Under the pieces are notes generated by a model, which was given only the letters and a program-made list of their open reading frames with translations, was not told the DNA's origin and ran no database searches. From positions 1 through 37,696 of the IMG/VR virus record IMGVR_UViG_3300030333_003867: 37,696 bases of DNA. One strand, 5' to 3'. Position 1 is the stretch's first letter. The number at the start of each line of letters is the position of its first letter. Made by a program: the position numbers and the translations under genes. The DNA comes from a virus. Below are positions 1 to 37,696 of the stretch, one piece after another.

Positions 1-11
1 GGAGAACCATT

Positions 12-64
12 GCCGAATCTATTCGGCGTTTACAAACTGGGTCGAGGTGGACTAGCCTCGGCCC
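12..64 (+). other. Run of inverted repeats in the leader of the first gene
   Basis: Three inverted repeats lie in a row before the first gene. GCCGAA and TTCGGC (12-17 and 22-27) flank a 4-base loop, GTTT and AAAC (28-31 and 34-37) form a short palindrome, and a 9-base stem with one G-U pair (39-47 with 56-64) closes an 8-base loop. No T-run follows, so it is not a standard intrinsic terminator. It may be a structured 5' leader or the processed end of an upstream RNA. I could not fold it into a tRNA. Confidence 0.35.
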
Positions 65-81
65 TTCAAGAAAGGAAAATA

Positions 82-612
82 ATGAGCAATGAAAACCAAA
101 TTGCGTGGATAAACATCCCGCATCAAGGAAAGCCAGAAGTCTTTGGCCCATTCGATAATTCAACTGAACTTATGGAGTGGCTGCAAGAGTATGAATCAAG
201 TGAAGAGTACAACACTATCCCCATTCCAGACATAACAGACCTTGATGGTTTCTTTGATGATGCTCGACGGCAGTACCACGCTGCATACGAGATTAGTTGC
301 AAAGAAATGATTGAGTCTATTAGGCATCCAGACAAAGGCGTAAGCCACCTATCAATCGAGAGGATAAGGGTGTGTAAAAAGTTTCTGTTTGATAACTGGT
401 ACGATGAAGCCCGCGAGGATTTCATTGATGGGTTTGCAGAAACTTATGGGTCGGAAACAAGAGCAGATGCGGAGATAGCTTGGGATAATTGGTCTAACAA
501 TATTCAAGGAGGTTCAGATAGTGACGGGTTTGAAGAAGAACTTCTAGGATATTCAAGAGGCAAAGAGTTAGGTGAGGAGTGCAAGAAGATGTGCGAGAAA
601 GAAGAAGCATGA
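82..612 (+). CDS. Hypothetical acidic phage protein, 176 aa
   Basis: I do not recognise this protein. The frame is open from base 10 through a TTG, but the ATG at 82 is preferred because a purine-rich ribosome site, AAGAAAGGAAA (68-78), sits just before it and because the earlier codons cover the inverted repeats. The product is soluble-looking, rich in Asp, Glu and Trp, and has no signal peptide or membrane segment. Its stop overlaps the next start as ATGA, which suggests translational coupling with the two small genes that follow. It may be the last gene of an early or accessory operon continuing from upstream. Function unknown. Confidence 0.7.
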   Translation: MSNENQIAWINIPHQGKPEVFGPFDNSTELMEWLQEYESSEEYNTIPIPDITDLDGFFDDARRQYHAAYEISCKEMIESIRHPDKGVSHLSIERIRVCKKFLFDNWYDEAREDFIDGFAETYGSETRADAEIAWDNWSNNIQGGSDSDGFEEELLGYSRGKELGEECKKMCEKEEA

Positions 613-818
613 GCTACATGAACAACTACATGACACCAAACAACATCTCTGTTTGGCAGACCAACACTACTGACGGAAGAGCATTGGTGTATGCACAAAC
701 GGAAGAGGGCAAGAGACTCTCTGTGTTGTGGGACAAGGACGGCAACGGTGCTGTCGCAATTGATGAGCTAACTGATGAGGAATCAGATGAGGTGTTTGAT
801 AACTTAGATAAAACATGA
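609..818 (+). CDS. Hypothetical small acidic protein, 69 aa
   Basis: The start at 609 is chosen because the ATGA overlap with the previous stop is typical of coupled phage genes and a purine-rich AGAAAGAAG lies a few bases upstream. A longer frame from 579 would run 30 bases further into the previous gene with no benefit. The C-terminal third is strongly acidic (DELTDEESDEVFDNLDKT). A short DKDGNGAVAIDEL segment looks like a single calcium-binding EF-hand-type loop (D-x-D-x-N/G-x-x-x-x-x-x-E), but one loop in such a short protein is weak evidence. Its own stop overlaps the next start by four bases. Function unknown. Confidence 0.65.
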   Translation: MSYMNNYMTPNNISVWQTNTTDGRALVYAQTEEGKRLSVLWDKDGNGAVAIDELTDEESDEVFDNLDKT

Positions 819-1300
819 AGATAATAGACTTACGAACAAAGAGTAAGTGTCCTTATTGCGGGAATGAGGACTGGGCAAAGAACATAGATTGGGCTGACGT
901 TGAGTTTGATAGCTTTGGTCGAGCCGAATTAGAGTGTGAAGAGTGTGGTCAGAAGTTCCTGGGTTCAAGTAATCCTCACCTAACTGAGGAAGAAGTTGAA
1001 GAGAAGGGACAGGTTCCTGCTCCTTGGTTTATTAGCCAAGTCGAAGGAAGTGACAGCATCATGGTGGGTGGTGGTGATGGCAGCATGATAGTTGCAGATG
1101 TAAGGACAGACTACGGTGAGTTAACGGTAAGAAAGCACTCGTTAATGGTAGCTGCCGCGCCGGAGTTGCTGGCTTGTTGTGAAGCTTTTCTGCACAACTG
1201 GGACAATGGGACTGGCAACGTGGAGACTGGCGAGTTTATAGCAATGTTTCGTAATGCCGTCGAAAGAGCAGGCGGCAAACACAATTACTCAAACAACTAA
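815..1300 (+). CDS. Zinc-ribbon phage protein, 161 aa
   Basis: The N-terminal 50 residues hold two CxxC knuckles (C12/C15 and C41/C44), the pattern of a zinc ribbon, so a structural zinc and nucleic-acid or protein binding are likely. The C-terminal part (about 107-128) carries HSLMVAAAPELLACCEAFL, close to the AAAPELLEAL-type helix seen in many small phage proteins of unknown function. The protein thus looks like a zinc ribbon joined to a common small-phage-protein tail. It is coupled to the previous gene by an ATGA overlap. A hairpin follows its stop, so it probably ends its operon. Exact function unknown. Confidence 0.7.
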   Translation: MKIIDLRTKSKCPYCGNEDWAKNIDWADVEFDSFGRAELECEECGQKFLGSSNPHLTEEEVEEKGQVPAPWFISQVEGSDSIMVGGGDGSMIVADVRTDYGELTVRKHSLMVAAAPELLACCEAFLHNWDNGTGNVETGEFIAMFRNAVERAGGKHNYSNN

Positions 1301-1320
1301 TCCGCCATGCTGCGGAATTT
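1301..1320 (+). terminator. Weak terminator-like hairpin after the zinc-ribbon gene
   Basis: TCCGC and GCGGA pair around a 6-base loop (1301-1316), directly after the TAA stop, followed by ATTT. The stem is short and the T-run is only three bases, so termination would be partial. The same TCCGC/GCGGA stem with a 6-base loop appears directly after the scaffold gene at 10270-10285. Here it runs straight into the shared TTTCCNTTGACCCA motif. Confidence 0.45.
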
Positions 1321-1352
1321 CCCTTGACCCAATCAAGTATTGTGTCACCTTA
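1318..1352 (+). promoter_or_regulatory. Predicted promoter, copy 1 of the shared TTTCCNTTGACCCA element
   Basis: TTTCCCTTGACCCA (1318-1331) contains TTGACC, close to the sigma70 -35 consensus. ACCTTA lies after a 17-base spacer, a poor match to TATAAT. The 14-base motif recurs with one variable base at 12803 and 31490, each time after a hairpin. This copy would drive the HTH, coiled-coil, integrase and terminase genes. CTTGA and TCAAG (1323-1327 and 1333-1337) form a small palindrome over the motif, a possible operator. Promoter function is inferred. Confidence 0.5.
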
Positions 1353-1360
1353 AATTCTGT

Positions 1361-1813
1361 TTGAACAAAATCGTATACAGATTTTGGGATCAGATTGATA
1401 GGTATCCCCCCTGTCTTGTTAGGTTGCTGGCTAGAATCCCAAGGGGTAGGCCACTAACCAATTCGGAGATAGCAGAGAAATCCGGCTTGTCTGAGGGGCA
1501 AGTCGTGTCGTTAAGCCATTGCACCAACTGGGCAGGGGTGGATATCTATCAGCTAAAGGCATTCAGTCAGGCGTGTGGAGTTGACCTGTTTAATTCCAAG
1601 GACATGCGGAGAGTGACTGACTACATAAGGAAGCGTCCTTCATTCAGATATCTCAAAGCGTCAGGTGAATGGGATGTTTTCTACAAGCCTTTGGTTGTGA
1701 AGTGGGTAACTCATTATGAATCTACCAAAGGAAGACCTAGACAAGGCGGTGCTGAACAGCCGGAAGATAAGGAATGCGAACAAGAGTATAGAGGGCTGGC
1801 AGAAACGGATTGA
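1361..1813 (+). CDS. Putative helix-turn-helix DNA-binding protein, about 150 aa
   Basis: The segment LTNSEIAEKSGLSEGQVVSL reads as a helix-turn-helix: a helix with A/G spacing, a turn at SGLSE and a recognition helix. A second helical stretch (IYQLKAFSQACGVDLF) follows. It may regulate its neighbour, the integrase, as an excisionase or repressor would, but the exact family is not recognised. The frame opens with TTG at 1340, inside the predicted promoter, so the TTG at 1361 is preferred; either is uncertain. The last 32 residues overlap the next gene in another frame and are hydrophilic and low-complexity (RPRQGGAEQPEDKECEQE), as expected if the original stop was lost and the end is read-through. 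Confidence 0.6.
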   Translation: MNKIVYRFWDQIDRYPPCLVRLLARIPRGRPLTNSEIAEKSGLSEGQVVSLSHCTNWAGVDIYQLKAFSQACGVDLFNSKDMRRVTDYIRKRPSFRYLKASGEWDVFYKPLVVKWVTHYESTKGRPRQGGAEQPEDKECEQEYRGLAETD

Positions 1814-2084
1814 TGATTCATTAAAAGAAAAGGAAGAACACACAGAGAAATTACTTAAATGTAATGCTGACATTAAAAGATTACAGGGCGAGATAAGAAG
1901 GCTGGGTGTGCTGTGCCAAGGTATCAACAAAAGAGTGGGAGGATACCAAGCAAAGGTACAAAAGCTGAAGCTTTCGATTAAGGATGAGGAGAAAAGATTG
2001 GAACAAAAACTGGAAGATAAATGGGTAGAGAAAAAGAGACAGGAATTTAGAAGGAACTGTTACGTCAAAAACTTAAACATATGA
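1716..2084 (+). CDS. Small coiled-coil protein, 122 aa
   Basis: Almost the whole protein is a charged Lys/Glu/Leu helix with heptad-like spacing (for example DDSLKEKEEHTEKLLKC and KVQKLKLSIKDEEKRLEQKL), so a coiled coil that dimerises is likely. It starts inside the previous gene, overlapping it by 98 bases in another frame, and ends with an ATGA overlap into the integrase, so it is probably co-translated with the integrase. Its ribosome site is weak. A role as integrase accessory factor is possible from position alone; there is no family match to support it. Confidence 0.55.
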   Translation: MNLPKEDLDKAVLNSRKIRNANKSIEGWQKRIDDSLKEKEEHTEKLLKCNADIKRLQGEIRRLGVLCQGINKRVGGYQAKVQKLKLSIKDEEKRLEQKLEDKWVEKKRQEFRRNCYVKNLNI

Positions 2085-3151
2085 AATTAAAAAAGAAGAA
2101 AGGAGTGTACTATGTCTCCTTTAAAACTGCTGAAGGAACAAAGGAAGTCAGCACCAGATGCACCAGTAAGGATGCAGCGTTAAGAGTCTGCGAGCAGGCA
2201 GACATAGAGAAGATGGAAGCACTACTCAAGGCGAACTCCTTGAGGGAGGATGTGTTTCAGAAGATGAAGGGTGGCGACAAGATAACCAATGAGCAGGCAA
2301 TCGAGCAGTACAAAGAGTGGTCTGCATCAATTGGTAAGTCTGAAAGAACTGTGCAGGAAACCGTCATCCACATTGAGAAGTTTCTCAAAGCCAAGAAGCT
2401 GATGAAGCAAAGGCCAAGCGCCATCAACGAGAAGCTGTTGTCCAACCATATCAACAGCAAGGCCAGCGACAACAAGGCCAGCACCAGACGTGTGATGTTG
2501 TCTGCCATTGCCAATTACATTGAGTACTGCAACGCCAAGGGGTGGGTGGCTGGCAACCCAGCCAAGCTGGTTAAGATTAACAAGAAGAACCTGTCCCATT
2601 ATCAGAAGGAAACAGAAGAGAAGAAGGTGTTTACTGATGATGAGGTTAAATGGATTGAGGCAATGACCAATGGGTTCTGGAACGTGGCAGTAAACCTAGC
2701 TTACGAGACTGGCCTGCGTATCGGTGACATCTGCCGACTGGAGTGTGCATCCCACAACGTAGGGGAATCAACGCTGGCTGTGTGGACAGAGAAGAGGGAC
2801 AAGCGTGTTGAGCTACCGTTGAGTAAGAAGCTGAACCTCAAGCTGCACAACTGGAAGGGTGACAAGAACAATACAAGGACGAAAGAGTTGTTCTTCCCTA
2901 CTGAGAAGGAGAGGCACGAAGACCCAAAGAGACGTAGCTACCACTCAGTAACATTCAGAAGAATCATGGAGGCTCTGGGTATCGAGGGTAAATCATTCCA
3001 TAGTTTACGAGCTACCTATGCAACCAATGCCAGTATCAATGGCAGACCTTGGTGGGAGATTGCCAAGGACATGGGGCATACAGATGTGGCTACGACTCAG
3101 GTCTACATCAAGGACAAGAACAGGTACAAGCCTGTTGCTAAAGTGGTGTGA
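2081..3151 (+). CDS. int: Phage integrase, tyrosine recombinase family
   Basis: This site-specific recombinase would insert and excise the phage genome by cutting at att sites through a tyrosine-DNA intermediate. The 356-residue length is typical. Residues about 1-60 form a beta-rich arm-binding segment (KKKKGVYYVSFKTAEG), 70-165 the SAM-like core-binding domain, and 185-350 the catalytic domain. All catalytic residues are visible: R213 in ETGLRIGD, K238 or K241 in the beta hairpin, H307 and R310 in HSLR, H333 in MGHTD and nucleophile Y342 in VYIK. It starts in an ATGA overlap with the coiled-coil gene and ends in a GTGA overlap with the putative small terminase gene. That junction with packaging genes is unusual. 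No attP core is identified. Confidence 0.95.
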   Translation: MKLKKKKGVYYVSFKTAEGTKEVSTRCTSKDAALRVCEQADIEKMEALLKANSLREDVFQKMKGGDKITNEQAIEQYKEWSASIGKSERTVQETVIHIEKFLKAKKLMKQRPSAINEKLLSNHINSKASDNKASTRRVMLSAIANYIEYCNAKGWVAGNPAKLVKINKKNLSHYQKETEEKKVFTDDEVKWIEAMTNGFWNVAVNLAYETGLRIGDICRLECASHNVGESTLAVWTEKRDKRVELPLSKKLNLKLHNWKGDKNNTRTKELFFPTEKERHEDPKRRSYHSVTFRRIMEALGIEGKSFHSLRATYATNASINGRPWWEIAKDMGHTDVATTQVYIKDKNRYKPVAKVV

Positions 3152-3867
3152 GCGTTAAGGAACAGGTACTTTTAAACATCCACAAAGCCCTTGATGAAAC
3201 CGAGGGCGACATAAAGCTGGCGGCAAAGTTGATCGACATGCCGCTCGCCAAGCTCAAGCGTTTGGTCAAGGAGACGCCTGACCTTCGTAGCAAGTGGGGC
3301 GACGACAGCGCAGGCCCACCTTCTGATTCGGAAACGGTGAACAGGACACCCACAGTTAAACAAGATCCTGATGAAAAATTTGCCATTGAGTTAAAGAAAC
3401 AGGACAGACTGCTCAAGTCTGGGCTTGCTGCTGTGGGTATACATGGGGCGGCAGCAGACGAGGCAGTAGCCTACTCTGTGTTCGCCCGACAATCCTTTGA
3501 CAGCGTCCGAAACATGGTTGACGGTGGAGCAGCCAAGTTATTTGCCGATCTGATGTGCGATGTCCGTGAGGTAAGGGAAGAGATATCTCAGGGAACAGAT
3601 GACATCGAGCGTGAGAAGGTACTGAGAGAGGATAGGTCTAGGCTGGTGAAGCATCTGTTGGAATTAAACGACAGAGTTCAGAAAGCATCCTTCACTCAGG
3701 CTCAGATACTGGCAAAGAAAGAGGAGATGAAATCGGGTCGTAAGTCTGGCAAGCCAGGATTTACTCCGGTTCAAGCGATACAGATTAAGACAGATGCCAA
3801 GACGGTCACCATCAACGAAGGCACTTCCGAAAAGAATTCGGATACTAAACCTGACCTTCAAGATTAA
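3148..3867 (+). CDS. terS: Putative terminase small subunit
   Basis: The call rests mainly on position, one small gene upstream of the large terminase. The N-terminus has a helix-turn-helix-like stretch (residues about 20-40, DIKLAAKLIDMPLAKLKRLV), as small terminases use to bind packaging sites. The middle (about 105-200) is alpha-helical and charged, fit for oligomerisation, and the C-terminal tail is polar and Lys-rich. The 239-residue length is at the upper end for the family. The start is a GTG in a GTGA overlap with the integrase stop. It could instead be another DNA-binding regulator. The last 74 bases overlap the next gene in another frame. Confidence 0.6.
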   Translation: MSVKEQVLLNIHKALDETEGDIKLAAKLIDMPLAKLKRLVKETPDLRSKWGDDSAGPPSDSETVNRTPTVKQDPDEKFAIELKKQDRLLKSGLAAVGIHGAAADEAVAYSVFARQSFDSVRNMVDGGAAKLFADLMCDVREVREEISQGTDDIEREKVLREDRSRLVKHLLELNDRVQKASFTQAQILAKKEEMKSGRKSGKPGFTPVQAIQIKTDAKTVTINEGTSEKNSDTKPDLQD

Positions 3868-4132
3868 GTGGCTGGACAGGGCCATGCATAATGCGGCGGA
3901 AGCCTATGGCTTTTGCTGTTATGACACGCAAACCATAGCCATCACCGCCGGTCTTGAAAAAGATCAGATGGCTGACGTGGTGTTGCATGAGATAATTCAT
4001 GGTGTGTATTACGCTATGGGTTTGAAGGATGGCAGCGACGAAGAAAATGTAGCACATCGATTAGCCACAGGGTTGTGTACCGTTTTCAAATCTAACCCAA
4101 AGTTTTTTAAGTGGTGGAGTGAGTTACTTTAA
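3794..4132 (+). CDS. Small HExxH zincin-like metalloprotein, 112 aa
   Basis: The motif H65-E-I-I-H69 in VVLHEIIHGVYYAMGL is the zinc-binding helix of zincin metallopeptidases. E83 or E84, about 15 residues on, could be the third ligand. A short beta strand (RILNLTFKIKWL) and a DTQTIAI strand precede it, as in compact phage and SprT-like minimal zincins. It has no signal peptide, so it would act in the cytoplasm or in the particle. The first ATG is kept because the N-terminal strand looks genuine; the next is at 3884. It lies between small and large terminase, overlapping both, which suggests a role around packaging or head maturation. Substrate unknown; loss of activity cannot be excluded. 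Confidence 0.65.
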   Translation: MPRRSPSTKALPKRIRILNLTFKIKWLDRAMHNAAEAYGFCCYDTQTIAITAGLEKDQMADVVLHEIIHGVYYAMGLKDGSDEENVAHRLATGLCTVFKSNPKFFKWWSELL

Positions 4133-5624
4133 TGAGGATGACATCGAGGCGTTGGCAACAACAACCCTCAGTAAGACTGGGCCAAAGCCTAAAGGCACAT
4201 GGTCACCAGACCTCAACCCCACTCAGCAAAAAATATTCGATACCCCTGCAAGATTCGTACTTGGCTACGGGGAAAAAGGTTCCGGCAAAACCATAGCCTT
4301 TGGTCACAAGGTCATTCGCCACGCATTTGAAAACAACAATGCGCTGGTTCTAATCATTGCACCATCCATACGAACAGGTTCCGAAGGTATCTGGCACGAT
4401 CTTGATACTTTAATAATCCCTGCTTGGGAGGATGGCATTGGCTTGGAGACTACGGCTGCAAAGCTAGACCCAAATACAAAGGACAGGCATAGGTGGGTTA
4501 AGAATCGTTTTGGTGGATGGTCAAAGCTCTTACTTGTTTCCATCCCATATGCTGCCGCCGTTGAGCAACGGGTCAAAGGCCCAGCCCCATCGATGGTTTA
4601 TGTGGATGAGATTACCAACTGCGAGGGGCGGGAGTATATGACATACCCAGCCGCGCAGCTTGGCAGGCGGCGTGGTATTGATGGGCCACAACAATTCTGT
4701 GCCTCATGTAACCCAGAAGGGCCATCGAACTGGGTGTACAAAGTATTCTTTGAGGAGTGTTACGACGAGGATACCGGCGAGAAAGACCCAGACATGGAGA
4801 CTTACCATGTCCCGATCACGGAAAACCTAGACAGGTTACCGGATGGGTACGTCGAGAACCTCCATCGAATACTCAGGACTGACCCAATTGAAAAGCGCAG
4901 GCTGATAGATGGTGAATGGGTTGACCGCCCCACCGGAGAAGCCCTGTTCCGAGACTACTTCCAGCCAAACATGCACATCAAGGGAGACGCAATGAGTGGG
5001 GATGGGCTGGTTCCAATCAAAGGATACCCAATCATTATCGGGTATGACCTTGGTCAGGTGTTCAGTTCGGTGACCTTCCTCCAGTTGGTTCCGACCAAGG
5101 AAAAACTGGTGTGGATGGTGATCGATGAAGCAGATCACCTTGGAGAACGCATACTTTATAAGCGATTAGTGCAGGAGATTCTCCAGAAAATGGCTAAGTG
5201 GGACAGGAGAATGAGCCATTCTTTTAAATACCAGCACATATCTGACTCAAGCAGTATCAATCAATGGCATCCTGGTGGCGAAGGTAGCTATGATTCATGG
5301 GACATAGAGCGGTTTAGTGACGGGAAGATTAAGCTACAGGGATGCCCGAAGGGTAGTGGCAGCGTGGAGGCAAGGGTCAGAATCCTGCAAAGCAAGCTGT
5401 TCCAAGATGAATTTTATGTGTCAGCCGTCTGCCAGAACACAATTGATACCCTCAACAACCTAGAGGGTGACGATAAAACCGGCATAAAACCAAAGCGTTC
5501 CAAGTATATTCACAAGTTTGACAGCATATCCTATCCGTTATTAAAGATGGAGTTAACTGGAGCTAGAAACTACTTGCCACAGGAAAATGTCCGGCCACAC
5601 TTAATACATTGCGGAGTTGATTGA
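4119..5624 (+). CDS. terL: Terminase large subunit (packaging ATPase and nuclease)
   Basis: This motor pumps DNA into the prohead and cuts the concatemer. Residues 49-58 are the Walker A loop GYGEKGSGKT. Walker B is MVYVDE, with D163 and the catalytic E164, and the coupling motif is SCNPEG at 196-201. The C-terminal RNase H-like nuclease has candidate metal ligands D310 (IIIGYDLG), D376 (SDSSS region) and D468 (HKFDSISY). The 501-residue length is normal. The GTG start at 4119 has GGTGGAG just upstream and overlaps the previous gene by 14 bases. It ends next to a small basic gene. Confidence 0.95.
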   Translation: MSYFNEDDIEALATTTLSKTGPKPKGTWSPDLNPTQQKIFDTPARFVLGYGEKGSGKTIAFGHKVIRHAFENNNALVLIIAPSIRTGSEGIWHDLDTLIIPAWEDGIGLETTAAKLDPNTKDRHRWVKNRFGGWSKLLLVSIPYAAAVEQRVKGPAPSMVYVDEITNCEGREYMTYPAAQLGRRRGIDGPQQFCASCNPEGPSNWVYKVFFEECYDEDTGEKDPDMETYHVPITENLDRLPDGYVENLHRILRTDPIEKRRLIDGEWVDRPTGEALFRDYFQPNMHIKGDAMSGDGLVPIKGYPIIIGYDLGQVFSSVTFLQLVPTKEKLVWMVIDEADHLGERILYKRLVQEILQKMAKWDRRMSHSFKYQHISDSSSINQWHPGGEGSYDSWDIERFSDGKIKLQGCPKGSGSVEARVRILQSKLFQDEFYVSAVCQNTIDTLNNLEGDDKTGIKPKRSKYIHKFDSISYPLLKMELTGARNYLPQENVRPHLIHCGVD

Positions 5625-5629
5625 GCGAC

Positions 5630-5917
5630 ATGGCTAAAAAGAAAGACCCTAGATTAGCTGCGGTTGGTGTATCTGGTTATAATAAACCAAAGAGAACACC
5701 CAACCATGCTACAAAGTCACATGTTGTAGTGGCCAAGGTTGGGGATGAAATTAAAACAATTAGGTTCGGCCAACAGGGAGTCTCAGGTGCTGGCAAAAAT
5801 CCTAAGTCAAAGAAAGACAAAGCAAGAAGAGCCAGCTATTACGCAAGGCACAATGCACAAGACTCAAGCCCGTCAAAGTTGTCAGCACGGTACTGGAGTC
5901 ATAAAGTTAAGTGGTAA
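5630..5917 (+). CDS. Small basic phage protein with RFGQQG motif, 95 aa
   Basis: The protein is very basic (many Lys and Arg) and has conserved-looking blocks: DPRLAAVGVSGYNKPKRTPN, TIRFGQQGVSG, and a C-terminal YYARHNAQ followed by SARYWSHKVKW. I recall similar small proteins with RFGQQG, ARH and YW signatures in several marine phages, none with a known function. The charge fits nucleic-acid binding. The ATG at 5630 gives MAKKKDPRL, the usual-looking N-terminus; a TTG at 5621 overlapping the terminase stop is possible and has GGAG four bases before it. Between terminase and portal, it may help packaging. Confidence 0.75.
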   Translation: MAKKKDPRLAAVGVSGYNKPKRTPNHATKSHVVVAKVGDEIKTIRFGQQGVSGAGKNPKSKKDKARRASYYARHNAQDSSPSKLSARYWSHKVKW

Positions 5918-5942
5918 TGTTACCTAAAATTTAAGGAATACA

Positions 5943-6215
5943 ATGGCAATAAATAACATTAACGATAAGGTCGTGCTAAATCTGGACGACAACGAAGGCT
6001 TGGCAGATTACTTCTCCATGAAAGAACCAGGAGAAGAATGCACCATGACCATTACGGGCAACCTCGATGAGCAGACAGCAGACCAAGCAGTCCTGTCGAT
6101 AAACAAAGTCAGCGTTGAGGGCTACGATTCTGGTAAAAAAAAGGACGACGACGAGCTTCCCGTGATGATGATCATGGCAGGCAAGGCAAAGAAAAAGGCA
6201 GGAGATTCGTACTAG
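5943..6215 (+). CDS. Hypothetical acidic protein, 90 aa
   Basis: A ribosome site AAGGA lies about six bases before the ATG. The first half is acidic and predicted to be mixed alpha/beta; a short Lys/Asp-rich block (GKKKDDDEL) is followed by a hydrophobic PVMMIMAG strand and a Lys-rich tail. No family is recognised. It sits between the small basic protein and the portal group. Its stop is followed immediately by the ATG of the next small gene, so the two are probably co-translated. Confidence 0.65.
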   Translation: MAINNINDKVVLNLDDNEGLADYFSMKEPGEECTMTITGNLDEQTADQAVLSINKVSVEGYDSGKKKDDDELPVMMIMAGKAKKKAGDSY

Positions 6216-6323
6216 ATGGCATTGAAAATCCAAGAGCGTACAGGGCTTACAGGTTCTGGCGTGGCAAAGGAATCCTTGATGGGTGGACAACGCGCAGAGT
6301 TGTTAAGTGTTGTCGTTATTTAA
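6216..6323 (+). CDS. Candidate small gene, 35 aa
   Basis: The ATG directly follows the TAG stop of the previous gene and AGGAG lies 11 bases upstream, so translation is plausible. The product (starting MALKIQERTGLTGSG, ending ELLSVVVI) has no stop or frame defect but is too short to classify. It fills what would otherwise be a gap of about 250 bases before the portal gene, in a genome with almost no gaps. Confidence 0.5.
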   Translation: MALKIQERTGLTGSGVAKESLMGGQRAELLSVVVI

Positions 6324-6351
6324 ATTTCACTCTGGAGGAGTTGGCTGCGTC

Positions 6352-6474
6352 ATGCTGCATACCGTTTTCACAACTGAAGAGATGGATGCACTCAGGAAAA
6401 GTTCCCAGCCATGTCGCCCTTCTATTCCACTTCCAAGAGGAAGCACTACTAGAAACACAGTATCCAAGTTATGA
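6352..6474 (+). CDS. Candidate small gene upstream of portal, 40 aa
   Basis: A strong ribosome site GGAGGAG (6334-6340) lies 11 bases before this ATG, and the TGA stop overlaps the portal ATG as ATGA, the coupling used throughout this genome. The N-terminal third is helical (FTTEEMDALRKS); the rest is Pro, Ser, Thr and Arg rich and probably unstructured. It may act mainly as a coupling peptide that sets portal translation, or as a small portal-associated protein. A TTG-initiated frame from 6341 would start directly at the Shine-Dalgarno and is less likely. Confidence 0.5.
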   Translation: MLHTVFTTEEMDALRKSSQPCRPSIPLPRGSTTRNTVSKL

Positions 6475-8765
6475 TAGATTTCGAGATTCTCAAAGAGGCA
6501 GGCACAACCAACGAGAGGTTGAGGGAAATGTTTACAGCGAAGCTTCCGCCGAAGCCGATGCTGGATGAGCTTCCCAAAGAGGAACGCAAAAGGATTGAGA
6601 AGGACATCGACAACAGGAAAAAGATTGAAGATGTAATTAGCAGTCGTGTCTCTGAACATATCCTGTGGTCATTAAAGAACCACCACCTGTATTCATCAGT
6701 TGATCTGGCATGGGATTCAACCCCGATCACCAGACAAATAGTTCCGCTAGTGTTGTATGCTCAGAAGAGAATCAACATGGAAGCCTGTGTTAAAGAACTT
6801 GGGAAGCTAAAGAACACCAGTCAGTACGTTAAGAAGGATGCCAAGGGCAGCGTTGTCGGCATCAACTTGCCTAAATTTTTCGAGGTAAACATCAACCTTA
6901 TTAGATCGTTTGTTACCCGACGACTAGCCGCACAAAGCAACAGGTTCAACAACCTGTATCCATTCTTTAAGTACGAGGCTAGAACCACAGAGCCAGCCGG
7001 TAAATTAAGGGCTGATGTACTGAGCCAGCGCATCGATGTGATGGCAGATCAGTACAACTACCGGCACTTCCAGACCCAGCTTATAAGGGACATGTTCCTG
7101 TACGGACACTCAGTAGCATTCCCAAGAGCAGCATGGGAAAGAGATGTGCATTGGGAACAGACTCCTATCTCAGAGCAGTACGCTACCGAGGGAACGATGA
7201 CCAAGAAGCGTACCAAGATAGTCAGGGAAGGCGTAAGCTGGGTCGCTCCTCACCCAACAAGAACCTTCTATGATTTCAACTATCCCCTAGCCAGCCTCAA
7301 CACAGATACTGGCTGTGAGTATGTGGGATTCTGGGACATATGCCGATTCGGTGACATCTTAGAGAATCCTAACTACTTTAACAGGGACGAGGTTGGGTTT
7401 AGCTCTGGGCAAATAGGATTGTTCAGTCGGTATGCTAATTACTTTAACCAGTACTACACAACAATCACTCCCCCCACGCAGAAGGATGACCTGACCAGCT
7501 TCAATGACAGGAAGAATCAAGTCGGCCACTATGGCGGGGAAGAGAAGGACACCTCGGTATTCATCACAGAATACTTTGTTAAGATCATACCCAAGGATTA
7601 CGGGATAGGTACATACCCGTTCCCTGTGTGGGTACACCTCAAGGTTGCCGGAGAATACACAGTTGTTTACGCAGAGATACTGCCAAGCGCACCGGCTTCG
7701 GTCTTCTCATTTAATGAGAACGACTCACGTTTGCTGAACATATCCGTGGCACACGAACTGATGCCGTTCCAAGATCAGTTGACCAACCTGTTCAGCCAGC
7801 TACTTGAAACCGCAAAGGCAGACCTGTTCTCTGTCGCCATAATCAACTCAGACCTATGGCCGGACAACGACGAGGGTCACAAGGCTTTGGAGGATTTCCG
7901 CAACACCATGAAGGGGGAGAACTTCTACGCCTCCACTCATGCGTTGGATGCCAGCTTCAGCAAGCTGCAAGACTTGGGCATAGACCCGACAGCGGACAAC
8001 ATATTTAAGGTTGTAAGGAGTCAGCCCAATGGAAACCTGACAAACATATTCAACTCAATCACACAGCTACTGGCTATGGCTGAGAGACTGATGGCTTTGT
8101 CTCCGCAAGAGCAAGGTCAGCCAGCGCCAAGGGAAATCTCTGCAACCGAGGTGCTATCCATTAGCAACACAACCGACAGCGTTTACACATTTATATCCGA
8201 TGCCATCGATGAAGGGCGAGCCAGCATGAAGCGTGTCCTTTACGAGTCGCTAATATCATGTGGCAGCAATTCAATTCACCTTCCAGTTCTTGGACGGTAC
8301 ACAAGAAACATAATTGAAAGGGCAGGATTTGAGGTGGAGATGGGCGACGGAGATTTGATGGATCCTGACATGGAACGTAGGTACACCGTCATAGGAAGCA
8401 AGCGAGCCTTGTGCCATGACTACATATTTACGAGCCGCGACGGCAGCGAAAGAGCAAGCAACTCGCAGGCTGCTAATGTTCTGGTTCAACTTATACAGGT
8501 ACTCAATCAGCCACAGGTTCTAGGAGCTATCGGCAAGGAGAAATACTTTGAGATCATCAATGAGATATTCCGCCTGAGTGGCGCGGGAGTAGACTTAAAG
8601 CTAGAGCTAAGTCCTGGTGACGATGACAGCATGACAGCACCAGATGATCAGACGCAGGCTGCACTTCAGCAGTTCGGACAAGCGATTCAGAAAAACAGCG
8701 CAGACATACAGGCGATAGTGCAAGCCATACAAGGGCCGGAGCAACCCGTGCAGGCTATGCAGTAA
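6471..8765 (+). CDS. Portal protein (head-tail connector ring)
   Basis: Position between large terminase and scaffold/capsid, and a length of 764 residues in the range of podovirus portals, support this call. It would form the dodecameric ring at one capsid vertex through which DNA passes and to which the tail binds. The N-terminal 60 residues are charged and helical, followed by a mixed region with many aromatic residues (RFNNLYPFFKYEA, SRYANYFNQYYTT) and a C-terminal helical part. The end is Gln-rich (IQAIVQAIQGPEQPVQAMQ), a flexible or barrel-like tail. There is no single diagnostic motif, so assignment rests on context and size. ATGA overlap with the preceding 40-codon gene. Confidence 0.8.
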   Translation: MIDFEILKEAGTTNERLREMFTAKLPPKPMLDELPKEERKRIEKDIDNRKKIEDVISSRVSEHILWSLKNHHLYSSVDLAWDSTPITRQIVPLVLYAQKRINMEACVKELGKLKNTSQYVKKDAKGSVVGINLPKFFEVNINLIRSFVTRRLAAQSNRFNNLYPFFKYEARTTEPAGKLRADVLSQRIDVMADQYNYRHFQTQLIRDMFLYGHSVAFPRAAWERDVHWEQTPISEQYATEGTMTKKRTKIVREGVSWVAPHPTRTFYDFNYPLASLNTDTGCEYVGFWDICRFGDILENPNYFNRDEVGFSSGQIGLFSRYANYFNQYYTTITPPTQKDDLTSFNDRKNQVGHYGGEEKDTSVFITEYFVKIIPKDYGIGTYPFPVWVHLKVAGEYTVVYAEILPSAPASVFSFNENDSRLLNISVAHELMPFQDQLTNLFSQLLETAKADLFSVAIINSDLWPDNDEGHKALEDFRNTMKGENFYASTHALDASFSKLQDLGIDPTADNIFKVVRSQPNGNLTNIFNSITQLLAMAERLMALSPQEQGQPAPREISATEVLSISNTTDSVYTFISDAIDEGRASMKRVLYESLISCGSNSIHLPVLGRYTRNIIERAGFEVEMGDGDLMDPDMERRYTVIGSKRALCHDYIFTSRDGSERASNSQAANVLVQLIQVLNQPQVLGAIGKEKYFEIINEIFRLSGAGVDLKLELSPGDDDSMTAPDDQTQAALQQFGQAIQKNSADIQAIVQAIQGPEQPVQAMQ

Positions 8766-8768
8766 TTT

Positions 8769-10268
8769 ATGGCAACAGTAGCAGAACAAACAGAGACAAA
8801 TGAACTACAGCAAACACTCGAAGAGCAAGAAGGGCAGCATGTACAAGAGCAGCAGCCCGAAGCCGAAGAGCAGCAATCCCAAGCCGAAGAGCCGGAAGAA
8901 GTAGGGTCAATCCACGACGACCCTTTACTGAGTTCTTTGTATGAAGACCTTGGCTTAATATCTAAACCCGAAGAGGTAGAGATAGAACAAGTCGAGGAAC
9001 CTCAACCCGAAGAACCAGAACCAGAGCCGGAGCCAGAGCCGGAACAAGCCAGTCAGGACGACGAGCCTGACCAACCGGAGCCGGAGCCAGAGGAAGAACC
9101 CAAACGAAACAAGACGTTTGAGGTTAAACCTCCTGTTACCCAAACAGATGTCAGGGATGCGGTGCGTGAAGAGTTTGAGAAGTTCAAGCTACCTCAACAA
9201 ACTCCAGAGCCAGAACCAGAACCAAAGAAACCTGTAGACTCTTACGAGGAGACTCTTCTCGACGAGCAGCGTGATGAACTTGCCTTGGCTAGATACGCCG
9301 AAAGCAAGATGCCCGACAAGTACAACAAGATGGGCAAGAAGCTGTTAGACTTCTATAAAAAACTGGATGCCTATGCTGAAAAAGCACATGAAGACCCAGA
9401 CAGAACGCTAGATCAAAACGACGAAGAGTTCATGCGGTTCATCGAGGATAATAAGCCCACCATTTCTGCGTCTGAAACCAAGAAGCTGGAGAAAATGATG
9501 TGGAAAGAGGAAGCCCTTGAGGAAGCCCGTAAGGAAACTCAGAAAGACCGGCAGGATTTTGAGCGTAAACTCCATGAGCTAGAAGCAAGGCCGAAGATTA
9601 ATGAAACGATAAAAGAGTTTGAGTCTAGCCTGCCTGCAATGGTTCCCGATGAGATAGGAGATTTGATTCGTGATGGCGGACTAGACAAGGCCGAGAAGGA
9701 AAGCCCTTATGAGGTGTCCATCATTAAGGAGAAGATAGCTAGTGCCACCAACCTTGCCAAAGAATACTTAAACATAAGTAACGGCATCAAAGATTTTGAT
9801 GGGAACAATAACAATCACTCTTGGTTGTTAAGTTTCATCAACAATCAAGCTGAGTACTTTGCGAAAAATGGTGGCAACGATCTGGTCAGGCAGGATTCGT
9901 ATGGCAACAAGGCAAACTTTGTTACACCTACTGAATACGCAGGGCTTGCGGGAAAAGGACAAACGTCTGGCAAATGGACATTCACTAGCGACGACGTGCT
10001 TAAAATGCTTGGGGCTAATGCCATTAAAGAAGCACAAGACACCATAAAAACTGAGGAAGAACGGTTAACTAGGATGGGTTTTGTTCGTCAAAAGAAATCA
10101 CCCGCCGCAGAACCGAAGAAAAAAACTAAGCAAGCAGCCGAAGCAAAGCCAATTACTCCACCCAAATCAAAGTCTAGTGCAGGCCCAGGTGCTGCTGATA
10201 GTTCAGCATTAGAGGAGTCTTCACCTGTCGGGGGCGACATCATTGACATACTGAATATGAAAGAGTGA
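8769..10268 (+). CDS. Scaffold-like capsid assembly protein
   Basis: Lies directly between portal and major capsid, where scaffolds are found. Residues about 1-150 are extremely acidic and rich in Glu, Gln and Pro, with Glu-Pro dipeptide runs (EPEPEPEPEQ and EPEPKKP) encoded by hexanucleotide repeats. Residues about 160-330 are charged helices with coiled-coil character. The C-terminus is basic (AEPKKKTKQAAEAKP), as in scaffolds that touch the inner capsid through a basic tail. Length is 499 residues, longer than T7 scaffold. No protease motif is seen, so a protease-scaffold fusion is not supported. The TCCGC/GCGGA hairpin follows the stop. Confidence 0.7.
   Translation: MATVAEQTETNELQQTLEEQEGQHVQEQQPEAEEQQSQAEEPEEVGSIHDDPLLSSLYEDLGLISKPEEVEIEQVEEPQPEEPEPEPEPEPEQASQDDEPDQPEPEPEEEPKRNKTFEVKPPVTQTDVRDAVREEFEKFKLPQQTPEPEPEPKKPVDSYEETLLDEQRDELALARYAESKMPDKYNKMGKKLLDFYKKLDAYAEKAHEDPDRTLDQNDEEFMRFIEDNKPTISASETKKLEKMMWKEEALEEARKETQKDRQDFERKLHELEARPKINETIKEFESSLPAMVPDEIGDLIRDGGLDKAEKESPYEVSIIKEKIASATNLAKEYLNISNGIKDFDGNNNNHSWLLSFINNQAEYFAKNGGNDLVRQDSYGNKANFVTPTEYAGLAGKGQTSGKWTFTSDDVLKMLGANAIKEAQDTIKTEEERLTRMGFVRQKKSPAAEPKKKTKQAAEAKPITPPKSKSSAGPGAADSSALEESSPVGGDIIDILNMKE
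9012..9098 (+). repeat. GAGCCR hexanucleotide repeats coding Glu-Pro runs
   Basis: Two stretches (about 9012-9044 and 9074-9098) consist of imperfect GAGCCA/GAGCCG/GAACCA units, each encoding Glu-Pro. A third short run lies near 9205-9225. They likely arose by slippage and would vary in length among relatives without breaking the frame, as units are multiples of three. Confidence 0.7.
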
Positions 10269-10269
10269 T

Positions 10270-10321
10270 TCCGCACAACGGCGGATAAATAATTTATAGG
10301 CTAGAATAAATTCATTTAGCC
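10270..10321 (+). terminator. Two hairpins after the scaffold gene
   Basis: TCCGC/GCGGA with a 6-base loop (10270-10285) is followed by an AT-rich stretch. A second stem of seven pairs, including one G-U (10299-10305 with 10315-10321), is followed by T-rich sequence with a run of six T at about 10336-10341. Either could slow or partly end transcription before the capsid gene. The first stem matches that at 1301-1316. Confidence 0.45.
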
Positions 10322-10417
10322 TGCATTTTATAAACTTTTTTGGCGGGTCATATACCGTCCTGTAAATTGATTTCAACCTTCTTGTAAGGGAAACCAATAA
10401 TAGTATAGGACTAAATT
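10322..10417 (+). promoter_or_regulatory. Non-coding leader before the capsid gene, possible promoter
   Basis: This is the second half of the longest gene-free stretch (149 bases in all). It is AT-rich and lacks the shared TTTCCNTTGACCCA motif. A weak -35/-10 pair, TTGTAA (10382-10387) and TATAGG (10404-10409) with a 16-base spacer, could serve the capsid gene; a GGT-ATAT-ACC type palindrome lies near 10347. AGGA (10407-10410) is the likely ribosome site. A dedicated promoter would fit the high demand for capsid protein, but the match is weak. Confidence 0.3.
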
Positions 10418-12316
10418 ATGGCACTCAGTAATACAGTAAGTGGGACAAGAACACTTCCCACGGACAATTGTACACCACGCGCCTTAGTCGTCGATGATAG
10501 CTGCGGCTGCACCCTTACCAAGGCCAGCTTCAAGGCTATGACGAAAGACATGTTTGAGGCTCAAGGTATGGACGAAGTCGGCATGGCCCGAATCATCGCC
10601 CAGACTAAAGAGGCTCGACTAGCAGGCGCACAAGAGCGGACATTAACTGATCTTCTCTTGAGTCGGCACGTCTCATTGCCCACGGCAAAGGGAGGTGGAA
10701 GCGAATCGATCATTGCACCATTCAGCTTGGTTCCACGTCGCAACACAGTTAACCCGAATTACTTTCAAGTATATGCTGGGTCTGTTCCTGCGACAGGTGA
10801 TGCAGCTATTGCATCTGGAGGAACTGCAATTGATGCAACTGCGACAACAGGTGCTGGGGCTGAACTTCCAATGGAAGGCAGTTCTAATGCCGCCATCGCA
10901 AACACGTTTGCGTGGACAATAAAAGTCTACCTTGGGCCAGACCCAGGAAGTGGTATTACCAAGCAAAACTTCAACAAGGGTTCCGTTGATAATCTTGGCC
11001 GGTTCTTCCTTCCTGGTATGTTCATCATGGTCGAAACAAATGGTAACGGAATTTACCAAGGGCCGGGTGCTGACTCTGATAGTTACAGCGTTCAGATGGA
11101 GGTTATCGGTGCTAAGTCGCTAACAAACCAGACTGTGAACGGTGTTGCTGGATACGAAGCTGCCGAGGTTATTGTTAAGCCAAGCGTAGATAAGGATACA
11201 TGGGCTGGCTATAACGGTACTGGCCCATTGAACTCTGGTACTGCCGCTGAGAAATTACTCAAGCAAAAGCATCAGCCAATCGCTGGTACTTTGTCTATCT
11301 TGGCTAACTCTGTCAGCGACTACGAGAAGTGGTGCGAACAAGGGCCAGCCATCAACGACTTAAACCTTGTTGAATATTGGCAACAAACGATGCGGTGGAC
11401 GCATTGTTACAACGACGAGTACTTGAAGGCTCTTGAAGCTCCGTATTCATCTGACTGGTTCAAGAAGTTCCGTAGCTTGCCACTTGCACAACAACGCAAG
11501 CAACAGGAGATGCTTCACGAACGTGCGTTTTATAACACCGTCTTCTACGGACAGGCTATAAACGACAAGCAAACCGTCAATGGTTATACCGATCTGCCAA
11601 AGGTCTATGACTCAGCAGATGTCACCTGTCACCTAGAGTACAAAGCCAACACGCTTGGTATTCGCACACAGCTTAATGAGTGCGGACGTGTACATCCTGG
11701 GGCAAACGCTGCCTTAAATATCGACACGATTCTTGAAGCTGCCTACGCAGTTAAGAGAGAGCGTGAGAATACAGCAGGCACGGTTGACACCATCGATGCC
11801 ATGACCGACAGGTTCACGGCTGCTAAGATTCACGACATAATGATCAAGTACTACAAGGCTAAATATAGTGCTGACATTACGTTGTTTATCCAAGCTGGTC
11901 AGAAGCTGACGGATAGTGTGACCGGCAAGGTTGCCTACACCTACAACAAGTACGACATTCCAGATCACGGCCTGAGTTTGGCGGTGTTCACCGATCCGTA
12001 CTTTGATGATCGTTTGACTGCCACCACAGGTGCGCCAACGTCTCTTGCCGCCGGTATGAAAACCCGCGCACGGACGTTCTGGATGATCGACTGGTCTGAT
12101 ATTGCTATCAATATCGTTAAGACTAACAGCGTTCGTCGTCAGACTGATGTGGACAATGACATTTACAACTGTGTCATTCAGCCAAACGTCAATCACTACA
12201 TCTTGAACTCCAAGACTTTTGAAGTTCGGGTTGGCAATCCAAATCGCCACGTTGTGATTGAGAACTTCACGGACGGGTGTCCGACCCTGACTGTTGCAGG
12301 GTGCGACCTGTCTTAA
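10418..12316 (+). CDS. Major capsid protein
   Basis: Context (portal, scaffold, this gene, decoration-like gene, connector) and its own leader make this the main shell subunit. It is 632 residues, large for a capsid protein. The N-terminus is polar, then a helical stretch (about 45-85, KDMFEAQGMDEVGMARIIAQ) and a Gly/Ala-rich segment near 120-155, with beta-rich sequence through the rest. The C-terminus ends in a hydrophobic beta segment with two cysteines (DGCPTLTVAGCDLS). No cleavage site or protease gene is evident. The extra length could be an inserted surface domain. The HK97 fold is presumed but cannot be read from sequence by eye. Confidence 0.8.
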   Translation: MALSNTVSGTRTLPTDNCTPRALVVDDSCGCTLTKASFKAMTKDMFEAQGMDEVGMARIIAQTKEARLAGAQERTLTDLLLSRHVSLPTAKGGGSESIIAPFSLVPRRNTVNPNYFQVYAGSVPATGDAAIASGGTAIDATATTGAGAELPMEGSSNAAIANTFAWTIKVYLGPDPGSGITKQNFNKGSVDNLGRFFLPGMFIMVETNGNGIYQGPGADSDSYSVQMEVIGAKSLTNQTVNGVAGYEAAEVIVKPSVDKDTWAGYNGTGPLNSGTAAEKLLKQKHQPIAGTLSILANSVSDYEKWCEQGPAINDLNLVEYWQQTMRWTHCYNDEYLKALEAPYSSDWFKKFRSLPLAQQRKQQEMLHERAFYNTVFYGQAINDKQTVNGYTDLPKVYDSADVTCHLEYKANTLGIRTQLNECGRVHPGANAALNIDTILEAAYAVKRERENTAGTVDTIDAMTDRFTAAKIHDIMIKYYKAKYSADITLFIQAGQKLTDSVTGKVAYTYNKYDIPDHGLSLAVFTDPYFDDRLTATTGAPTSLAAGMKTRARTFWMIDWSDIAINIVKTNSVRRQTDVDNDIYNCVIQPNVNHYILNSKTFEVRVGNPNRHVVIENFTDGCPTLTVAGCDLS

Positions 12317-12327
12317 AGTAATCACCA

Positions 12328-12360
12328 AGGGCGGGGGGGCTAGTCTCCCTCGCCCTATAT
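12328..12360 (+). terminator. Hairpin after the major capsid gene
   Basis: AGGGCG (12328-12333) pairs with CGCCCT (12351-12356), and the stem extends through the G-run against CTCCC with G-U pairs. It is followed by ATATTTGTAATATT. The stem is GC-rich but the T-run is poor, so partial termination or mRNA 3'-end protection of an abundant capsid transcript is more likely than full termination. Confidence 0.6.
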
Positions 12361-12370
12361 TTGTAATATT

Positions 12371-12748
12371 ATGGCACAGATAAAATCATACGACACGTTA
12401 TCGGACGTTAAAGATCACATTCAAAAAGGTAGAATCCTTTCCAAAGGAGCAAACCTTACCATTGCGAGTGGAGCTATTACTGTTACTGATTCGTTTCATC
12501 TAGTGGCGACAGAAGGTGCTGCCGCTAGTGATAATCTGGAAACAATTAATGGCGGCACTCAAGCAGGGCAAATCCTTGTCTTAATGGCTGCTGATGGAGG
12601 CGATACAGTTGTTGTCAAAAACAACACAGACCCAGGGTCTACGCTAGAAATTGGGGCTGACTTCAGCTTGGATAGCGAAGACGATTCCATCACGTTAATG
12701 TGGACAGGAACTAAATGGGTTGCACTTAGTACCCATAGCAATAGCTAA
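12371..12748 (+). CDS. Capsid decoration-like or virion surface beta protein, 125 aa
   Basis: The sequence has the pattern of a small beta domain repeated in many phage structural proteins: TIASGAITVTDSFHLV, then INGGTQAGQILVLMAADGGD, VVVKNN, ADFSLDSEDDSITLMWTGT and KWVALS. Such domains occur in phage fibres and head-surface proteins. Placed directly after the capsid gene and before a strong terminator, a capsid decoration or head-fibre subunit is most likely. No signal peptide or membrane segment. It would be made in step with the capsid protein since both lie between the same control elements. Confidence 0.65.
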   Translation: MAQIKSYDTLSDVKDHIQKGRILSKGANLTIASGAITVTDSFHLVATEGAAASDNLETINGGTQAGQILVLMAADGGDTVVVKNNTDPGSTLEIGADFSLDSEDDSITLMWTGTKWVALSTHSNS

Positions 12749-12773
12749 TTTCTCTGCTAACTGCTCGCCATTT

Positions 12774-12806
12774 GGGGTAGGGAGGAAACTCCCTGCCCCA
12801 TTTTTC
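12774..12806 (+). terminator. Strong intrinsic terminator after the decoration gene
   Basis: An 11-base-pair stem (12774-12784 with 12789-12799, one G-U pair) closes a GAAA tetraloop, a stable GNRA loop, and is followed by ATTTTT. This is a textbook Rho-independent terminator and would end the head-gene transcript. Its T-run leads directly into the second copy of TTTCCNTTGACCCA. Confidence 0.92.
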
Positions 12807-12837
12807 CTTTGACCCACCCTTATGCAGGAGTACTTTA
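12803..12837 (+). promoter_or_regulatory. Predicted promoter, copy 2 of the shared element
   Basis: TTTCCTTTGACCCA (12803-12816) overlaps the end of the terminator T-run. TTGACC is followed after 17 bases by ACTTTA, close to the ACCTTA found at the same spacing in copy 1. An AGGAG (12826-12830) lies inside the spacer, 13 bases before the next ATG; if transcription starts after the -10, that ribosome site would be missing from the RNA. The element would restart transcription for connector and tail genes. Confidence 0.55.
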
Positions 12838-12843
12838 AGAGTT

Positions 12844-13227
12844 ATGGCAGAAAAGCATTATGGCATTGCCAACGCGAACAGGCTAATTGAGGTCAATGGA
12901 GTCGCCTTGAGGTTCACTCCATATGAGCATAGCGCGGGTGCTTATACCGGATTCTATTCCACATCTAACACACAGGAACAAAAGTCTTTGGATGATCTTG
13001 TTAAGACCAAAGAGATTTTCGTGATGACTGGAGAGGAAATAGAAAACATTAAAAAAAAAGCACCAAGCTTGCGAAGCTCAACAGTTTCTCCGGCCCAACC
13101 CCCACCAGTAGAGGATGCGGTAGCTGTGGCAGAAGATAAAGAGCTACCAGATGTTGAAGATATCCTTGCTGTAGAGAAAGTGGCGAAGCCGGTAGTTAAA
13201 AAAAGAGGGCGTAACAAAAGCACATGA
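12844..13227 (+). CDS. Hypothetical protein, 127 aa, connector region
   Basis: The first 70 residues look like a small beta domain (YGIANANRLIEVNGVALRFT); the rest is Pro, Val and Glu rich, then a Lys/Arg-rich end (VVKKRGRNKST), so a folded head with a flexible charged tail is likely. No family is recognised. As first gene after the terminator/promoter cassette and with an ATGA overlap into the adaptor gene, it is probably a virion or head-completion component. Confidence 0.6.
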   Translation: MAEKHYGIANANRLIEVNGVALRFTPYEHSAGAYTGFYSTSNTQEQKSLDDLVKTKEIFVMTGEEIENIKKKAPSLRSSTVSPAQPPPVEDAVAVAEDKELPDVEDILAVEKVAKPVVKKRGRNKST

Positions 13228-13970
13228 CTTGGAGCGAGTTTAAAACTGACGTTAAAACCTTACTGACCGTCGATGCCAACAGGCTTGGCGCTACAGATTT
13301 CACTAATCGTTTTATCTTAGCCGGTACAGAGTCTGTCTTATCTCACGTTCCCTTTTACAGAACGGTTAACACAACTCGCTATAATAATACCGCCCCAATT
13401 GGAATCAAACCGTTAACCACAGAGGGCAACGCATCTGCTGGTGTTCTGCCAGAGCAGGCAAACGTCATACAGGCGTGGGTAATTACTGACGCAGATGGTG
13501 ATCCATCAGTAACCGATAGCTCAGATTCTGAATGCGTCAGGTATCCCTTGATTTCATACAGCTATTCAAACCGTCAGGATTTAATATGCGACACCCCCGT
13601 CATGGAAAGATCACAAGGGTATATGGCTATCGGAAAAGCCGGTGACTTCTTTGTCTACCCAAGACTAATTGACTCAGAGATTCTTGAGCTAACATGGGAA
13701 GGTGAAAGAGCTAATCACCAGGATTCAGACAAGGTTCCATATGACTCTCCTGTTGCAGAGTGCGTGGCTGAATATGTAAAGGCGCACGTCAAGAGAGAGG
13801 TCGATCACGACTTAAAACTTTATGAGAGTTACTTATCTTCGTTTCGGCGCAAGCGTCGTGACCTTTATTTGAACACACGTTCAAGAACCCACATCCGTAA
13901 ACAGGATGGCACGGGTAGAATTTTTACAAGTGTATGTACAGAAACAGAGGTAGAAACCAGCAATTGCTAA
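13224..13970 (+). CDS. Head-tail adaptor (tail tubular protein A-like)
   Basis: The 248-residue length, position before the tail nozzle gene and overall pattern fit the adaptor that docks the tail on the portal in short-tailed phages. The N-terminus (TWSEFKTDVKTLL) and the segment EILELTWEGE with PVAECVAEYVKAHVKREVDHDLKLYESYLSSFRRKRRD form the long-helix part typical of these adaptors. The evidence is position plus helical pattern, not a catalytic motif. The start overlaps the previous stop as ATGA. Confidence 0.65.
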   Translation: MTWSEFKTDVKTLLTVDANRLGATDFTNRFILAGTESVLSHVPFYRTVNTTRYNNTAPIGIKPLTTEGNASAGVLPEQANVIQAWVITDADGDPSVTDSSDSECVRYPLISYSYSNRQDLICDTPVMERSQGYMAIGKAGDFFVYPRLIDSEILELTWEGERANHQDSDKVPYDSPVAECVAEYVKAHVKREVDHDLKLYESYLSSFRRKRRDLYLNTRSRTHIRKQDGTGRIFTSVCTETEVETSNC

Positions 13971-13971
13971 A

Positions 13972-15846
13972 ATGAGTGCTTTAATCACAACGACAGATGT
14001 AGGCGGTAGTCCAGATGTACCAGACGCAACCGTAACAACTAAATGGAAACAATACCTATGGGTAAGGCAAGTTGGTTCGTCAGCAGTTCCAAAGGTTTAT
14101 GTTTGGAATGACTTCGCAACAAGTGATGCCACCTATTTAAAGTGGCAGGAGAAAGCTGACGTAAGTGCTGGGTCAATAGTCAACTCGCAGATCAGCAATA
14201 GTGCTGCGATTGCTGGTAGTAAGCTCGACCTGACAAACACAATTGTCAACGCTCACATCAACTCATCAGCGGCTATTGATTCATCCAAGCTGGCTACGGT
14301 TCCTTACGCAAAGCTGAACCTGTCTGGCGCTGTGACTAATGCGGACTTAGCTGGCAGCATCAGTCAGGATAAACTTGCGGGAAGCATAGGCATAGGAAAG
14401 TTAAGCCTGACAAGTAGTATTACCAATAGCCACATCAATGGCTCTGCGGCAATAGACTCATCGAAGCTTGCCACTATTCCCTACTCGAAACTTACTCTTT
14501 CAAACTCAATCACAAACAATGACGTAGCAACAACTGCTGCCATTAGTTACAACAAGTTATCTGTATCAGATGGCGACATCCCGTTTGCAAAGTTATCGAT
14601 CACTAATGGCGACATTAGCAATCTGAAGATAGACCGACTTTACGAAAAGAGGCTGTCAATTCAGTCAGCACAATCATCAAGTGGGGCAATCCTTCAAGTG
14701 CCAGATTCTGCCAAGCAGTTGGATGGAATTTACAGGGGAGTGTTATCAAGCTCCGGTGACCAATCGATTGTTCTACCTGACCTAAAGAAATTTAACGTAA
14801 AGATTAATAACGCCAACGGTTATTCTAACGGGGCAACAAGCCTTACTGTTGATGCGTTACCTCAAGCCTTGTACGCAGGACAGGTTGTAACATTTTCAAA
14901 TGAAGCCACCTTTACCCTGTCAGCTAACGCTAGTGCGGATGCCACTACAATTACCGGCAAACTAGTGGCGGCATCAACGGTAGTTAATGACAGCTTGGGA
15001 TATGTTTACGATGGCACAAGCTTCAGACTTTCTGTTTACAAGGGAGGCGGAAGCGGCAAAGTGGACATTAGAATAGCCGGACATATTCCATCTGCTGGCA
15101 CATATTCTGGGTCGAACCTGACGCTAACTCTTCCGGCGGGTCACGGTATACTGACAAGCGACAAGGTCACCGTGACTGGAATGACACCTGACTACTACAA
15201 CGTGGTTAAGGCACAGGTCACCAACGCTACTGACACCCAGATAACCTATGTTAATCAGTCCAGCACAACACCGGCTGCAAATGCTACCGGCTTTGGATTA
15301 GCACGAAGATCAGAAAAGTTAGTTAACAACTCAACCGGAGTTCTTTCTGACTCAATAACTGTTATTCCTACAACTGCTTCAGCCGAAAACAAAAAGATTG
15401 TTATTCATTGTATTGCTGACTCAGACAGAGGCGATGGCCAATGGTTGATTGGTGGTATACCGTCATACTCATCCACTACATTGCAGGCTGAAACAGGTGA
15501 AACCTTTTCTAAATCTGTTAAGAAGGATTTACCCACCGCAACCAAGGTGTTTAAGACTACTGTTGATCTGTCTGATGTTGCTACAGGTAACAATAAAACT
15601 ATTTCTGTTCAAAGTGACCACGGAGACACCGCAGCAATTGGAGACAAAATCCTTTTTGAGGGGGGAGGCATCCTTACATTAACTGCCGCTGTATCCGCAT
15701 CAGCGTCTTCGCTTATTGGAAATTTGACTGGCTTTGAAGTTGGTAAATATGAACTTGGTCATCGCATCCCTCGCGAAGATGGAGCTTTGCTTGAGTCGGG
15801 GCGTGAATTCAAGACAGCTACCAACATCGTAATGATCGTACCGTAA
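13972..15846 (+). CDS. Fibre-like virion protein with I-x-SSKL repeats, 624 aa
   Basis: Residues 65-220 are made of short repeats such as SAAIDSSKLATVPYAKLNLS and SGSIxxSQI-type units, a pattern of triple-stranded beta fibre shafts; HINSSAAIDSSKLATVPYAKL (95-115) returns almost unchanged at 154-174. After a short linker come beta domains (240-620) with Gly/Ser/Thr-rich turns and no cysteines of note. It lies between adaptor and nozzle, so it is likely a side fibre or collar fibre bound at the head-tail junction. Its TAA stop shares one base with the ATG of the next gene. Function in host binding is inferred. Confidence 0.7.
   Translation: MSALITTTDVGGSPDVPDATVTTKWKQYLWVRQVGSSAVPKVYVWNDFATSDATYLKWQEKADVSAGSIVNSQISNSAAIAGSKLDLTNTIVNAHINSSAAIDSSKLATVPYAKLNLSGAVTNADLAGSISQDKLAGSIGIGKLSLTSSITNSHINGSAAIDSSKLATIPYSKLTLSNSITNNDVATTAAISYNKLSVSDGDIPFAKLSITNGDISNLKIDRLYEKRLSIQSAQSSSGAILQVPDSAKQLDGIYRGVLSSSGDQSIVLPDLKKFNVKINNANGYSNGATSLTVDALPQALYAGQVVTFSNEATFTLSANASADATTITGKLVAASTVVNDSLGYVYDGTSFRLSVYKGGGSGKVDIRIAGHIPSAGTYSGSNLTLTLPAGHGILTSDKVTVTGMTPDYYNVVKAQVTNATDTQITYVNQSSTTPAANATGFGLARRSEKLVNNSTGVLSDSITVIPTTASAENKKIVIHCIADSDRGDGQWLIGGIPSYSSTTLQAETGETFSKSVKKDLPTATKVFKTTVDLSDVATGNNKTISVQSDHGDTAAIGDKILFEGGGILTLTAAVSASASSLIGNLTGFEVGKYELGHRIPREDGALLESGREFKTATNIVMIVP
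14254..14493 (+). repeat. Two copies of a 63-base fibre-shaft repeat
   Basis: Bases 14254-14316 and 14431-14493 encode 21-residue segments that differ at only three residues (HIN[SG]SAAIDSSKLAT[VI]PY[AS]KL). The DNA is more diverged, mostly at third codon positions, so the protein pattern is kept by selection. Confidence 0.75.
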
Positions 15847-18224
15847 TGCCTCGCTACCGGAGTGTAACAATCAAGCCAAGCCAAGGTGGGCGACTCTTAT
15901 CCAGAGTTTCCGAAGCCGAGGCTGGCATTGAGAATTATACTGTAAAGCGAGACTGGCGGCGTGACTTAGATCGAGAAAAAAAACGAGAGGGTTACGATTG
16001 GTTCTGGGGTAACCAGAGCAGAAGCCTTGATGGCCAGCAATATCCTGGGGGCGAAGGCGTCTCTGAGGAGATCACATTCATTCATTCTGCGAGACGACCT
16101 AACGGAAAGACCGCGCTACTTGCTGGCAGCGCCACAAAACTGTACAGGTTCCTGTCATCCAACGAGGGGTATGCGACAGATTACGCAGAGGATTATACTG
16201 AAACAATCTCTGGCAACTGGACAGAGATAGGCAGCGGGTTTAGTTCGACGGCAAACAGGTGGGAGGCTGTAAATATAAACGGCTACACCGTGTTTAATAA
16301 CGGCGTTGATCTACCCCACTTGTACCGACTTGAATGGGACAAGGCAGAGCCTATCCATGAGATGCGCGAACAAGGCATCAGTAGTGTTGGGACAATCGCA
16401 GCATACAATGGAATATTAATGTGTGCTGACGTGTCTGAGATTTCTCAAACCAATCTCGACACTTTGATGTCACCGAATACAGCAACTGGGGTGACAGCAG
16501 AACAGGTAGGTTCAGTCTTCAGCCAGCCAACAGTTGCCAGCATGGCAGCTAATGCTACCGATGTTGTTGCATCAACATCCATGTTTACTCCAAGCGATGT
16601 AGGTAAATCCATCCGCTTCACTAATGGCTTTAAGACCACAATCGTTGGTGGTTCCGGTACAACGGTACAGGTAGATACGGCTCCGACATCTGCAATAGAA
16701 AACCTCGCCTTCTTCCTTATAGATAACAGGGAAAATTATGGATCTTATACAGTCCGTTGCTTTCCTGGTTATTTTACAGAAAGCATGGTTGGGTTGAAAA
16801 TGCTGTTCGACTCTGGCGAAGTCAGGACGATAACAAAGTTCATTGATGGTCAGACAGCTATGGTCGATCTTGATTCTCCAATTGCTGATGGAACCTTCAA
16901 ATTAGAGAATCCAGATTCGTACAAAGCTTACACCGGCAACACAACTAGGCGGCAGTACCGATTAGCGTGGAGCTTGCCTGACTATCCAGAGGAGTGGGGA
17001 GTTGTGCTGTCAGGTTCGATCACCAAGGGTGACGATAAGCTCACGTTGAAGTGGCCTGCGAAGTCCATAAAGACCGGCGACAGCTTGACGATTACTGGGG
17101 CTGGAGTAAACGGCGGTAACTTGGTGGCTACAGTACAATTTATTTCAGTTGCTGGAGCAGAGTTGACTCTTGATAAGACAGCAGACACCACGGTAACAAG
17201 CGCGACAGTTCAGCCAACGACAGCTATCGGCAGCATCATTGGATTTGATGACATCCAAGATGACGGCAGCGGTATTCTCAAGATGGCAGAGTTGCAGGGC
17301 AACTTGGTAGTTTACAGGGACACATCGATTTTCTTGTTCCAATACACAGGCAACACCACTAGTCCCTTTAATGTAACCAAGCTGGCAATCCCTTCCGGTA
17401 AATCTCTCTACTATCGGCACACGCTTGTGAACATCAATGGACGTGAACATGTGTATGCTGGTCGATCTGGCTTTTACGAGTTCGATCTTTCATCTCGCAT
17501 ACCAAGAGCAATTCCAGCGGCGGATGCTGTGTCTGATAAGTTTTTTAATACAGCGAAAATTGAGGACACCGAGAAAATCTTTTCGGTTCACAATACGCCT
17601 ACTCAGGAAGTTTGGGTTATTGGTACAGGAACAGATGACAAGTGTCTGTGTTACGACTACAAATACGACACATTCTCTACCACAAATATCCCAGCCACAG
17701 CCGCAGCAAGTGTAAAGAAACCAGAGACTGAGTTGGTCAATGAGGAATCAGAAGACTGGTTTGTTTTTGGTGACACCAACGGGGTGGTGTTTACTTATGG
17801 GAAGGTGGACAAAGAGTTAAAGTGGGGTGACGACTCGACGGTAGGGAAATCTATTTACTATCGGCGGATTAACTCTGCCAAAGAAAAGTACGATAGCATT
17901 TTAAAGTTTGGGTTGTACAACTTTGGGAACGCATTAGACGAAAAGGATTTGCGAGGTTATGTGCTGCACCTAAGCAGCAAGACACCAGGAAATCCAGAGG
18001 TCACAGTAAAAATTTATGGAACGAGAAACGAAGCTGAAGACACCACGCTGCTGGGAAGCCAGACGCTTACAGAGGCTGAAGCAAAGAGCCTTATCGCGTG
18101 TTATTTTAGACAACATTTGTTTCAAGACGAAATACAAGCAAGCGGCATGATCGATGTTCAATTTAGTGGAAGAACATTTGATGCTGCGAGCATAGATACT
18201 GAATCATTAATAAGGAAATCATAA
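15846..18224 (+). CDS. Tail nozzle protein (tail tubular protein B-like)
   Basis: A 792-residue protein directly after the connector genes, in the size range of T7 gp12 and P22 gp10 type nozzles that form the distal tail tube. The N-terminal segment (KPSQGGRLLSRVSEAEAGIENYTVKRDW region) and the beta-propeller-like part with LQGNLVVYRDTSIFLFQY, REHVYAGRSGFYEFDLSSR and TPTQEVWVIGTG fit that family. The tube would extend the DNA channel and act in penetration of the outer membrane. The start shares one base with the previous stop. Fold assignment is by pattern and context. Confidence 0.75.
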   Translation: MPRYRSVTIKPSQGGRLLSRVSEAEAGIENYTVKRDWRRDLDREKKREGYDWFWGNQSRSLDGQQYPGGEGVSEEITFIHSARRPNGKTALLAGSATKLYRFLSSNEGYATDYAEDYTETISGNWTEIGSGFSSTANRWEAVNINGYTVFNNGVDLPHLYRLEWDKAEPIHEMREQGISSVGTIAAYNGILMCADVSEISQTNLDTLMSPNTATGVTAEQVGSVFSQPTVASMAANATDVVASTSMFTPSDVGKSIRFTNGFKTTIVGGSGTTVQVDTAPTSAIENLAFFLIDNRENYGSYTVRCFPGYFTESMVGLKMLFDSGEVRTITKFIDGQTAMVDLDSPIADGTFKLENPDSYKAYTGNTTRRQYRLAWSLPDYPEEWGVVLSGSITKGDDKLTLKWPAKSIKTGDSLTITGAGVNGGNLVATVQFISVAGAELTLDKTADTTVTSATVQPTTAIGSIIGFDDIQDDGSGILKMAELQGNLVVYRDTSIFLFQYTGNTTSPFNVTKLAIPSGKSLYYRHTLVNINGREHVYAGRSGFYEFDLSSRIPRAIPAADAVSDKFFNTAKIEDTEKIFSVHNTPTQEVWVIGTGTDDKCLCYDYKYDTFSTTNIPATAAASVKKPETELVNEESEDWFVFGDTNGVVFTYGKVDKELKWGDDSTVGKSIYYRRINSAKEKYDSILKFGLYNFGNALDEKDLRGYVLHLSSKTPGNPEVTVKIYGTRNEAEDTTLLGSQTLTEAEAKSLIACYFRQHLFQDEIQASGMIDVQFSGRTFDAASIDTESLIRKS

Positions 18225-19309
18225 TGCCAATTGTAGATTTAAATTACAGGAAGAACCAAACTGCTGCATTAACCTCTACTCAGGTTGATCGGAACTTTGA
18301 GTTGGTGCAGGACTTTACTAACGGACTTGAGACTCTGTACAACACAGCGTTCAACCAAGACGGCACATTTAAGGTTCCAGTTACCGCAACCAACATACAA
18401 TCCGATTCGCATTTCTACGCAGAAGACACGTCAAGTAACGATGATTATGCAATCACTTTGTCGCCTGCTATCACAGCGTACAAAGACGGAATGGTTGTTG
18501 CCTTTAAGGCCAAGACTACAAATACGGGGGCTGCTTCACTTAATGTAAATTCAGTAGGTGCAAAAAGTATTTTTAAACGAAAAGATATTCCGCTTGAGGA
18601 TGGTGATATTGTCGCTGGTCAGATTGTAGAGGCTAGGTACAACTCAACAACGGATGGTTTTGAAGTCACTACACCATTATCAAATCAGCTTGGTTTAAAG
18701 ACCGGAACCAAGGGCCAAAAAATACGGGTAGATAACGAGGGTAAAATAGAATTTTACACGCCTACCATAGCGGCTGCCGAATTTACAGGTCACGTCGCCC
18801 CATATTGGGGTGCAATACAAGGTGGTAATTTATATGGCACGGACAAAGAAGACACTAATGTTTCTACCAATTTACAAAGTGGCGGGTCTTCTGTGTATGA
18901 TGATATTGATGTCCTTAAATTACATGAGCTTTCTAATCAAGGTGGTGACTATCCTATATATGTCCAAGAAAATAAAAATGTGGAGTTAAAATTTGATGAC
19001 GATAAGTTAAACACAGCAGGAGGCGGGGTGAAAATTGCTGAAACTTCTGGTTTAAATATATTAGTTCAAGGGCAAGGGGGGGATCGGTTTCATGGAATGT
19101 TAAATATATGGAATCCAAACACTTTAAAATATGCACCTTTATATATGTTTGAAGTAGGGAACTGGGAAAACACAGGGTATCAAAGTGTTCACACGATGAT
19201 AACCTGCCCAAGAATGGATAGTAACGAATATAAATTTAAATTAATTTGTCAAAATGTAAGTTCTGCTTCACTTTCATTTATTGGATTTAAGATCATAGGT
19301 CATTATTAA
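18224..19309 (+). CDS. Tail fibre with common shaft domain and AT-rich tip, 361 aa
   Basis: Residues 73-151 (YAITLSPAITAYKDGMVVAF through AGQIVEARYNSTTDGFEV) are a domain I recognise from many tail fibres. The N-terminal 50 residues probably attach to the tail. The tip (about 200-361) is beta-rich, with no recognised family, and ends in a hydrophobic strand (SLSFIGFKIIGHY). By hand count the tip coding DNA (18841-19310) is about one third G+C, clearly lower than the flanking genes, suggesting the receptor-binding tip came from elsewhere. It shares one base with the nozzle gene end. Confidence 0.8.
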   Translation: MPIVDLNYRKNQTAALTSTQVDRNFELVQDFTNGLETLYNTAFNQDGTFKVPVTATNIQSDSHFYAEDTSSNDDYAITLSPAITAYKDGMVVAFKAKTTNTGAASLNVNSVGAKSIFKRKDIPLEDGDIVAGQIVEARYNSTTDGFEVTTPLSNQLGLKTGTKGQKIRVDNEGKIEFYTPTIAAAEFTGHVAPYWGAIQGGNLYGTDKEDTNVSTNLQSGGSSVYDDIDVLKLHELSNQGGDYPIYVQENKNVELKFDDDKLNTAGGGVKIAETSGLNILVQGQGGDRFHGMLNIWNPNTLKYAPLYMFEVGNWENTGYQSVHTMITCPRMDSNEYKFKLICQNVSSASLSFIGFKIIGHY

Positions 19310-19311
19310 TT

Positions 19312-19914
19312 TTGGATATTACTCTGCGAATTGCTGACGGTTTCGCCCCTAACGCAGAACAGATTAGGGAGGAAATATTGTCCGCAAATTTCACGGACGA
19401 GGTTGGCCCAGACGGTTACAACTACACAGGCATCTGCCTAGACAATCAACCTGACCTAACCAAAGAGATTGCTGCGCTTGTTGGGTTTGATGTTGAAATA
19501 AAACTCTCATGCTTTCGGGTAAGTTATGAAAAAGAAATGCCGCATAACCATGTGCATTCTGATGGGATATGCGCCAAGTACGCAGGCATACTTTACCTAA
19601 ACCCAAACCATCAACGCAGAGGAGGTACTGCCTTTTGGAGGCATAAGGTAGGCGGATGGGATTCATTGCCAGCCGATGACGAGCTAATAAAAGACGGCAG
19701 AGATCCAGTTGAATTTAATTTGGATATGGTCGAGGAGTGGCAGCGCAAAGATCAATGGGCCATGTGTGGATTTGCCGAGATGAAATTCAACAGGTTCATA
19801 ACCTATCCCACAAAAATGTTTCACAGTCGTTACCCTCACGAAGCCTTCGGCACTACACTCTCGGATGGCAGACTAATATGGACAGTATTTTATGATCGTA
19901 AGGGAAGCCAATGA
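19312..19914 (+). CDS. 2OG-Fe(II) oxygenase-like protein, 200 aa
   Basis: The order and spacing H82-S-D84, then H171 (KMFHSRYP) and R187 (SDGRLIWTVFY) fit the iron-binding H-x-D...H triad and the 2-oxoglutarate-binding Arg of the prolyl-hydroxylase-like superfamily. The strand KYAGILYLNP followed by GGTAFW is typical of these double-stranded beta helices. It would hydroxylate or otherwise oxidise a protein or small molecule. Placed between a fibre and the ejection proteins, a virion protein or host-surface substrate is possible. The start is TTG two bases after the previous stop, as no ATG is available near. Its end overlaps the acetyltransferase gene. Confidence 0.75.
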   Translation: MDITLRIADGFAPNAEQIREEILSANFTDEVGPDGYNYTGICLDNQPDLTKEIAALVGFDVEIKLSCFRVSYEKEMPHNHVHSDGICAKYAGILYLNPNHQRRGGTAFWRHKVGGWDSLPADDELIKDGRDPVEFNLDMVEEWQRKDQWAMCGFAEMKFNRFITYPTKMFHSRYPHEAFGTTLSDGRLIWTVFYDRKGSQ

Positions 19915-20329
19915 TGACGACTACAAACAGTTAGATAGCCTCTGCCAAAAATTCTTCAAAGAGGGTGGCCTAAAAGGAGTACCTAAGAACTTTTCCGCAG
20001 GACTGAGGAAACATGTGGATGCAGGCTTTGCCCTGTGCCTTGTCCTTGTTCGCGATGGTGTAGTGCTGGGTACAATTGGGGGTATGATTAGTGAAGACTT
20101 CATAACAGGCGATCTGATATGCACCGAAATGTTCTGGTACGTCGAACCTCAATACAGGCGTCATGGCATTCGATTACACAAGGCGCTGGAAGCGGAGGCA
20201 AAAAATCGCGGGTGTGAACGAATTTACATGGTACATTTAGCAAAGCTAAAGGCTGATAAACTAGAAAGGTACTATAAGAGATGTGGCTACGAACCTTTAG
20301 AAATTTTTTACAGCAAAGATTTAACATGA
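19892..20329 (+). CDS. GNAT-family N-acetyltransferase
   Basis: Residues 75-110 hold the acetyl-CoA binding motif A: a beta strand with acidic end (ICTEMFWYVEPQYRR) and the loop R90-H-G-I-R94 leading into a helix (LHKALEAEAKNRG). Residues 125-134 (ERYYKRCGYEP) are motif B. The strand before (VVLGTIGGMI) completes the fold, and the length of 145 is normal. It would transfer an acetyl group to an amine of unknown identity. It overlaps the oxygenase-like gene by 23 bases in another frame, so the two are probably made together and may modify the same target. Confidence 0.9.
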   Translation: MIVREANDDDYKQLDSLCQKFFKEGGLKGVPKNFSAGLRKHVDAGFALCLVLVRDGVVLGTIGGMISEDFITGDLICTEMFWYVEPQYRRHGIRLHKALEAEAKNRGCERIYMVHLAKLKADKLERYYKRCGYEPLEIFYSKDLT

Positions 20330-20342
20330 GAAAGGAATTAAC

Positions 20343-21398
20343 ATGGCAGCGGTAACAGCAGCAACGGCAGCGGTAGTTAGTGCTGGTGCTTCAGTAGTAG
20401 GTTCAGCGCGAGCAGGCAAGGAGGCTAAGAAGGGACGCCGCGCCGCCAGAGAGCAAGCTGCGTTAGATCGAGAGTTTAATTACAAAATGTTTCAAGAGGG
20501 GCGTGGCTCTAAGGGTAGTGCCAAACTTCCTCTTTACATGAAGGATTCCAGCGGACGACTAATCGAGCCAATAGCAGGAACGCAAGCCGCCGATATCTTT
20601 TCTATTCCTCTCGACAAAACGCCCAGAGAAAGACTCAGGGAGTTTGAAGATATTTATGCTGCTGAAGAACCGTTGCGTGAGCAGGGCATGGATACCCTGC
20701 GAGGCATCTATGAAGGCATAGGCGGAATTAGTGATTATGAAAGAAGGCGTCGAGAAAATGTTGCCCCAGTATCTGAAGCTGAACGGCAGCAGGCGCAAAC
20801 CATAGGGCAATCTGCTGAGTTGGCATTAGCCCAGCAACTCAACGCACAACGTGCCAGAGATGCTATGGCTGGCATATCCGGTAGAGCTAACCTTGGTTCA
20901 CAATTAGCAAGTGCTAACATTAGGCAAAACGCAGCGCAGCAACAGGCTGGCGCATTGGCAGAAGCTAACCTAGCAGACGCTCGACGTAACGCTGCGATTT
21001 CAGAGGATGCATATCGGATGCAGTTGGACAATCCGCAACTTGCAGATTCGATTGCAGCCATGCGAATAGCATCACAGCAACAACCCTACAATCAGTTGGT
21101 TGAACAAGCAGGGCGACAATACTCTGTGTTACAGCCATTTGAGATAGCACCAGGAGGATTTAGAGCCACGCCGTTGCCTGCTCCTGCGGTTGACACGTCA
21201 GGGTCAGCTTTAGCTGGCGGTATAGCTGGTGCAGCAAATGCGTTCGGCCAGTACGCTCGCAACAAGCAGATGATGGACATGCTGAATCAGCAGCAATTTA
21301 TGAGACAGCCAACATACTACGGCACAAACCCAGATGGTACTAACGTCACCTCTGGTCAAGCCGAAGTTGGCACAGGTTTTGACTTTGGTTCAATATAA
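20343..21398 (+). CDS. Internal virion (ejection) protein, small, 351 aa
   Basis: Residues 1-25 are an Ala/Gly/Val stretch (AAVTAATAAVVSAGASVVGSA), able to cross or enter a membrane, followed by a basic patch. The middle is long Ala/Gln-rich helix (ELALAQQLNAQRARDAMAG). A second Gly/Ala segment (GSALAGGIAGAANAFG) lies near 285-300. This is the pattern of T7 gp14-like ejection proteins that form the channel into the host. An AAAGGAA ribosome site lies before the ATG. It is the first of three ejection-type genes in a row. Confidence 0.7.
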   Translation: MAAVTAATAAVVSAGASVVGSARAGKEAKKGRRAAREQAALDREFNYKMFQEGRGSKGSAKLPLYMKDSSGRLIEPIAGTQAADIFSIPLDKTPRERLREFEDIYAAEEPLREQGMDTLRGIYEGIGGISDYERRRRENVAPVSEAERQQAQTIGQSAELALAQQLNAQRARDAMAGISGRANLGSQLASANIRQNAAQQQAGALAEANLADARRNAAISEDAYRMQLDNPQLADSIAAMRIASQQQPYNQLVEQAGRQYSVLQPFEIAPGGFRATPLPAPAVDTSGSALAGGIAGAANAFGQYARNKQMMDMLNQQQFMRQPTYYGTNPDGTNVTSGQAEVGTGFDFGSI

Positions 21399-21422
21399 CA
21401 ACGCCAACCAGTAACAAGCATT

Positions 21423-23039
21423 ATGGCTACTGAAAGAGAAGTTTTTGAAATGGCAAGACAGGGTGTGCAGCAGGCTGCTGCCCCCTTGGTGGGAATGATG
21501 TCGGACAGGGTTGCCATGAAGGCGCAAGAACTAGACCGGCAACGCAAATTAGCTGACGACCAACGACGTAGGGACGAGGCAAGGCAAGATTGGATTGAAA
21601 AATTCAACATGCAAACCGCCGCTGCGAAAGCAGCAGCTAAGGCTTCAAGAGAATTTACTACGTCTGAACGCATTGCTCAAAACAAGGCTGCTAAAGAAGC
21701 AGCCAAGACTTCACGGGACTTTACTAGGTCAGAACGTATTGCTCGTCAGAATTTTCAAGCGACGGAATCGGATTGGAATTTTTACAGGAACCGCATGGTT
21801 CAGCTTGATGAGAGGGGTTTTGCTATTCAGCAGGATGAGAAGGAGATGCGACTCAAGGCTGCTCAGTACGGGATGGTAAATTCCAATGAAGCTTCTATCG
21901 AAGATGTTTATAAATACATCTATAATAAAGCCCCAGAAGAGTTGGAGAAATTTAAGAAGCGTCAGCGAGATGCTTTCAGAGCATTGAATCCTGAAATTCA
22001 TCAAAACTATGAAAACTTATCTGAGCAACGAAATGCAATCTATGGGCAAATCGGTGAGTTAATTAGAAATAGTTCCGGCCCAACTGAAGACGAAATACTC
22101 AAGAGCCTTCTACCTAAATTAATTGCCGACCCAATTTTCAAATTAAACGAAACGGATATTGAGACAATTAGGACTGAGGGACTGGCGGGTTTGGCTAGAC
22201 TTATTCAGAATGATGAGGCAGCGCAACAACAACTAGGAACTTTGATGGAGCAAGTTTCAGAAGAGGTTGGTGACGCAAAAGCAAAACAAGTTTCAAATGA
22301 GATTTCATTACGGATGGAGCAAGTGCGAGTAATTGATTCCAATATGAAAAGGATAGAAACGGTAAATCCATCTATCGGCCTTGAATCTACAACTGTAATT
22401 AATGAAAGAACTTCGCGAAATTTCTTAAATAATCGAAACCAAGATGCTGTTCAGACAGGGAGGTTCAATTTACCTCCGCAAAGTGGGGCTACTCCGGCAG
22501 TAACTCCACCTCCTGCTCCAGCAACTCCGGCAACTTCGACAAATCAAAGCACAACTCCTCCTCCCGCCTTTACTCCTGCCGCAGCACCTTCCGATGCGGA
22601 CAGCCCTGCCGCTGGAGGCTTTGGCCCTGTTATCCCTTCTACTCCCACGTTGGACATGAGCCGCTTTGGGCCGTTATCTGATGACATGGATGCTCTTGAA
22701 AAAGAGCGAGCTACGCTTGAAGGCAATGTTCAGCGTCAGAATGACATGATGAGTAAAGCTATTAAACGTGGTAATCAGCCTAATGACTCGGTAGTTAAAT
22801 CTTTGGCTGAAAACCAACAGCGAATCAGCGACATCGAGAATATGATTTTCCGGTTGAACCAAGACAACATTCGTCCCGTTCCGCTTGAAGGTGGTGACCC
22901 AGGATTTAGGGGTGTTGTTTCTGGCAACCCAGAGACTTCTGAGGAAAGGTCGATGCGTATCCGCCGACTCCTAGATGAATCAAACAGGAGAACTCGCGAG
23001 GAACTACGCAGATCACCATTCTACGGCGGCGGTCAATAA
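21423..23039 (+). CDS. Internal virion (ejection) protein, medium, 538 aa
   Basis: The N-terminal 110 residues are charged helix with a 22-residue repeat (SREFTTSERIAQNKAAKEAAK then SRDFTRSERIARQN). The middle is long helix. Residues about 355-420 are a flexible Pro/Ala/Thr linker (TPPPAPATPATS), then another coiled-coil segment (LEKERATLEGNVQRQNDMM). It corresponds in place to T7 gp15, which builds the ejection tube with its neighbours. No enzymatic motif is seen. Confidence 0.65.
   Translation: MATEREVFEMARQGVQQAAAPLVGMMSDRVAMKAQELDRQRKLADDQRRRDEARQDWIEKFNMQTAAAKAAAKASREFTTSERIAQNKAAKEAAKTSRDFTRSERIARQNFQATESDWNFYRNRMVQLDERGFAIQQDEKEMRLKAAQYGMVNSNEASIEDVYKYIYNKAPEELEKFKKRQRDAFRALNPEIHQNYENLSEQRNAIYGQIGELIRNSSGPTEDEILKSLLPKLIADPIFKLNETDIETIRTEGLAGLARLIQNDEAAQQQLGTLMEQVSEEVGDAKAKQVSNEISLRMEQVRVIDSNMKRIETVNPSIGLESTTVINERTSRNFLNNRNQDAVQTGRFNLPPQSGATPAVTPPPAPATPATSTNQSTTPPPAFTPAAAPSDADSPAAGGFGPVIPSTPTLDMSRFGPLSDDMDALEKERATLEGNVQRQNDMMSKAIKRGNQPNDSVVKSLAENQQRISDIENMIFRLNQDNIRPVPLEGGDPGFRGVVSGNPETSEERSMRIRRLLDESNRRTREELRRSPFYGGGQ
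21618..21752 (+). repeat. 66-base tandem repeat in the medium ejection gene
   Basis: Two 22-codon units encode Ala/Lys helix followed by SR[ED]FT[TR]SERIA[QR]. It looks like an in-frame duplication that lengthens a helix. Confidence 0.65.
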
Positions 23040-23048
23040 TGCACGACG

Positions 23049-26000
23049 ATGCCCAACACTTTAGTAGATCATTACCGTTCTCGGTTTCCTGACGATAGCA
23101 TTAGCGATCAAGGGATTATTGGCGGATTCATTCGCCAGCATGGCGAGTCTGCAATCAAGACACAATACCCTGACGCCTACTCTCAGTTCATAAAGCAAAG
23201 ACGGAAAGATGATGTAGACAGGTATAACCGTGTCAATCCGTCTGGCCCTTTCGGAGAGTTTTGGAAGGCAACCAAACGCACCACAATAGGATTAGGAGAG
23301 ACTGCGTTAGGCGGACTAGGTTTAGGAGCGGGGGCTGTAGGCTGGGAGTCTGCTCGCGACTACCTAATGATGAAGGCAATGGAGGTTGGGCAGGATGCCC
23401 AAGACATTTCGTTAGCCGCAGTCGAGGCTGAGTGGGACGACGTTGATGGTCTTTATGAATCACTACAATATGGAGCCGCAGTCTTTGGTGAAGCAGCGCC
23501 ATCCTTGGTGGAGTCAATTGCTGCTGCCGGTGCTGGTCTTTTGGTGGGTAGCGCTGCCGCTCCTGGCCCTGGTTCTGTTGCTGGTGGGGTGGGCGGATTC
23601 TTCGCTAAGAACGCTGTTAAAAATCTTCTCAAGAAAAAGGTTCGCGAACAGGTAAGAGAGAACCTAGAGAAACAGGTAGGGCGAAAGCTTACTGATGACG
23701 CACTAAAATACACCCTGCTTAAAACTGCTTTGTCTGGAAAAGGTGCAGGCAAGGACATGATCAAGGCACAAATGAAAGCCGCTAGTGCGAAGCTGGGCAG
23801 CACAGTTGCCACCACCTTAAACAGCTACGGTTTATCATCCGGTGAAATTTACAACTCGTTAGCAAGCAACCCTAACGTAGACCCAGATGACGCAATCGAC
23901 ATTGCGCTTGTCGGAGGTCTTGTTGCTGCTGTCCCTGACACATTCCTGCCTTCATACATTATGAAGCAGTCAGGAATCGTCGATGCTCTTGCCGGAACAG
24001 TTAAGGGGCAGATGGCAAAGGAGCATGTGAAGAGGAGATTTAATGGCTATGTTGGGAGACTAGCCAAGCAGGCTGCTATCACGATACCGGCTGAAGGGGC
24101 GACTGAAGGCTTCCAAGAGTTAGTTAACATTGCCGCTGAGAAATACGGAGACAAGACAAGCGAACACTTTAAAGACACGGGGAGACTGTTCGCTCCTATG
24201 GATATTTATGATGACCTAACCGATGAGGAAAAAGGTCGAATCGATAGGGCAATAGTAGTTGGCGCTGCCGCCGGAAGCATGGGTGCTGTTGGTGCAGCCA
24301 CAAGAAGAACGGCAGAGGATACTGATGACACAGACGTAACACCAACAGAGCCAGCAGAGGATGTAGTCGATGAAATTTACGCTCCAACAGATGAGGAGAA
24401 AGCAATTATCACAGCCTTGGTTGCTAGGGAGGTAGCTGGAGGTGACGTTAAACAGGAGCTTTCTGATGCCAATGTTTTCAGTAACAGGATTCTGACAAGA
24501 TTTTATGTTTCTGAGAAAAAAAGGGCTTTTGAAGAACAGGGTTTTCGTTTGGATGCTAAAAAGGATTCAGATGAAAAAGCAGAGGTAGATCAAGACTACA
24601 TTAACTTCATTAAAGAACAAATTATCGTAGTCAAAAACTCAGACCTGTCTCCAAAGATTCGTAAGTACCTAATTGCACAACTCAATGAGAAATTAAAAGC
24701 AGCAAAGAAAGGGGCGAAACCTGACGCCACGACATCGATGTCTATGGCTGGCGAGGCAGTCGAAGTTAAGTCGTTACTCGATGAGCAGTTGGGCTTACTG
24801 GAACCACAGCCGGAAGCTGAACCTGTAGCTGAAACCCGTGAGCCGATAGCAATGCTGCCGGAGTCAGTCGGGGCGGAAGAAATTCGGAATAGAGAACGAG
24901 ATCAGAAGTGGCAGAAAGAGGACAACGCCAAGGAAGCTGAGAAATTACAGGCACAGAAAACTGAGGATGAAAAGAAACTCGCATTACTTAACGAGCGATT
25001 AGCCCAAGTAAGAGAAGCCGCTGTACAAAAAGAAGGTGATCGGCGTACTGCCGAAACCAATTTAGCTGCGATTTGGGCAGCCGCTTCTAAATTAGATAGA
25101 CAAGAGGATAATGCAGCACAAAAAGCTTTTGAAGAGAAGCAGAAGTTTGCAAAAGCTGCTGAGAAATTAAGACAGAAAGAAGCTAAAGCTGCTGAGAAAA
25201 TTAAAGAAACAGCAGATAAGAAACCGGAAACCACAGAGGAGGAAACATCTACACAAACCCCTCAAGAAACAAAGGAGGCTGTCAACCCAAGTCACATTGA
25301 AGACATAGAAAGAAACCCATTAGATGGGCGGTTAAAAAGTGATACTGGCAATGAGAACATAGATTCAAGTATTAGGGCTGCTGGTGCTAAAAGCTGGCTA
25401 TCTCTTCCTGTCGATGAAATGAAGCAAATTATCGACAGCGGAAAATTCGATATACTAGGTGAGCTTTTAACAAAAAGAAGTACTAAGAAAAAAGACGGGA
25501 AAGGCGCGTCAAAGAGAGACTCAAGGAGGTTGACTGCATTGTTTCGCCCCAGCACAGGTGAGGTTTGGGTTGTTAAAACTTGGAAAGATAAAGGAAGTGT
25601 TTGGTTTGCTGGGCCGGACGGATCAAGGACGAAACTGGAAACCGCTTTGGCTGGTGGAAATCTGATTCCTATCGCAAGTATTTTAACAAAGAGTGATTCC
25701 AGCGTTAAGGACTGGAACACATTCGCTAATAGAAATGATTTCGATTTAACATTCTCTGAACAAGTCGCAAACGAAAAATTAGATGCAGAAATTGATACAG
25801 AAATTAAACAGCGTCCACCTCAACCTAATTCGGTTAGTGAGAAAGAGGCACAAAGTTTACCCTCAAACAAAAAGGTAAAAGCCTTATTCGACGCAATCGT
25901 TCGTGCCGCAGTAGCCAGAGGCTTGAACATTGAAATCTTTCAGAATGAACAGGCGGCAATGGAAGGTGAGTATGGTGCGTATGCAAATGCCTTTAAATTA

Positions 26001-29000
26001 ATTAGGCTGGCACTAGCAGACTCAGCTAATCCGACAAGCGAAACGATACGACTTCTATTGCATGAGGTGGCTCATGCTGTGTTTGCCAATGAGCCGGTTC
26101 ACATTCGTGAGTCGATTCACTCTGCCATCAACAACATGAGCGACAAGGCACTCCAGCTTGAGGGCTTTACGATGGCTATACCGGAGGGAGTGAACGAAGC
26201 AGAGGTTATACAAGAGGAACGCTTGGTCGAAACAACCTCGATCAATTTACAACAGGAAGGGTTTGACCCAACCAACGCTCAATCGACAGCGCAGAAACTC
26301 TTTAGGTTTCTAAAGGACATTTACTACAGGGCGTCTATGGCAATCCAACGAGCCACAGGGCTTAACATTGCCAACGATCAGTTGCCTCTTCTTTATTTCC
26401 AGAACCGCATGAGGATGTTCCTTGCTGGAGACAAGGATGTTTTCAGCTACCTCAGTTTCTTGGGTGGGCCTAAACCAAACCACACAGAGACTGTGGGGAT
26501 GTCACGCAAGGTGCATGACTCTTCCATAGAAATAGACATCAGCTTTCGGGACAAGTTCGTGGACTATCCAGAGGTCGTCCCTGACAACCAACTTGCTGCA
26601 AGGCTTGGCGTCAGACAACGGCCTAGTCCCAGCAGGAGAACCACAGCGCCGGAACCTATCGTACAGTATGGAGAGGAATACGATAGCGTACAGATGAAGA
26701 CGGGAGAGGTGTACACTCTCAAGCTCATCGATGACGCTTATCGTAAAATGTACGAGGCATGGCGGGTTAGCGGAGCCACGCCAATGACATACGAGGAGTG
26801 GCTGGCTAGTGACATGATGGGCAAGGAAGACCCTGCCGTTTTGATTGCTGAGATAAACAGCGAACTGGCAGCTAACGGGCATGAGCAGATAAACCCAGAC
26901 GATGTAACGAGTGTTAGCCTTGAGCAAAACAAGCAGCTACCGAAAGCCAAGGAGGCTGCTTATGTTCATATCAGAAGCGTCAGGGCCAAGCTGCAAAACA
27001 ACTACATAAACGGTCAGCAGAACCTAGACCCGTCCAAACCAAAGTCGCTTTCTGAAAAGGTTAAGAAAGCAAAGGAGGCTGTCGTTAAATGGTTGCAGCG
27101 ATATACCGATGCCGATGTTTCACTCAACCAGATTTACACCATGCTGGATGAGGCTGTCTCTGAACTTCGCGATGACATGCGGCAGATCGGCAACGCATCG
27201 AGGCGCAAAGGTGAACTTTATCAGATCATCAAGCAGCTTGAAGGCAAGACGCCAGAGGCGAAGGCTGTTCAGCAAGTTGAAAAGAAATTACTTAAACTCG
27301 TCAGGGAAACCAGAGACGGCAAAGGCAACTTCTTCGACATGGTCGAGGCAGCGGCAAGAGTTTTGCAGGACAGAGGAGACAGCGAGTCTCGCTGGAACAC
27401 TTTAACTGTTACTCAAATAGCTGAGTTACTTGATGCATCTGGTGTCGATATTCTTCAGCCTCTAATCAAAGACCGCCAAATGCTGGCGGCTGTAATTGCT
27501 ATTGCCAAAAAGGATTCACTCGTAATGGATTTACTCTCTCTTCGACGCGATAAAGAGAGAGCCGGAGTTGACGAAATACTCAAAGAGTTTCTGGCAAAAG
27601 GGCGAGCAGACGAGAACACGATCAGACATGCTACCAGGAGAATCCCCAGACTTGAAAAAGTTGCGAATCGTATTTTGCTGCAACTGAACACCAAGCAGAA
27701 GGCGCTTGAATCTGATCAAAGAGAATTACAAAAACAGACTGAGCGAGTTTTGTTTTGGGATTCGGTAGCTGAAACTATCGATGACACAATGGGTATGCTG
27801 GAGGAAGACCTTGGCATAGAGGACGCTGATAAAAACGTACAGGCATTTGCTTTGTACGACGGCGCGAAGATTCCTGTTCCAGCCAGCCCCAACACTTCCA
27901 TCGAAGACCTTAAAGATCCATCGAAACAAAAGGAAGTTTCACTCAAGGCCAGCAAGTTTTCTCAAGATCAAATCCGCAGATACTATCAGCAGATTAAGAC
28001 GTGGCTAGTAGCCAACGCTGACAAACCTCAGTCCGCCACCTACCGGCAAATGGAACGTATCGCAGATGAGTTGGCGATTGCCGGTGCTGACCTAATGGAC
28101 AAGAGCATTAGGCGGGTCGTGGGACAAAAACTTGCTGACTCATTTAGCAAATCATTATTCAGCATAGGCTCTGGCATCTCTCGCTTAATGGGCAGGAGGA
28201 TTGAGCGTTTCCAAAACGAATGGCAACGCATGGAGAAGGAGGCTGATCTCATTGGTTCACAATGGACACTCGCTGAAAAGGCGTTGATGAACGAATTGCT
28301 AAAAGGTCAGTTCTACAAAATTGATAGGAGACAGGAATTTAGAGAAGACTGGTATCAAAAAGCGTTACAGTTTTTTGAGAAACGCCCAGACCTCCTTAAC
28401 TACAGCAAAGATAGTAAGGAGATGCGGCGAAATGCATACAACCAATACCTTAATAGATTATCAGAATCTAATGAGTTTGCTCAGATCATAAAGAACAATG
28501 ATAAAGTCAGGGATTTGTTTTACAAATACATGGACGCAACTGCGAAGAGTTCTGGTTGGTTTGACCAACAGCGCAGTCGTCTTCGTATCAAGCTCGCGTC
28601 TGATCCGAAATATGGATACCTCCGTGAATCAATTGGCGAACCCATATTTACGGTAATGCGGAGACTGTCTGGTCACGCCTCTCTCATCTACGAGATAATG
28701 AGAGAAAGCGGGTGGCTGGAAATTAAATCTGACCAACCATTTGACGACACAAGACCGCTGTTTTCAAAAACAGTCTGGCGGGATTTTGTGAAGCCAATCG
28801 TGCAGAGAGAAGGACGGTCGATGATCGGCTCTGTACACAGGCCAGATGGGGTTCAGAGATTAGCTAGACGCAGCAACCTAATTGTAGCATATGAGAACAC
28901 GGCAGTTAATGAAGCTGGCTTTTATTCAATAAAAGACTTTGCCGAGAAGCTTTACTCTCTTGAAGAAGGTGACCCGACGGACATGGAATCAAGACAGCAA

Positions 29001-31499
29001 TTCATTGAGCAAACCTTCTCAACATTTAACGACATTTTTCAGACGCTTCACGATCAGAAAAAAGAATTCAATCAAGCCAATAACGACGGGAATATGGGAG
29101 TGCCAATGCGCGTTCTCATGGATGCCCGAAAGTCTGAGGAACTACCCGCTGAGTTCTTGGAGCATGTGACATTTGATTCCCGCACCATGAAGCAGATGGC
29201 CAAAGTCATGGCAATGGAATCTCAGTATGGACGTAACATGTCCACAATGATTACTGGGTTTGACCAGCTAATACAGGAACTATCAGACAAGGCCAAGCTC
29301 TATGAATCTATTGTTAAGGAAGTGGGTCTTGCTAACCCAAGGGTAGGCAGGGGAGGGAAAACAAAACTAATAAAGGACGAATTTAAGGCGCGTGGTCTGA
29401 ACTACGATGTTTACAGCCAAGCTACAAAGAACTTGGACTACGCTACTAGCTTGAGAGATCAATGGATAGCGTTCACTTCAGCAGAAGGTCACGTCTCAAC
29501 AGAAAACCGCATGGCCCAAGAAGTTGTTGGGACTATGGCAGGAGCCACCGTCCAAGGCTTTGGCACACTCCTGCTTGATTTAACTGCCCCTATCATTCAA
29601 GGCCAAACAAAGATGACAGGAGTGGGCGGTACTAAATTTGCAGCATCGATTTACAAGAAAGCATTTGGCGAAGTGCTAGGTAGCCTGTGGCAGTTGTTCG
29701 GAAAAACTCTTGGCTTGAAAGCGGACAACGCAAGGCGTCGTGCGAGGAACGGTTATATTTTTGCAGACGCTCATATGAGGATGCAGGACCAATTTACCAG
29801 CGCCTTAAATGAGGTAAACGAAAACGACAGACTCCTGGTCGAAGAGGGAGACACTCCTGTCCAAGCCTTTGGAAAACGAACCAAGCGTGGGCTGCTTAAC
29901 TTCACTAGAATTATACGAACATTGATAGGTTCTGGAGTTGGCAAATCCAAGCTGGCTGAAAACGATGCAGCTTTCTCAACAGTCAAACCACAAGCTCCGT
30001 ACACATGGGGGAGTGAGATTGTACACGCTGCTGCGGTTGATGCGTATGTGGAAAAGTTTGAGGCAATACTCTCACGGGCTGTGGAGTATTTTCAAAATGC
30101 AGAGAACGAGAGTGACTTAACGAATCCTACTTTTGCATTCACTATTAAAAAACACGCTGAAGATTTAGGCTTCGGTAAACGCCTTGGCTTATTCGATAGC
30201 TCGCTTGATCTGGAGTATTTTTTAAATGCACTAAACGAACAGGGATTGTCCTTGGAACAACTGGCGAGAGAGTACATTGAAAGATCAAGTGCAGATTCAG
30301 AAGCCCCCCTTATTACAGACAACAATTTCCACCACCTAGCCGCACTTGCCAACAGGGACATAATGTTGGCAAACAATGTGACTACTCAGTCTAAATTTTT
30401 AATCACAGGCAAGGTTGCCCCAGTTCTTCAAAACCTAGTCGGGTGGTCGATCAGAAGAAGCGGCGACTTGATAAGGATGATGAGAAAACCAGGTGGTGAG
30501 GGTAAGGTGTTTGATAAAAATTGGAGAGACGCAATGATGCGACTCACTTTTGTGATGGTTCCTACAGCGTTAGGCGCTGCTGTAATTAAGGACTGGTGGG
30601 ATGAAGAGGTGTACGGGAAAAGCCCAAATGTTCTACGCTTTAGAGATGCTCAAACAGCAGGAGATTATTTTGTTACAGCACTTGATAGGACAGCAAGAGT
30701 TGGTGTCATGGGTTTTGCCGGAGATGCAGCTAACAGTTATTTCAATGTTCAAACAGGCAGAGGTTTCAGTTTAGATTCTAGGATATATGCTGTGTCATCC
30801 ATATTTCAGTTGGCTGGCGCATTATCGAATGCTCGCACACAAAACTTCGCCAACTATGAGACTGTTTACAGGCCAATGATTCAAGCATTAGGCGGCTCTG
30901 GTTTTCTCCAGAACATGACCACCTACAAGAATTTCTTTGAGACAATCAGCGGGGCTGACCTTGAGATTCAAGAGGATAGAATTGTAGGCCGAATTAATCT
31001 TGAGAACATAATCCGATCAGCAGGACGAGGGTCAAAGAACCTCGATGTAAGATCGATGGGTGGAAGTGGGATGCGCTATTTGTCCAACCCAATACGCCCT
31101 CACATTAAGGACATGATCACGGCTGCGTACAGCAATGATGCGAGAGACTTCTACAATTCCTACAGACAAGCCTTAGAGGCAGCTAGGTTGGCAGGCAAGG
31201 CTGACCCACAGGATTCTGTAGCCCGCAGCTACGGGGCATACAATCCCCTACGAAAGGTTTTCAAGACTGACCCAACTGAGGGTGAGTACGTCCAGTTGCT
31301 GTCCAACATGGACAACACCACGGCTCGCACCGTCCGGCAGGGGCTGGATTTGTTTAACAAATATGGCGAGCAGATTGGGTCACGCGCATTCTACGGCAAA
31401 GCGGAAAGAAAAAAGAAATCAAGAGGAGTGAAGATGACCGGCAAACTGCCAACCCTTTCTGACTACAGACTGGCAGCTACCCTGCCTAATTTCCGTTGA
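23049..31499 (+). CDS. Giant ejection/polyvalent virion protein with zincin-like domain, 2816 aa
   Basis: This is the largest gene here, third in the ejection group, where T7 has its large internal protein gp16. Gly/Ala hydrophobic segments lie near 79-98, 151-185, 281-300 and 400-418, so the N-terminus could insert into the host membrane. EGATEGFQE at about 349-357 resembles a motif I recall from giant phage proteins. Residues about 607-734 are a long Lys/Glu/Ala coiled coil. H1005-E-V-A-H1009 in LLLHEVAHAVF is a zincin motif, with a candidate third ligand Glu near 1055. The rest is mostly helical. I see no lysozyme or transglycosylase motif. It is likely injected with DNA; the metallopeptidase could cleave host or virion proteins. 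Confidence 0.8.
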   Translation: MPNTLVDHYRSRFPDDSISDQGIIGGFIRQHGESAIKTQYPDAYSQFIKQRRKDDVDRYNRVNPSGPFGEFWKATKRTTIGLGETALGGLGLGAGAVGWESARDYLMMKAMEVGQDAQDISLAAVEAEWDDVDGLYESLQYGAAVFGEAAPSLVESIAAAGAGLLVGSAAAPGPGSVAGGVGGFFAKNAVKNLLKKKVREQVRENLEKQVGRKLTDDALKYTLLKTALSGKGAGKDMIKAQMKAASAKLGSTVATTLNSYGLSSGEIYNSLASNPNVDPDDAIDIALVGGLVAAVPDTFLPSYIMKQSGIVDALAGTVKGQMAKEHVKRRFNGYVGRLAKQAAITIPAEGATEGFQELVNIAAEKYGDKTSEHFKDTGRLFAPMDIYDDLTDEEKGRIDRAIVVGAAAGSMGAVGAATRRTAEDTDDTDVTPTEPAEDVVDEIYAPTDEEKAIITALVAREVAGGDVKQELSDANVFSNRILTRFYVSEKKRAFEEQGFRLDAKKDSDEKAEVDQDYINFIKEQIIVVKNSDLSPKIRKYLIAQLNEKLKAAKKGAKPDATTSMSMAGEAVEVKSLLDEQLGLLEPQPEAEPVAETREPIAMLPESVGAEEIRNRERDQKWQKEDNAKEAEKLQAQKTEDEKKLALLNERLAQVREAAVQKEGDRRTAETNLAAIWAAASKLDRQEDNAAQKAFEEKQKFAKAAEKLRQKEAKAAEKIKETADKKPETTEEETSTQTPQETKEAVNPSHIEDIERNPLDGRLKSDTGNENIDSSIRAAGAKSWLSLPVDEMKQIIDSGKFDILGELLTKRSTKKKDGKGASKRDSRRLTALFRPSTGEVWVVKTWKDKGSVWFAGPDGSRTKLETALAGGNLIPIASILTKSDSSVKDWNTFANRNDFDLTFSEQVANEKLDAEIDTEIKQRPPQPNSVSEKEAQSLPSNKKVKALFDAIVRAAVARGLNIEIFQNEQAAMEGEYGAYANAFKLIRLALADSANPTSETIRLLLHEVAHAVFANEPVHIRESIHSAINNMSDKALQLEGFTMAIPEGVNEAEVIQEERLVETTSINLQQEGFDPTNAQSTAQKLFRFLKDIYYRASMAIQRATGLNIANDQLPLLYFQNRMRMFLAGDKDVFSYLSFLGGPKPNHTETVGMSRKVHDSSIEIDISFRDKFVDYPEVVPDNQLAARLGVRQRPSPSRRTTAPEPIVQYGEEYDSVQMKTGEVYTLKLIDDAYRKMYEAWRVSGATPMTYEEWLASDMMGKEDPAVLIAEINSELAANGHEQINPDDVTSVSLEQNKQLPKAKEAAYVHIRSVRAKLQNNYINGQQNLDPSKPKSLSEKVKKAKEAVVKWLQRYTDADVSLNQIYTMLDEAVSELRDDMRQIGNASRRKGELYQIIKQLEGKTPEAKAVQQVEKKLLKLVRETRDGKGNFFDMVEAAARVLQDRGDSESRWNTLTVTQIAELLDASGVDILQPLIKDRQMLAAVIAIAKKDSLVMDLLSLRRDKERAGVDEILKEFLAKGRADENTIRHATRRIPRLEKVANRILLQLNTKQKALESDQRELQKQTERVLFWDSVAETIDDTMGMLEEDLGIEDADKNVQAFALYDGAKIPVPASPNTSIEDLKDPSKQKEVSLKASKFSQDQIRRYYQQIKTWLVANADKPQSATYRQMERIADELAIAGADLMDKSIRRVVGQKLADSFSKSLFSIGSGISRLMGRRIERFQNEWQRMEKEADLIGSQWTLAEKALMNELLKGQFYKIDRRQEFREDWYQKALQFFEKRPDLLNYSKDSKEMRRNAYNQYLNRLSESNEFAQIIKNNDKVRDLFYKYMDATAKSSGWFDQQRSRLRIKLASDPKYGYLRESIGEPIFTVMRRLSGHASLIYEIMRESGWLEIKSDQPFDDTRPLFSKTVWRDFVKPIVQREGRSMIGSVHRPDGVQRLARRSNLIVAYENTAVNEAGFYSIKDFAEKLYSLEEGDPTDMESRQQFIEQTFSTFNDIFQTLHDQKKEFNQANNDGNMGVPMRVLMDARKSEELPAEFLEHVTFDSRTMKQMAKVMAMESQYGRNMSTMITGFDQLIQELSDKAKLYESIVKEVGLANPRVGRGGKTKLIKDEFKARGLNYDVYSQATKNLDYATSLRDQWIAFTSAEGHVSTENRMAQEVVGTMAGATVQGFGTLLLDLTAPIIQGQTKMTGVGGTKFAASIYKKAFGEVLGSLWQLFGKTLGLKADNARRRARNGYIFADAHMRMQDQFTSALNEVNENDRLLVEEGDTPVQAFGKRTKRGLLNFTRIIRTLIGSGVGKSKLAENDAAFSTVKPQAPYTWGSEIVHAAAVDAYVEKFEAILSRAVEYFQNAENESDLTNPTFAFTIKKHAEDLGFGKRLGLFDSSLDLEYFLNALNEQGLSLEQLAREYIERSSADSEAPLITDNNFHHLAALANRDIMLANNVTTQSKFLITGKVAPVLQNLVGWSIRRSGDLIRMMRKPGGEGKVFDKNWRDAMMRLTFVMVPTALGAAVIKDWWDEEVYGKSPNVLRFRDAQTAGDYFVTALDRTARVGVMGFAGDAANSYFNVQTGRGFSLDSRIYAVSSIFQLAGALSNARTQNFANYETVYRPMIQALGGSGFLQNMTTYKNFFETISGADLEIQEDRIVGRINLENIIRSAGRGSKNLDVRSMGGSGMRYLSNPIRPHIKDMITAAYSNDARDFYNSYRQALEAARLAGKADPQDSVARSYGAYNPLRKVFKTDPTEGEYVQLLSNMDNTTARTVRQGLDLFNKYGEQIGSRAFYGKAERKKKSRGVKMTGKLPTLSDYRLAATLPNFR
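31472..31492 (+). terminator. Terminator-like hairpin at the end of the giant gene
   Basis: GGCAG (31472-31476) pairs with CTGCC (31482-31486) around a 5-base loop, followed by TAATTT. The hairpin lies in the last codons of the giant gene. The stem is short and the T-run only three bases, so termination would be weak. As in the other two cassettes, the TTTCC motif follows within four bases. Confidence 0.4.
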
Positions 31500-31525
31500 C
31501 CCAGAACATACAGAATTTAACCTAA
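31490..31525 (+). promoter_or_regulatory. Predicted promoter, copy 3 of the shared element
   Basis: TTTCCGTTGACCCA (31490-31503) begins inside the last codons of the giant gene. TTGACC is followed, after 18 bases, by ACCTAA, similar to the ACCTTA and ACTTTA of the other copies. The next ATG is 43 bases after the motif begins, as with the first copy. It would drive the distal fibre genes. Confidence 0.55.
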
Positions 31526-31532
31526 TTACATT

Positions 31533-31826
31533 ATGAGTGATTCATTAATTAAAAAACTACCGGCGGTTCACGTTAGTGAGTTTTTAGCGACAGCCACCGC
31601 AGTAAGCGCAACCGTTGGGGCAACCCAAGTCGTCTCTATAACCGATGTTGTAAACTCAGGAGCAAGTGTATTGGACATTAAAGAGTCTGTTACAGGTGGA
31701 GCCGTTGCGATGAAAGTTCCGGCAGCTACCGCAGTTTCCCTGCAAGTTCCGTTGCGTATGGCTGCGGGTAAAAAACCATTTGCAAGTGTAGCCGGAGCAA
31801 CAATCGGATTTATTGTAGAAGGCTGA
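31533..31826 (+). CDS. Hypothetical small beta-rich protein, 97 aa
   Basis: A Val/Ala/Thr-rich protein (ATATAVSATVGATQVVSI, VPAATAVSLQVPL) with few charges, suggesting a small beta domain, probably a virion or fibre-base component. No family is recognised. It is the first gene after the third promoter-like cassette and its stop shares one base with the next start, so it leads the fibre operon. No clear Shine-Dalgarno sequence is present before the ATG. Confidence 0.6.
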   Translation: MSDSLIKKLPAVHVSEFLATATAVSATVGATQVVSITDVVNSGASVLDIKESVTGGAVAMKVPAATAVSLQVPLRMAAGKKPFASVAGATIGFIVEG

Positions 31827-32077
31827 TGCTGAGAAAACAGTCTAGTCCCGTCATACGCGATACTGGCGACTTGCCCAGTATACCCGTGGACATAGCGAAG
31901 GATTATCCGTCGTTGAACAACTGGTGGGATGATTCTGTTTCTGTCATAGATAGGTTGCGAACTGTAGCCGTCACAAAACAGGGGCTGTTAGATACTTTAG
32001 AGGTCACAGGCGACATAGTTGGGACAGAGGACGAACAAGAGATAGATAACAAAGTAGTAGGTGGAGGTTCATTCTAA
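31826..32077 (+). CDS. Hypothetical small acidic protein, 83 aa
   Basis: I do not recognise a family. The N-terminus is polar with prolines (SSPVIRDTGDLPSIPVD), followed by a helix (LNNWWDDSVSVIDRLRTV) and a beta-like stretch LLDTLEVTGDIVGTE, similar in style to fibre shaft segments. It ends NKVVGGGSF; the next fibre ends NKTIDCGSF, a possibly related end. One-base overlaps with both neighbours suggest coupled translation and a common particle, likely a fibre base or adaptor. Confidence 0.55.
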   Translation: MLRKQSSPVIRDTGDLPSIPVDIAKDYPSLNNWWDDSVSVIDRLRTVAVTKQGLLDTLEVTGDIVGTEDEQEIDNKVVGGGSF

Positions 32078-33426
32078 TGAGTAACATACTAAAAATTAAA
32101 TCGAGAACAACTGGAGCCGCTGGCGCACCAGGTACATTAGCTCAATCTGAATTAGCGTTTAACGAGCAGGACGACACTCTCTATATAGGATATAGTGGAA
32201 ATAACGTAAACGACTCAACTCGCGACAAAAAAGCTATTGCGGGTGTAGGAGCCTTTGTCGATAAAGCGACCTCTCAAGTCCTGACCAATAAAGACCTAAC
32301 AGCAACAAGTAACTCCTTTACGGTAGCTACAGCCACTCAGTCAGGTGTTGTTGAGCTTGCCACAAACACAGAGGCAAACGCTGGGTCAGATGCTTTTAGG
32401 GCCGTAACACCGGCAAACCTTGGTGCGTTCACAGGTAACACCAACATAACCACGGTAGGTACTATCAGCACGGGAGTCTGGAGCGGAACTAAACTCGTTG
32501 CTGGCAAAGTTCCAAACATCGAAGACCTTACAGTTGGTGGTGATCTTGCGATGGGGGGCAACAAAATTACAGGGCTTGCCACTTGTACCGCTTCGACAGA
32601 CGCAGCTTCTAAGGGCTACGTCGATGCTGTTAAAACTGGACTGGATGTAAAAGATTCTGTTCGTGTAGCAACAACCGCAGGCATCTCTGGATTTCCTAGT
32701 CCTGGTAGTCAGGTAACTGTTGATGGAGTTTCTTTGGCGAACAACGACAGAGTTCTAGTCAAAAACGAAGGCACGGCAAGTAATAATGGAATTTGGTTTT
32801 ACAACTCCTCTAATCACTCATTCACAAGAGCGACTGATGCCGATGGTAATGATGAGGTGACGGCGGGAATGTTCACTTTTGTATCCGAAGGAACAGTTAA
32901 CGCAGATACAGGTTGGGTATTAACGACAAACGATACTATTGCAGTCGGTACAACGGGATTAACATTTGCCCAGTTCAGCGGAGCGGGTTCATTTGTGGAC
33001 GGGAACGGTCTTGTTAAAACCGGCAACACACTAGCGGTAGACCTAAAGACAAATGGCGGTATTGTTTTCGATAACGGGGAGTTAAAGATCGACCTTGGGG
33101 CATCTGGTATTGATTCAGAAGGTGATCTTCCTGCCTCCAAAGTGTCTGGGCTTGGCTCACTCGCAACTCTCAGCGCGGTAGGTGCGGCCCAGATCACAGA
33201 CAACTCGGTAGGTGCGGCAGAACTAAACGTGAGCGGTAACGGAACCAACGGGCAGTACCTCATAACCGATGGAGACGGATCGTTTAGCTGGCAGACATTA
33301 CCAGTAACTGGAGGGACAGGAATTAATGTGGACAGTAACTACGTCCTCTCTATAGACAACACGGTAGCCACGTTAACAGGAACTCAGACGCTTACTAACA
33401 AAACCATAGATTGTGGAAGTTTCTAA
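32077..33426 (+). CDS. Tail fibre protein, 449 aa
   Basis: The N-terminus (KIKSRTTGAAGAPGTL, LAFNEQDDTLYIGYSG) is an attachment module seen in many phage fibres. Residues about 160-185 (GGNKITGLATCTASTDAASK, then GYVDA) are the classic fibre repeat junction, and 190-305 are another known fibre domain (VLVKNEGTASNNGIWFY, then FTRATDADGNDEVTAGMF). The C-terminus ends in TLTGTQTLTNKTIDCGSF, where other fibres usually continue, so this is perhaps the inner rod of a two-part fibre. The stop is followed at once by the ATG of the last fibre gene, which has a related N-terminus. Confidence 0.85.
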   Translation: MSNILKIKSRTTGAAGAPGTLAQSELAFNEQDDTLYIGYSGNNVNDSTRDKKAIAGVGAFVDKATSQVLTNKDLTATSNSFTVATATQSGVVELATNTEANAGSDAFRAVTPANLGAFTGNTNITTVGTISTGVWSGTKLVAGKVPNIEDLTVGGDLAMGGNKITGLATCTASTDAASKGYVDAVKTGLDVKDSVRVATTAGISGFPSPGSQVTVDGVSLANNDRVLVKNEGTASNNGIWFYNSSNHSFTRATDADGNDEVTAGMFTFVSEGTVNADTGWVLTTNDTIAVGTTGLTFAQFSGAGSFVDGNGLVKTGNTLAVDLKTNGGIVFDNGELKIDLGASGIDSEGDLPASKVSGLGSLATLSAVGAAQITDNSVGAAELNVSGNGTNGQYLITDGDGSFSWQTLPVTGGTGINVDSNYVLSIDNTVATLTGTQTLTNKTIDCGSF

Positions 33427-36400
33427 ATGTCCAATACGATTCAGATTAAACGGCGTACAAGCGGGTCGGGTACGCTTGCATCACTCCTTGAAGGTGAGCT
33501 AGGTGTAGATTTAACAGACAGCAACAAGCTGTACGTCGGAACCTCTGGCGGCAACCAACTACTTAACCCTACTGCCTCTGGAACCCTCACCTCTACTGGC
33601 GATTTTACCATAGACTCTGGTGACGGCATTATACTAGACGCAGATGGGGGAGCTATAAGCCTAAAGGATGGAGGCACTAGGTTTGGCGTTTTAGAAAATT
33701 CCTCAAGCAACTTTGTTATTCAGAACCCTATTGATGACAAAGACATTCTGTTTAAGATCAAGGATGGCGGGACTGTAAAAACTGCGCTGACCTTGGACGG
33801 ATCGGAAGATGGTAACGCTACTTTTAGTGGAACAGTAACCGCTTCTGGCGGCACACTCACGGGCAGACTCACTTTAGACACCGCCCAAGACGGATTACGC
33901 TTAAATAGTGCCGCTGCAATTCTTGGACAGACAAGTGGCACTACCAGCACTCAGCTACTATATTGGAACGGCTCAAACCAAAATGTTTATTTAGGGCGAT
34001 CAACGACAAGCCCAAACAACGGTTCTGTCAGTAATTGGTATTTCAGAGTAGGTGGTTCAGATAAATTATCAATCACCTCCGCAGGGGCAACGGTCACGGG
34101 CGATTTAGAAGTCCAGACAGCAAGCGGCGGTGAGTTATTAATTGACCGAAATGGAAATAGTGGCGTTTTACTTCAGCAAAAAAATAATGGTGCAGATAAT
34201 TCTGGTTCTCTAAAACTTCAGTCAGGGACATCTACTGTTTTCACAGCGGGTGGAACTGATATTTTAACGCTCACAAGCGGGACAGCAACCGTCAGCAACA
34301 ACTTAACAGTCGCTGGAAGTTGTACTTTTGCTGCGTTGTCTGGAACCTCTGGAACATTTAGCGGAGACTTAAAGGTAGGCAATACAGCGGTTCATCTGGC
34401 ATCAGCTTTTAGCAACCAAAAAGGATTTTCAGTTAATGCTACAACAGGGCGTACTGATGCGGTTGGTAACAACGTGTCAGGCTTGCAAGTTGGTCGGTAT
34501 GGGGGTGACGGTGCTATTCAAATTTGGAGATATGCTAGTAATCAGATTGGGGAAATATCTAATTCTGAGCTTACGTTAAATGTTCCTTTCAGAATCACCA
34601 ACGGAATAAAACTTTCCCGCACTAGCGAGTATGAAAATCTAATCTCTTGCGTAGACTCTGGCGGGAACCAGACGTTAAAAATCCTGGGAAACCGTGCTGC
34701 TTCCAACGCCTCCACGGGAACAGACGTTCGTATAGGCGGCGAACAGGACAGGACAACGGGTAACGCTTTTGAGGTAGTTCAAGGTAGCAGCACATATTTT
34801 CAAATCGCCAGTAGTGGTGCTGCCACATTTTTTGGAAACAGTATTACCGCCGCTGACGCAAACTTTGAACGCAGTTTAGGTAACAGCCAGCCAACAGATA
34901 CCACATCAAGTATATACTTAAAAGACACAGCCTCACTTGCTGCTGGTATAGGAGGTTCAATAGTTTTTAGCGGCAGATACTCCACAAACAATTTTCTAGG
35001 CCAAGGGCCGTATGTGAGAGGCGTAAAGATTAATGCTACAAGCGGAGATTACAGCTATGGCCTAGCGTTTGGGACAAGGAAAAACGGAGTTAACGTATCC
35101 GATGAAGCTGCAAGGTTTGATGAAGATGGTGCGCTGCTCATTAACACCGCCAGCAAAGGTAGCTCAACGGGTAAACTATACGCAGGCAGTCCATATACTG
35201 CATCATCAGCAATAGCACAATTTAACGGTTTTCTTCGTTTTGGATTTGGCATAACGCATGACGCTACAAGGGGCATAAATCCAAATGTTACAGGCCAAGG
35301 TTCTATTGGATTGGATGGTAATCGTTACGGCAAGGGATTCTTTAACAGGCTGGACATAGGCGCAGCGAACGCTGGAGAACAGACTTCGTTTGGCGATCTG
35401 GTGGTTAAGCAACAGGGCGACACTAATGCAGACGGTTTCGCTGTAGTCGGCACATCTAACTCTGGCAATTCATCCCTTCGCCTTTGGGTTGATTCTGGTG
35501 GGAACAGGAAAATAAATGCTGGAACCACAGAAGTTTTTTCGTTCACCAACTCGGCTATTAGTTTGTTAAAGCCTGTTACCCTTACGGGAACCTTAACAAT
35601 AACCAGTAACAACAATCTGGTTCTCGGTAACGGAGCAAACAACACAGGGTTCTTCAGATTTTATAACAACAATTCAACTGCATATTATTTAGATTGGAAA
35701 TCTACTGGGCAAAGAGCGTATGAAATTGTTGGGTCAAGTTCAGGCGGTGCTTACACAACTACATTTAAGAACGCTGGAACTGGAGGGCATAATGTTAGCA
35801 TAGACGGCAATCTGACAGTAACAGGAACTATATCCGCTGGGAGTAATGCCGACACGTTAGATAATTTAGACTCGACTCAGTTCTTGCGGAGTGATGCCGA
35901 TGACACAACCACAGGCAGACTAACAATAGCAAATACTAGCGGAGCGGATGGTCTGGTAATAGCTGGCGGGGAGAACACGGGTATCTCTGCAAGGCTATTC
36001 TTTGAAACTGGTACGTCAGGTCAAGGTACATCAATTTTAAACGTAGGTGGAGGGTTTCAGTTCAGAACAGGCGCAACGGCGGGTAGCTCAAGCGGGGCAG
36101 AAAGGATGCACCTCTCTAGCGGCGGCACTCTGTACCCTCAGTCTAACGGACAAGATTTAGGTACATCTACAAAGCGTTGGGAACTAAAAGCCACAAGTGG
36201 AAACTTTAGCGGACAGGCAGAGTTCCAAAACAAACTGCACCTTATCGGGTTGACGTTGGATTCTGGCGGCACTCCTAGCTATATAAAAATCAAGACGAAG
36301 ATTCCGTTTGCAAGTTCCGCAGCGGACTTCACGGTTAACATTAAAGGTTTCCAATATGGTTCAGCCAGAACAGTTGATCTAAAGATTTGCTGGCACTACT

Positions 36401-37696
36401 ACAACAGCACATTCTACAACGCCACTATAAGTTCAGCAGGGGGTTGGTTGCCGACAGCGCAGCTATCAGCCGAGGATGATAACGGTACTGACATGGTGTG
36501 CATTGTTTTGGCTAGTCCCGGCTACTGGCCGAAGATGTACGTTGAATCTGCATACTCTAAATACTACGGGAGTAGCACAAACTATTTCACGGGCTGGACA
36601 TGGACAGATGCAGCAGCGTCAGGAACGGGTAACAAGCTCGTCACCTTAACGTACAATAATAAATTTGGTAACGTACAAGCCACAGGGACACTATCCGTAA
36701 GCGGCACATCCACTTTCTACGGTTCACTTGATCTTCAAGACAATGACAAGCTGCTACTAGGTGCTGGGAACGATCTGCAAATTTACCATGACGGAAGTAA
36801 TTCATGGATTAACAACACAGGCACGGGGATTTTAGTTATTGGAGACAGTAATGGGGACGTACGCATAAGAGGAAAAAGTGGCGAGGAATCCATTGTTGCT
36901 AATGACGACGGGTCGGTAGAGTTATACCATGACAACAGTAAGAAATTTGAGACAACCTCCACAGGGGTATCAGTCACGGGTGGCAATCTTTTGGTTGGAA
37001 GCTCATCAACAGCAAATACCACTATCCGTATAAACAATTCTCTGACGGCTGGGAGTGATACAGCGGTATTTAGTTTTGGACTAGATAACAGCAGTTTTGA
37101 TTTCGCTGGGATGCGGTTAGATTATACCGACAGAGTAACTAAAGGGTTAGAATTATTCACCGCAGCGGCATACGGGTATCCGATAACTATTACTCCAAGC
37201 ACTAATAAAGACATTGCGTTAAATACCAGCGGTACTGGTAAAGTAACAACCACAGGTAACTTGACAGTCGGTGGCACTCTAACTAACGGAGGTTTTTATA
37301 GCGGCGGTAATGGGTTTGTTTCGCTGACAGCAAATAACCCTAGTATCAGATTTTATGAAAGCGACACAACTAATACGAACTGGGACATACAAGTAAACTC
37401 TGGCACGTTAAAGTTTTTAACCCTGTATGACAACAACACAAATTTTTCAGAAAAGCTGACGATTACGAATGCAGGAACTGTTACCGTTAACAACAACCTT
37501 ACCGTAGCTGGTAGCTGCACGTTTGCTGCATTGTCAGGAACTACTGCGACTTTTAGCGGCACATCAAACTTTGGTGGTTCGTACACAAACTTTGGCGGTG
37601 GTTATGGGTCAACTGGAGTTAGCATTTCAAGTGCAGGAAACATTGAAGCTAACGGCTACTTGACCGTTGACGGGGTGACTAATGTTACTGATCTGA
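33427..37696 (+). CDS. Giant tail fibre, partial (open at window end, at least 1423 codons)
   Basis: The ATG follows the previous TAA with no gap and I followed the frame open, with no stop, to the last base. The N-terminus (MSNTIQIKRRTSGSGTLAS, LYVGTSGGN) matches the attachment module of the preceding fibre. The rest is long beta-structured shaft rich in Gly, Ser, Thr and Asn. Known fibre signatures are visible: NADTLDNLDSTQFLRSDADD (about residue 806), and LQIYHDGSNSWINN with VELYHDNSKKFETTSTGVS (about 1115-1185). Between them a domain with KIPFASSAADFTVNIKGF and WHYYNSTFYNATI may be a carbohydrate-binding module. The C-terminus, where a self-cleaving chaperone could occur, lies beyond the window. 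Confidence 0.88.
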   Translation, partial: MSNTIQIKRRTSGSGTLASLLEGELGVDLTDSNKLYVGTSGGNQLLNPTASGTLTSTGDFTIDSGDGIILDADGGAISLKDGGTRFGVLENSSSNFVIQNPIDDKDILFKIKDGGTVKTALTLDGSEDGNATFSGTVTASGGTLTGRLTLDTAQDGLRLNSAAAILGQTSGTTSTQLLYWNGSNQNVYLGRSTTSPNNGSVSNWYFRVGGSDKLSITSAGATVTGDLEVQTASGGELLIDRNGNSGVLLQQKNNGADNSGSLKLQSGTSTVFTAGGTDILTLTSGTATVSNNLTVAGSCTFAALSGTSGTFSGDLKVGNTAVHLASAFSNQKGFSVNATTGRTDAVGNNVSGLQVGRYGGDGAIQIWRYASNQIGEISNSELTLNVPFRITNGIKLSRTSEYENLISCVDSGGNQTLKILGNRAASNASTGTDVRIGGEQDRTTGNAFEVVQGSSTYFQIASSGAATFFGNSITAADANFERSLGNSQPTDTTSSIYLKDTASLAAGIGGSIVFSGRYSTNNFLGQGPYVRGVKINATSGDYSYGLAFGTRKNGVNVSDEAARFDEDGALLINTASKGSSTGKLYAGSPYTASSAIAQFNGFLRFGFGITHDATRGINPNVTGQGSIGLDGNRYGKGFFNRLDIGAANAGEQTSFGDLVVKQQGDTNADGFAVVGTSNSGNSSLRLWVDSGGNRKINAGTTEVFSFTNSAISLLKPVTLTGTLTITSNNNLVLGNGANNTGFFRFYNNNSTAYYLDWKSTGQRAYEIVGSSSGGAYTTTFKNAGTGGHNVSIDGNLTVTGTISAGSNADTLDNLDSTQFLRSDADDTTTGRLTIANTSGADGLVIAGGENTGISARLFFETGTSGQGTSILNVGGGFQFRTGATAGSSSGAERMHLSSGGTLYPQSNGQDLGTSTKRWELKATSGNFSGQAEFQNKLHLIGLTLDSGGTPSYIKIKTKIPFASSAADFTVNIKGFQYGSARTVDLKICWHYYNSTFYNATISSAGGWLPTAQLSAEDDNGTDMVCIVLASPGYWPKMYVESAYSKYYGSSTNYFTGWTWTDAAASGTGNKLVTLTYNNKFGNVQATGTLSVSGTSTFYGSLDLQDNDKLLLGAGNDLQIYHDGSNSWINNTGTGILVIGDSNGDVRIRGKSGEESIVANDDGSVELYHDNSKKFETTSTGVSVTGGNLLVGSSSTANTTIRINNSLTAGSDTAVFSFGLDNSSFDFAGMRLDYTDRVTKGLELFTAAAYGYPITITPSTNKDIALNTSGTGKVTTTGNLTVGGTLTNGGFYSGGNGFVSLTANNPSIRFYESDTTNTNWDIQVNSGTLKFLTLYDNNTNFSEKLTITNAGTVTVNNNLTVAGSCTFAALSGTTATFSGTSNFGGSYTNFGGGYGSTGVSISSAGNIEANGYLTVDGVTNVTDL
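34297..34365 (+). repeat. Fibre repeat, copy A
   Basis: This 69-base segment encodes NNLTVAGSCTFAALSG followed by TSGTFSG. It matches copy B at 37492-37560, in the same reading frame 1065 codons later, at 21 of 23 residues, although 16 bases differ, mostly in third codon positions. Confidence 0.85.
37492..37560 (+). repeat. Fibre repeat, copy B
   Basis: Second copy of the 23-residue segment, ending TTATFSG instead of TSGTFSG. Each copy follows a KLTIT- or ILTLTS-type strand, so it probably marks the border between one fibre domain and the next. Confidence 0.85.

Follow-up and report, generated by a model that had tools for sequence, protein, structure and literature searches.

In phage T7, gene 13 is placed between its neighbours in the order gp12-gp13-gp14 and encodes a probable scaffold, or internal virion protein A, of the Pfam family PF11090. 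One study (PMC6775973) has proposed that the cobavirus GNAT pc40 is the counterpart of T7 gp13 and functions in virion morphogenesis. In Cobavirus and Zobellviridae genomes (SIO1 pc40, P12053L gp44) the tail nozzle is followed by the GNAT and then by internal virion proteins, with neither a fibre nor an oxygenase between nozzle and GNAT. The GNAT of SP6 (gp28; Molineuxvirinae), like those of Nerthus and BD1, lies upstream of the portal gene. These GNATs belong to phrog_1249 (tested on CRP-4 for the Cobavirus and Zobellviridae group).

The cyanophage oxygenases of the DUF6445 family (phrog_1644; S-WAM2 gp157, syn9 gp52 and P-SSM2) form the second group of relatives. Some of them lie beside tail fibres or within arrays of 2OG oxygenases, and no GNAT is annotated adjacent to them in the regions examined. 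Phage GNAT and oxygenase genes have been treated by other authors as genes of host metabolism (PMC6918029, PMC11288001).

The DNA analysed here, called the window, is an IMG/VR virus record of 37,696 bases taken at its full length. The initial annotation had described a probable 2OG-Fe(II) oxygenase gene overlapping a GNAT gene, placed between a tail fibre and the ejection proteins. The two ORFs, their overlap and their location are borne out, the last by a phrog_4900 match upstream and by position and N-terminal character downstream (Table 1).

Table 1. Features of the late gene region of the window surrounding the oxygenase and GNAT genes
Feature	Coordinates	Strand	Description
Nozzle / tail-tube-B-like virion protein	15846..18224	+	792 aa; gp12 position; phrog_3287 virion structural protein, E 1.9e-20
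Tail-fibre-like gene, short	18224..19309	+	361 aa; phrog_4900 tail protein, E 2.7e-11
Oxygenase ORF	19312..19914	+	200 aa; TTG start; DUF6445 / phrog_1644, probable 2OG-Fe(II) oxygenase
ORF overlap	19892..19914	+	23 nt common to the oxygenase and GNAT frames
GNAT ORF	19892..20329	+	145 aa; ATG start; GNAT-fold, phrog_1249; T7 gp13 slot
Putative gp14-like ejection protein	20343..21398	+	351 aa; assigned from position and hydrophobic Ala-rich N-terminus
Putative gp15-position protein	21423..23039	+	538 aa; assigned from position
gp16-position giant protein	23049..31499	+	2816 aa; placed by position

Both ORFs recur in two related genomes (L002 and L003), where the gene order and the 23-nt overlap are kept and where, as in the window, the TTG start of the oxygenase lies 2 nt past the fibre stop codon. 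Both proteins are 97-98% identical between the window and L002; in L003 the identity is 72% for the oxygenase and 83% for the GNAT. In these comparisons nonsynonymous changes are far fewer than synonymous ones in both ORFs and, together with the recurrence, this identifies them as real genes and not chance frames. Relative to L003, dN amounts to 0.114 for the GNAT, 0.197 for the oxygenase, 0.211 for the nozzle and 0.317 for the fibre, with synonymous sites nearly saturated. Of these four genes, the GNAT is thus under the strongest constraint and the fibre changes fastest. The pS of the oxygenase relative to L002 (0.04) is far below those of the nozzle and the GNAT (0.15 each), which hints at recent recombination of the oxygenase segment, although the changes are few and the signal is uncertain.

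The overlap is consistent with translational coupling of the oxygenase and the GNAT. The region gave no promoter signal exceeding chance, and co-expression with the virion genes is therefore likely, a feature that does not by itself reveal function. Near the left end of the window, a tyrosine integrase gene (2081-3151) is located just upstream of the terminase gene; owing to the integrase, the phage may be temperate. At the opposite end, an ORF of more than 1400 aa (33427-37695) continues past the window end and has no family match.

The proteins encoded downstream of the GNAT show no strong family match, and their assignment as ejection proteins is based on position and N-terminal character. 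The N-terminus of the gp14-like protein resembles those of T7 gp14 and of the gp14-like proteins in the genomes L019 and L020, and profile support for this identity is weak. The giant ORF in the gp16 position matched no family in Pfam or PHROG; the first 45 residues of its product recur after the gp15-like gene in L019.

The GNAT assignment is supported by several profile searches. The ORF matches the Pfam model Acetyltransf_1 (PF00583) with 40.3 bits (cut-off 20.7, E 4.2e-10) and phrog_1249 with an E-value of 1.2e-21. In the PDB, the family profile matched 58 distinct sequences, nearly all of them acetyltransferases, with GNATs at 2.4e-13. The structure model of the GNAT is poor (mean pLDDT 56): the active site cannot be judged from it, and its Foldseek matches, mostly GNATs with low TM scores, weigh little. 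PADLOC returned no match.

The position of the GNAT gene is directly comparable to that of T7 gene 13, as both immediately precede gp14 or, in the window, the putative gp14-like gene. The same arrangement recurs in seven other phages. In P12053L, KZY1, L020, CRP-4, CRP-810, Pan3 and L119, a GNAT unaccompanied by the DUF6445 oxygenase comes directly after a gene for a nozzle, needle or fibre protein and directly before ejection-type genes. The slot is not universal, since the GNAT of SP6, Nerthus and BD1 lies elsewhere. In P22, the slot between the needle and the first ejection protein holds gene 14 (8911-9366 in L026; DUF2824), a small morphogenesis gene. Similarity searches gave no support for P22 gene 14 as a GNAT, and its PDB match to a putative glyoxalase is weak (E 0.008).

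Whole-record searches add a second line of evidence. In T7 they detect gp13 but no GNAT; in SP6 and Nerthus, a GNAT but no gp13. BD1, P12053L and KZY1, each of which carries a GNAT, likewise lack gp13. In the phages tested (T7 and five GNAT phages), GNAT and gp13 are mutually exclusive.

The third line is a comparison of profiles. With hhalign, a T7 gp13 profile built from six sequences scores 36.7 against a phage GNAT profile of seven sequences, in an alignment spanning only 99 columns; the best of 100 column-shuffled controls reaches 17.1 and unrelated profiles score 10-15. On the other hand, Pfam places gp13 and the GNATs in different families, gp13 is not matched by the Pfam GNAT models, and a PDB search with the gp13 profile found no GNAT. 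The window GNAT, in turn, has no match to PF11090, so it is read as a protein that may work like gp13 and not as a member of that family. Taken at the level of profiles, gp13 and the GNATs are likely homologous. The equivalence extends the published suggestion and is not new for the cobaviruses.

The reading that we consider probable is that the oxygenase and the GNAT are adjacent late genes, each with a history of its own, and not a dedicated pair, the GNAT being of the gp13 type and the oxygenase an accessory. The GNAT would serve the window phage as an ejection or morphogenesis factor. From its slot, its exclusion of gp13 and the profile homology, we infer that the GNAT is produced immediately before the gp14-like protein and that it most likely works on, or together with, the ejection proteins while the virion is being assembled. 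It may acetylate one of them or, given its degenerate motif, bind as a non-catalytic chaperone. The oxygenase, which would have been inserted between the fibre and the GNAT in the phage group of the window only, would most likely have as its substrate a tail or fibre protein expressed alongside it, or else a surface compound, as its neighbourhood suggests.

The second of these modes, a GNAT that is purely structural or a chaperone and does not transfer acetyl groups, is a sub-case of the favoured reading that we hold only tentatively; should T7 gp13 be a degenerate GNAT, it would be a protein of this kind. The canonical form of motif A, Q/R-x-x-G-x-G/A, which contacts the acetyl-CoA pyrophosphate, is not kept across the GNAT family. 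In the window and its two relatives the motif reads RRHGIR(L) and is two residues shorter than in most aligned members, the Cobavirus and Zobellviridae loop being longer and that of Pan3 shorter still. The degenerate motif makes catalysis by the window GNAT uncertain, and the aligned T7 gp13 has no recognisable motif A altogether. However, the Pfam GNAT scores stand well over the cut-off and GNATs tolerate motif changes. To our knowledge, no residue is universally catalytic among the GNATs. The window protein is placed by its sequence in the GNAT fold family, and an active acetyltransferase is possible.

The oxygenase matches Pfam DUF6445 (PF20043) with 34.9 bits (cut-off 24, E 2e-8) and phrog_1644 with an E-value of 1.4e-20. 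It is about 26-32% identical to the cyanophage proteins, with which it has the HxD...H...R signature in common. In an alignment of six diverse family members, H82xD84...H171...R187 is invariant, which corresponds to the 2-His-1-carboxylate triad and distal arginine expected of a 2OG-Fe(II) oxygenase. Two DUF6445 members show weak similarity to 2OG-FeII_Oxy_3, and a weak alignment around the HxD was obtained with a profile built from other 2OG oxygenases of phages (score 30.1 versus a shuffled maximum of 20.9). On these sequence grounds, the DUF6445 protein is probably an active 2OG-Fe(II) oxygenase. The AlphaFold2 model (mean pLDDT 36) is too poor to show the double-stranded beta-helix fold. 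The phrog_1644 label of minor coat protein finds no support in anything observed here. One scan of the genome contigs returned no oxygenase relatives, and the literature search found nothing on DUF6445, nor on virion acetylation combined with prolyl hydroxylation.

The neighbourhoods of the DUF6445 relatives are mixed. One adjoins the fibre genes of S-WAM2, another lies between fibre-like repeat proteins in AG-345-O18, and those of ACG-2014j and S-SSM4 are within a few kb of fibres. Others are found amid DNA or metabolic genes (P-HM1, P-SSM2 and Flavobacterium phages) or inside oxygenase arrays (syn9 and S-CREM1). The link between oxygenase and fibre is consequently suggestive and not general. 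Several distinct 2OG-oxygenase-like genes also occur in the marine virus AG-345-E08 (L011), among glycosyltransferase-like genes and around an RCC1-like repeat protein. There, a 145-aa gene overlapping the end of an oxygenase was considered as a GNAT and rejected, as it encodes a Cys-rich protein unlike GNATs.

The initial annotation had also proposed that the two genes form a paired modification unit, which would be found together beside fibres in other phages. In such a coupled unit, hydroxylation by the oxygenase and acetylation by the GNAT would fall on one target, either a virion protein such as the fibre or a compound of the host surface. This part of the proposal was not borne out and appears improbable. 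The genes occur together only in the window, L002 and L003, and apart in their other relatives: the oxygenase family without a GNAT in cyanophages and Flavobacterium phages, and the GNAT with no DUF6445 gene nearby at nine further loci, the T7 region likewise having no DUF6445 gene. The GNAT slot is, moreover, unchanged with or without a preceding fibre gene, and the degenerate motif A speaks against acetylation. In favour of coupling are the conserved order and overlap in three genomes, the proximity of some DUF6445 genes to fibres or fibre-like repeats, and certain CRP-810-type subgroups that carry GNATs and 2OG oxygenases together, whereas other such subgroups have one or the other alone (PMC11288001). 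The fixed order and overlap leave room for a functional link within the three-genome group. A mobile two-gene cassette, on the other hand, was rejected, as the pair is present in only three related genomes. A gp13-slot role accounts for the position of the GNAT better than the paired unit does.

The more distant genomes L018 and L019, whose nozzle is 42% identical, have neither the oxygenase nor the GNAT. Their slot before the gp14-like gene (7260-7703 in L018, 8902-9345 in L019) is occupied by an unrelated 147-aa protein with no Pfam match. Just upstream, the fibre C-termini differ between near-identical flanks (5721-7258 in L018 versus 7785-8879 in L019; one long gene versus two), and this region is a fibre-swapping spot.

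The least probable alternative is that both are auxiliary metabolic genes which act on host metabolites (the 2-oxoglutarate level, amino acids or antibiotics) and came to lie in the late operon by chance: marine-phage GNATs and 2OG oxygenases have been so interpreted (PMC6918029, PMC3037559, PMC9602691) and some DUF6445 relatives do lie among DNA and metabolic genes, but the GNAT stands at a virion-gene junction across phage families, gp13 fills that slot in T7, and the resistance and metabolic enzyme models of NCBIfam gave no match above cut-off. The view of the initial annotation that these are not spare metabolic genes holds, as the oxygenase and the GNAT belong to the virion gene block. 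A more far-reaching proposal, to which we give little credence at present, would see a GNAT fold with a partly or wholly lost catalytic site as a shared assembly factor of ejection proteins, from T7 to the zobelliviruses and the window group, coupled in the last to a fibre-linked oxygenase that hydroxylates a virion protein.

The identities of the two genes are ordinary; their arrangement is real and informative. The oxygenase is one further uncharacterised DUF6445 gene adjoining a fibre, and the equivalence of GNAT and gp13 is the part worth following. GNATs and 2OG oxygenases of phages are commonly entered as auxiliary metabolic genes. For the GNAT, a role in virion assembly is indicated instead by its conserved slot, its exclusion of gp13 and the profile similarity between gp13 and the GNATs. 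This reading would make the obscure gene 13 of T7 directly testable.
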